DNA of 42,918 nt from positions 1 through 42,918 of the IMG/VR virus record IMGVR_UViG_3300033145_001651; one strand, given 5' to 3'. The notes beneath the pieces are model-generated. The model was not told the DNA's origin. It did not search any database and worked only from the letters and a program-made list of their open reading frames with translations. The translations under genes and the position numbers were made by a program. The stretch comes from a virus. Positions 1 to 42,918 of this stretch are shown piece by piece. Every line of letters starts with the position of its first letter. Position 1 is the first letter of the stretch.

Positions 1-1
1 C

Positions 2-277
2 AGCAAATCGTATAACACGCCCAACTCGGCCTGGAAAACTAACTTCGACGAGATGGCCATGAAGACGGTGACCCGGATGCTGCTCTCGAAATACGGAATA
101 CTTTCGACTGACATGATAACGGCACTAACCTCCGACAGAGACGAGGATATAGAGAGTGCAGTAGAGCGTGAAATAGCCAGCGAAGCTAACCAGGAAGTCA
201 TAGACATAACAACCCAAGCGGAGGCGGAGGAAGCAGGGCAACCGGAAGCAGCCATAAACGAAGGACCGGGGTTTTAA
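2..277 (+). CDS. recT: RecT-family single-strand annealing protein, C-terminal part
   Basis: The frame is open from base 2, so the gene begins before the window. The visible 91 residues start SKSYNTPNSAWKTNFDEMA and continue KTVTRMLLSKYG. The pattern W-K-T-x-F-x-E-M-A-x-K-T-V-x-R is the well-known C-terminal part of the RecT core; an acidic, low-complexity tail follows. RecT proteins bind single-stranded DNA and anneal complementary strands in phage recombination, usually with a 5'-3' exonuclease partner, which would lie upstream. The stop shares one base with the start of the next gene. The apparent ATG at 53 is internal. Confidence 0.85.
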   Translation, partial: SKSYNTPNSAWKTNFDEMAMKTVTRMLLSKYGILSTDMITALTSDRDEDIESAVEREIASEANQEVIDITTQAEAEEAGQPEAAINEGPGF

Positions 278-990
278 TGATTGAGATTACAGCACTCGCC
301 TCCGGGAGCCGGGGGAACTGCTACCGCGTGACAGACGGTAGCACCCCGCTCCTCCTGGAGTGCGGAATTCCATACAAGGACATACAGCGCGGCCTTAATT
401 TTCGGGTTTCGGAGATTGCCGGTTGCCTAATCAGCCACGAGCACCAGGACCACTGCAAGGCCGCGAGGGACATTATTAAGGCGGGGATTGACTGCTACAT
501 GAGCCAGGGAACAAAAAAAGCCCTGGGCATAGATGGCCATCGAGTAAAGACCATTGAAGCCAAGCGACAACTAGAAATTGGAACATGGACCGTGCTGCCA
601 TTTGAAACCCAGCACGACGCGGCGGAACCATTGGGCTTCCTGATGGCTACCCCGGATGGGGATAAGTTAATATACGCCACTGACACCTATTATATTCGCT
701 ACAAGTTTATCGGCCTTACGCACATCATGGTCGAATGCAACTACTGCCCGGATATATTGAAAGCCAACATCGCCAGTGGGCTGGTGCCAGTTGAACTAAA
801 GAACCGCTTATTACAATCTCATTTTAGCTTGAAGAACGTTAAGGAGTTCCTTAAGGCTAACGATTTGAGTAAAGTTCGGGAAATCTGGCTACTGCATTTA
901 AGTGACGACAACAGCGACGCGGAACGCTTCAAGCGCGAAATCCAAGAGCTTACCGGAAAGATGGTTTTTGTTCCAGTACAGCTACGCTAA
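277..990 (+). CDS. MBL-fold metallo-hydrolase (phage, RecT-associated)
   Basis: 237 residues with the metallo-beta-lactamase signature H54-E-H56-Q-D58-H59 (SHEHQDHCKA). Later candidate metal ligands are H117 in the QHDAAE segment, the D in YATDTYY, and a C-terminal LLHLSDDNSD. It resembles YycJ/WalJ-like single-domain hydrolases that often sit beside recT in Firmicutes prophages. The start overlaps the recT stop (TAATG), which implies translational coupling. The family binds two metal ions and hydrolyses phosphoesters; a nuclease role with RecT is inference from position. Confidence 0.8.
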   Translation: MIEITALASGSRGNCYRVTDGSTPLLLECGIPYKDIQRGLNFRVSEIAGCLISHEHQDHCKAARDIIKAGIDCYMSQGTKKALGIDGHRVKTIEAKRQLEIGTWTVLPFETQHDAAEPLGFLMATPDGDKLIYATDTYYIRYKFIGLTHIMVECNYCPDILKANIASGLVPVELKNRLLQSHFSLKNVKEFLKANDLSKVREIWLLHLSDDNSDAERFKREIQELTGKMVFVPVQLR

Positions 991-1007
991 AGAAAGGTGA
1001 TGATTGC

Positions 1008-1310
1008 ATGAAAAAGTTTAAAGGAGTGAAAAGTCATGATGAAATCATTGCCGCTGCCAAACAAGGCGGCTGGGAAGTAGATACACATGACTACGATACC
1101 AAAGGCAGCGATTTTATCTGGCTTAGGGATATGGACAACAGGATGTTGCAAATAAGAGTCAATACCTGGAACGGCCATTTTGCAGTTTATTGCCCAGCCT
1201 CGGAAAGACCAATAGCAACCCACAAAAGCAGCCAGTTCGACAACGAGCCGTGGTATGCAGAGATATTAGACCTGATATACGAAAGTGCAGGTGGCAAAAA
1301 CAATGATTAA
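1008..1310 (+). CDS. Hypothetical protein, 100 aa
   Basis: Starts at ATG 1008 after the site AGAAAGGTGATGATTGC. It is a compact, mixed-charge soluble protein with aromatic pairs (DFIWL, NEPWYAEI) and no membrane segment, signal peptide or cysteine motif. I do not recognise the family. It sits in the early operon between the MBL-fold gene and another small gene, and its last codons overlap the next start. Confidence 0.6.
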   Translation: MKKFKGVKSHDEIIAAAKQGGWEVDTHDYDTKGSDFIWLRDMDNRMLQIRVNTWNGHFAVYCPASERPIATHKSSQFDNEPWYAEILDLIYESAGGKNND

Positions 1311-1554
1311 AGTGATATCCGGGAAGAATCTGGGGCCATGGGGCTTGGTGGCCCCACCCCCAAATGTTTGTCAGGAGTGCGCAGTGGACCACCCGCCAGA
1401 ATACCCGCATAACCAGCAAAGCCTTTTTTACCAGTATAAGTTTTTTAATGACCATGGCCGCTGGCCAACCTGGGAAGATGCGATGGCCCACTGCAGCGAG
1501 GAAATAAAGGCTTTTTGGCGGGCGGAGCTGCGAAAGCGGGGCATAGAGATATGA
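1303..1554 (+). CDS. Small Cys/His-containing phage protein
   Basis: I place the start at ATG 1303, eight bases after AGGTGG, rather than at GTG 1285, giving 83 residues. It contains C-x2-C-x3-H (VCQECAVDHPP) followed by PHNQQSL and GRWPTWEDAMAHC, so a small metal-binding fold is possible. Proteins with this Pro-His-Asn-Gln-Gln-Ser-Leu pattern seem familiar from clostridial phages, but I cannot give a function. The end overlaps the next gene by the four-base ATGA arrangement. Confidence 0.65.
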   Translation: MIKVISGKNLGPWGLVAPPPNVCQECAVDHPPEYPHNQQSLFYQYKFFNDHGRWPTWEDAMAHCSEEIKAFWRAELRKRGIEI

Positions 1555-1871
1555 TCCTGTTCAAACCAGAGCACGTCCAGCCAATTTTAAGGGGAGAAAA
1601 GACCCAGACCCGGCGCACCGGCAAACGCCGGTGGCGCCCCGGGTCCATACACCAAGCCAAGCTCAACTTTAAGAAGGGGAGCAAGCCGTTCGCCAGGCTT
1701 CGTATCCTGGATGTTCGCCAGGAACGCCTGGGGGATATCTCGGAAGAGGACGCAAAAAGGGAAGGCTACCCAACCGTCCAGGCTTATCAAAAAGTATTTA
1801 AGCGTATATACGGGTGGTGGGACCCGGACGCGCTGGTATGGGTAGTCGATTTTGAGGTGGTCGATCCATGA
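1551..1871 (+). CDS. ASCH/PUA-like domain protein
   Basis: 106 residues from ATG 1551, which overlaps the previous stop (ATGA). The opening ILFKPEHVQPILRGEKTQTRR is the signature of the short phage ASCH family (F-K-x-E-H-x-x-x-I-L-x-G-x-K-T-x-T-R-R). A basic stretch and an R-L-R-I-L-D-V-R-Q-E-R-L strand follow. ASCH domains have a PUA-like fold and are predicted to bind RNA or modified nucleotides. It overlaps the DUF5131 gene by four bases; ASCH and Gp37/Gp68 genes are frequent neighbours in phages, suggesting a shared, still unclear role. Confidence 0.75.
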   Translation: MILFKPEHVQPILRGEKTQTRRTGKRRWRPGSIHQAKLNFKKGSKPFARLRILDVRQERLGDISEEDAKREGYPTVQAYQKVFKRIYGWWDPDALVWVVDFEVVDP

Positions 1872-3067
1872 ACAAGAGCAAAATTGAGTGGACAGAAGTA
1901 ACATGGAATCCGGTCACAGGTTGCACGCCAATCAGCCCGGGGTGTGAGAACTGCTACGCTAAACGAATGGCCACCAGGCTTCGGGGCCGGTGCGGGTACC
2001 CGAAAGACGATCCCTTCCGGGTGACATTGCACCCGGAGCGGTTAAACGAGCCTTTAAGCTGGAAAAAGCCCAGACGTGTGTTCGTGTGCAGCATGGGGGA
2101 TTTATTTCACGATGACGTCGATGGAGGGTTTCTTTGCAGGGTGTTTGATACCATCATGGCGGCAGAGCAACATATTTTCCTTGTTCTTACCAAGCGGCCA
2201 AAGCGAATGAGGGACTTTTTTAAGAGATGCATTCACGGAACCATAAGCAATCTATGGGTCGGTGTTACCGTCGAGAACCAGGAAGCAGCCAACAAGCGGA
2301 TACCTCTGCTTTTGCAGACGCCTGCCGCAGTCCATTTTGTAAGCTGTGAGCCATTACTTGGCCCGGTTGACTTAAGGCCATGGTTAAAACGCTACTACCA
2401 CGGCGGAGTGCCAGGGCTCCGTGTAGGAGATATGCTTCTTCCACCTAGCGTAACAGGAAAGTCAACACTGCTTAAATATGCACAGGAAATCGACCCAAGC
2501 GGCCCCCAACGAGCAGACAAGGTTTATCTTACAACCGATTTAGAAGCGGCTAAACTATTTGCCTTCGCATACCCATGCGGCCATGTATACAGAGCCGTTC
2601 CGGCACTCCCACTGGAGGATGACCCGGACTGCAAAGAGCCAGGCATATCATACCAAACGCCGGCGGCAATAGTTGTTCCGCCTGATACACCGGTAATAGA
2701 TTGGGTTATTGTCGGCGGAGAAACGGGGCCAAACGCAAGGCCATGCAACCCAAACTGGGTTCGCAGTTTACGCGACCAATGCCAGGACGCGGGTACCAGC
2801 TTCTTTTTTAAGAGCTGGGGCGAGTGGGCGCCTTGCAAACCGATGGTAGTTGACCAAGCCAACCGGATTGAAAAAGGATTACCGCTACCCAAACAATACG
2901 TGGTGCTTGAAACGGGACTATCTGAAGAAGACATGAAGCATGACAGAGGCATACGAGCAGCTATCACTGGGAGGGTTGGTATAACAATGGCCAAGGTTGG
3001 AAAGCGTCACGCCGGCCGCCTGCTGGATGGACGAGAGTGGAGTGAATACCCGGAAGTGATCAACTGA
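1868..3067 (+). CDS. Phage protein Gp37/Gp68 (DUF5131), radical-SAM-like
   Basis: 399 residues. The N-terminus has the family hallmark SKIEWTEVTWNPVTGC with C19-x6-C26-x2-C29 and NCYAKRMA, compatible with an iron-sulfur cluster. The middle reads VFVCSMGDLFHDDV and FLVLTKRPKRM; after residue 275 comes VIVGGETGPNARPCNPNWVRSLRDQC. Between about residues 180 and 270 there is a long segment not typical of shorter family members and probably an insertion. The start overlaps the ASCH gene by four bases. The biochemical role of the family is not established. Confidence 0.85.
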   Translation: MNKSKIEWTEVTWNPVTGCTPISPGCENCYAKRMATRLRGRCGYPKDDPFRVTLHPERLNEPLSWKKPRRVFVCSMGDLFHDDVDGGFLCRVFDTIMAAEQHIFLVLTKRPKRMRDFFKRCIHGTISNLWVGVTVENQEAANKRIPLLLQTPAAVHFVSCEPLLGPVDLRPWLKRYYHGGVPGLRVGDMLLPPSVTGKSTLLKYAQEIDPSGPQRADKVYLTTDLEAAKLFAFAYPCGHVYRAVPALPLEDDPDCKEPGISYQTPAAIVVPPDTPVIDWVIVGGETGPNARPCNPNWVRSLRDQCQDAGTSFFFKSWGEWAPCKPMVVDQANRIEKGLPLPKQYVVLETGLSEEDMKHDRGIRAAITGRVGITMAKVGKRHAGRLLDGREWSEYPEVIN

Positions 3068-3099
3068 TAAGGATAAAAAAACCGGAGGAGGGCAAGCAC

Positions 3100-4083
3100 G
3101 TGGCAAACCCACAACCTGATGAATTCACCAGAATATCAAATGAACTTTATACGGCCATAATGCAGACCGATTTTACCAAGCGCCAGAGAAACATTCTGGA
3201 TCTGGTGATCCGGATGAGTTATGGCTGCGGCAAGAAAAGCGCCCTTCTTCGGCCCGTGGATTTTGAACTTGTAGGAGTTTACAAGACCCATGTGCGCAAG
3301 GAGTTAGACTATCTGGTTCAAGCCAAGGTGCTCTTTATAGATGGTGAGCGCATTACCCTGAATAAAGACTACGACCAATGGAGGGTTAGCCTGGTTAGAG
3401 GAGCCGCTGATAGAAAAAGGTTCGAAGCAGTCCTCCACCGCAACCTTGGAGACAGGGCAGTTACCAAAACAGTAACTGATGAAAGTGGAGAAGTTACCGA
3501 AACAGTAACCAAAGTTACCAAAACGGTAACCACGCCTGAAAATGACGGTTACCAAAACAGTAACCAGTTGGTTACCAAAACAGTAACCGACTGTGCTCCG
3601 GAAGCCAACGGGGGCAAGGGCTCCAGGGCTCCTAAAGAAAGTATTAAAGAAAGTAGTGGGGTGGATATAACCCCCCCTACCCCCCCTAAGAAGAACGGGT
3701 CACAAACTATCGAGGACGTCTTGACGCGATACCCACGATACAACAACGAACAGCTAGCCATTATCCGCAGCTATTGGGAAACCATTAGATTTACCAGAAA
3801 GACAGGCAAAATAGCACCTAGCATCGTCGCAAAGGAGATGGATTATTGGGAACGCTTCCCCGTTGAGATCGTCCTCGAGGCCCTGGATATTCACATGCGC
3901 AAATACCCAAGCAAGCGGGAGGATTACACGGCAGGTATAATGCGCCGCTTGCTCAAAGAACGTGAACTTGAAGGAAAGGGAGTGAAGCTAAATGGACAAG
4001 GTCGCCAACCTCCTCGAGCATCTCCAAGAGCGGATGCGGGGACGAAAATCGACCTCAACAAATTTCTCTGGAAGGGAACATGA
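3100..4083 (+). CDS. Replication initiator, lambda O-like, with origin inside the gene
   Basis: 327 residues from GTG 3100 after GGAGGAGGG. Residues 1-100 (FTRISNELYTAIMQTDFTKRQ, then ILDLVIRMSYGCGKKSA) match the winged-helix N-terminal domain of phage replication protein O (Phage_rep_O). Residues about 118-165 are a low-complexity linker with repeated V-T-K-T-V-T, because the DNA there consists of five iterons. A proline-rich linker and a C-terminal domain of about 130 residues follow, the latter probably contacting the helicase loader encoded next. The 3' end overlaps the loader gene by 92 bases. The initiator would bind the iterons in its own gene and recruit the host helicase. Confidence 0.85.
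   Translation: MANPQPDEFTRISNELYTAIMQTDFTKRQRNILDLVIRMSYGCGKKSALLRPVDFELVGVYKTHVRKELDYLVQAKVLFIDGERITLNKDYDQWRVSLVRGAADRKRFEAVLHRNLGDRAVTKTVTDESGEVTETVTKVTKTVTTPENDGYQNSNQLVTKTVTDCAPEANGGKGSRAPKESIKESSGVDITPPTPPKKNGSQTIEDVLTRYPRYNNEQLAIIRSYWETIRFTRKTGKIAPSIVAKEMDYWERFPVEIVLEALDIHMRKYPSKREDYTAGIMRRLLKERELEGKGVKLNGQGRQPPRASPRADAGTKIDLNKFLWKGT
3460..3588 (+). repeat. Five 18-bp origin iterons
   Basis: Five copies of GTTACCAAAACAGTAACC or one- to two-base variants lie at 3460-3477, 3493-3510, 3514-3531, 3548-3565 and 3571-3588. Each is an inverted repeat with GTTAC/GTAAC arms. Start-to-start spacings are 33, 21, 34 and 23 bases, close to whole turns of the helix, so sites would lie on one DNA face. 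Position inside an O-like gene and the inverted-repeat form with an AAAAC centre match the lambda origin design. Confidence 0.88.
3633..3688 (+). other. Probable DNA-unwinding part of the origin
   Basis: Right of the iterons are two direct copies of TAAAGAAAGTA at 3633-3643 and 3645-3655, an A/T-rich purine-skewed stretch. Next come a small possible hairpin (GGGGT 3658-3662 with ACCCC 3670-3674) and two CCCCCCCTA copies at 3671-3688. An AT-rich, strand-asymmetric element beside iterons is the expected place for strand opening. The sequence is seen directly; the function is inferred from position. Confidence 0.6.
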
Positions 4084-4786
4084 GTACCACTGCCCTGATT
4101 GCCAGGACCGGGGGATTATCCTTAACGATGACAATACCGCCCGGATATGCCATTGCCAGGAGCAGAAGCGCCTCGAAAGGCTTTTCAAAAGCAGTCAGAT
4201 TACCCCAGCATTCCGGGCTAAGACCTTTGAGAACTTCATAATCAACGGCCGGCCGCCTATTATCAAGGAGATGTTTGAATGCGCCAGAGACTATGCTGAA
4301 CGGTTTACGGCAATACAGCAGCAGGAAAACAACTGGCTGGTCCTCCTTGGCGAGGCCGGGGCCGGTAAAACACACCTCAGCATGGCGGTGGCCAATCGCC
4401 TTTTGGCCCAGGGAATACCGGTCCTGTATTTCCAACACGTGGAGGGACTAGGAGAGCTTAAAGATGCCCTCGGAAAACAGGGGGAAGCCGGAATTGCCGC
4501 TAGACTGGAGCAGATGAAGAAGGTCAATCTTCTGGTATGGGATGACCTTTTCTGGGGGAAAAAGGAACCCCGGGAGTTCGAGTTAGAAATCGCTTTTGAG
4601 GTACTCAACTACCGGTACTTGAATCTTTTGCCCACGGTAATTAGCAGCAACCGAACGCCTTACCAGTTGTTGGAGATTGATGATAACGAGACTATTGGGT
4701 CCCGGATCATCGAGCGCGGCAAGGGCCACATGGTGGTGGTTCAAGGTCGCGAAGCTAATTATAGGCTAATGGGGGAGGGTGAATAA
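3992..4786 (+). CDS. DnaC/DnaI-type helicase loader, AAA+ ATPase
   Basis: 264 residues from ATG 3992 (site GGGAGTGAAG). The N-terminal region carries a zinc-binding pattern, C-P-D-C about residue 34 and C-H-C about residue 53, as in DnaI/DnaC-like loaders. Walker A is GEAGAGKTH (residues 120-128) and Walker B is LLVWDD (D184-D185); sensor-1 is likely VISSNR. It directly follows the O-like initiator, the usual pairing for theta replication, where the loader delivers host DnaB/DnaC helicase to the phage origin. Confidence 0.9.
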   Translation: MDKVANLLEHLQERMRGRKSTSTNFSGREHEYHCPDCQDRGIILNDDNTARICHCQEQKRLERLFKSSQITPAFRAKTFENFIINGRPPIIKEMFECARDYAERFTAIQQQENNWLVLLGEAGAGKTHLSMAVANRLLAQGIPVLYFQHVEGLGELKDALGKQGEAGIAARLEQMKKVNLLVWDDLFWGKKEPREFELEIAFEVLNYRYLNLLPTVISSNRTPYQLLEIDDNETIGSRIIERGKGHMVVVQGREANYRLMGEGE

Positions 4787-5026
4787 ATGGTTGCCTACAG
4801 GAATATAGCGGCGAGGCTTGAAGCCGCCGGGTTTAATGACTTCAGTATCGACTATGAGCGTGGAATTGCCATTGTGTTCTTTAAGGGCTTACTGGCCCAA
4901 GAAACTCCTCGCCAGACAGAGGAACGCCGGCGGCGTGAATTCCAGGAGAACTACTATTGGGCTGGGTATGAGTTGAGAAGGAGGGGCGGACGGGATGCGT
5001 TGGCCTTGGAAGCGGCAGTTAAATAG
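4787..5026 (+). CDS. Hypothetical protein, 79 aa
   Basis: ATG 4787 follows GGGGGAGGGTG. Residues 1-38 look like a small alpha/beta unit (NIAARLEAAGF, then IAIVFFKG); residues 39-79 are a charged helix rich in Arg and Glu. No family recognised. It is translationally close to the loader gene (one base apart) and overlaps the next gene. Confidence 0.6.
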   Translation: MVAYRNIAARLEAAGFNDFSIDYERGIAIVFFKGLLAQETPRQTEERRRREFQENYYWAGYELRRRGGRDALALEAAVK

Positions 5027-5411
5027 ACAACATAAACGGGCAGCCTGTTCATCTACGGTTTTCTACATGGGATTTGCCAGAGGGATTGAATACGTGTTTT
5101 CTGTTACCCCTATTCCCCGGCTGGAGGAACGGTCCAGAAAACACGGCGGGATCTGGAGCGGCAGCTATGCCATGGTAACCCTGCTTAATCTGACCAGAAA
5201 GACATACTTCTTGACCGCAGACGGGCCGCCCTTGGGGTGGGAATACATCGCCGAGAAGTACGGCTTGGGAGACGAGGAAGCCGTCGGTTTCACCGAGATA
5301 ATCGGCCGGGTTTTGGGACGGGAAGTCAGGCTGCCGGAAACTTTTCGGCTGGAGTCATATCGCACGGAACGATGCCTGCGGGTAATCCCGGGAGGGCGGT
5401 CCAATGGCTAA
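4995..5411 (+). CDS. Hypothetical protein, 138 aa
   Basis: ATG 4995 has a strong ribosome site (AAGGAGGGG) eight bases upstream but overlaps the previous gene by 32 bases. An in-frame ATG at 5067 would remove a basic 24-residue N-terminus and has no good site. The body (GIWSGSYAMVTLLNLTRKT, GLGDEEAVGFTEIIGRVLG) looks like a soluble alpha/beta protein. No family recognised. Its stop overlaps the start at 5404. Confidence 0.55.
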   Translation: MRWPWKRQLNRQHKRAACSSTVFYMGFARGIEYVFSVTPIPRLEERSRKHGGIWSGSYAMVTLLNLTRKTYFLTADGPPLGWEYIAEKYGLGDEEAVGFTEIIGRVLGREVRLPETFRLESYRTERCLRVIPGGRSNG

Positions 5412-6024
5412 AGCGGACTTAATCGACAAATGCCAGAGGTGCCTAAAAGCCGACAAAAAGGCTAACCGGTGCCGGGCATTCACTGAGCCGGAATACATGT
5501 GGCGGACGGGGCAGTGTTGGGGATATAAACCGAAATTGACCGTTTATCTTGCCGGCAGCGTTAACGGTCATGACTCCTGGAAGGCGGTTACCGAGTGGCG
5601 CTTATATGCTGCAGAGGTATTGGAGGCGGCTGGTTACTACGTACTTAACCCGGTCCGCGGCCGGAAGCCCGCGGATACAGACACAAAGGATATTGTGGAG
5701 CGGGACCTTCAAGATATTAACCAGGCAGACATCCTTCTGGTGGAAATGGACCACGACAATAAGGCCTACATCGGAACTGCCATGGAAATCCGGTATGCCT
5801 GGGAGAGGAAGAAGGAGATTGTCCTTTGGGGTCGCGCCAACCAGGAGAGTCACTGGCTCAAGTACCACGCCACTGTTCGGTGTGAAAGCCTCGAAGAGGC
5901 GCTGGAGTACCTCAGAGAAAGGGGGAAACAACATGGCGGTTACAGCCAGAGAGTTGAGGGAAGCCCACGCCGAGTGGCTAAAAGCACAACAAGAGTTCGG
6001 AATGGCCGAACCAGAGTTTGTTGA
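5404..6024 (+). CDS. Nucleoside 2-deoxyribosyltransferase-like protein with Cys motif
   Basis: 206 residues. An N-terminal Cys cluster (C10-x2-C13-x9-C23, C39) is followed by a deoxyribosyltransferase-like Rossmann domain: VYLAGSVNG, then ERDLQDINQADILLVEMD, then GTAMEIRYAWERKKEIVLWG. Members of this superfamily cleave N-glycosidic bonds of deoxynucleosides and are common in phages as nucleotide-pool enzymes. The domain seems complete by EALEYL (about residue 176). The last 30 residues are basic low-complexity sequence overlapping the next gene by 92 bases, perhaps because an original stop was lost. Confidence 0.75.
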   Translation: MAKADLIDKCQRCLKADKKANRCRAFTEPEYMWRTGQCWGYKPKLTVYLAGSVNGHDSWKAVTEWRLYAAEVLEAAGYYVLNPVRGRKPADTDTKDIVERDLQDINQADILLVEMDHDNKAYIGTAMEIRYAWERKKEIVLWGRANQESHWLKYHATVRCESLEEALEYLRERGKQHGGYSQRVEGSPRRVAKSTTRVRNGRTRVC

Positions 6025-6169
6025 AGCAGCGATATTAAAACTCACGGCGGCCGAAAGCCGGTATAACACATTACTCCGGCTGGCTAAACAAAAAGGAGTG
6101 CAGGACGATGGTGAGAAAGACATGCCCGGCTTGTGGCAAAGACTCGTACAGCGTAGGCGAGGGGTATAG
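5933..6169 (+). CDS. YaaL/DUF2508-like small protein
   Basis: I place the start at ATG 5933, after AGAAAGGGGGAAACAAC, giving 78 residues. The pattern EAHAEWLKAQQEFGMAEPEF, then AAILKLTAAESRYNTLLRLAKQKG fits the helical DUF2508/YaaL family of Firmicutes (E-W-x-x-A-x-x-x-F, then A-E-x-R-Y-x-x-L-L). Function unknown. The gene overlaps both neighbours in different frames. Confidence 0.65.
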   Translation: MAVTARELREAHAEWLKAQQEFGMAEPEFVEAAILKLTAAESRYNTLLRLAKQKGVQDDGEKDMPGLWQRLVQRRRGV

Positions 6170-6293
6170 GTGGATTTGCCCATATTGCGGTCGCGATCTT
6201 ACAAAAGTGCCTGCAGAGCCCACTGGAGCGCGCAGGTCGATAAAGAAAGAGGGGAACATTGATGAAACCAATCAGTATGGAAAACAGGATTAG
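6108..6293 (+). CDS. Small zinc-ribbon protein
   Basis: 61 residues from ATG 6108, with AAAAGGAG upstream. Two C-x2-C knuckles (CPACG and CPYCG) separated by 14 residues form a classical zinc ribbon, with a short basic tail. It overlaps the preceding gene by 62 bases and the next by about 30, which is dense even for this phage, but the ribbon and ribosome site support a real gene. Possible nucleic-acid or protein adaptor. Confidence 0.6.
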   Translation: MVRKTCPACGKDSYSVGEGYRWICPYCGRDLTKVPAEPTGARRSIKKEGNIDETNQYGKQD

Positions 6294-7233
6294 GGGCGGC
6301 CTTTATGGAGTGGCAGTTGGGGACTCCCTTGGGGCTACTGTGGAGTTTATGAGCCGGGATAAAATCCGGCAGAAATACGGGGAGCTGCGGGACATCGTGG
6401 GCGGAGGATGGCTCAACCTCCGCCCCGGGGAATGGACCGACGACACCGAGATGACCCTGGCGGTAGCCGAAGGGATTATAGCTGATCCAGAGGACCCGGT
6501 CCCGCACATCGGGCAGGCCTTCATCAGGTGGCGGAACACCAACCCGCCGGACATCGGGAACACCATTCGGACGGTTTTCCGTATTTGGGACCGGGATAAT
6601 CTCACCCACGAGCAATGGCATGTGGCGGCCGAGCGGGCCCACCGGGAAATGGGAGGCATGAGCGCCGGCAACGGAGCGCTGATGCGAACCCTGCCGGTGG
6701 GGGTTGCCTACCGATTGATACCTGACGTTTACCGCTTTGCCGTGAATATAGCACGGATGACGCACTGGGACATAAAGGCGGCTCTTACTTGCGCCGTCTA
6801 CTCTTTGGCGGTGCGGAACATTTTTGAAGGAACGGCAGACCGTTATAAAGCCATAGTTGAGGCCGTTCATCTGGTGCGAAAGATAATAGCCCGGAAAACT
6901 TACAGGGAAGAGTTAAGAGAGATTGCGGAAAGCCCTATCAATCGTGATGGGAGTAACCTTAGGCCAACCGGGTACACGGTAGACAGTTTTCACTGCGCTA
7001 TGTGGTCGGTCGTGGAAGCCGAAGGCTTCGAGGATGCGGTCGTCCGAGCCGTAAACCTTGGGGGAGACGCGGACACCATCGGGGCCATTGCCGGCGGCCT
7101 GGCCGGTGTCTATTGGGGTTATGAAGCCATTCCGGACAGATGGCTGGAGAAGTTCACGCCGGAACAGCGGGCCAGGCTGGACCAGGCGGCGGAGGGACTA
7201 CTTAGAATACGGAGGAGGGAGCAGCATGAATAA
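6262..7233 (+). CDS. ADP-ribosylglycohydrolase (DraG-like)
   Basis: 323 residues from ATG 6262 (GAGGGGAAC upstream; the TTG at 6259 is less likely). The opening RIRGGLYGVAVGDSLGATVE and the metal-binding motifs T59-D60-D61-T62-E63 (GEWTDDTEM) and G-G-D269-A-D271-T (GGDADTIGAIAGGLAG) define the ADP-ribosyl-acceptor hydrolase family, which uses two Mg2+ ions to remove ADP-ribose. It is full length with all visible key residues. In a phage it could undo host ADP-ribosylation or control a phage transferase; this is inference. Confidence 0.9.
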   Translation: MKPISMENRIRGGLYGVAVGDSLGATVEFMSRDKIRQKYGELRDIVGGGWLNLRPGEWTDDTEMTLAVAEGIIADPEDPVPHIGQAFIRWRNTNPPDIGNTIRTVFRIWDRDNLTHEQWHVAAERAHREMGGMSAGNGALMRTLPVGVAYRLIPDVYRFAVNIARMTHWDIKAALTCAVYSLAVRNIFEGTADRYKAIVEAVHLVRKIIARKTYREELREIAESPINRDGSNLRPTGYTVDSFHCAMWSVVEAEGFEDAVVRAVNLGGDADTIGAIAGGLAGVYWGYEAIPDRWLEKFTPEQRARLDQAAEGLLRIRRREQHE

Positions 7234-7483
7234 ACTGCAGAGAAACCGTAACCGTTATATCGGGGATTACTCAGAAACAGAAGCTCATGAAAGATACAGT
7301 CACAAAAATACTCCAAGGCAAAGGTATTGCATTGAAATCAAGACAGGTCCCAGGGAAAAAATCAAACTATCGTTCGCTTATTCGGCAATGCGGCAGGGCT
7401 TACTAGAAAAATTAAGCCAGGCCAAAGAGGAACTCGAGATAAGGCTTTTTACCGAGACAGAAAACACGGAGGCAACAGAATGA
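7226..7483 (+). CDS. Hypothetical protein, 85 aa
   Basis: ATG 7226 follows GGAGGAGGGAGC. Basic N-terminal 40 residues, then KIKLSFAYSAMRQGLLEKLSQ and a C-terminal charged helix ending in Glu/Thr repeats. No family recognised. Its stop overlaps the RecU start (ATGA). Confidence 0.6.
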   Translation: MNKLQRNRNRYIGDYSETEAHERYSHKNTPRQRYCIEIKTGPREKIKLSFAYSAMRQGLLEKLSQAKEELEIRLFTETENTEATE

Positions 7484-8013
7484 TTAGCATCCAGGCCAAC
7501 CGAGGGCGCCCCCTGGAGGAATTGATCATCATGGCCAATAGACAGTACCGGGCGCAGCGCCGGGCGGTGATCCACAAGGTGCCCACCGCCTGGATACCCC
7601 TCCGGGACAGCCGGGGGCGAATAGTAACTGCAAAAGTGGAGGAAAAGGCCGCGGTAGATTTCTTAGGGACCTACCGCGGTCACTCTCTCGCATTCGACGC
7701 CAAGCATTGTTCCGGGGATCGGATCAGGTGGGACAGACTAGAGGACCACCAGGCCCAGTTCTTGGAGGATTGGGCCAGAGATGGGGGTATTGGGTTTGTG
7801 CTGGTTGGCTTCGGAATGGAGCGCTTTTTTGTAATCCCGTGGACGGCCTGGCGAAAAGGGCTGCTGGCTTGGAAATATGAAGGAGGCCGGGCTTCTATTT
7901 CGCTCAAGCAAATGTCTCCAGAGTGGGAGGTCAAGTCAGGAAATCGAGTAGTGCTGGATTATTTGCAGATAGTGGACAGTCTGTGGTTTTCAGGGGGGAG
8001 GGAACGAGGTTGA
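7480..8013 (+). CDS. recU: RecU-like Holliday junction resolvase
   Basis: 177 residues. NRGRPLEELI at residues 8-17 is the RecU N-terminal motif; EKAAVDFLGTYRG then LAFDAKHC gives the catalytic D...E/D-x-K pattern of the resolvase nuclease fold; EDHQAQFL and FFVIPW are also typical. RecU cuts four-way junctions. Phages use it to resolve branched replication intermediates before packaging, which fits RecT upstream and terminase downstream. Confidence 0.85.
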   Translation: MISIQANRGRPLEELIIMANRQYRAQRRAVIHKVPTAWIPLRDSRGRIVTAKVEEKAAVDFLGTYRGHSLAFDAKHCSGDRIRWDRLEDHQAQFLEDWARDGGIGFVLVGFGMERFFVIPWTAWRKGLLAWKYEGGRASISLKQMSPEWEVKSGNRVVLDYLQIVDSLWFSGGRERG

Positions 8014-8255
8014 CCAGGAAGGAAAAAGAGCGTATCAGGTATTGCCTCATGGCCAACTGCCGGGACTACCGGCGGTGTCAAGTTAAGTGGGGCAAGGACT
8101 GTGCAAGACATATGGGGAAGAAGATACCGAGGTTAGGCAAGTGGCCGCGTGATGGAAGGCAGGAGCGCCGGAGCAACAAGCGCCTGGTTATTACCGGTGG
8201 TCCCGGGGAGAAGATCAGAGTGCGGCGGGTTAGCGGTGACCCGTATTTTAGATAA
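8010..8255 (+). CDS. Small Cys-containing basic protein
   Basis: 81 residues from TTG 8010, overlapping the RecU stop (TTGA), with GGGAACGAGG just before. Three cysteines (C12, C17, C23) plus C31 and H33 suggest a small zinc site; the C-terminal half is strongly basic. A longer reading from 7923 would mostly overlap RecU. No family recognised. Confidence 0.5.
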   Translation: MTRKEKERIRYCLMANCRDYRRCQVKWGKDCARHMGKKIPRLGKWPRDGRQERRSNKRLVITGGPGEKIRVRRVSGDPYFR

Positions 8256-8277
8256 GAGGCCAAAGGGGGTAGGTACG

Positions 8278-8511
8278 GTGACTATCACTATTTATGAATA
8301 TATTCTTGTTACCCAACCCGGTGTACTGACTTTGCTCAGGCAGGCTGGGTTACTGGTAGACAAGCCGATTATAGATAAAGGAGAAGAGGCAGAGACAGAA
8401 AATAAACTCAACCTGACCCATGCGGAGATTATTTCGTTGATGAGGCATGATCGCTGGAAGAGGGTCAGGGGGGCCTTGCGGCAGGTCTACCCCGGGAGGG
8501 TGATAGGATGA
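8278..8511 (+). CDS. Hypothetical protein, 77 aa
   Basis: I choose GTG 8278, six bases after a GGGGGTAGG site, over the longer in-frame reading from 8149. The product (TITIYEYILVTQPGVLTLL, then HAEIISLMRHDRWKRVRGAL) ends in a basic helix. It overlaps the ArpU-like gene by four bases (ATGA). No family recognised. Confidence 0.5.
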   Translation: MTITIYEYILVTQPGVLTLLRQAGLLVDKPIIDKGEEAETENKLNLTHAEIISLMRHDRWKRVRGALRQVYPGRVIG

Positions 8512-8945
8512 AGGCGCAACAAGCCGGACCCACCCCCGAAATTACCCCAAAGATGGTGGATTGGATACTTTATAACCTGCCAGTACTGCGGGACCAGATA
8601 GAGGCTATTGTGCCTAGGTCATCAACCTCGGTGGTTGCACTAAGCCGGCAAAATACTAGAAACCCGGTGAGCGGGGTGGAGAAGGTGGCCGTGAAACGGG
8701 CTGCAGTTTCCGCAGTGTTAGATGCAGTGGATAGGGGCATCAAGACTCTACACCCGGAGCAGCGTAAGGTGTACCGGATGAGATACAGGGCGCACATGAC
8801 CTATAAGCAAATCAGTCGCCGGCTCTATATAAGCAAGGAGACCGTAGGCCGGCGACTAGCTGAGGTCCGGGCTATCATAAGTCAATATCTCCAGCAGGTG
8901 CCTGATGACGACCTCAAAGAATTTACCCGTTTTTTTAGTTCATAA
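8508..8945 (+). CDS. ArpU/sigma-70 region 4-like transcriptional regulator
   Basis: 145 residues. The C-terminal half (LHPEQRKVYRMRYRAHMTYK, then QISRRLYISKETVGRRLAEVR) is a sigma region-4-type helix-turn-helix, about residues 85-126, as in the ArpU and DUF1492 families that activate late genes in Gram-positive phages. It is the last gene before a control region holding paired TGACGG repeats and the late promoter, so it is the best candidate to recognise those repeats. The regulatory link is inferred. Confidence 0.75.
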   Translation: MKAQQAGPTPEITPKMVDWILYNLPVLRDQIEAIVPRSSTSVVALSRQNTRNPVSGVEKVAVKRAAVSAVLDAVDRGIKTLHPEQRKVYRMRYRAHMTYKQISRRLYISKETVGRRLAEVRAIISQYLQQVPDDDLKEFTRFFSS

Positions 8946-8948
8946 ATG

Positions 8949-9069
8949 TGACGGAAAATTGACGACTCTGCAAATCCGAAAAGCCTTGATATTACTGGGC
9001 TGGAGGGGTGCGGTTTGTTTCACGATCTTGACGGAAAATTGACGGATTTTTAGCCCTCTGGCGTGACGG
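8949..9069 (+). promoter_or_regulatory. TGACGG repeat array upstream of the late genes
   Basis: The 16-bp sequence TGACGGAAAATTGACG occurs at 8949-8964 and again, identical, at 9029-9044. Each unit holds two direct half-sites (TGACGG/A) 11 bases apart, about one helical turn. A further TGACGG is at 9064-9069, next to the late promoter. The layout looks like binding sites for an activator working as a dimer in head-to-tail orientation. No gene fits in this interval. Confidence 0.7.
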
Positions 9070-9074
9070 TTTTA

Positions 9075-9083
9075 TGCTATAAT
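9075..9083 (+). promoter_or_regulatory. Extended -10 late promoter
   Basis: TGCTATAAT is a perfect extended -10 element (TGnTATAAT). At 17 bases upstream there is only CCTCTG, so no usable -35 hexamer; a TGACGG repeat ends five bases upstream. This is the form expected for an activator-dependent promoter. The start would be near 9090, 80 bases before the first late gene, in a region with no competing signal. Confidence 0.7.
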
Positions 9084-9113
9084 TTACCCAAGCACAACTA
9101 TACCCAAATACCC

Positions 9114-9138
9114 GACGCGCCAAAATGGGCGCGTTTTT
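9114..9138 (+). terminator. Leader hairpin with T-run before the late operon
   Basis: ACGCGCC (9115-9121) pairs with GGCGCGT (9128-9134) around a six-base loop, followed by a T-run to 9138. It lies about 25-50 bases inside the predicted late transcript, before the first gene. An outer helix ACCCAAG (9086-9092) with CTTGGGT (9140-9146) can enclose it, and ACCCAA at 9102-9107 could compete for the same partner. It may end early transcription, act as an antitermination point, or both. Confidence 0.6.
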
Positions 9139-9168
9139 ACTTGGGTGGTTGCGGGAGCTGGTAAGCTA

Positions 9169-10203
9169 ATGACTAAACTGCGGTTCTTTGACGCCTTGCC
9201 GGCCTATTGCGGGGGCAAACGCAAACTGGTTAAAGCGATCTTTAAGGCAGCGCCGCCAGCAATCCAGGCCCCGGTATTTGCTGACGCATTCCTGGGCGGC
9301 GGGTCTGTTTCCCTGATGGCCAAGGCTATGGGATACCGGGTCCTAGCTAACGACATAGCTGAGCGGTCTTTTATCGTCGGTAAGGCATTGATAGAGAACA
9401 ACCGGATTGAGCTAACCGATATAGATATAAACCGGCTGTTCCTGCCGACAGAGAATGATGGCTTTATACAGACTAACTTCTGTCCGGAAGTTTTCTTAAC
9501 TAAACACGCGGAATTCCTGGACAACGCCCTGGCCGTAGTGCGGGCAATGGACGAAGGGCCAAAGAAGTACCTGAGCCTGTTACTTCTGGTTAAGTTCGTG
9601 TTTTATCTCCGGCCTTACTCCAAATTTTCCAGCCCGAACGCCTTTAATATTCCCATGGAGGAGCGCCGGATCGAATGGATCAAGAATCGAACCTATCATG
9701 CCAGTATCCGAGCGGCACTGCGGCCGATCCCGGAAGCATTACAGGAGTTGGCCCAGGCGATTAACTTTGGCGTGATTGACAACGCCGAGGAAAATCAGGT
9801 TTTCAAATTGGATGTTCTGGATTTTCTCCCCAGGATACAGGCGGATGTGGTCTATTTCGATCCGCCCTATGCGGGCACATTGGCCTATGAGGAAGAATAT
9901 CACGTCCTGGACCAGATACTGGCTGGCCAGATGTTTAAGGCAAAAAAGAGCGAGTTTAGCAGAAAGGACGGCATTAAATTTCTAGACGAAGTATTTCAGG
10001 CAGCCAGGCATATTCCTGTCTGGATCGTGAGCATGGGGAACGCGGGCGGTGCTAATGAGTGTTTGGGTGATTTGGTAGACATGGTGGGTAAATACAGAGC
10101 AGTCCAGGCATATCGGATTAAATATAAGCATATGACTGGAGCTGCCAGTGAGGAGCACCAGGCCAAAAACGAGGAGTACCTCATTGTAGGGAGGCCTTAC
10201 TGA
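9169..10203 (+). CDS. D12-class DNA N6-adenine methyltransferase
   Basis: 344 residues from ATG 9169 (GGGAGCTGGTAAGC upstream). YCGGKRKLV, then FADAFLGGGSVSLMAKA (AdoMet-binding motif I) and D231-P-P-Y234 in VVYFDPPYAG (catalytic motif IV) give the alpha-class order of Dam-like enzymes. It modifies adenine in specific DNA sites, probably protecting phage DNA from host restriction or marking it for packaging. It is the first late gene and is followed, with a one-base overlap, by the ParB-like gene. Confidence 0.85.
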   Translation: MTKLRFFDALPAYCGGKRKLVKAIFKAAPPAIQAPVFADAFLGGGSVSLMAKAMGYRVLANDIAERSFIVGKALIENNRIELTDIDINRLFLPTENDGFIQTNFCPEVFLTKHAEFLDNALAVVRAMDEGPKKYLSLLLLVKFVFYLRPYSKFSSPNAFNIPMEERRIEWIKNRTYHASIRAALRPIPEALQELAQAINFGVIDNAEENQVFKLDVLDFLPRIQADVVYFDPPYAGTLAYEEEYHVLDQILAGQMFKAKKSEFSRKDGIKFLDEVFQAARHIPVWIVSMGNAGGANECLGDLVDMVGKYRAVQAYRIKYKHMTGAASEEHQAKNEEYLIVGRPY

Positions 10204-11207
10204 TGGGAGAAGTTAGAACAACAGAGGTTAGATTGCTACCGATAGACAAAATCAGGCCCAATACCTATAACCCGAACAAGATCGACGAAAAGAACCTGAC
10301 CAAGCTGAGAGCTGACATTGAGCGCAAAGGAAAAGTGCCGCCTATTGTGGTGCGGCCGATAGGGCCTGAAGAATGGGAAATTGTTGACGGGTATCACCGC
10401 TGGCTCATACTAAAGGACTTGGGCCACGCCAGAATTCCGGCCGTGGTCTGGGATATAGATGAAACCGAGGCCAAGCTAAAGACAGTGCAATTGAATTACC
10501 TGCGAGGAAACGCTGTCCCCATTCGCTTGGCAAACCTTATCCATGACCTTAACAGAACCATGACCTTGGAGGATCTGGAGGCAGCCCTCCCTTACGAGAA
10601 GGCCGAGTTAAAGGACAGCCTGGCCCTGCTTAAACTGCCCACGGATATCGACAAGGTTGTCGAGGAGCGAGCTGAGAAGGAGCGGCGGGCAGAACCTATC
10701 TTTATTTCGGCCACCATCTACAAGGATAAAGAGAAAAGCCTACACGATTTCGTGGAGCAGGCCATGCTGGAGAGCGAGGCGACGTTCTGCGAGATCAAGA
10801 TCAAGATCGAGTGCCCCGCCGGGGATCACGACCTCGTAATCAACGCCATGCAAAACCTAACAAAGCTGGACCGGGGGCGGGACGACCTAGCCGGCGAGAA
10901 TGCCCCCATCGTTACCCGGTTCGCTCTTTTCCCCGAGCAACTACACGTGGTGGACCAGGCCCTGCAACACGTAATCAGGACTCAGGGATTAATGAAGAAT
11001 CCACGCGGGCAGGCTCTCGAGCTTATCTGCGCTGACTACTTGGCCGGAGCTGCCATAGAGGAAGGCGAGGAAAATGGGCAAGTATCAACTTGGACCGAAT
11101 CGCAAAATAATCGAGCGGCGCAAAAAAGTAATGCGCCTTCGGTTTGTCAAGAGATGGCCGATAGATCAGATTGCCCAGGTCCTAAACGTAAGCACGAGGA
11201 CGATTGA
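10203..11207 (+). CDS. ParB/Srx-like N-terminal domain protein
   Basis: 334 residues. Residues 9-100 (LLPIDKIRPNTYNPNKID, then PPIVVRP and IVDGYHRWLI) match the ParB N-terminal (CTPase/nuclease-like) domain, with the G-Y-H-R motif in place of the usual G-x-R-R. A helical region and a C-terminal part of unknown type follow. ParB-like genes often lie next to small terminase genes in phages and may help recognise DNA for packaging. The last 44 residues overlap the terminase gene in another frame and are low-complexity, so the original stop may have been lost. Confidence 0.8.
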   Translation: MGEVRTTEVRLLPIDKIRPNTYNPNKIDEKNLTKLRADIERKGKVPPIVVRPIGPEEWEIVDGYHRWLILKDLGHARIPAVVWDIDETEAKLKTVQLNYLRGNAVPIRLANLIHDLNRTMTLEDLEAALPYEKAELKDSLALLKLPTDIDKVVEERAEKERRAEPIFISATIYKDKEKSLHDFVEQAMLESEATFCEIKIKIECPAGDHDLVINAMQNLTKLDRGRDDLAGENAPIVTRFALFPEQLHVVDQALQHVIRTQGLMKNPRGQALELICADYLAGAAIEEGEENGQVSTWTESQNNRAAQKSNAPSVCQEMADRSDCPGPKRKHEDD

Positions 11208-11571
11208 GCGCGATATTAAGGCCATTGTGGAACACAACAATCTGGTAGCTCGGGACGACCTGAAGCAGCCGGTGGAACGGACCCTGTGGGAGGCTACCGC
11301 AAACTATCATGAGCGCCAAATGCTACGTTGGCAGGAGTTTGCCAACGCCAAGGACCCGGGGATAAGGAACCGTATACTACGTGACATTCAGGCGGACGAA
11401 GAACAGCATTATAAGCTTTTGCAGAGCCTGGGCGTTGTAGAACGGGTGCCTGAACAGGCTGTTGTTACTACTGAAAGCTGGGAGGATAGGGTTAGAAGAT
11501 TGCAGGCCGAAAGGGCAGCAGCGGCAGAAGCAGCCAGGCAGGGGGCAGATGATGAAGATGATCCGGAATAG
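11074..11571 (+). CDS. Terminase small subunit-like, HTH protein
   Basis: 165 residues from ATG 11074 (GGCGAGG upstream). Residues about 25-55 (WPIDQIAQVLNVSTRTIERD) are a clear helix-turn-helix, followed by a helical oligomerisation region and an Ala/Glu-rich tail, as in phage small terminases that bind pac or cos DNA. It lies directly before the large subunit. The alternative start at 11131 would cut into the region before the HTH. It overlaps the ParB-like gene by 134 bases. Confidence 0.75.
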   Translation: MGKYQLGPNRKIIERRKKVMRLRFVKRWPIDQIAQVLNVSTRTIERDIKAIVEHNNLVARDDLKQPVERTLWEATANYHERQMLRWQEFANAKDPGIRNRILRDIQADEEQHYKLLQSLGVVERVPEQAVVTTESWEDRVRRLQAERAAAAEAARQGADDEDDPE

Positions 11572-11583
11572 GCGGCGGTCAAC

Positions 11584-13068
11584 ATGGCCGAGAAAATCAA
11601 CGAACAAAACTTCTTGGACCCAGTCTGGTATATCGAGAATTTCTTATGGGTCCGCAGTAAGAACAAGCGGATAGTTCCTTTTTATTTAAACCCGGTCCAG
11701 CGACATTATATGGCCCGGCGAACCAAGAGAGACCTGGTGTTAAAAGGTAGGCAACATGGATTTTCCACTCTCAAGCTGGGCGAATACTTACACGATACCA
11801 TAACCAATGAGGCCACTCATACCAAGATCGTGGCCCATAAACGGGAAGCGGCAGGCAAGTTGCTGGCCGCCCTCAAACTGATGTTCTTCCGCATCCCGCC
11901 CGAGTTTCGGCCGCGGGTGCGGTACGACAATAAATACGAGTTTACCTTTCCAGACCTGGAAAGCCAGATTACTATCGCCTCGGCCACCGATGACGCCGGC
12001 AGGTCGGAAACCATTAACAACCTGCTGGCTACCGAGGTCGCCTTTTGGCCGAACGCAGAGGAAACTATTACGGGCTTACTTGAGGCGGTGCCCGAAAGCG
12101 GGAATATCACGATAGAGAGCACGCCAAACAGCGTAGGAGACTATTTCCATCGTGAGGTCCAAAAAGCCCGAGCCGGGCAAAGCGAGTTCAGGCTGCACGA
12201 ATACCCGTGGTGGGCAAATCCGGAATACAGGCTGCCACTAAAGCCCGGCGAAAGCCTCGAGCCCTATTCGGACGAGGAGCTTAACCTTATTGCCAACTAT
12301 AACCTCACGCCGGAACAAATTAAATGGCGGCGGGCCAAAATCCGACGATTAGGGCCCAGGAAATTTGCCCGGGAGTACGAGTGCAACTTTCTACAAAGCG
12401 GCCGGCCAGTATTTGATGCGGCCATAATTGAACGCTGGCCCAAAAAGGAGCCCATTTATCGAGATAATTATCTGCGGGTGTGGGAGCGGCCGGTCCCCGG
12501 GGAACGATATGCTATCGGTGTAGACACTTCCGAAGGACTGCCGGACGGAGACCGGGCCTGCGCCCAAATTTTCAAGATGTCTACCTGGGAGCAGGCTGCC
12601 ATTCTCCACGGTGCGCTAAAACCGCAGGTGCTGGCGGTCTATGTTGACCGGCTAGCCAGGGAATACCGTCAGGGCCAGCCATACGGGGTGGTCCTGGGGG
12701 TAGAACGAAACAACCACGGGCACGCAGTATTAGTAAAGCTGCTGGAGTTCGAGACCCCAGGGCTTTACTTTTATAAACCTCAAAAGCCGGGATGGGATAC
12801 TAACTCGGCTACTAAATTTATGATGGTGGACGAAGCCGAAGAGGCAGTCCGTCAGGGACTTATTACGGTTTATGATGAGGCCACCAAAGGCGAGATGATC
12901 GCCTTCGAGTGGAAGGACAATGGTAGCGCGGGAGCTCCGGACGGGGAAGGGAATTTTGACGATACAGTAACAGCCCTATGTGTCGCCTGGCAGATGCGGA
13001 AAGCTACCCAGTGGCAGATCTGGGAGCCCGATGGAGGCGACGGTGGCCGGGCTTTGATTATTGGGTAG
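11584..13068 (+). CDS. terL: Terminase large subunit
   Basis: 494 residues. The ATPase part has a variant Walker A, GRQHGFST (about residues 55-62), typical of terminases, and a Walker B-like segment NLLATEVAFW followed by an acidic pair. The nuclease domain starts at IGVDTSEGLPDGD (D314 as first metal ligand); RNNHGHAVL and a late acidic NFDDTVTA supply the rest. It pumps DNA into the capsid and cuts it. The stop overlaps the portal reading frame. Confidence 0.9.
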   Translation: MAEKINEQNFLDPVWYIENFLWVRSKNKRIVPFYLNPVQRHYMARRTKRDLVLKGRQHGFSTLKLGEYLHDTITNEATHTKIVAHKREAAGKLLAALKLMFFRIPPEFRPRVRYDNKYEFTFPDLESQITIASATDDAGRSETINNLLATEVAFWPNAEETITGLLEAVPESGNITIESTPNSVGDYFHREVQKARAGQSEFRLHEYPWWANPEYRLPLKPGESLEPYSDEELNLIANYNLTPEQIKWRRAKIRRLGPRKFAREYECNFLQSGRPVFDAAIIERWPKKEPIYRDNYLRVWERPVPGERYAIGVDTSEGLPDGDRACAQIFKMSTWEQAAILHGALKPQVLAVYVDRLAREYRQGQPYGVVLGVERNNHGHAVLVKLLEFETPGLYFYKPQKPGWDTNSATKFMMVDEAEEAVRQGLITVYDEATKGEMIAFEWKDNGSAGAPDGEGNFDDTVTALCVAWQMRKATQWQIWEPDGGDGGRALIIG

Positions 13069-13081
13069 GCAGGTGAGAGTT

Positions 13082-14665
13082 ATGGCCGAAAGCCAGGAAC
13101 AAGCCTTGCAAGCAACTATTTACAAGGCTCAGGTGCTTGGCGGCAAAGAGATAGTCACCAGCAACAAACTAGAGGATGACCCCTTTGCTGGGCTATATGG
13201 AAAAGGGGGAGTGATTGAGCCGCCTTATGACCTGCGGGTGCTCACCTTGCTCCCTGAGTATTCCAACATCCTGGGCCAGTGCATAGATGCCATGGAGACC
13301 AATATTGATGGGTTTGGCTTTACGCTGGAGCCGGCGGAGGGAATTACACCTGGCCAGGACGGGAAATATCCGCCTGAGGTAGAAGCCGAGCGCCGCCGGG
13401 TGAGAAACTTTTTCCGGTACTGTAACCCGGATGAGAGCTTCACTAAAATCAGGCGCAAGACCCGGCGGGACCTGGAGACAACAGGCAACGCTTACTGGGA
13501 GATACTGCGGAACGGCAAGGGCGAAATTGCCGGGATAGAGCACCTGGAAAGCTATACCATGCGCCTTACCCCTCTGGATCATGAACCGACTGACATTGTC
13601 TTGCGGGTAAAAAAGGACAACAATACTTATGAGGAAATTCCCCACCGCAAAAGGTTCCGGCGGTTCGTCCAGATTAGAGACGGCAAGACGGTTTATTTTA
13701 AGGAGTTCGGCGATCCCCGGCTAATAGATGCCAAAACCGGCAAAGTGCTGACCGAAGAAGAAGCAAAAAGACCGGACGTTGTACTTGCAACAGAGGTTAT
13801 TCACTTCAAGATTTACTCCCCACGGTCGCCCTATGGCATTCCGCGCTGGATAGGAACCATTCTGGCAGTAAGGGGCAGCCGGCAGGCCGAGGAAGTCAAT
13901 TACGAGTATTTCGACAATAAAACCGTACCCCCACTGGCCGTTCTCGTATCCGGCAGGCTGGCCAAGGAAAGCGTTAGAACCATCGAGAATTATATCAAAG
14001 ATAACATCAAAGGCCGAAAGGGGTTCCATAAAATCCTCGTTATTGAGGCTGAGACTACCCCCAACCCCTTGGCGCCGGCTGGTCAGAAAGCAGGTATTGA
14101 GATAAAATCTTTGACCGAAGCCCAGCAGAAAGACGCCCTATTTGTTGAGTATGACGAGAAAAACCAGGAGAAAGTACGCTCGGCTTTCCGCCTACCGCCT
14201 ATTTATGTCGGGCGAACGAAGGACTTCAACCGTTCCACCGCCGAGGAAAGCAAGCGTGTTGCCGAGGAGCAGGTTTTTGGGCCGGAGCGGGACGACTTCG
14301 ACTTTACCATTAACCGGTTGCTCTTCCCGGCTATGGACGTGAAGTACTGGGAGTTCAAGAGCCTGGCGCCTACGACGGACAATGCCAAGGATATGACCGA
14401 AATGCTCAATGTCTTTGTCAAGGCTGGAATGACCACCAAAGAAGCGCGGCGCATCATGGAGGAAATTCTCAACAAGGAACTACCCGATCCAAAGGGCGCC
14501 GAATGGCTGGAAGAACCCTTGGAGGTTTACCTGGCCAAGCTGCGTGCCGGAATAGCTTCCACGGTTTCACCCGAGGAGGAAGCCCAGGCGGTGAAGAAAT
14601 TTGCCAGCTTCCTAATTAACGTGCGAAAGAGGCTGGAGGACTATGAATTGGGCCTTGCTCAGTAA
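13082..14665 (+). CDS. Portal protein, PBSX (XkdE)-like
   Basis: 527 residues from ATG 13082, which has AGGTGA upstream; an in-frame TTG at 13061 is unlikely. LLPEYSNILGQCIDAMETNI, then RRDLETTGNAYWEILRN, HFKIYSPRSPYGIPRW and the helical FRLPPIYVGRTKDFNRSTAE are typical of PBSX-type portals. It forms the dodecameric ring at the capsid vertex through which DNA passes. The next gene begins inside its last codons. Confidence 0.9.
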   Translation: MAESQEQALQATIYKAQVLGGKEIVTSNKLEDDPFAGLYGKGGVIEPPYDLRVLTLLPEYSNILGQCIDAMETNIDGFGFTLEPAEGITPGQDGKYPPEVEAERRRVRNFFRYCNPDESFTKIRRKTRRDLETTGNAYWEILRNGKGEIAGIEHLESYTMRLTPLDHEPTDIVLRVKKDNNTYEEIPHRKRFRRFVQIRDGKTVYFKEFGDPRLIDAKTGKVLTEEEAKRPDVVLATEVIHFKIYSPRSPYGIPRWIGTILAVRGSRQAEEVNYEYFDNKTVPPLAVLVSGRLAKESVRTIENYIKDNIKGRKGFHKILVIEAETTPNPLAPAGQKAGIEIKSLTEAQQKDALFVEYDEKNQEKVRSAFRLPPIYVGRTKDFNRSTAEESKRVAEEQVFGPERDDFDFTINRLLFPAMDVKYWEFKSLAPTTDNAKDMTEMLNVFVKAGMTTKEARRIMEEILNKELPDPKGAEWLEEPLEVYLAKLRAGIASTVSPEEEAQAVKKFASFLINVRKRLEDYELGLAQ

Positions 14666-17600
14666 AGAAGAACGGCGGGAAGTCGCCAGAGCCATAGACT
14701 ATATCCTGGATTTTCTCCTTTTCGTGCCTGTTCAAAAGGAAGCTGGCCCGGAGCGGTATCTCTTCGGAGCAGGAGCGAAAATGGCAGCTACAGAGGAGAA
14801 CATCGGCAAGGTCGAACAAAAACTGGCCGAGGTATTGCTTGAAGGCTGGAATGCCCAGGCGCAAAAAGCCATCAACAAAGGAGCTGCCCTCCTACAGTCT
14901 TTCGAGGGCGATATTGACGAGAAGGAAATCAAGCTTCTACTTAGCACTATCGCCCGAGAAATGGGGCCCGGCCTCCAGGCCATGACCCAAGAACAAGTAA
15001 CCAACCTGGTAGGCACAGCTTACATCCTGGGCCGGAAGTTGGTGGGACACCAGGTAGGCATAGAGCCGAAGCTGGAGCTGGTAGACGAGCAGGCGCGTCA
15101 GTGGCTGGCAGACCACACAGTGTTTTGGATCGGGGATTACTACGACAGCCATCTGGGGGAAAACATTGCCGGCACTGTACGACAATTGGCCTTAGAGCAA
15201 GGCCTGGGTCGGGAGGAGGTGGGCCGACGGTTAAAAGCCGCGCTTGGCGACCGGTTTACCAAGAGTGATGTTTACTGGCGCGGTTTGGCGGCTACCACCG
15301 TGGACCGGGCCCGGAACTTCGGCGGGGTGCAGAGCATGGTGGAAGCCCAGGTCTTGGAATATGAGATACTGGCCGTCATGGACGAGAGAACTTCCCCTAT
15401 TTGCCGGTTTATGAACGGCAAGGTGTTTAAGGTGGAGCACGCCGTGGCACTGAGAGACGCCGTATTGAACGCCAAGACGCCAGAGGACATCAAGGCAATT
15501 CACCCATGGCGGCAGGTTAAGGAGGTCCAAGCCTGGAATACCGAAAAGCTCGCGGCAGGAGGAATGGCCCTACCTCCTTATCATTACCATTGCCGGACAA
15601 CGTACATTGTGTCGTCATTCAGTGACATCACGATAAGCCAGGAACCGCTGGACATTAAGTTTGAACAGCCTAAGCCCAAAAGCGACCTGCCCTCCATGGA
15701 TAACCTCGAATATGTCGGTAGTGGGGCCTACCTTGGCGGTGCCGGTAAGAAATTTATTTACCAGGGGCCGGACGGCCAGAAATACATTTTCAAACCGGCG
15801 CAATCCAAACAGGGGCAGTTGGAGCCCTTTAGGGGATACGTGCAGGAGGCGACTTCCGAGATTGCCAAACGCCTCTATGAACCAGGGGAGTTCATAGAAG
15901 TCAAGGTAACCATAGATAACCAGGGGCGCTTTGGCACCTTACAGAAGCTGTTTACCGATGTTGAAGGAAACCTGAAACAGATTAACTGGAAGAGCCTGGC
16001 CCCGGAGGACTGGAAACAAATTCAGCGGGAGCACGTCCTGGATTGGGCCATCGGGAATTTCGACAGTCACGGGGGAAACTTTATCCGGCTTAAGGACGGC
16101 AGGATATTGAGTGTTGACAAGGAACAGGCATTTCGTTACATTGCGGACCCAAAATCATGGAAAATGAGCCTCGACTACCATCCCAACGCCGTCTATGGGG
16201 AGCAAGAACCCATTTACAATACAATCTACCGGGCCTTTGCCAATAAGGAGGTAGACCTGGACCTGCAAACCATCCTGCCAGCCCTGCAACGATTGGAGGC
16301 CATTCCCGATGAGGAGTACCGGGCCATCCTGCGGCCCTACGCCGAAGCGCTACACGGGAAGGGAGCCAAGGCGGAGGCCTTCCTGGACCAGGCGGTCAAG
16401 AGGAAACAGGAGACCAGAGAACAGTTCCGACAATTCTTTACCGACCTGCTCAAGGCCAGGGACCCGAAATTCAAAGGTGTTTTCAAATTCGCGGATGAAA
16501 TGACTGGGGCTGAGATGGTCAAAGCTCCCCTGGCGGCCAGGGTTATGACCAAGGAGGAATTACAAAAGCTCAATGTTAAAGCCCTCAAGGAAATGGCCAA
16601 GGCCCAAAAAATAAAGTACTTCCAGCAGATGACCAAAAAGGAGCTGGTGGAGGCCTTGGCGAACCCCGATAAGGCCCACGCGATCAGCATAATTGCTAAA
16701 GAGCGCACCAGGGCCAGGCTGCGGGCGGCAGTTAAGGAGCCTCCGGTCCCGAAGCTGGAAGCGCCTTTGGGAGCGGACATCCTGGAGGACTTCAACCAGG
16801 TACCCAGGACGCCATTTGGTATAGCAGTCCGCAAAGACGGGAAACGGATCGAGGGACAACAGATCACCATCCGCCGGATTGAGGAGGACGGCCAGGCCGG
16901 GTTTCAGGTGACCTTGAAGGTACCGCAGGCCTATCACGGCGATGTGGAAAAGGCACTCAAGAAAATGAGGGCAGGCCGCGGGAGCTTCACGTTCCAGGCC
17001 GGACGGCCCGACCGGGCTAAAGGCGTCTATCAAATGACGCGCCGCGAGCATACAAGGGTGGGGCAGGCCTGGTACTTGAGCGACCAGGACTTGGCGGTCT
17101 ATTTTGCCGGCACTACCAGAGAACGAGCCTTAATGGGCCAGTTGGAAATCAGGATTTACGAAACGGACGGAGTGCGAGCGGCAAAACGGGCGCAGGAAGT
17201 CCTGAAAAAGCTGAACCTGGAGGCTGCCATCGCAGACCCTACTCCGGAGGAAGAGCACTTGCTGCGGCTCTCTAGATTAGCCTGGCAGCATGCCCCCAGG
17301 GAAGAATACCGGATCAGCCTGGAGACTCGGACCGTCGAGCAGATGGAGCGCCTGCTGCGGGAAAAGGGTATCGACCCTGCCCGAGCAAACAAACTGGTAG
17401 AGAAAGAGGTCTGGCCCGGGTACAAGACTTTCGTGGAAGAAGGCATTAGCAAGGAATACCAGAAACTGGGTGCGGAATACCTGTTTGCAGGAGTCTCGGA
17501 GGACCCCCAGGTGGTGGTCGATATCCTCTCTCCCGATAGCCCAGGCCTCATGTCTACCTTGCAGCGGTACCTGAACGGCATGCTGACTAACCGGGGAGCC

Positions 17601-18035
17601 AGCCAGTCGGAGGATATCGTGTCTGGCGGAGCAGATAGTGCCTTTGTGCGCTTGGTGCCGAGGAACGCCCGGGGAAAGTACCGGTTCCGTGACTCTTTTA
17701 AGGGGAACGGGTACCGGCTCATTATAGATGTGAGCGAAATGGATAGAACGGACTGGTACGCCTACGGCCACGACAATTACGGCGGCGTGGGCGAGGATCG
17801 GGGGTTTCAGCGCAGGCTTAGCGCCGAAGAATTCGTCACCCGGCTAAACAGTTCCTACCGTCCCAGCAATGAGGTTATGTTTCGGCGGGGGATACGCAAG
17901 GAAAACATCATTGGGGTTACCTGCGACACCGAACGACAGCGGCAGGCTCTGATTAAAGCGCTCCGCCAGGCCGGGATCAAAGAGGTTAACGGGAAAAAGT
18001 TAGAGAAATTTATTAGAGTGCAGGAGATGATTTAA
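14643..18035 (+). CDS. MuF-type head protein fused to kinase-like and further C-terminal domains
   Basis: 1130 residues, about three times the normal MuF length. (1) Residues 1-325 are a phage Mu F/SPP1 gp7-like minor head domain with MDERTSPIC254 and HYHC317RTTY. (2) Residues about 350-610 resemble HipA/phosphatidylinositol-kinase-like phosphotransferases: GSGAYLGGAGKKFIYQG, KYIFKPA (candidate ATP-binding Lys), GNFD474SHGGN479 (catalytic loop) and SVD492KEQAF (metal-binding Asp). (3) Residues about 643-672, LNVKALKEMAKAQKIKYF, then TKKELVEAL, fit a Rho-N/SAP-like DNA-binding helix pair. (4) Residues 700-1130 are unassigned, with GGADSAF (995-1001) and RTDWYAYGHDNYGG (about 1036). The layout is that of phage polyvalent proteins delivered with DNA. 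GGAGGA is only two bases before ATG 14643; ATG 14781 is an alternative start. Confidence 0.8.
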   Translation: MNWALLSKEERREVARAIDYILDFLLFVPVQKEAGPERYLFGAGAKMAATEENIGKVEQKLAEVLLEGWNAQAQKAINKGAALLQSFEGDIDEKEIKLLLSTIAREMGPGLQAMTQEQVTNLVGTAYILGRKLVGHQVGIEPKLELVDEQARQWLADHTVFWIGDYYDSHLGENIAGTVRQLALEQGLGREEVGRRLKAALGDRFTKSDVYWRGLAATTVDRARNFGGVQSMVEAQVLEYEILAVMDERTSPICRFMNGKVFKVEHAVALRDAVLNAKTPEDIKAIHPWRQVKEVQAWNTEKLAAGGMALPPYHYHCRTTYIVSSFSDITISQEPLDIKFEQPKPKSDLPSMDNLEYVGSGAYLGGAGKKFIYQGPDGQKYIFKPAQSKQGQLEPFRGYVQEATSEIAKRLYEPGEFIEVKVTIDNQGRFGTLQKLFTDVEGNLKQINWKSLAPEDWKQIQREHVLDWAIGNFDSHGGNFIRLKDGRILSVDKEQAFRYIADPKSWKMSLDYHPNAVYGEQEPIYNTIYRAFANKEVDLDLQTILPALQRLEAIPDEEYRAILRPYAEALHGKGAKAEAFLDQAVKRKQETREQFRQFFTDLLKARDPKFKGVFKFADEMTGAEMVKAPLAARVMTKEELQKLNVKALKEMAKAQKIKYFQQMTKKELVEALANPDKAHAISIIAKERTRARLRAAVKEPPVPKLEAPLGADILEDFNQVPRTPFGIAVRKDGKRIEGQQITIRRIEEDGQAGFQVTLKVPQAYHGDVEKALKKMRAGRGSFTFQAGRPDRAKGVYQMTRREHTRVGQAWYLSDQDLAVYFAGTTRERALMGQLEIRIYETDGVRAAKRAQEVLKKLNLEAAIADPTPEEEHLLRLSRLAWQHAPREEYRISLETRTVEQMERLLREKGIDPARANKLVEKEVWPGYKTFVEEGISKEYQKLGAEYLFAGVSEDPQVVVDILSPDSPGLMSTLQRYLNGMLTNRGASQSEDIVSGGADSAFVRLVPRNARGKYRFRDSFKGNGYRLIIDVSEMDRTDWYAYGHDNYGGVGEDRGFQRRLSAEEFVTRLNSSYRPSNEVMFRRGIRKENIIGVTCDTERQRQALIKALRQAGIKEVNGKKLEKFIRVQEMI

Positions 18036-18404
18036 GTGATCAGCGATAAAGTACTTTATTTGGTCAAAGATAGCTCCTTTGGCCTGCGGCCGCCTTTAAT
18101 GCTGGCCATCGGAGTTGAGGTCCGCGGGAACATCTTGGAGTTCCACAGCACCAACCGCGGGCACCGGTTCTACGGCCGGCTTGTCAAGGAGACCAAAGAC
18201 GGGTTTGTTTGGCACCGGGTTGAGGACACCCTCGAGGAAGGCCGCAAGGACTTCGGAACCCTGACTTTCAAAGTGCTAACCCTGAAGGAATACAATAAGA
18301 AAGTCCGGCCTTATGTAATAGGCCAAGTGCCAGAGTTTGCCTCGGATGAGGAGTTATATGAGTTTTACCGGCGTCAGTTTGCGAGGAGGGGGGAATATGC
18401 CTAA
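18036..18404 (+). CDS. Hypothetical protein, 122 aa
   Basis: GTG 18036 directly follows the MuF-fusion stop and has AGGAGATG upstream. A beta-rich N-terminal half (GVEVRGNILEFHS, then FYGRLVKETKDGFVWHRVED) and a helical, basic C-terminus. No family recognised. Position between the MuF fusion and the capsid protease suggests either a head accessory protein or a partner of the fusion protein, for example an immunity-type factor; neither is shown. Confidence 0.6.
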   Translation: MISDKVLYLVKDSSFGLRPPLMLAIGVEVRGNILEFHSTNRGHRFYGRLVKETKDGFVWHRVEDTLEEGRKDFGTLTFKVLTLKEYNKKVRPYVIGQVPEFASDEELYEFYRRQFARRGEYA

Positions 18405-19398
18405 AGGGGCCGAGGGCTGGGATGAGACCAGTACCAGCTACCGCTATCGGATTAGAGCACCGGACGACTTTCAGGATGGGTCGTTTCGGACGATAGAGTT
18501 GCAGAACACCAATGGAATAAAGATGGTGGTCGGAAAGCTGAAAAACGGGACTGGGGCAATGGTCGCCCAGTCCTTAATTTTTCCAAAAGGCAAAGGCTGG
18601 ACGATGGATAAGGCCAAGAAGTGGGTCAAAGACCATCCCAGTGTTGCCTATGTAGCAAAGAGCACGGGGGAATTGGCTATGGCATTGGAACCAATTACGA
18701 AAGCGAAATGGACAACGGCTTTTATTAACAGCCTCCCCGACGCGGCCTTTGCCGTGATTGAGCCGGCCTATTCCAGGGGATCTACGAAGGACAAACGGGC
18801 CAGGCACCTGCCGCACCATGGCAAGGGGGCGACAGACCCCAACGATGACAGCACGGTGGACCTGCCGCACCTGCGAAATGCCCTGGCCCGGGCAAATCAG
18901 ATAAAACCAGTTACCGACAGCATCACGGCAGAGGAATTGCGGAAGAAGGCCCTGGCTCACCTGCAGGCCCACGCCAAGCGGCTGGGGATCGGGGAGGTTG
19001 GTGAGGTCAAGAAAGAAGTTGCCTTTAAGAAGGCGGATCTGCAAAAGCGGATTGTCTACGGCGAGGTCTACGTCCCTAACGAAAGGGATTCCCAGGGCCA
19101 ATGGATGACCGCTGAGGAAATCGAAAAGATGGCCCACCGGTTCATGGAGAACCTGCGGCTCACCCAAATCGACAAGCAGCACGACTGGGAGCCTGACGAG
19201 GGGGTTGTCGTGGAGAGTTTCATAGCTCGGCCGGGAGACCCGGACTTCACCCCGGGCGCCTGGGTGTTGGGTACTAAAATCCTGAAAGAAGAGACATGGC
19301 AGGCCATTGTTAATGGGGAGATCACTGGCTATTCCATGGCCGGTGTCGCCGAATTAATCCCAGAACAGGCGCAGGAGGGGGTGAATCAAGATGGATAA
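18397..19398 (+). CDS. Capsid maturation protease, XkdF-like (peptidase S78 family 2)
   Basis: 333 residues from ATG 18397 (site GAGGAGGGGGG). The C-terminal half (GEVYVPNERDSQGQWMTAEE, then DKQHDWEPDEGVVVESFIA, then GAWVLGTKI and GEITGYSMAG) is the XkdF/Peptidase_S78_2 pattern, with the catalytic serine probably in GYSMAG and a histidine in KQHDW. An N-terminal extension includes RHLPHHGKG and LRNALARANQ, a helical region often fused to such proteases. It would cleave scaffold or capsid during head maturation. It overlaps the next gene by eight bases. Confidence 0.8.
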   Translation: MPKGAEGWDETSTSYRYRIRAPDDFQDGSFRTIELQNTNGIKMVVGKLKNGTGAMVAQSLIFPKGKGWTMDKAKKWVKDHPSVAYVAKSTGELAMALEPITKAKWTTAFINSLPDAAFAVIEPAYSRGSTKDKRARHLPHHGKGATDPNDDSTVDLPHLRNALARANQIKPVTDSITAEELRKKALAHLQAHAKRLGIGEVGEVKKEVAFKKADLQKRIVYGEVYVPNERDSQGQWMTAEEIEKMAHRFMENLRLTQIDKQHDWEPDEGVVVESFIARPGDPDFTPGAWVLGTKILKEETWQAIVNGEITGYSMAGVAELIPEQAQEGVNQDG

Positions 19399-20260
19399 GC
19401 CGATACCCGGGGAGTTGCGGAATGTTGATGTGCAAATGGTGAGCCTGGTTCACAAAGGGGCCAACAAGCGCCAGTTTAAGATTTTCAAGTCCGCCGAGTG
19501 GCCGGAAGACTCGAGTAACGGGCGAGACGACGACCGCCCCGAAGAGCAGGAAATGAGGGGGTTTTTCCAGGTCTTGAAACAATTCTTTACCGGCGGAGTG
19601 AAAAAAGAGGACGAAGCGCAAATCCCGACTTTTGCCCAGGCAATGCAGGCCCAGGAGACAGAGAATCTGATCTGGGACTCCTTTTCTACCCTTCGCAGCG
19701 TGGTCAGGGCCATCCTCGAAAGTAATGCAAACGACAAGATTGCCAGGATTACCGGCTCCATTGAGGAATTCAAGGCTCACCTGGTAGGTAAATTGAACCA
19801 GATTGGTATAGCAAAGGCTTTAGAGTTATATACCAAGGAACCTGTAGAGAAAGCAGGACGTAAGATTAGCGCGGCACGGCTCAAAGCATTAAAGGATGCC
19901 CATAGCATCCTGGCTCAAATTATCGCCGAAGCCGAAGCCGACAACCAAGACGGGGAGGGAACGCAAGTGACCAAAGAGGAACTGGCCAAGATGGTAGCCG
20001 AAGCAGTTAACGAGGCCACTAAACCGATTAGCGAAAGGTTAGAAAAACTAGAAAAGCAGACGGACGGGAAGCCGGAGGCCGACCAAGAGAAGGGCGATCT
20101 TCAGGAGATTATCAAGGAGGCTGTAGCTCAAGCTGTTAAGCCCTTGGAAGACCGTCTGGAAGTGGTAGAGAAGGCACGGGGTATCTCCAATAAAGTCCCC
20201 GAAGAAAAGGACAAGATAGAGAAATCCGAAGACTTCTGGAACGGAGTATTCATCGGTTAA
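19391..20260 (+). CDS. Scaffold-like / XkdF-associated head protein
   Basis: 289 residues. The first 30 (VDVQMVSLVHKGANKRQFKI) resemble the short domain found after the S78-type protease in other phages; the rest is highly charged helix with coiled-coil character (KEELAKMVAEAVNEATKPIS, RLEKLEK, QAVKPLEDRLEVVEKA). Position between protease and major capsid, and this composition, fit a scaffolding protein guiding capsid assembly. Confidence 0.75.
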   Translation: MDKPIPGELRNVDVQMVSLVHKGANKRQFKIFKSAEWPEDSSNGRDDDRPEEQEMRGFFQVLKQFFTGGVKKEDEAQIPTFAQAMQAQETENLIWDSFSTLRSVVRAILESNANDKIARITGSIEEFKAHLVGKLNQIGIAKALELYTKEPVEKAGRKISAARLKALKDAHSILAQIIAEAEADNQDGEGTQVTKEELAKMVAEAVNEATKPISERLEKLEKQTDGKPEADQEKGDLQEIIKEAVAQAVKPLEDRLEVVEKARGISNKVPEEKDKIEKSEDFWNGVFIG

Positions 20261-20285
20261 GGGATAAAAGAAGGAGGTAAGCACA

Positions 20286-21218
20286 ATGCCGATTTCTAAC
20301 AGGACTCTCATTGCTAAAGCGGCCATTACCACGGCTGCCTTGAATACCGGGGGCAGATTAAATCCTGAGCAAGCAAACAAGTTCATTGACTACATGGTGG
20401 ACCAGTCCGCATTCCTGAAGGATATCCGGACTGAGCGGATGGACGGCCCGACGAAGGATCTGGACTTCATCGGGGTGGCAAACCGGATCATCCGTAAGGG
20501 CGTAGAAGCTACCGAGCCCACCGAAACCGCCGGCATCCAAACCAGCAAGAAGCAACTGAATACGGTGGAGATTATCCTGCCGGCCGATATCTCCATTAGC
20601 TTCTTGGAAGACAACATTGAGCGTGCTGGGGCGGAAGACCGTATCGCCCGCATGCTGGCCATGCAGTTTGCCAACGATCTGACCGACTTGGCATGGAACG
20701 GAGACACCGCAACGCCGGATACCGATCCGTTCTATTCGTTCCTTTCCATTGACGACGGTTTTATCAAGCTGGCCAAGAGCAGCACGGACACCCACAAGTT
20801 TGACACTAATGGCAGCACTGATTACAAAGGTGTGGTTTTCCCGGGCATGCTGAGCATGTTGCCCAACAAGTGGAAGGCCAACAAGGCTGAGTTGCGGTTC
20901 TATGTGTCTCCCACTGTTGCTGAAGCTTATATTGAGCAGTTGACCACCCGCCAGACTGCGTGGGCAGACGAATTGCTCCAGACTGGGAAATTGCCTCAAT
21001 ATAAAGGGGTTACCATTTTCCCGGTAGACTTTATCCCCGACGACATAATTGTCCTTACCTTGCGGAAGAACCTGGCTACCGGTATCCAGCGCGAGTTCAC
21101 CAACGACCGTGAGCGGAAGCCCAGGAAGCGGGTCATCGAGTACACCATGACCAGCCGGGTGGATGCGGCCCAAATCGTAGTGGACGATGCCCTGGTTATC
21201 GGATACGACATCGCCTAA
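20286..21218 (+). CDS. Major capsid protein
   Basis: 310 residues with the strongest ribosome site of the head region (AAGGAGGTAAGCACA). An N-terminal helical segment, an E-loop-like region (KDLDFIGVANRIIR, TEPTETAG), then FANDLTDLAWNGDTATPD and RFYVSPTVAEAYIEQLTTR are typical of P2 gpN-like, HK97-fold capsids. Position after protease and scaffold supports this. A strong site agrees with the high copy number needed. Confidence 0.85.
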   Translation: MPISNRTLIAKAAITTAALNTGGRLNPEQANKFIDYMVDQSAFLKDIRTERMDGPTKDLDFIGVANRIIRKGVEATEPTETAGIQTSKKQLNTVEIILPADISISFLEDNIERAGAEDRIARMLAMQFANDLTDLAWNGDTATPDTDPFYSFLSIDDGFIKLAKSSTDTHKFDTNGSTDYKGVVFPGMLSMLPNKWKANKAELRFYVSPTVAEAYIEQLTTRQTAWADELLQTGKLPQYKGVTIFPVDFIPDDIIVLTLRKNLATGIQREFTNDRERKPRKRVIEYTMTSRVDAAQIVVDDALVIGYDIA

Positions 21219-21234
21219 AAAGGAGTGAAAATAG

Positions 21235-21441
21235 ATGGCCGAAAAACAGACTAAAAACATAGCGACTCAAGAGAAAACCGAGGAGAGAGAAGCGGCCGTT
21301 TTGATATTAAAAGGGGCGGCCACTCTCGTTTCCGGGAATAAGAAGTTCGTCAAAGGAGTGCCTCAAAAAGTCGAGGACCCGGAGCTGGTAAAGAGACTGC
21401 TTGCTTCGGGCCTGTTTAAAGCGGCGGGTGATAAGAAGTGA
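21235..21441 (+). CDS. Small head-region protein, 68 aa
   Basis: ATG 21235 follows AAAAGGAGTGAAAATAG. A Glu/Lys-rich first 22 residues are followed by AAVLILKGAATLVSGNKKFV and ELVKRLLASGLFK. The second half resembles short proteins in phages that carry a capsid-bound or head-tail linking segment, and is similar in style to the one at 24117. Function not known. Confidence 0.55.
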   Translation: MAEKQTKNIATQEKTEEREAAVLILKGAATLVSGNKKFVKGVPQKVEDPELVKRLLASGLFKAAGDKK

Positions 21442-21731
21442 AAATACCGTACAACATCGGCGATGCCGGGGCATACCAGGAAAGGCTCTGGCAGATCTTA
21501 AACGACATGGCCGCGGACCTGGAAGCCACTGCAAACCTGGTGAACGACCTGAAAGCAAAATACAACGATCTCGTCGCTAAGTATAACGCCCACGTTCACA
21601 CCGAAAACCAGGAAGCTAGTTACACGCAAAACGCTAGCACGGCAGCAGTAACAGCGGGAAGCCAAGGTGCGGCCAGCAATGTAGCCGACGTAGCTCTGAA
21701 GACTGTTAAGTCCGACAACTATACCGGCTGA
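21438..21731 (+). CDS. Small helical structural protein, 97 aa
   Basis: GTG 21438 overlaps the previous stop (GTGA). A coiled-coil helix (NDMAADLEATANLVNDLKAK) leads into YNAHVHTENQEASYT and a Thr/Ala/Ser-rich tail. The H-x-H pattern recalls trimeric head or tail fibre tips that bind metal. Not assigned to a family. Confidence 0.55.
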   Translation: MKIPYNIGDAGAYQERLWQILNDMAADLEATANLVNDLKAKYNDLVAKYNAHVHTENQEASYTQNASTAAVTAGSQGAASNVADVALKTVKSDNYTG

Positions 21732-21745
21732 TAAGGAGGATAACC

Positions 21746-21973
21746 ATGGAAAAGATTAAAGAATTTGCAACATCGGACCTGGCCCTTGCCGGGTACCTGA
21801 AGTTGCGGGGATTAGAGTTAGTCAGAATAGACCGTAGCAACCCGAAGCGAGCGGTCTTTTATTTCGACGATAGCCTTGATGTGGTAGAGCACCTGGCAAT
21901 CGAGTTCGCCAACTCGGAATTCCGTAAGTACGACGCCGAGGTACGGGCCCTGAAAAAGCTGATCCATAGGTAG
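21746..21973 (+). CDS. DUF5659-like protein
   Basis: 75 residues with a strong site (AAGGAGGATAACC). FATSDLALAGYLKLRGLEL, then RAVFYFDDS and a C-terminal FRKYDAEVRALKKLIH match the DUF5659 pattern (T-x-D-L-x-L-A-x-Y-L-x-x-x-G, then F-x-F). Found in many Firmicutes phage head modules; function unknown. Confidence 0.7.
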   Translation: MEKIKEFATSDLALAGYLKLRGLELVRIDRSNPKRAVFYFDDSLDVVEHLAIEFANSEFRKYDAEVRALKKLIHR

Positions 21974-21982
21974 GTGATGGTC

Positions 21983-22600
21983 ATGGCTTATTGCACAATC
22001 CAGGAAATTCGCAACGAGGGGATCACCCCGGAGCAAGCCGGCGATACCCGGCTGGCCGCGCTGATTGATCTGGCCACCGCCTACATCGACGGGGTTACCA
22101 GGCAGTGGTTCGAGCCACGTGCCATGACCATCACCCTCGATGGAAATGGTAATGAAACACTTCTCCTCCCGGTGTTCCCTATTGAAGTCGTAAGCGTAAA
22201 GGTAGACGGCCAGGCCATCACCGACTATAAAGTCTATAACCGGTTTTTTCCCGATGACCGCCGCAACCCTAAGATTTATAGGGACGCCGGATGGCCGGAG
22301 GGACGCCAGAATATCTCTATCGAGGGAACCTGGGGCTTTGTAGACAAAGTGGGAGCGCAATATTTAACCCCCACCGTGATTAAACAGGTTGCCAAGAGAC
22401 TGGTCATCCGGGAGTTGCCCCTGCTGGGCGATGCCGAGGGCCAGGAAGAGCGCAAGCGGGCCCGCATTGTCAGCGAGAGCACCGACGGCCATTCCTATAC
22501 CCTGGAGCGGCTGGCGGGAACCCTTGATTTGACCGGCGACCCGGATATTGACGGCGTGCTGGCCCTATTCCGGGCTCCGATAGCTATCGGGGGGGTCTAA
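21983..22600 (+). CDS. Head-tail connector (gp6-like)
   Basis: 205 residues. I place the start at ATG 21983 with AGGTGAT upstream; 21974 and 21977 are in frame but less well placed. The N-terminal helix YCTIQEIRNEGITPEQAGDT, then IDLATAYIDGVTRQWF is typical of connectors that dock beneath the portal. A beta region (LPVFPIEVVSVKVDG) follows. Position after capsid supports this. Confidence 0.75.
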   Translation: MAYCTIQEIRNEGITPEQAGDTRLAALIDLATAYIDGVTRQWFEPRAMTITLDGNGNETLLLPVFPIEVVSVKVDGQAITDYKVYNRFFPDDRRNPKIYRDAGWPEGRQNISIEGTWGFVDKVGAQYLTPTVIKQVAKRLVIRELPLLGDAEGQEERKRARIVSESTDGHSYTLERLAGTLDLTGDPDIDGVLALFRAPIAIGGV

Positions 22601-22975
22601 ATGAAACCAAAGCTCATACACCCGGTAGAAGTGGCCATTTACCGGGTTGACCGGGCGGCTACTCATTTCGACCCGGACTTCCGGGAGCCCACGGGGGGGA
22701 TTCAATACGAATCAACATCGGTGACGGTCAAAGCCCAGGTTAAATACGACCGGTTCGAAGCCCTAAACATGGTGGCCGGCGGGGACTCTCCAGTGACTAC
22801 AGGGTACCTGCTTATTGAAAGGGAGCCTCCCGGGGGGCTCAACAAGGGCGACAAGATCGCCGCCATAGCTGGCCAGCCAGTCGAGCTTTACATTACTGAG
22901 AAGCGGCCGGCGGTTCACTATGGGGGCCGGGCCAGGATGCTTAAAATCTTATTCGAGGCGAGGAGGAAGGGCTAA
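22601..22975 (+). CDS. Head closure / head-tail joining protein
   Basis: 124 residues beginning directly after the connector stop. Beta-strand-rich sequence (VEVAIYRVDR, VTVKAQVKYDRFEAL, GYLLIERE, LYITEKRPAV) with no membrane segment. Size and place between connector and tail-completion gene fit a head-completion (stopper) protein. Family match is by position more than by sequence. Confidence 0.6.
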   Translation: MKPKLIHPVEVAIYRVDRAATHFDPDFREPTGGIQYESTSVTVKAQVKYDRFEALNMVAGGDSPVTTGYLLIEREPPGGLNKGDKIAAIAGQPVELYITEKRPAVHYGGRARMLKILFEARRKG

Positions 22976-23544
22976 TGGGAGTAAAAATGATCGGTGACTG
23001 GGCAAAAACCAAGGCCTTCCTTAGTCGCCTCGACAAGGACTACCAGAAGGCCTATCGCACCGGACTGGCGCGGGTAGGGCAGGCTGCGGTAAAAGCGCTC
23101 AAGCGGGGCATGACCGAAGGGGCCCCAGGGGGGCAGAAATACGCACCCAACCATCCGTTCACCATTGCCCGGAAAGGGTCCTCTAAGCCTCTTATCAACC
23201 ACGGGGACCTGCGAAACAGTATCACCAGCCGGGTTATAGACGGGGCAACCGTCTTCGTAGGGGTGCTGCGGACGGCAAAGGGTTCTGATGGCCAGTCTCT
23301 GGTCAATATCGCGGCCATCCACGAACTGGGCGACGGCGAAGGTGGAGACCTTTTGATTGAGGTAACCCCAAAGATGCGGGCCTGGCTCCACCACCAGGGA
23401 CTGCATCTCAAAAAAGATACGAAGTATATCCGAATCCCGAGGCGCCCAACATTCGAACCGGTATTCGAGGCCGAGCAGGAAAACTGGCAGGAGCTTTTTG
23501 CTAAAACTGTAGCCCAAGGGACCATCGGGGGTGCCGGTAAATGA
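22975..23544 (+). CDS. Tail completion protein, virion morphogenesis / HK97 gp10-like
   Basis: 189 residues. KAYRTGLARVGQAAVKALKR, then KPLINHGDLRNSITSRVID and IAAIHELGDGEG fit the phage virion morphogenesis (gpS/HK97-gp10) pattern, with L-x-x-x-G-x-L-R-x-S and x-I-H-E-x-G. These proteins complete the head-tail interface. One-base overlap with the previous gene. Confidence 0.75.
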   Translation: MGVKMIGDWAKTKAFLSRLDKDYQKAYRTGLARVGQAAVKALKRGMTEGAPGGQKYAPNHPFTIARKGSSKPLINHGDLRNSITSRVIDGATVFVGVLRTAKGSDGQSLVNIAAIHELGDGEGGDLLIEVTPKMRAWLHHQGLHLKKDTKYIRIPRRPTFEPVFEAEQENWQELFAKTVAQGTIGGAGK

Positions 23545-24101
23545 GCGAATTTGAAGCGGTAATGCGAACCTTGCTACAGGACCTAAAGGCAAATGTCCTG
23601 GCGAACACGGTATCAGCCACGCACAGCGACATGCTGGAGATTGCGCGGTTACCGGTACTTATTCTTTTTCTACCCGATGCTGACCGGATAAGACTAGACG
23701 ATGCCAATGTGCCAGCACAGCTAAAGGACGAGGCTGCGGGTACAGTGCGGGTGTTTGACCCGGCGCTTACTTATAACTTGACCTTTAATTTTGAAATTGT
23801 AGCAGAAACCTCCATGGAGGTACTGGGCATCGGCGAAAAGATGGCTGCATACCTCGAGGCCAATCCCTATCTGGCTGTAAATGACAAGGAATACCCGATG
23901 CGAACAGTAGAACCCATGGGGCAACCGAGGGTTACGGGGCCAGCCAACCTCAGAAGGGCGGCCGGGAGCTTCATTGTGGAAGGGGTCGAAGTGGAAACCG
24001 GTGGGTTCCAGGATGGCAAGCTGGCCAAGCACTTTGAAGCGGTTTATGAGAACCGGGCTACTGGCGGGACAGACCAAATGATAAGTAGCCTCAAAAAGTG
24101 A
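23541..24101 (+). CDS. Probable tail terminator protein
   Basis: 186 residues, four-base overlap with the previous gene (ATGA). Alpha/beta protein with helices at both ends and strands LPVLILFLPD and LTFNFEIVAE. Position between gp10-like and sheath genes and the size fit the tail-terminator (T4 gp15-like) role capping the sheath and tube. Assigned mainly by order. Confidence 0.55.
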   Translation: MSEFEAVMRTLLQDLKANVLANTVSATHSDMLEIARLPVLILFLPDADRIRLDDANVPAQLKDEAAGTVRVFDPALTYNLTFNFEIVAETSMEVLGIGEKMAAYLEANPYLAVNDKEYPMRTVEPMGQPRVTGPANLRRAAGSFIVEGVEVETGGFQDGKLAKHFEAVYENRATGGTDQMISSLKK

Positions 24102-24116
24102 GGGAGGAGGTAAGAT

Positions 24117-24320
24117 ATGCCCACTATTAAAAACAAGCTTAACTCGCCTCTTTCTATAGATCTGGGAGGCGGCAAGAGTATTCACCTGCTGCCATTAGAA
24201 AAGCGAGACATAAGCAAGAAAGATGTGAAGGCTAACCAAATGCAGGCGGCCCTTCGTGCGGGATACATTCTCGTCCTGCCTGACCAGGCACCTGCAAAGA
24301 AGAAAGGGAGTGACAAATAA
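24117..24320 (+). CDS. Small tail-region protein, 67 aa
   Basis: ATG 24117 has GGGAGGAGG upstream. LNSPLSIDLGGGKSIHLLPL, then KRDISKKDV and a basic tail. Short proteins of this kind often precede the sheath gene in myophages; function unknown. One-base overlap with the sheath start. Confidence 0.6.
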   Translation: MPTIKNKLNSPLSIDLGGGKSIHLLPLEKRDISKKDVKANQMQAALRAGYILVLPDQAPAKKKGSDK

Positions 24321-25855
24321 TGCCCGAATTTCTCTCCCCTGGTCATCTTGTCACTGAAGCGCCGCCGCAGGTGGTCACCATCCCGGGAGCACCTACCAGC
24401 ACGGCGGCACTAATCGGCATCGCGGAAAAAGGACCTATAGGGAAGGCCGAACTGGTCACAAGCTGGGCCGACTTCGTAAAAAAGTTCGGCTCTTTTATTT
24501 CCAACGGATGGCTGGCCTACGCTGCCTACGGGCTGTTCCTCAACAAGCGCGGGGCCAGGGTTTATGTAGTTAGGACAGCTCACTATACCGATCCTGGCGA
24601 TCCAACGACGTTAACTGCAGTCAAGGCTACGGTCACTCTTCAGGATAGGGCAGCTACGCCAGTGAACACGCTTCAAGTGGACGCCTTGAACGAGGGTGCT
24701 TGGGGCAATAGGCTTAAAGTCAGGATTTCGGATGCAACCAAGGACAGTGCCAACAAGTTCAAATTGGAGGTTCTGGAAACGGTCAACGGCCAGGACGTTG
24801 TGCGAGAGATATTTGACGAGCTTTCCATGGACGATACCAGCACCGATTTTGTAGAAAGCAGGATTAATGGCAAGAGCCAATACATCACGGTAACCGACCT
24901 GGACAGTTCCACGGCAGCCCCGAATGATCGTCCGGCAGCCGGAACGTTTCCGCTGGCCAACGGGGATGATGGCTTGACCGGCCTGGCCGATACCGACTTT
25001 ATCGGTTCGGCGGCCGGCAGAACGGGGCTCTATGCATTAGACGTGATCGACGAGAGTCTGCTCATCGCGGTTCCTGGCGTGGCTACTTCCGCCGTTCAGA
25101 ACGGAGTGCTGGATTACTGCGCTGGCAGAGGAGACTGCTTTGCTGTGCTGGACCCACCGTTTGGCAATACGCCGGATGAGGTAAAGACCTACGTGGAGAC
25201 CACGGCCGGGTTTAACAGTAGCTATGGGGCCTTCTACTACCCAAATGTGAAGATCATGGACCCGGCCACCGGCAAGGAAAAGGTAGTGCCACCCAGCGGC
25301 TTCATTATCGGAGCCTATGCACGGACGGATGGAATAAAAGGCGTTTGGAAAGTGGCGGCTGGTATTGAGGATGGGTTGTTAGCCGGCGTAATTGGGTTGG
25401 AAACCGATCTGGTCAACGATAAGGGAATTAGGGATATTCTATATCCGGCACGGATTAATCCTATTCCCTTCCTGCGCGGATATGGGATTAGGGCCTATGG
25501 TGCCCGGACCCTGGATGGAAGCGGCAGTTTTCCCTACATTAACGAACGCCGGACTTTCATCTTTTGCGAGAAATCCATTGAGGAAGGCACCCAATTTGCC
25601 GAATTCGAGAACAACGAGCCCGGATTGTGGAAGCGGCTCACCAGGTCGATTAACGCCTTCCTGCTTGGAGTCTGGAAACAGGGTGGCTTGAAGGGAGCAA
25701 GTCCTCAGGAGGCCTTCATGGTCAAAATCGATGAGGAACTTAACACCCAGGAAACCATTGATCAAGGACTGCTGCGCGGCCGTATTGGTCTGGCAACCCA
25801 CCGGCCGGCAGAATTCATTTGGTTTGAATTCGAACGCAAGCTGCAGGCTGAATAA
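24320..25855 (+). CDS. Tail sheath protein
   Basis: 511 residues. The opening PGHLVTEAPPQVVTIPGAPT, then STAALIGIAEKGPIGKAELV, a long middle region and the C-terminal pattern SFPYINERRTFIFCEKSIEE and WFEFERKL define the contractile sheath family. It surrounds the tube and contracts on infection, which makes this phage a myovirus. The C-terminal part is the conserved assembly domain. Confidence 0.93.
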   Translation: MPEFLSPGHLVTEAPPQVVTIPGAPTSTAALIGIAEKGPIGKAELVTSWADFVKKFGSFISNGWLAYAAYGLFLNKRGARVYVVRTAHYTDPGDPTTLTAVKATVTLQDRAATPVNTLQVDALNEGAWGNRLKVRISDATKDSANKFKLEVLETVNGQDVVREIFDELSMDDTSTDFVESRINGKSQYITVTDLDSSTAAPNDRPAAGTFPLANGDDGLTGLADTDFIGSAAGRTGLYALDVIDESLLIAVPGVATSAVQNGVLDYCAGRGDCFAVLDPPFGNTPDEVKTYVETTAGFNSSYGAFYYPNVKIMDPATGKEKVVPPSGFIIGAYARTDGIKGVWKVAAGIEDGLLAGVIGLETDLVNDKGIRDILYPARINPIPFLRGYGIRAYGARTLDGSGSFPYINERRTFIFCEKSIEEGTQFAEFENNEPGLWKRLTRSINAFLLGVWKQGGLKGASPQEAFMVKIDEELNTQETIDQGLLRGRIGLATHRPAEFIWFEFERKLQAE

Positions 25856-25871
25856 GGAGGTGGCATAAAGA

Positions 25872-26327
25872 GTGGCAGGCAGAGCACGGAAGTTCCGTGA
25901 TAAATTTAAGTTCCTGGTGGAGATTGATGGGATTGTGCAAACCGGCTTCCAGAAGGCCGGGCCTTTGCGGGCAAGCGTAGAGGTAATCGAGCATGAGGAA
26001 GGCGGGGCGCTGCTTCCCGACAAGTCCCCTGGTAAAGGCAAATTTGAAGATATAACCCTGGAGTACGGGGCCACCGAGAACCTGGAAATTTATAACTGGT
26101 TCAAGCAGGTCCTCGATGCGGCCCAGGAGACTGGCGGTGCGGACCCGGATGATTACAAGCGGAACTTGGCCATTATTGAACAAGACCGGACAGGAAAAGA
26201 AGTGGGGCGCTGGAATGTTTACGGTGCCTGGCCACGAGAGTTTGAGGCTGGGGATTGGGATAACACCGCTAACGAAAAGCTGATCCGCAAGGTTACACTA
26301 GCAATAGATTACTTCGAGCCCGCTTAA
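25872..26327 (+). CDS. Tail tube protein (T4 gp19-like)
   Basis: 151 residues from GTG 25872, after AAGGAGGTGGCATAAAGA. KFRDKFKFLVEIDGIVQTGF, then GPLRASVEVIEHEEGG, IYNWFKQVLDA and REFEAGDWDNTANEKLIRKV match gp19/CIS-type tubes. It forms the inner tube under the sheath. Its stop codon lies inside a hairpin. Confidence 0.88.
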   Translation: MAGRARKFRDKFKFLVEIDGIVQTGFQKAGPLRASVEVIEHEEGGALLPDKSPGKGKFEDITLEYGATENLEIYNWFKQVLDAAQETGGADPDDYKRNLAIIEQDRTGKEVGRWNVYGAWPREFEAGDWDNTANEKLIRKVTLAIDYFEPA

Positions 26328-26338
26328 AAAGCGGGCTC
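26316..26338 (+). terminator. Hairpin at the end of the tube gene
   Basis: GAGCCCGC (26316-26323) pairs perfectly with GCGGGCTC (26331-26338) around TTAAAAA; the tube stop codon is in the loop. Only TT follows, so termination would be weak. It may act as a partial terminator or an mRNA end stabiliser, giving more tube than chaperone. Confidence 0.6.
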
Positions 26339-26362
26339 TTAAGATATTAGGGAGGGATTAGA

Positions 26363-27115
26363 GTGGGCGAACTCTTAAATCTGCACTTACCCAAGACCAT
26401 TGCTGAGGCGGAAATAACCCCCGGGACATTCCTCTTTCCGGGGCGCTGGGAAGGTCAAATGCGAGAGATGAAGGTCTCCGAGGAGAATATGCTACTGGAC
26501 CGGCGGCAGCGAAAAGACGCAGCGGCCATCAACAACGTCCTCCAAGCCTGTTTATTAACGGAAGGTGTCAAGGTCATGGATATGCTGGTTGGGGACCGTG
26601 TCTTTGCCATGATCCAACTGCGACGGTTGACCTACGGAGATGAATACGTCTTCAGGGTTAGCTGCCCCAGATGTAACGCTAGGTTCGAATGGGAAGAAAA
26701 CCTGGGCGAGCTACTAGTGCGCTATCTGGAAGACCCGGCCTATGCTGAGCCAGACCACACCTTCAGTTTTACGTTCCCCAAAGCAGGCAAGACCATTAAA
26801 TGGCGCTTGTTGCGGGGTAAAGACGAGCAAAAGCTGGCCGTGGCCAGGCGGGAAAACCCGGACGGTCTGGTGACTTTCTCTATGCTGCTCCGGACAGTTG
26901 AAATTGAGGGAGAAAAGGCGGTTACCAGGAAGTTTTTTGACGAACTGCCGGCTTCCGATGCGGCAGCCTTCCGGGGAGAAGTCCAGGATAAAGAATGCGG
27001 CGTTGAGACCACTATTGTCGTGGAATGCCCCGACTGCGGAAACAGCTTTGATCTAGACTTGCCTATTGGGCCTGATTTTTTCCTGCCGAGGGGGACGACG
27101 AAAACCCGGCGGTAA
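26363..27115 (+). CDS. Tail assembly chaperone, zero-frame product (zinc-ribbon type)
   Basis: 250 residues from GTG 26363 (TAGGGAGGGATTAGA). The middle has CPRC (about residue 100) and the end CPDC (about residue 222), which could form one zinc site. The rest is mixed helix. The position between tube and tape measure is that of tail assembly chaperones. The last codons include the heptamer T TTT TTC at 27076-27082, and a second conserved-looking frame without its own start follows, so a -1 fusion product of about 315 residues is likely. Confidence 0.75.
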   Translation: MGELLNLHLPKTIAEAEITPGTFLFPGRWEGQMREMKVSEENMLLDRRQRKDAAAINNVLQACLLTEGVKVMDMLVGDRVFAMIQLRRLTYGDEYVFRVSCPRCNARFEWEENLGELLVRYLEDPAYAEPDHTFSFTFPKAGKTIKWRLLRGKDEQKLAVARRENPDGLVTFSMLLRTVEIEGEKAVTRKFFDELPASDAAAFRGEVQDKECGVETTIVVECPDCGNSFDLDLPIGPDFFLPRGTTKTRR

Positions 27116-27309
27116 GTTTTTTAACCAGTATCACCAAGGAGACCTTAGAAGAGCAGGTTTTTTGGCTGATGTACTCCACCATGGGGTCAGGGCTTGGGCA
27201 GCAGTTTTCAGAAATTATGAGGATGCCGGTGAGTTGGAAGAATGCGCTTTACCAGAGACTAATGGAGAGGCTTCAGAAGGAAGCGGATGCCGTTAAAGGG
27301 GGTGGCTAA
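27076..27309 (+). CDS. Tail assembly chaperone, -1 frameshift extension
   Basis: This frame opens exactly at the slippery site T TTT TTC (27076-27082), three bases after an in-frame TGA. It encodes about 75 residues after the shift: PAEGDDENPAVSFLTSITKE, then TLEEQVFWLMYSTMGSG, FSEIMRMPVSWKNAL and YQRLMERLQKEADAVK. The pattern of helix plus R/L-E-R-L-x-K-E is typical of the second part of phage tail chaperones. No ATG, GTG or TTG precedes the conserved region; the first is ATG 27169, without a good ribosome site. Confidence 0.72.
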   Translation, partial: FFPAEGDDENPAVSFLTSITKETLEEQVFWLMYSTMGSGLGQQFSEIMRMPVSWKNALYQRLMERLQKEADAVKGGG

Positions 27310-30207
27310 GTGGCTCTCAATTTTAACATGATGGGGCTAGGGTTTCACTTCTTCGTACAAGACGAGGCCACCCTTGGCTTGCGACGGATAGATCAGGCCT
27401 TTAAGAACGTCTCGGCAGACGCCGAGGAGATGTACTACAAGACCAAGGCCAGCTTGGACCAGTTGGAGCGCCAAATGGGGGCCCTGGGAGATGCCAGAGT
27501 TCGGGCCGCCCTAGAACGAAGCGGCATGGTTTTAGCAGGTGTAGGAGCCGCAGGGGTATACGGGATTGGTAAGGCCGTTAAATCTTTCGGTAACTTCCAG
27601 CAGCAAATGCTAAACGCCCAGTCCGTGGCCCAGTGGACAAAGGAGGAATTCCAGGAGTTAAGTAAATTCGCCATTCAGGTCGGTGCCGATACTAAATTCT
27701 CCGGCAGCCAGGCGGCCGAAGCCATTTACGAGATAAGCTCAGCCGGCGTCACCGCTGTGGAAGACATCAAACAGTTAACCCTGGGCGTAGCGGACTTCGC
27801 GGCAGCGGGCAACATTCAAATGCCGGAGGCGGCCAGGTCCATTATTGCAGCAGTTCAGGGGTTCAAGAGGCCTATGTCTGACGCCCCCAGGATAGCAGAT
27901 ATCTTTACCGCGGCGATCCAAAACTCTATGCTCAAGGCCAATGAGTTCGAGGTGGCCATGGGTTCCATGGCCGGAGTAGCCGGACAAGTCGGACAATCAG
28001 TCGAAGCGGCCACCGCCGGGTTAATGGCGGCCAGAAACGTAATTGGCTCGGCTCAGGATGCAGCTACCTCCTTGCGGAGCGCCATGATGCATTTAATTGC
28101 ACCCACCGGCGAAGCCAACAACATCATGCGCCTGCTTAATGTGAGCCTGCGAGACGCCCAAGGCAACATGAAGCCATGGCCGCAAATAATCCGAGAGTTT
28201 CAGGAATCGTTTGCGGGAGCCGGAGCCCTGGTTAATCAGTTCAGCGGGTTCGCCGAAGCCACCGACGAGGAACTCAAGGCCTTGGCTCAAACCTACGGAC
28301 TAACGGCAGAGCAGGCCAGGGGCCTGGCTGGTGCTGCGGCCCAAGGACAACGGGCTTTTGAAGATTACGTGCTGGCAACAATTTTCGGTACGGACGGCAT
28401 CCGGGCCGTCACTGCAGGACTTAATGCCCAAGCCAAGGCCTTGATCGATGGCCAGGAGGTCACCCTGACCGGGGCAGATGCTCTGGAATACTGGCAGCTT
28501 AAACTGGAGAATAGTGCCGGAGCAGCGAAAAAGGCTGCCGATATCCAGATGAGCGGGCTAAACGGAGCGTTTGAGGAGTTAGGAGGCTCAATAGAGAGCG
28601 CTGGGTTCGTAATCGGCAGCCGGTTTGAACCTGCGGTCCGAGGGCTGGCGGGCTTTTTAGACCGCGTGGTGGACATCTTCAACAAGATGCCGGCGCCCAT
28701 GCAGACGGTTCTGTCCTATTCGCTGCTTCTCGGCTCGGTGGGGCTACTCGCTGGCGGTTTTGGGATGATTTTCTTGGCCCAGTTGCCAGGCGCCATTCAA
28801 GGCCTGGCCATATTAAAGGATACGCTACTGTGGACCAAAATAGAGGCGGTTGGCGCTAGGATCGCAGCCCTGGCGCTTCGGGGGGCCATGTTGGTGGTCC
28901 GGGGTGCTACGCTGGCCTGGACAGGAGCCCAATGGCTGCTCAATGCGGCACTGACGGCTAACCCCATAGGCTTGGTCATTGCCGCAATCGCGGGGCTGTC
29001 GGTTGGAATTGTGCTCTTGGTCCGAAACTGGGAGAGGGTAACAGCTACCATCGGCGGCTTCTGGAGTAAGCTGACGGGATGGTTTTCCGGGTTGCCGGCC
29101 TGGGGGAAATACCTCCTAGCCATCTTTATGCCGGTGATTGGACTTCCCTTGCTTATAGCCGAGAACTGGGAAAAGATTAAAGTCTGGTTTGCCGGCCTGC
29201 CGCAAACCATTGCTGGTTTTATAAGTGCAATACCCGGGTTGCTGGGCAAGCTGTTCCTGGAGGATATTCCTTACTGGATTGGGTACGGGATAGGATACAT
29301 GCTCCGGCTGGCTTGGGAAGGAGTAGAGGCTGTGGTTGGATTCTTCGCCAGCCTCCCCGGACGAGTAGTAGCCTTTGTGGTAAATCTGGCAACGCAGATA
29401 CCTGTCTGGTGGGCTCAGATCAGAGATACGGGCACTCAAATAATCGGCCAGGGCATAGAAATTATTACGGGCTTTTTTGCCGAGTTACCAGGGAGAATAT
29501 GGGCGTTCCTCGTAGCGCTGCCGGGGACAATCCTCAATATCGGCGCCGAATTATGGGACGCAGCGAGGCAGGCGGGCAGTCAAGCCGTGACGGGCATGGT
29601 CGACACCATTCGCGGACTGCCTGGACAGATCTGGGGCATCTTGACTGGTGTTGCCGAGAACCTAATCAACTTTGGTCCCAGGCTTTGGGATGCGGCCAAA
29701 AAAGCGGCCGGCAGGTTATGGGAAGGCTTCAAGGAGGGGCTGGGCATTCACTCCCCGTCTTATATTGAGCGGGCGATGGCCAATATCCTGTGGGCCAGCC
29801 GGGAGGCCACTCGACAGGTAGAAACCGACTTTAAACGGCTGAACGGGCTCACCGCGCAGCCTACAATTACCATGGCGACTACCTGCGAAACTCCAGAACC
29901 ACCGGATATACCGATCTTACAAATGGGCGCACAGCCGGAGGCCGTTGCTGTAGTTGCTGGAACAGGAGCTGCGAGCACGGTTCCGGGCGAAAGGTCCGTA
30001 CCCATTCCGGTACCCCAGGCGGTTCCGATCAGTCCTCCGCCACCGGCGCCGGTACCGAGACAGCAGCCGGCCGCCGTAACCGGTACCATATCCAAGGTGG
30101 CGGAAACCATCCGCCAGCCAATCCAACTGGTCCTAGACGGCCGGGTGCTGGCCGAGGTCATCGCCAATATCCAGGCCGAGAACGAAGCTCGGGCGGGCGC
30201 TTACTAA
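27310..30207 (+). CDS. Tail tape measure protein (TP901 family)
   Basis: 965 residues from GTG 27310, adjacent to the chaperone stop, with AAAGGGGGTGG upstream. Residues about 90-330 (FGNFQQQMLNAQSVAQWTKE, FAIQVGADTKFSGSQAAEAI) are the TP901 tape measure core. Hydrophobic segments occur near residues 465-500, 552-577 and 598-617, followed by W-rich repeats of the W-x-x-I-x-x-x-x-x-x-I/F-x-x-L-P-G/A type (residues about 640-790) and a proline-rich tail. It sets tail length and may enter the host membrane. Residue count implies a tail of the order of 140 nm by the usual 0.15 nm per residue rule. Confidence 0.92.
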   Translation: MALNFNMMGLGFHFFVQDEATLGLRRIDQAFKNVSADAEEMYYKTKASLDQLERQMGALGDARVRAALERSGMVLAGVGAAGVYGIGKAVKSFGNFQQQMLNAQSVAQWTKEEFQELSKFAIQVGADTKFSGSQAAEAIYEISSAGVTAVEDIKQLTLGVADFAAAGNIQMPEAARSIIAAVQGFKRPMSDAPRIADIFTAAIQNSMLKANEFEVAMGSMAGVAGQVGQSVEAATAGLMAARNVIGSAQDAATSLRSAMMHLIAPTGEANNIMRLLNVSLRDAQGNMKPWPQIIREFQESFAGAGALVNQFSGFAEATDEELKALAQTYGLTAEQARGLAGAAAQGQRAFEDYVLATIFGTDGIRAVTAGLNAQAKALIDGQEVTLTGADALEYWQLKLENSAGAAKKAADIQMSGLNGAFEELGGSIESAGFVIGSRFEPAVRGLAGFLDRVVDIFNKMPAPMQTVLSYSLLLGSVGLLAGGFGMIFLAQLPGAIQGLAILKDTLLWTKIEAVGARIAALALRGAMLVVRGATLAWTGAQWLLNAALTANPIGLVIAAIAGLSVGIVLLVRNWERVTATIGGFWSKLTGWFSGLPAWGKYLLAIFMPVIGLPLLIAENWEKIKVWFAGLPQTIAGFISAIPGLLGKLFLEDIPYWIGYGIGYMLRLAWEGVEAVVGFFASLPGRVVAFVVNLATQIPVWWAQIRDTGTQIIGQGIEIITGFFAELPGRIWAFLVALPGTILNIGAELWDAARQAGSQAVTGMVDTIRGLPGQIWGILTGVAENLINFGPRLWDAAKKAAGRLWEGFKEGLGIHSPSYIERAMANILWASREATRQVETDFKRLNGLTAQPTITMATTCETPEPPDIPILQMGAQPEAVAVVAGTGAASTVPGERSVPIPVPQAVPISPPPPAPVPRQQPAAVTGTISKVAETIRQPIQLVLDGRVLAEVIANIQAENEARAGAY

Positions 30208-30219
30208 GGGGGTGAGGCC

Positions 30220-30774
30220 GTGGCAATAATGCCTGTTAAAAAAGGCTACATGATCCGGGAAGATACTGGAGAACGCCTGGAATTCCAATACAACCCGACG
30301 TTTCTCGATGACGAAAAGACGGCTGAATACGAGAATACCAATGTCCCCGGGGCCAACTTCCCGCATAGCGAGTTTGCGGGCGGCGGGGATTGGAAGTTTA
30401 AGTTTTCCCTGCGGTTCATAGCCAACGGACCAAAGTACGATACCAGCAAAGCCGTCGTCTGGCTGCGGCGGTTGCCATATGCCGTCAAACATCCGGACGG
30501 GACCATGGCACCACCCAAGGTTTTATTGGCTATAGGGGGTTTGATAATCAGGTGCAAGGTTACCAAGGTTACAGTCCACTATCTCCGGTGGGCACCTACA
30601 TTGCGGCCCATTGACCTCCAGGTTGACCTGGAAATGAAACACTGGCCGGATATAATGCCCCCGAAACCGAAACCACCGGCCAAACCTAAACCTAAGGTAG
30701 TGCCGGTTGTAGAGAAGATTAAGGTTCGGAAACAGTCCACTAGGAGCCCGTATCTTGATCGATTAAGGCAGTAG
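30220..30774 (+). CDS. Baseplate tube-initiator-like protein (CIS tube / XkdP N-terminus)
   Basis: 184 residues from GTG 30220 (AGGGGGTGAGG). EFQYNPTFLDDEKTAEYENT, then FKFSLRFIANG and VTVHYLRWAPTLRPIDLQVD are typical of the protein linking tube to baseplate hub in contractile systems. The last 35 residues are a Pro/Lys-rich linker where a LysM domain is found in longer relatives; here LysM-like sequence is in the next gene. Confidence 0.75.
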   Translation: MAIMPVKKGYMIREDTGERLEFQYNPTFLDDEKTAEYENTNVPGANFPHSEFAGGGDWKFKFSLRFIANGPKYDTSKAVVWLRRLPYAVKHPDGTMAPPKVLLAIGGLIIRCKVTKVTVHYLRWAPTLRPIDLQVDLEMKHWPDIMPPKPKPPAKPKPKVVPVVEKIKVRKQSTRSPYLDRLRQ

Positions 30775-30800
30775 CGGGCTGTTCGGGCGAGGTGCAGAAA

Positions 30801-31097
30801 ATGCCATTCTACGAAAAAAGCAGGTATGCCAAAGCAAAGATCATTAGGGACACCCAAGGTAGGGCTTATGTTCCACCTGTGGAGCGACCAGCTAAATTGG
30901 ATTATCCGGACAATATTCAGGTGCCGGCTGAGCCCGGTGATACCTGGAGCAGCCTGGCCTACACCTACCTCGGTGACCCTGAACTCTGGTGGGCCATAGC
31001 TATTTTCAACAACGTCTTTAACCCCTTGGAAGAGCCCAAGCCGGGCACGGCGTTAACTATCCCTTCCATTCGAACAGTGCATGAGGTGCTGCTATGA
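30801..31097 (+). CDS. LysM-like/gp53-type baseplate protein
   Basis: 98 residues from ATG 30801 (CGAGGTG upstream). RPAKLDYPDNIQVPAEPGDT, then WSSLAYTYLGDPELWWAIAI and PGTALTIPS form a LysM-like unit as in baseplate wedge proteins of the gp53 type. It helps build the baseplate around the hub. Its stop overlaps the next start (ATGA). Confidence 0.75.
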   Translation: MPFYEKSRYAKAKIIRDTQGRAYVPPVERPAKLDYPDNIQVPAEPGDTWSSLAYTYLGDPELWWAIAIFNNVFNPLEEPKPGTALTIPSIRTVHEVLL

Positions 31098-32179
31098 GCG
31101 AGGGAGTATTCTTTCTAACAGTAAAGGGACAGCGACTTCCACCAGACCTGGAACGTCAAGCCTACTATTTTGAGTTTGAGACTGCGGAGGATCGCTTGGC
31201 CAGGGCCGAAATCAGGTTTAAGGAAGGAGCAAAAATAGCCGACAAAGGGGTGTTCGCCCAGGGAGATGCTCTGGGCGTCTCCTTCGGTTTGGGCGCCAAT
31301 CTATACAAGGAAACGCTACGTGTACACCGAGCCAGTGGGGGCCATGACTTCAGGGTAATTGCTTATGAAGAAGCCCATGACTTGCAGCGGGTTTCGCGCT
31401 CCAGGATATGGGCTACGGTCACTTATTCCGAGATTGCCGGCCAGATCGCCAGAACTTACGGGTTTGGCACAGATATCGAGCCCACCAAATACCGGCACCC
31501 CCAGGTGGCCCAGGTAAACGAAAGTGACCTGCATTTCTTGCGACGGCTGGCCAGGCGCATCGGGTTCGAATGCTACGTGGAAAACAAGGTCCTTCATTTC
31601 CACCACCGGCGGTGGGAGACCGGCCCGGTAGATACCTTAACCTACATTCCGGGCGGCGGGGGAACCTTAACCGAATTCTACCCGACTGAAAACACACTGG
31701 CCCGGCCGGCAAGGGTGACAGCGGCGGGAATAAACCCGTGGACTAAGCAGCCTTTTGAGGTCAATATAGACGACCGAACGGCCCAACGGACGGTGACCGG
31801 GTCAGCAACTTTCCAGGATAGTTACCCGGCTGGGGCCACTGGCTACCGGCTGGCTGTAGCCCACCACGACCAGCAGGCGGCCAGAGAAGAAGCTGAGGGG
31901 TTATACCGGTTATTGCAGGATGACCTGGTTTTGGCCGAGTTTGTAGCCGTTGGCAATCCCCGAATTCAGGCCCGGGTTATCGTGGAGGTTCGGGGATATG
32001 GGAGCAGGTGGGACGGTTTATATAGGGTACGGTCGGCCAGGCATATTATTGCCGGCCAGTACATTATACGAGGCTGGCTGGTGCGGAATGCAACAGCCCC
32101 CGGTGGCTTACTAAAAGCGACGGCCGCAAAGCGCAATAACCAAAGAGCACCAACTGGCCGCCGGTTGGCAGGAGGTTGA
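31094..32179 (+). CDS. Baseplate hub protein, gpD-like (late control D)
   Basis: 361 residues. YYFEFETAEDRLARAEIRFK, then VIAYEEAHDLQRVSRSRIWA, AGQIARTYGF, ESDLHFLRRLARRIGFECYV and YRVRSARHII match the P2 gpD/T4 gp27-type hub. It forms the trimeric core below the tube and carries the spike. Confidence 0.88.
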   Translation: MSEGVFFLTVKGQRLPPDLERQAYYFEFETAEDRLARAEIRFKEGAKIADKGVFAQGDALGVSFGLGANLYKETLRVHRASGGHDFRVIAYEEAHDLQRVSRSRIWATVTYSEIAGQIARTYGFGTDIEPTKYRHPQVAQVNESDLHFLRRLARRIGFECYVENKVLHFHHRRWETGPVDTLTYIPGGGGTLTEFYPTENTLARPARVTAAGINPWTKQPFEVNIDDRTAQRTVTGSATFQDSYPAGATGYRLAVAHHDQQAAREEAEGLYRLLQDDLVLAEFVAVGNPRIQARVIVEVRGYGSRWDGLYRVRSARHIIAGQYIIRGWLVRNATAPGGLLKATAAKRNNQRAPTGRRLAGG

Positions 32180-32185
32180 TGCGGG

Positions 32186-32497
32186 ATGGCTTTGCCAGAT
32201 GAAGTTCGATTCTTCGGGAAGTACCGGGGTATTGTTGTAGACGGCAAGGACCCCAAAAACATGGGGAGGGTTAAGGTTAAGGTACCGGCCCTGTTTGGGG
32301 ACCAACCTCTAGCAGAATGGGCCTGGCCATGTCTGCCAATCAGGCAACCAATTCAGGATATAGACACAGACGGCTATCTTGAACCACAGCCAGTTAGTCC
32401 AGCTAAGTGGAAAGTACCTGTTGGCTCTTTGGTCTGGATTGAGTTTGAGATGGGAGATATCGATAAGCCGATTTGGAGCGGCTTTTGGGGTGAGTAA
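32186..32497 (+). CDS. Baseplate spike OB-fold protein (gpV/gp5-like)
   Basis: 103 residues. FFGKYRGIVVDGKDPKNMGR, then VKVKVPALFG and PVGSLVWIEFEMGDIDKPIW are the OB-fold of gp5/gpV/VgrG spikes. No beta-helix needle is present in this short protein, so another protein may supply the tip. Lies between hub and gp25-like genes as in other myophages. Confidence 0.88.
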   Translation: MALPDEVRFFGKYRGIVVDGKDPKNMGRVKVKVPALFGDQPLAEWAWPCLPIRQPIQDIDTDGYLEPQPVSPAKWKVPVGSLVWIEFEMGDIDKPIWSGFWGE

Positions 32498-32499
32498 AA

Positions 32500-32880
32500 A
32501 TGTTAGAAGCGGTATTAGGTAGAGGTCCGGATTTTCCGATGACCTCTGACGGAGCGGGAAACTTCGCACTGGTTACAGGCGAGAAGCTAATCGCCAGTAG
32601 CATCCGTCAAATCCTCGGCACCATTCCCGGCGAGCGGCCCATGGTACCCGAGTTTGGCTGTCAGGCGGCAGCCATGATATTCGAAAACCTTTCTGAGGAC
32701 CTCTTGCCGGTGATAGAGTTTTACGTTAAAGAGGCCATAGAACGCTGGGAGCCCAGGATCAGGGTTGATGAGGTCACCAGCGAAATTGACGAGACAGTGC
32801 TTAGAGTGTATATACTCTATACCATCCTGGCTACAGGGCAGCAAGCGGGCCTAGAATACCCCTACGTGATAAGGGGGTGA
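32500..32880 (+). CDS. Baseplate wedge protein gpW/gp25
   Basis: 126 residues. SSIRQILGTIPGERPMVPEF, then GCQAAAMIFENL and EAIERWEPRI are the gp25/gpW signature, including the E-R-P-x-x-P-E-F-G motif essential for sheath initiation. Close to the OB-fold gene (two bases). Confidence 0.92.
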   Translation: MLEAVLGRGPDFPMTSDGAGNFALVTGEKLIASSIRQILGTIPGERPMVPEFGCQAAAMIFENLSEDLLPVIEFYVKEAIERWEPRIRVDEVTSEIDETVLRVYILYTILATGQQAGLEYPYVIRG

Positions 32881-32884
32881 GATA

Positions 32885-34318
32885 GTGGCATTACCGCCTA
32901 TTGATTATTCAGCAAGAGATTTTGCTTCACTTTACGAGGCACTCAAGACTTACATTCGTGCGCGTTACCCGAATTGGACGGACTTTGCCATTGCCAATGT
33001 AGGCAACGTCTTGCTGGAGGCCGTTGCCTACGTGGGCGACCAACTGCATTACTACATGGACAGACAGGCAGGGGAAGCTTTTCTTTCGACAGTTACCCAA
33101 CGGAGCAACATGATTAAAATTCTGAAGCGGCTTAGCTATAAGATGGCAGGGCCCCAGGCTGCCACCGTGGACTTGCGGTTTACCCTTGCAGCACCGGCCG
33201 CGGGAGACGTAGTCATCCCGGCCAAAACCCAGGTCCTGACGACCGGCCCAGAACCCCTGGTGTTCGAGACTCAGGCGGAACTGGTCATTCCGGCGGGAGC
33301 TACCGAAGGAACTGTTTCGGCCAAACACGCCGAGACCCGAACAGAAGAATTCGTGGGGGACGGCTCGCCAAACCAAAGACTGCGCCTTTCTTTTGGGCCG
33401 TACCTCGACGGCTCAGCTCGAGTGGAGGTAAATGGAGAACTGTGGGACGAGGCCGAGGTGTTCATCGCAACAGACCCGGCGTCAAAGATATTCCTAGTAG
33501 AAGTAGACGAAAATGACCAAGCTACTATTCTGTTTGGAGATGGGACAAACGGTGCAATTCCAACCGGAAATATTAAGGTGACTTACGAAACAGGGGGCGG
33601 TGCCAAGGGTAACGTACCTGCGGGGCTGATAACTCTAATTCCGGCTACGTTTACGGACAGCCTGGGGAATATGGTCTCGATTTCTGTTACTAACCCTGTG
33701 GCAGCAACAGGCGGAGCGGATAGAGAAGACATGGAAGTTGCGAGGTACCGAGCACCTCAAGAGGCCAGATCTAGGGAAGTTAGCACCACTGTTGACGATA
33801 TTCAGGCTAACGCTGAAGGCGTAGCAGGTGTGGCCAGAGCGTTATGCCGGCTCACCTGGCAGGACAGCAGTATTCCTGATAATACCGCCCGAGTTTATAT
33901 CGTTCCGGAAGGTGGCGGCTTGCCCAGCCAGGCCCTCAAGGATGCGGTCACGCAAGAGTTGACCCAAAACAAGCCTATGCCGCCAACCATGGGTCTGGAG
34001 GTAGTAGACCCGCTTTACAAAGTGGTGGATATCGCTGGCACGATTTACGCATTATCCACAGCCGATAAGGAGGCAATAGAGGCTCAGGTCCAAACCGTCC
34101 TCGCCGACCTGTTCAGTTACACCAAGAGGGACGAAAATAACACCTATATAGTAGACTTCGGTAAGCCGCTTTATCTAAGCACCATCATTGCAGCGTTACG
34201 GAATATCCCCGGTGTCTATAACGTAGCTCTTACGGCTCCAGCAGGGGATGTGGTGCCGGCGGCTGTGGAAATAGTTGCGCTTGGCGATACCTCTGGCCTG
34301 GTGGTGGTGCAATCATGA
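32885..34318 (+). CDS. Baseplate protein J (gp47-like)
   Basis: 477 residues from GTG 32885 (AAGGGGGTGAG). SARDFASLYEALKTYI, then LLEAVAYVGDQLHYYMDRQA, ATILFGDGTNGAIPTGNIKV and REDMEVARYRAPQEARSREV match the baseplate J/gp47 family. It forms wedge dimers linking hub and fibres. It overlaps the next gene by four bases. Confidence 0.92.
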   Translation: MALPPIDYSARDFASLYEALKTYIRARYPNWTDFAIANVGNVLLEAVAYVGDQLHYYMDRQAGEAFLSTVTQRSNMIKILKRLSYKMAGPQAATVDLRFTLAAPAAGDVVIPAKTQVLTTGPEPLVFETQAELVIPAGATEGTVSAKHAETRTEEFVGDGSPNQRLRLSFGPYLDGSARVEVNGELWDEAEVFIATDPASKIFLVEVDENDQATILFGDGTNGAIPTGNIKVTYETGGGAKGNVPAGLITLIPATFTDSLGNMVSISVTNPVAATGGADREDMEVARYRAPQEARSREVSTTVDDIQANAEGVAGVARALCRLTWQDSSIPDNTARVYIVPEGGGLPSQALKDAVTQELTQNKPMPPTMGLEVVDPLYKVVDIAGTIYALSTADKEAIEAQVQTVLADLFSYTKRDENNTYIVDFGKPLYLSTIIAALRNIPGVYNVALTAPAGDVVPAAVEIVALGDTSGLVVVQS

Positions 34319-35649
34319 TAAGAGTGCCGGCAATATACCTGGAAGACAAGGAAACGCGAGCCCTGCTCGATGTGATGGAGCAGGGTTTTGCTTTAGTCCT
34401 CGAGGAACTGGCAAACTGGACCAACATTTTAGACCCAGATCATTGTCCGGCTTCGGTTTTACCCCACATGCTTTTTGAGGAGGGCTGGACGGAGCAAATA
34501 CCCCTGACTGAAGTCCAACAGCGAAGGCTGGCCAAAGAGCTGCCCAGGCTGTGGAAATGGCGGGGAACCTACAAAGCTATTATCCCCGCTATAAAGATTT
34601 TCACTGTAGAGGCCAACAAGGACTACCAGGTGGATATCATCACCCACCGGCCTAGCCGGACGTTCTGGATACGGGTACCTTGGCGGATGTTGAGCGCCCT
34701 GGACTTCCCCTCTATGTTTCGCGTGGTGTGGAAATTCACAGCGGCAAATGAATATTTCGGGGTGGTCGGTATCCCAGACCGGATGCTCCTGCTGAACCAG
34801 GCCGGAGCCCTGGTGATGGTGACCCAGGACCTTTCCTGGCAGGAGACCAAGACGCGGAAGGTGTTCACCGGCCCGCGGTTCAATGCTGCGGGCGCCGTGG
34901 AGACCGTAACGGAAGATACCTCTTGGAGCGAAATTGTATCTTTTAAGACGTTCACCGGGCCGCGGCTAGGTGGCATGAAATTCAATCATGCCGGGGCAGT
35001 TCAGACCGTCACTACCGACGAGGGCTGGGACGAGACCGTTACCCATTACAAATTCACCGGCCCTCGGCTCAACGGCCCCACCCTGAAACTCAACGGTACT
35101 GGTAAGGCCAATGAGGGGCCTAAAGCAAGCGAGCAGGCGGTGACACATCATGAGGTTCTAGTGACCAAAAAAACCTTCCCAGCCGGGCAACTGTTCAATG
35201 CCGGGCCGACGGTGTCTCAACAGCAGATTATTACCCACCCAGGTAGCCGGACCTATAAGCGGTTTGTGGCACCGCTATCGGCGCTCAATACCCGCGGTAC
35301 CGTAATCGAGGATGTGGTGGACCGTGGCTGGGATGAAACCATCACTGAGCACCGGTTCACGGGGCCGCGGTTCAACAGCTCAACTTTGACTGTAACTGGC
35401 CGGACCAGGCTCAATGCCGGGCCAAAGACTAGCGAGCAGGTGGTGGTCCATCATCCGGTGCTGGAAACCACCGTCAAGAACGACGGCGGCACCCTTCTCA
35501 ATCGAGGACCCATCGAGACCAGGCAGGAGATCATAAATCACCCGGATGTGCGGACATACAAGAAGTTCAATCCCGAGGCTGGCATGGTCCTCAACGGCAA
35601 GCCGGTCCTGGGATACATGTGGAAAAAAGAACTGAAGGAGGCGGTCTAA
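34315..35649 (+). CDS. Tail protein I-like baseplate protein with repeat domain
   Basis: 444 residues. Residues 1-140 (LEELANWTNILDPDHCPASV, then LPHMLFEEGW and LPRLWKWRGTYKAI) are the P2 gpI-type domain. Residues 165-430 hold repeats of about 30-40 residues built on F-T-G-P-R (at about 184, 213, 247 and 348) with T-V-T-x-D-x-x-W-x-E-T/I-V/I-T between; related copies end in H-P-x-x-x-T-Y-K. The repeats are probably beta-strand modules extending from the baseplate. Confidence 0.8.
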   Translation: MIRVPAIYLEDKETRALLDVMEQGFALVLEELANWTNILDPDHCPASVLPHMLFEEGWTEQIPLTEVQQRRLAKELPRLWKWRGTYKAIIPAIKIFTVEANKDYQVDIITHRPSRTFWIRVPWRMLSALDFPSMFRVVWKFTAANEYFGVVGIPDRMLLLNQAGALVMVTQDLSWQETKTRKVFTGPRFNAAGAVETVTEDTSWSEIVSFKTFTGPRLGGMKFNHAGAVQTVTTDEGWDETVTHYKFTGPRLNGPTLKLNGTGKANEGPKASEQAVTHHEVLVTKKTFPAGQLFNAGPTVSQQQIITHPGSRTYKRFVAPLSALNTRGTVIEDVVDRGWDETITEHRFTGPRFNSSTLTVTGRTRLNAGPKTSEQVVVHHPVLETTVKNDGGTLLNRGPIETRQEIINHPDVRTYKKFNPEAGMVLNGKPVLGYMWKKELKEAV

Positions 35650-35650
35650 T

Positions 35651-37327
35651 GTGGCAGAGAAGCTGGTAAAGTACCAGGGCGATACTACCCAGCGGGAACT
35701 CTGGTCGGACGGACCGGTCGTGAGCACAGGGGTATCCCGGCTCCTTGACCCTACCGACCGGAGCTTTACGGTGGTCATGTTCCAGCAGGGCAAGCCGCCC
35801 CTGGACTCGGAGGTTAACCTCCTGCAGCAGATTCAAAACCATCTTCGAGCGCAAATTATGAGGCAGTTAATGCCATCGGGCATAGTTTCCCTGGGAGCGT
35901 TAACTACCGGGGTAACATCGCCCCTGAACTCCCTGCGCCTAGCCGAGACCTACGCCCTGGTCAACGGCTGGCTGGTCAAAATAGCCGGGGCCAACCGGAG
36001 CGATATAGCAAACGATATCATTTTTCCGGAGGCTCCCATTAGCGGTTACCGGGACGACTTGGCTTTTATCGAGTTCTGGTTCGAGGAAGTAGCGCCGACC
36101 GGCTCCCCGGAGGCCGACAGCGAAAACGTTTATAAATATGGCGGCGTCCAAAGCGGCACCCAGACTAACGACCTTCAGGATACCACTATCGGGGACGAGA
36201 CCACCAGGCGCATTCAACTGCGCTGGCGCATCCGGACCGTGGCGGATGTGGATTTCGTGAATTACCCCGACGGCGTAAACCACGGGGACAAAGTCAAGGC
36301 CTGGGGCGGGGCCGGGGCAGATACCACTTATACCTTCTCGCCTTCCAGCACAGACCCGAAGCTCTATGTAGCCGGTGACGGTTCCGCAGCGGCCTGCGAT
36401 ACCCTTAAATGTGCCACCGGTTACGTCTATGCCTTGAGTTTATTTAAAGTTCATAGACGGAACCAGACGGCCTATGATGCTGCTACGAACCCGGACGGTG
36501 CCCCGGCCTATGGACAGGACAACCCGCGGCCAGACCAGTTATTCCATGACGTCATTGCGGCCAGGGACGTAACGCCGACCTATTTCCTGACCGACCTGAA
36601 GGAGTATCTATCCCCTGGTGTGGAGGCCTTGGGAGCTACCTTGATGGAGGCTATGCGGGCCATTCGTGCCACCGACCTCGAGCTGGACAAGTGGAAGAAG
36701 CAGCGGCTGCAGCAGGGCACGGTCATGATCTATAACAAACTGGTGATAGAGGGGGCCATCATCAGCGGGGTACCAAATTCGCGAAACATCCAGATCACCA
36801 AAACCGGAACGTATACAGCCGGTAATGTCTCGAAGGTTTATGTCGATGGCAAAGATGTGGTGATCCCAGACGAGCAAAACGTGGCAGTGGTGCCTACGAA
36901 CCCGGACACCGTAGACAAGACGTATTATGCCTGGCTGGATTGGGATGAGGAGGCGGGCAAATATAAAGTCTACCTTGGCGAAACAGTGCCGGAGGGCAAA
37001 CTAAAACTCTATCAGATAGTAGTACCGGCAGGAGACCAGGGTACCGACTTGAGTGCCTGCACCTTTACAGATCAGCGAAGGATTGAAGCGGGCCATCCCA
37101 ACTACTACAACACCAAGCCCTTCGCTTTAGTCAGTCCGACTGGCTATCCGATGCTGGACACCCCGGGCTATGATGTGCTGCTCACGGTGGAGAACGCCAG
37201 CGACCTGGATAAGGTTGGCCGGCTGGAGGTCTATGACAAGGCGAGCAACGGGTTCAAGATCAGGCCTACCGGCTCTGCCGATAATATTCAGGTTCGTTGG
37301 ACCATTGTCAATCCGGATATTGCATAG
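35651..37327 (+). CDS. Large tail fibre/baseplate-linked protein
   Basis: 558 residues from GTG 35651 (AAGGAGGCGGTCTAAT). The N-terminal RSFTVVMFQQGKPPLDSEVN, then LLQQIQNHLRA resembles phage proteins in which a G-K-P-x-x-D-S-E-x-N motif begins a tail-associated shaft (DUF4815-like). Several beta-rich sections follow, ending GSADNIQVRWTIVNPD. It lies between gpI-like and the DGR target, so it likely forms the fibre shaft or its adaptor. Confidence 0.75.
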   Translation: MAEKLVKYQGDTTQRELWSDGPVVSTGVSRLLDPTDRSFTVVMFQQGKPPLDSEVNLLQQIQNHLRAQIMRQLMPSGIVSLGALTTGVTSPLNSLRLAETYALVNGWLVKIAGANRSDIANDIIFPEAPISGYRDDLAFIEFWFEEVAPTGSPEADSENVYKYGGVQSGTQTNDLQDTTIGDETTRRIQLRWRIRTVADVDFVNYPDGVNHGDKVKAWGGAGADTTYTFSPSSTDPKLYVAGDGSAAACDTLKCATGYVYALSLFKVHRRNQTAYDAATNPDGAPAYGQDNPRPDQLFHDVIAARDVTPTYFLTDLKEYLSPGVEALGATLMEAMRAIRATDLELDKWKKQRLQQGTVMIYNKLVIEGAIISGVPNSRNIQITKTGTYTAGNVSKVYVDGKDVVIPDEQNVAVVPTNPDTVDKTYYAWLDWDEEAGKYKVYLGETVPEGKLKLYQIVVPAGDQGTDLSACTFTDQRRIEAGHPNYYNTKPFALVSPTGYPMLDTPGYDVLLTVENASDLDKVGRLEVYDKASNGFKIRPTGSADNIQVRWTIVNPDIA

Positions 37328-37341
37328 GGAGGTGAAGGGGA

Positions 37342-37692
37342 TTGATTGTCCGAGAAGTAAATGAGGGACCGAAAATTGATTACGAACTGAACGGGACAGT
37401 CCTGACCCTGGGTGGCGGGGCCGTTTCTATTGATCTTGCCGAACGCCAGACCGATACCGAAACGGTAATTGACATCTGCCACGACGACGGTCACCTAGTG
37501 GAAGGCCTGGGTCGGTGGTACGTGGCCACCATTATAATTCCTTCCAAACGCTACCGTCTGGTAGACACCGGCCAGGTTGACGAGAATGGGGCGCCGGTAA
37601 TGGCGCCTGAAGCGCTACCGATTGATTTGGACTCTGTGATTTTAAACCTGTGGGCCCTACCCCAAATAAGTGAAGGAGGTAGTGAAGTATGA
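37342..37692 (+). CDS. Small tail-fibre-region protein, 116 aa
   Basis: TTG 37342 has AGGGAGGTGAAGGGG upstream. Beta-rich, acidic sequence (IDYELNGTVLTLGGGAVSID, then TVIDICHDDGHLVEGLG, RWYVATIIIPSKRY). No family recognised. It overlaps the DGR target start by four bases, so it is probably made with the target and may be its adaptor or chaperone. Confidence 0.6.
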   Translation: MIVREVNEGPKIDYELNGTVLTLGGGAVSIDLAERQTDTETVIDICHDDGHLVEGLGRWYVATIIIPSKRYRLVDTGQVDENGAPVMAPEALPIDLDSVILNLWALPQISEGGSEV

Positions 37693-38822
37693 TCTTTAGC
37701 ATTAAAGACACTTATCGGCAAGCTGTAGAGGCCGCTTCTGGCGGGAAGAATACAGTGCTTTATGATGATCTGGGTTATCCCTCGATTATGGTAGTAGTTC
37801 CGCGTTTTAAATTAAGCGACATCGACCCAACATGGCCTTCCGACCCCCATCCGGCTTTTATTGTTAACGACCGGATAATCGATGAAATCTTCATCTCCAA
37901 GTTTCAGAACGTAGTGGTCGGCGGCCGTGCTCTCTCCCTTCCCATGCAGGACCCGAAGGTCTATGTGAACTTTGACCAGGCCAGGGGCTACTGCATTGCC
38001 AAGGGCAAAGGCTGGCACATAATGACGAACGCGGAGTGGGCGGCCATTGCCCTCTGGTGCTGGAAGAACGGATTCATGCCACGGGGCAATAACTATGCTG
38101 GTGCCGACCATGGAGCACTATATGAGAACGGCCGCAAAACCTATGACTGGATTCTCGATTACAACTGGAACAATCGGGCTTATAAGATTGACGGCGACAA
38201 GTATTACCACGTCGGCCGGGTAGCTACAGGAAGCGGGCCCGCCTCCTGGTACCATGACAACACGCCATTTGGAATCGCCGACCTTAACGGCAACGTTTGG
38301 GAATGGATCGATGGACTTAAACTGGTAGACGGCAAAATCTACGTACACGGGGCTGGTGGAGAACCCCAGAACAACTTCGAAACCCAGAACAACCATCGTG
38401 ATGTCACTGGGTGGGTAGATACCGGGGTATACTTCGATAACACCACCGCAGGCGACGACACCCAGTCTTCTCACGATGTGGGTGGGGACCCCATCCTGAG
38501 CCCGGATCTGACTAACCCGATGTACACCACCGACCCGACATCGGACGCCTACTATGGCTACAGTTCCATGACTTTTGAGAACCTAACGGCTGAAACTGAC
38601 TTTACGCCACCCGACATGCTAAAGCACCTTGCCATCCAGCCCCCGGGCGCTGATCTTGGTGGCGACGGCCTCTATGTGCGTAACTACGGCGAGCGCGTCC
38701 CGATCCGGGGTGGGGACTGGGGCTACGGCTCCAGCGCCGGGGTGTTTGCTCTGTACTTGGACTACGCCCGCTCGTCTTCGGGCATCTACATCGGCTTCCG
38801 CGCGGCTTTTATTCCCGTGTAA
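37689..38822 (+). CDS. DGR target: C-type-lectin/FGE-fold variable receptor-binding protein
   Basis: 377 residues with AAGGAGG upstream. Residues 80-220 (FDQARGYCIAKGKGWHIMTN, then AEWAAIALWCWKNGFMP and FGIADLNGNVWEWIDG) are the formylglycine-generating-enzyme/C-type-lectin fold used by DGR variable proteins. The variable repeat covers residues 335-373: IPIRGGDWGYGSSAGV, FALYLDYARSSSG, IYIGFRAAF. The nine codons that are AAC or AAT in the template read D, G, Y, Y, D, Y, S, I and Y here. The protein lies after the fibre genes and is most likely the fibre tip that binds the cell surface. Confidence 0.9.
   Translation: MIFSIKDTYRQAVEAASGGKNTVLYDDLGYPSIMVVVPRFKLSDIDPTWPSDPHPAFIVNDRIIDEIFISKFQNVVVGGRALSLPMQDPKVYVNFDQARGYCIAKGKGWHIMTNAEWAAIALWCWKNGFMPRGNNYAGADHGALYENGRKTYDWILDYNWNNRAYKIDGDKYYHVGRVATGSGPASWYHDNTPFGIADLNGNVWEWIDGLKLVDGKIYVHGAGGEPQNNFETQNNHRDVTGWVDTGVYFDNTTAGDDTQSSHDVGGDPILSPDLTNPMYTTDPTSDAYYGYSSMTFENLTAETDFTPPDMLKHLAIQPPGADLGGDGLYVRNYGERVPIRGGDWGYGSSAGVFALYLDYARSSSGIYIGFRAAFIPV
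38692..38808 (+). repeat. DGR variable repeat (VR)
   Basis: 117 bp aligned without gaps to 39256-39372. The 11 differences are at 38715, 38721, 38722, 38724, 38754, 38760, 38763, 38775, 38776, 38785 and 38787; at every one the template has A. Here they are G (4), T (6) or C (1). All lie in nine codons that are AAC or AAT in the template. The last 19 bp after the final change are identical and presumably serve as the priming homology. Confidence 0.96.
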
Positions 38823-38849
38823 TCTGGGTTCTGAAACCTGAAATCTGTT

Positions 38850-38869
38850 GGGCGGGCGATAGCCCGCCC
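38850..38869 (+). other. GC-rich hairpin/cruciform after VR
   Basis: GGGCGGGC (38850-38857) pairs perfectly with GCCCGCCC (38862-38869) around GATA. It lies 28 bases after the target stop. Phage DGRs are known to carry an inverted repeat of about 8 bp with a GRNA tetraloop just downstream of VR that promotes retrohoming; GATA fits GRNA. No T-run follows, so it is not a normal terminator. Confidence 0.85.
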
Positions 38870-38898
38870 TCCAGTCCTTTAACACGGGGGTAAAAGTC

Positions 38899-39234
38899 TT
38901 GGCAGAAAAATTGAAGGTTCTTCAAAAGACCTACGACATGATCCAGTATGGATATATTTGCCTGCGGCAGTACCCCAAGAGTGAGAAGCATACCTTAGCG
39001 GCAGAGACCAAGCGGGCCATGTTCAAGCTGCTTGAGACCATCATTATGGCAAACAAAAGATATTACAAAAAGAATGCCATCCAGGAGGCTGACGTCCAGT
39101 TAGAAATTCTCCGCTACTATATACGGCTTGCAAAGGACCTGGGGTTTTTGCCCATCAGAAAGTATGAAAACTGGGCCAAGATGACTACAGAGATAGGAAA
39201 AATGATCGGCGGCTGGCTCAAATCAGCACGTTAA
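38899..39234 (+). CDS. avd: DGR accessory variability determinant (Avd)-like protein
   Basis: 111 residues from TTG 38899, eight bases after GGGGG. Basic, all-helical: LQKTYDMIQYGYICLRQYPK, then ETKRAMFKLLETIIMANKRY, then EADVQLEILRYYIRLAKDL and WAKMTTEIGKMIGGWLK. This is the four-helix bundle typical of bAvd/23S-IVP-like proteins, which form a pentameric barrel that binds the reverse transcriptase and template RNA. Located between target and TR as in many phage DGRs. Confidence 0.88.
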   Translation: MAEKLKVLQKTYDMIQYGYICLRQYPKSEKHTLAAETKRAMFKLLETIIMANKRYYKKNAIQEADVQLEILRYYIRLAKDLGFLPIRKYENWAKMTTEIGKMIGGWLKSAR

Positions 39235-39255
39235 TTATTTTGGGGAGAAAGCCAA

Positions 39256-39372
39256 AGCGCGTCCCGATCCGGGGTGGGAACTGGAACAACGGCTCCAGCG
39301 CCGGGGTGTTTGCTCTGAACTTGAACAACGCCCGCTCGAATTCGGGCAACAACATCGGCTTCCGCGCGGCTT
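39256..39372 (+). repeat. DGR template repeat (TR)
   Basis: The invariant partner of VR, 564 bases downstream in the same direction and outside any gene. It has 22 adenines; 18 are in nine AAC/AAT codons when read in the target frame, and 11 of these 18 differ in VR. AAY codons can become 15 amino acids by change of the adenines without making stop codons. The RNA from this region is the template for error-prone cDNA. Confidence 0.96.
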
Positions 39373-39560
39373 CACCCTGTAGCCAGAAGTGGTAAGCTCA
39401 AGGGCTTGCCTCCAGCGCACAGGGGTAAAGGGGCTTTCTTCCCTGCCGCGCTCCCGCCAAAGTTCGGGACCGGCAAAAAACTGAATTGCCGGGAAGGTAG
39501 TTAGTAGCCCCGCAGGGGCGAAGGGTGCCACGCCCGGCCCTCTTTTTAAGAGGTGATGAC
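39373..39560 (+). ncRNA. DGR RNA spacer after TR
   Basis: This 188-base interval between TR and the RT gene has no credible gene. It can form CCGGCAA (39470-39476) with TTGCCGG (39486-39492), and GCCCC (39507-39511) with GGGGC (39515-39519). In the Bordetella phage system the RNA spacer of similar length and position is bound by RT-Avd and primes cDNA synthesis, so the same role is inferred here. Confidence 0.65.
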
Positions 39561-40673
39561 ATGAAAAAACTGAAAAACCTTTACCCCAGGATTTATGATT
39601 TCGAGAACCTTCTGGAGGCCTATAGAGAGGCCCGTAAGTGCAAGAGGTTCCGAGATGAAGTCCTGGCGTTCACCCGTAACCTCGAAGAAAACTTGATCAA
39701 CATTCAGAACGAGCTAATCTGGAAGACCTACAAGGTGGGCAGGTATAGGGAGTTTTTCGTCTACGACCCAAAGAAACGGCTGATTATGGCCTTGCCATTT
39801 AAGGACCGGGTGGTTCAGTGGGCCATCTACCGGGTGCTCAATCCACTTTTGGACCGGCGCTATATCTCGGACAGTTACGCCTGCAGGGTAGGCTATGGGA
39901 CTCACCGGGCGGCGGACCGGCTTCAATACTGGCTCCGGTACCTGGCCCGAAGATATCCCAGGACCTACGTCCTTAAACTTGATATCAGTAAGTATTTCTA
40001 CCGGGTGGATCACGATGTCCTTATGGGAATCTTGCGACGGATTATAGCCGACAAGGACCTGCTCTGGCTATTGGAGATCATCATCCGGTCGGAGGATACC
40101 AAATTTGGTATTCCCTTGGGTGACCACGGCTTTGAGTGCGAAAGGGTTGAGGGAGTTGGGATGCCTATCGGCAACCTCACATCGCAGATGTTTGCCAACC
40201 TCTACCTGAACGAGCTGGACCAGTACGCCAAGCACGTCCTGAAAGTGCGGTATTATATCCGCTACATGGATGACGTGATCATTCTGCATCCGGACAAGAA
40301 ATATCTTTGGCGGCTTAAGGAGGAGATTGGGGCCTTTCTAGAGGACCATTTGCACCTGGTGCTCAATGACAAGACCACCGTCCGGACGGCGGACCAGGGA
40401 GTTGATTTTTGCGGGTATCGGATATGGCCCACTCACAGGAAACTCCGCAAGAGGACGGCCCTCAAAATGAAACGACGTCTCAAGTACCTTCAACGGGCTT
40501 ATGCCCGGGGTGAAGTTGATTTGGAAGAGGTAAACGCCAGCGTGCAAAGCTACCTGGGCCTCTTAAAGCATTGCAACAGCTACAAACTACGGAAGAAGTT
40601 ATTTGACGAGCTTGTTTTTGTGCGAGGAGGGGATGCCGGTGAGAAAAACGATGACAACCTGGCCGGGAGGTGA
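39561..40673 (+). CDS. DGR reverse transcriptase
   Basis: 370 residues from ATG 39561 after AAGAGGTGATGAC; the in-frame GTG at 39525 is less likely. Motif A is KLD141ISKYFYRVD; then GMPIGNLTSQ (206-209 LTSQ) and the catalytic Y235-M-D-D238 in IRYMDDVIIL. I-G-N-L-T-S-Q is characteristic of DGR reverse transcriptases, which lack the maturase and endonuclease domains of group II intron enzymes. The C-terminus (CGYRIWPTHRKLRKRTALKM) is the thumb. It copies TR RNA with random bases opposite adenine. Confidence 0.95.
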   Translation: MKKLKNLYPRIYDFENLLEAYREARKCKRFRDEVLAFTRNLEENLINIQNELIWKTYKVGRYREFFVYDPKKRLIMALPFKDRVVQWAIYRVLNPLLDRRYISDSYACRVGYGTHRAADRLQYWLRYLARRYPRTYVLKLDISKYFYRVDHDVLMGILRRIIADKDLLWLLEIIIRSEDTKFGIPLGDHGFECERVEGVGMPIGNLTSQMFANLYLNELDQYAKHVLKVRYYIRYMDDVIILHPDKKYLWRLKEEIGAFLEDHLHLVLNDKTTVRTADQGVDFCGYRIWPTHRKLRKRTALKMKRRLKYLQRAYARGEVDLEEVNASVQSYLGLLKHCNSYKLRKKLFDELVFVRGGDAGEKNDDNLAGR

Positions 40674-40678
40674 CGCCT

Positions 40679-40900
40679 ATGCCAGGGGCTGAGATCGCCC
40701 AGTATGGCATTGCATTTTTTACGGTAGCAGGCTTGCTTTTCTTAGTAGCTCAGTGGTTCAGACAAAAAAGCGACCAGGAGTTAGCCGAGGTGGTCCAAAA
40801 TAACACCAAGGCCCTAGAACAGCTAACTACATTAATCCAGGTGGCGTTGGCGCGGCAGGAGGCTAAAATCGACGAACTGCTTGAACGAGCCAGGCGGTGA
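40679..40900 (+). CDS. Holin-like membrane protein (BhlA/UviB-like)
   Basis: 73 residues from ATG 40679 (GGGAGGTGACGCCT), beginning just after the RT stop. One N-terminal membrane segment (GIAFFTVAGLLFLVAQWF) followed by a charged coiled helix (SDQELAEVVQNNTKALEQL, then ARQEAKIDELLERARR). This layout fits small BhlA/UviB-type holins. It starts the lysis module. Confidence 0.65.
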   Translation: MPGAEIAQYGIAFFTVAGLLFLVAQWFRQKSDQELAEVVQNNTKALEQLTTLIQVALARQEAKIDELLERARR

Positions 40901-40905
40901 GGACG

Positions 40906-41208
40906 ATGAGGAACTTCTTCAGCCGGCCATATGAATTCTCTTTCAAGGACCTATTGGCGACCGGTTTTTGTAGTGTATTCCTCTACTTCTGTTACAAGGC
41001 CTTGGGTAGCCAGGATGCGTTGGGGTTAGTGAAAGCATTGGTACCGCTCATCGGGATAATCCTGGGCGGCTATTTTGTACAGGAAAGCGCGAGTATCTGG
41101 TTCAACCGTACCCAGGGTCCGCAAGCGCCACCGACTTCCTATCAGTCTTACCCTTATTCCTACAGCGAGTCGCCACCACAGGTGAAAAATAATAAACCCA
41201 CGATTTAG
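40906..41208 (+). CDS. Small two-helix membrane protein
   Basis: 100 residues from ATG 40906, with GGTGAGG just upstream. Two membrane segments (LLATGFCSVFLYFCYKAL and ALVPLIGIILGGYFV) and a Pro/Tyr/Ser-rich tail. Place between the holin-like and amidase genes suggests a lysis function such as holin or antiholin; no family recognised. Confidence 0.6.
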   Translation: MRNFFSRPYEFSFKDLLATGFCSVFLYFCYKALGSQDALGLVKALVPLIGIILGGYFVQESASIWFNRTQGPQAPPTSYQSYPYSYSESPPQVKNNKPTI

Positions 41209-41220
41209 GAGGTGTTGTGA

Positions 41221-42030
41221 GTGCCAAAGAAGGTATGTATTGACCCTGGCCACGGCGGCAGCGACTCGGGGGCGCTCACCGCAGACGGGCGGAAGGAAAA
41301 AGACTCGAACCTTCGGGTTGCGCTGATGGTCGAGCAAGAACTGCATGGTACTGGCATTGAGGTCTTGCTCACCAGGCGAGACGACCGATATCTAGACCTC
41401 TCGGAGCGGAGCCGGATGGCCAACCGCTGGGGAGCTGACATTTTTGTGAGCCTTCATGCCGATGCCGCCGGCGGCCCGAGCGCCAAGGGGCATCATGCTA
41501 TCCACAGTATCCACTCCAAGCCGGGGCAAGGCGGCAATAAGCTAGCCAGGCTTTTGGTAGACCAGGTAACGCTGACCACGGGCCGGCAACCCTTTCCCCG
41601 GGGAGATCGTGGTGTATGGACCAGGGAAAGCAAAAAATACCCGGGCAAGGACTATTATGCTGTAATTCGAGACACGAACATGTCGGCGGTCATCATTGAG
41701 CGGGGGTTCCTCACAAACCCGGAAGAGGCGGCCTTGCTGTTTGACGATGGCTTTCTGCGGAAACAGGCCCAGGGGGTTGCCCGGGCCATCATGATGTATT
41801 TCGGCTTAAAACTCGAGGAGGTGGCGGCAACCATGTTCAAGGATATCGTGGGTCACTGGGCGCAGGGCAACATTGAGCACCTGGCCGAGATTGGCGTTAT
41901 CAGTGGGAAAGGCGACGGGACCTTTGACCCCAATTCCCCGATTACGAGGGCGGAGGCGGCAGTAATCGTGGATCGGGCCATCGGTTACGTCCTGGCCGAG
42001 GTTCAAAAAATGATTAAGGGGGCAGCGTAA
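41221..42030 (+). CDS. Endolysin: N-acetylmuramoyl-L-alanine amidase with SLH domain
   Basis: 269 residues from GTG 41221 (TAGGAGGTGTTGTGA). Residues 1-190 are Amidase_3 with zinc ligands H11 (DPGHGG), E26 and H79 (VSLHAD) and catalytic E160 (VIIERGF). Residues 205-255 (MFKDIVGHWAQGNIEHLAEI, then GVISGKGDGTFDPNSPITRA) form one S-layer homology (SLH) repeat, which binds secondary cell-wall polymer. There is no signal peptide, so export depends on the holin. It cuts the bond between MurNAc and L-Ala of peptidoglycan. Confidence 0.93.
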   Translation: MPKKVCIDPGHGGSDSGALTADGRKEKDSNLRVALMVEQELHGTGIEVLLTRRDDRYLDLSERSRMANRWGADIFVSLHADAAGGPSAKGHHAIHSIHSKPGQGGNKLARLLVDQVTLTTGRQPFPRGDRGVWTRESKKYPGKDYYAVIRDTNMSAVIIERGFLTNPEEAALLFDDGFLRKQAQGVARAIMMYFGLKLEEVAATMFKDIVGHWAQGNIEHLAEIGVISGKGDGTFDPNSPITRAEAAVIVDRAIGYVLAEVQKMIKGAA

Positions 42031-42384
42031 ATGGACGATTTGCTTTTACGGGTGCTATATGACGTTCTGGTGCTCCTAGCTACCGTAGCCGCTGGCTATG
42101 CTGTAGCCTGGTTACGGAAACGGCTGGGCGTAGAGGGTATGAAAAAGATTGAGGCCGAACTGGCCACAAAACAAGAACTGGCAGGCTTAGCGGTACGGTT
42201 TGTTGAACAGGTCTACAAGGATATCCACGGGGAAGCAAAATATCAGAAGGCTGCCGAGTGGCTGGCGGCCAGGGCCAGCGAGCTGGGCTTAAAGGTCACC
42301 CCGGAAGAGGTAAAAGGGCTTATCGAGGCGGCTCTTAGAACTTTCAAAGATGAGTTTGGGGAAGAATGGGCCAAGCAGGTATAA
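42031..42384 (+). CDS. LL-H family phage holin
   Basis: 117 residues directly after the endolysin stop. One N-terminal membrane segment (VLYDVLVLLATVAAGYAVAW), then helices KKIEAELATKQELAGLAVRF and VEQVYKDIHGEAKYQKAAEW match the phage holin LL-H family. Together with the amidase it makes the main lysis pair. Followed by a strong terminator. Confidence 0.85.
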   Translation: MDDLLLRVLYDVLVLLATVAAGYAVAWLRKRLGVEGMKKIEAELATKQELAGLAVRFVEQVYKDIHGEAKYQKAAEWLAARASELGLKVTPEEVKGLIEAALRTFKDEFGEEWAKQV

Positions 42385-42389
42385 TAGAA

Positions 42390-42430
42390 AGGAGGGGTCG
42401 GTGTTACCCGAGCCCCTCCTTTTGTTGTTT
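42390..42430 (+). terminator. Intrinsic terminator of the late operon
   Basis: AGGAGGGG (42390-42397) pairs with CCCCTCCT (42413-42420), extended by TCGG (42398-42401) with CCGA (42408-42411) across one bulged G, then TTTGTTGTTTT. It ends the transcript that begins near 9090, about 33 kb upstream. No equally strong terminator is seen in between. Confidence 0.88.
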
Positions 42431-42453
42431 TAGCCCAAAACGTACGGTATAAT
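42425..42453 (+). promoter_or_regulatory. Promoter for the phage-borne miaB 5' segment
   Basis: A perfect -10 TATAAT (42448-42453) lies 17 bases after TTGTTT (42425-42430), a weak -35 that overlaps the terminator T-run. Transcription would start near 42460, with AGAAAGGA (42474-42481) as ribosome site for ATG 42491. The position, right after a terminator and right before the attachment site, suggests it serves the gene rebuilt by integration. Confidence 0.7.
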
Positions 42454-42490
42454 AATCATAAGTATCAAAAATCAGAAAGGAAGAGCCTTT

Positions 42491-42580
42491 ATGAGTGATA
42501 AAGGAAAACGTCCGCTTAAGTATCTCACATTTACATACGGCTGTCAGATGGTAAAAGTGAGACACCCAGAAACCCGATAA
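42491..42580 (+). pseudogene. miaB: 5' end of a miaB-like gene carried by the phage
   Basis: The 29 codons begin MSDKGKRPLKYLTFTYGCQM and continue VKVRHPETR-stop. K-Y-x-x-x-T-Y-G-C-Q-M is the start of the UPF0004 domain of MiaB (tRNA i6A37 methylthiotransferase), whose next residue is normally Asn; the Cys binds an iron-sulfur cluster. Homology stops after Met20, where phage sequence begins. The piece has its own promoter and ribosome site. After integration it would be joined to the host's remaining miaB codons. As it stands it makes only a short peptide. Confidence 0.8.
42523..42562. other. Phage attachment site (attP), predicted
   Basis: TCTCACATTTAC (42523-42534) and GTAAAAGTGAGA (42551-42562) are inverted copies with one mismatch, 16 bases apart. 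The centre falls at 42542-42543 (TG), inside the Gly-Cys codons of the miaB segment. Large serine recombinases use attP sites of about 50 bp made of imperfect inverted halves around a central dinucleotide, and the recombinase gene is normally adjacent, as here. The recombination point itself is inferred. Confidence 0.72.
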
Positions 42581-42606
42581 AAAAGCCGCTTTTTACGAGG
42601 GCGGCT
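42579..42606 (-). terminator. Terminator of the minus-strand recombinase gene
   Basis: On the - strand AGCCGC (42606-42601) pairs with GCGGCT (42589-42584), followed by a run of T (A's at 42579-42584 on the + strand). The recombinase stop codon lies in the loop. It prevents the integrase transcript from running into the attachment site and miaB segment. Confidence 0.75.
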
Positions 42607-42918
42607 CACGGTAGATAAACCGGTGAACAACTTCCCCATCAGGCGAGTTAAAAGCAATCTTGGTAACCCTTCCATCGGCCACTTCTATGAAGCTAATAAC
42701 CTGCTGCAAAAACTCCTGTACGACTTGCTTGTCCAAGGCAGGCAAGACCTCGCGAATATTATCCGCGGTATAAAGGTTGTGGACCAGAAGGAAGCGGGAA
42801 AACATTTCTATATCCACGGACATAGTAGACGAGCATTTAGAGGCCAGGGCCGATATTTCGCTGTCGACCTTATTTAGGCGCTGCTGAAATTCGGCCCTTT
42901 TCACAAGGTATTCCGATT
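42593..42918 (-). CDS. Probable large serine recombinase (integrase), C-terminal end
   Basis: The frame is open to the window edge with no stop, so the apparent GTG start at 42904 is probably internal. About 108 residues are visible: EYLVKRAEFQQRLNKVDSEI (charged helix like the recombinase coiled coil), then VQEFLQQVISFIEVADGRVT, then a final strand pair VVHRFIYREPPS. The ending resembles C-termini of large serine recombinases; the catalytic N-terminal domain is outside the window. The adjacent attP-like site supports the call. Without the catalytic domain it stays provisional. Confidence 0.65.
   Translation of the reverse strand, partial: SEYLVKRAEFQQRLNKVDSEISALASKCSSTMSVDIEMFSRFLLVHNLYTADNIREVLPALDKQVVQEFLQQVISFIEVADGRVTKIAFNSPDGEVVHRFIYREPPS

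Follow-up and report, generated by a model that had tools for sequence, protein, structure and literature searches.

An analysis of more than 30,000 diversity-generating retroelements (DGRs) included clades from phages in which the targets are tail proteins (Roux et al. 2021, PMC8144416). For the DGR of a T. aquaticus prophage, which has a target of the type considered here (TaqVP), a crystal structure was published in 2019; nine variable residues of TaqVP are reported to be exposed and to form a potential binding site (PMC6328139). Phage DGRs carry, after the VR, inverted repeats with stems of 7–10 bp and GRNA loops (Guo et al. 2011, PMC3240598), and such a hairpin acts in target recognition in the Bordetella phage BPP-1 (PMC3240598). 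In BPP-1, the RNA between the template repeat (TR) and the reverse transcriptase (RT) gene recruits the RT–Avd complex and primes cDNA synthesis (PMC12875486).

The locus described here lies at positions 37689–40673 of a virus contig of 42,918 bases (IMG/VR record IMGVR_UViG_3300033145_001651), the whole of which was analysed and is referred to below as the window. It is almost certainly a complete phage DGR of the Avd/TaqVP type, a further example of an established class of element rather than a novel type of system. With the T. aquaticus DGR it shares homology over the full length of the target, a C-terminal VR, nine variable residues and the order target-avd-TR-RT, although the two targets are ∼39% identical and the hosts are different. 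With the DGR of BPP-1 (Mtd, Avd, bRT) it has in common an Avd, an RT, a structured spacer between TR and RT, a GRNA-loop hairpin after the VR and the adenine mutagenesis pattern. In contrast to BPP-1, its target is TaqVP-like and not Mtd, and its spacer matches the Rfam family RT-14, whereas that of BPP-1, located at the same position, matches another family, Phage_DGR (RF03022). The hairpin begins 41 nt past the VR, slightly outside the 4–34 nt published for phage hairpins (PMC3240598).

Two further elements are similar to it. The DGR of Bacillus phage BalMu-1 (NC_030945) shows the order target, avd and RT, followed by holin and endolysin genes, and has an RT that is 62.7% identical to that of the window and an RT-14 spacer; its target, however, shows 42% identity, and BalMu-1 has been named as a Mu-like phage. 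The nearest genome was that of Desulfovirgula thermocuniculi DSM 16036, whose prophage (L083, the same as L004) encodes an RT 95% identical at the amino acid level and has a DNA identity of 82% over positions 34756–41115 of the window, although its VR differs at 10 of the 20 shared TR adenine sites. A thermophilic member of the Bacillota resembling Desulfovirgula is the probable host. The locus is a clean and complete example of a DGR in a phage probably infecting thermophilic anaerobic Bacillota, with a target near a thermostable protein.

Components of the retroelement and their surroundings

The positions of the features are collected in Table 1. The window contains genes for terminase, portal, prohead protease and a head protein, together with those for the sheath, tube, tape measure and baseplate wedge of a contractile tail.

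Table 1. Features of the retroelement and neighbouring genes, by position in the window
Feature	Position	Strand	Description
Tail sheath gene	24320–25855
ORF	34315–35649		Weak match to a tail family
ORF	35651–37327		Matches to uncharacterised phage families only
ORF	37342–37692		Matches to uncharacterised phage families only
Target (variable protein) gene	37689–38822	+	377 aa; FGE-type C-type-lectin fold; homologue of T. aquaticus TaqVP
VR	38692–38808	+	3′ end of target gene; 117-bp direct repeat with TR
GC-rich inverted repeat	38850–38869	+	8-bp stem, GATA loop (GRNA class); putative target-recognition hairpin/cruciform
avd	38899–39234	+	Accessory variability determinant, 111 aa, TTG start; NCBIfam DivGenRetAVD
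TR (template repeat)	39256–39372	+	22 adenines
TR–RT spacer	39371–39537	+	Structured RNA; Rfam RT-14 (RF02921), 63.5 bits (gathering 48.1)
Reverse transcriptase gene	39561–40673	+	370 aa; Pfam RVT_1; phrog_1423 (3e-152); LKLDIS, IGNLTSQ and YMDD
Amidase gene	41221–42030		SLH domain; after the DGR
Holin gene	42031–42384		After the DGR

VR and TR have the same base at 106 of 117 positions. The 11 mismatches all fall on TR adenines, an outcome with a random expectation of 8e-10 (hypergeometric; 22 TR adenines among 117 sites). The pair was also recovered by an unbiased repeat search. Every one of the nine AAY codons of the TR is changed in the VR (N343D, N345G, N346Y, N356Y, N358D, N359Y, N363S, N366I and N367Y). 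A TR adenine is also borne by ATC339, AGC349 and ATC368, which are unchanged in the window VR; changes at ATC339 and ATC368 do occur among the relatives L004, L006, L008 and L009. The diversity of 3.8e10 combinations previously calculated from the nine AAY codons (15^9) is arithmetically correct, but it holds as a lower bound and not as a total because these three codons also contain a TR adenine. When the whole record (42,918 bases, possibly incomplete) was searched with the TR/VR sequence, only the TR and the VR matched, and no second target was found.

The target showed full-length homology to TaqVP (PDB 5vf4; phmmer, E 4e-75) and matched the families FGE-sulfatase (Pfam) and phrog_2889. 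Its AlphaFold2 model (mean pLDDT 96) had 5vf4 as its top Foldseek match (E 1.7e-42, TM 0.87), the next PDB matches (TvpA, FGE-like enzymes and Mtd) being far behind. The VR thus occupies the 3′ end of a gene for a C-type-lectin-fold protein; when the two proteins are aligned, D343, G345 and Y346 of the window target are the counterparts of D348, G350 and N351 in TaqVP (numbering of PMC6328139). The target would most likely act as a tail-tip adhesin or receptor-binding protein.

The hairpin after the VR (GGGCGGGC-GATA-GCCCGCCC) has counterparts among the relatives: in 83 of 128 related loci the VR is followed by a stem of 7 bp or more, compared with 2.5% in shuffles, and the loops are mostly of the GRNA class. 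The avd product scored above the cut-off of the NCBIfam model DivGenRetAVD (NF033474; 5e-36), and matched Pfam bAvd (2e-35) and, weakly, 4dwl (Bbp7; phmmer). In the RT, SQ replaces SP in the GxxxS motif (IGNLTSQ), and the catalytic YxDD is YMDD. Its best PDB match was the 8ub7 series of reverse transcriptase entries (E 2.5e-50), the RT of the BPP-1 DGR. The more likely start of the RT gene is the ATG at 39561, preceded by AGAGGTGAT, rather than the GTG at 39525, which falls within the spacer RNA.

The Rfam family RT-14 was also matched by the spacers of all eight relatives tested and by that of BalMu-1. When 36 spacers were aligned, 24 of the 28 base pairs showed compensatory change, and 94.4% of the cells were paired, compared with 74.6% in shuffles (none of 500 was as good) and 42–53% in slid controls. 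RT-14 probably represents the spacer RNA of the DGR group to which the window belongs; the window element thereby ties this Rfam family to a DGR spacer. The spacer model built here (R1) gave no match to BPP-1 at E ≤ 1, and the RT-14 and Phage_DGR spacers would appear, from their sequences, to be alike in position and general layout only. A literature search found no paper on the host genus with a DGR, on RT-14, or on Phage_DGR together with RT-14.

The preliminary description had reported a target gene with a VR, a GC-rich hairpin, an Avd-like gene, a TR, a structured spacer and an RT with LTSQ and YMDD, in that order, in a contractile-tailed phage and ahead of the lysis genes. All of this was borne out at the coordinates it gave, with every feature on the + strand, as was its impression that all required parts look intact: each ORF is whole, and the catalytic motifs, hairpin and spacer RNA are conserved. 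The element may, as that description proposed, let the phage alter a receptor-binding tip within a generation. Its label of 'fibre genes' for the upstream region is weakly supported, since two of the ORFs there match uncharacterised families and the third matches a tail family weakly.

Recent activity in related loci and competing explanations

The window and loci related to it, 161 sequences in all, were scanned, and 140 of them contained a VR/TR pair with adenine-biased mismatches; no pair was detectable in the other 21, some of which are truncated by a contig end. Changes affected 1598 of 3061 TR adenine sites over 128 distinct loci, compared with 33 of 11380 other sites, a ratio somewhat inflated by the pair finder, which favours adenine mismatches. 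Loci with nearly identical RTs were also compared. L073 and L077, with RTs identical over the 900 bases compared, have VRs that differ at 14 of 23 TR adenines and at none of 95 other sites; for L041/L042 and L057/L059, with essentially identical RTs, the figures are 14/23 and 0/92, and 16/24 and 0/87, respectively. Within the window's own clade, L005 and L006 (RTs 99.9% identical) differ at 12 of 16 TR adenines and at none of 72 other sites. In the other identical-RT pairs the VRs are identical too; some of these pairs are one genome contained in two collections, and the others could be duplicates of a single phage or repeated samples of it.

When the window was compared with L004, L006, L008 and L009, all the non-A differences between TRs (9–12) were mirrored in both VRs, and the VRs did not differ at any site at which the TRs share a non-A base. 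This indicates that the TR has been recopied into the VR since these lineages split. The recent, adenine-specific VR turnover that had been expected of related loci is therefore seen across the family. These comparisons of sequences provide good support for recent activity of this DGR family, the window's own clade included; the element of the window, having inherited intact parts, would be active as well.

By analogy with BPP-1, the avd-TR-spacer transcript would be bound by RT and Avd via the folded spacer, and the RT would copy the TR into cDNA, misincorporating opposite adenines. The cDNA would then take the place of the VR, directed there by the 3′ end that is the same in both repeats (IMH/IMH*) and by the downstream GC hairpin, while the TR itself would be left unchanged. 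The resulting protein would carry, on its C-type-lectin fold, nine or more randomised residues at positions that are exposed in the homologue of known structure.

The main alternatives concern whether the element still works and what its target does. Relatives can carry a damaged target, as the VR of L003 has a 1-base deletion, and the window element might likewise have decayed, all its parts being present yet inactive in this phage. This is improbable: the parts are intact and conserved as described above, and the non-A bases of the window TR and VR are 100% identical even though the relatives differ at 9–12 such sites, in both copies. The sharing of these changes by the two copies implies that TR-to-VR copying continued after the lineages split. 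A working DGR whose target is not receptor-binding, but for example an FGE-fold enzyme or a decoy, is about equally doubtful. The target does have an FGE-fold match, and possible enzymatic activity has been raised for TaqVP (PMC6328139); its gene, however, sits between baseplate/tail genes and lysis genes, its homologues in phages ACA1 and ACA2 are annotated 'antireceptor', and in TaqVP the variable positions reportedly lie exposed and form a potential binding site (PMC6328139).

An ordinary duplication as the source of the TR and VR, next to another kind of RT (of a group II intron, a retron or an antiviral system), is scarcely conceivable. The window RT also scored on group II intron and antiviral RT models, but all these matches were far below the cut-offs and the three identities were rejected. 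The duplication reading is refuted by the restriction of all 11 mismatches to adenines of one copy only, by the presence of Avd, by 8ub7 being the closest solved RT, and by the recurrence of the same layout in more than 100 loci.

Tandem templates in relatives

A clear TR array was found in seven distinct loci among 253 sequences scanned (some of which are the same contig twice), with 3–4 TRs before one RT. Two layouts were seen. In L116, L177, L178 and L179, 3–4 TR-spacer units are repeated in tandem with a period of ∼277–305 bp (L178 is cut by the locus end); the four spacer copies of L116 were found by the spacer model built here. In L183, L218 and L249, four tandem TRs with a period of ∼140–150 bp stand ahead of one spacer, and the first TR of the L218 array is degenerate.

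The tandem templates have their scaffold codons in common and differ in their loop codons, non-A changes included. In three loci the VR matched one template with adenine changes only: the adenine/other counts were 7/0 over 114 columns for L116, and 9/0 for L177 and 7/0 for L249, each over 100 columns. The VR of L183 showed at least 10 illegal changes with respect to any single template; template 3, however, fits its 5′ half and template 4 its 3′ half, leaving no illegal changes. The 21 informative sites are ordered as 11 followed by 10, the chance of which is 6e-6 for the template 3/4 pair, a somewhat optimistic value since these two were selected for fitting best among the four templates. For L218, template 4 accounts for the 5′ part of the VR and template 3 for the 3′ part, leaving two illegal sites, and the middle would agree with template 2. 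Searches of the L183 and L218 records revealed no additional template that matches.

These two VRs thus look, from sequence comparison, like mosaics of two or three templates. The join lies in the invariant middle scaffold, which fits with the short homology reported to be sufficient for 5′ cDNA integration (PMC3240598). Such VRs would likely arise by successive retrohoming from different templates, with a 5′ crossover in the middle scaffold block; alternatively, the matching templates might have been lost or lie elsewhere, the phages might have recombined with one another, or the repeats might have been mis-assembled. A mosaic rule was rejected as an explanation for all arrays: the VR of L179 fits none of its three templates (at least 10 illegal changes), and the tandem-template picture is to that extent incomplete.

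On balance, we lean slightly towards the template being an exchangeable cassette in this DGR family, diversification proceeding at two levels, template choice or recombination and adenine mutagenesis. Such a scheme would roughly resemble the gene conversion plus hypermutation of antibody genes, and the window, with its single TR, would be the simple form. Multiple TRs have been described in metagenomes of individuals, not as tandem arrays in one DGR (PMC4891356), and a limited literature search found no paper describing tandem TR arrays. If confirmed, tandem-template DGRs would store alternative binding-site scaffolds besides randomising one. Repeats are also present in a further locus, L214.

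Structured RNA between template and reverse transcriptase

The RNA family RT-14 was matched exactly between the template repeat (TR) and the reverse transcriptase (RT) of the window, and at the same place, with strong covariation, in many loci of its family of diversity-generating retroelements (DGRs). Its Rfam entry is named just 'RT-14 RNA'. The family probably represents the spacer RNA of the DGRs in this group, a parallel to Phage_DGR (RF03022), the family matched in Bordetella phage BPP-1.

Coordinates of the features discussed (VR, variable repeat)
Locus	Positions	Feature
Window	39371-39537	RT-14 (RF02921)
L164	5834-5977	RT-14 (RF02921), between TR and RT
L116	4890-6007 (genome G001:C3:52065-53068)	Tandem TR-plus-spacer units
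L177	1830-3002	Tandem TR-plus-spacer units
L178	1-831	Tandem TR-plus-spacer units
L179	2100-2998	Tandem TR-plus-spacer units
L183	VR 1538-1642; TRs 2302-2840	Four TRs, one spacer
L218	VR 1573-1677; TRs 2290-2840	Four TRs, one spacer
L249	VR 1530-1635; TRs 2290-2840	Four TRs, one spacer
L003	5133-5248	VR, single-base deletion relative to TR
L007	1659-1775	VR, single-base deletion relative to TR
Window	1868-3067	DUF5131 family protein, 399 aa
Window	5404-6024	Nucleoside 2-deoxyribosyltransferase-like gene, early region
Window	6259-7233	ADP-ribosylglycohydrolase gene, early region
Window	14643-18035	Minor head protein, 1130 aa, long C-terminal extension

Template arrays and their variable repeats

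In four related loci (L116, L177, L178 and L179), three to four TR-plus-spacer units precede one RT, with one target gene. Their templates share scaffold codons and vary in loop codons. The VR derives from template 2 in L116 and L177, with changes at adenines only. The VR of L179 fitted none of its three templates.

In L183, L218 and L249, the single spacer accompanies four tandem TRs with a period of ∼140–150 bp, the first being degenerate in L218. The L249 VR was templated by the second TR (T2), that of L183 is a clean mosaic of T3 and T4, and that of L218 a mosaic of T4 and T3 whose middle is compatible with T2. This make-up suggests that templates were exchanged segment by segment, in addition to adenine mutagenesis.

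Possible adenine loss in TRs, and VR deletions

In two pairs of near-identical DGRs, with RTs at least 99% alike (L005/L006 and L051/L054), the TRs differ mostly at adenine positions (A versus G or T), as if adenines had been lost, perhaps by VR-to-TR conversion, which would fix useful residues. The VR deletions in L003 and L007 would frameshift the target; they could be sequencing or retrohoming errors.

Other genes of the window

The DUF5131 protein exceeds its family model by well over 100 aa, and its residues 174-270 separately match a small phage family. In the minor head protein, residues ∼614-677 gave matches to small phage families, Arc-like repressors among them. The two early-region genes may act in counter-defence or nucleotide metabolism.
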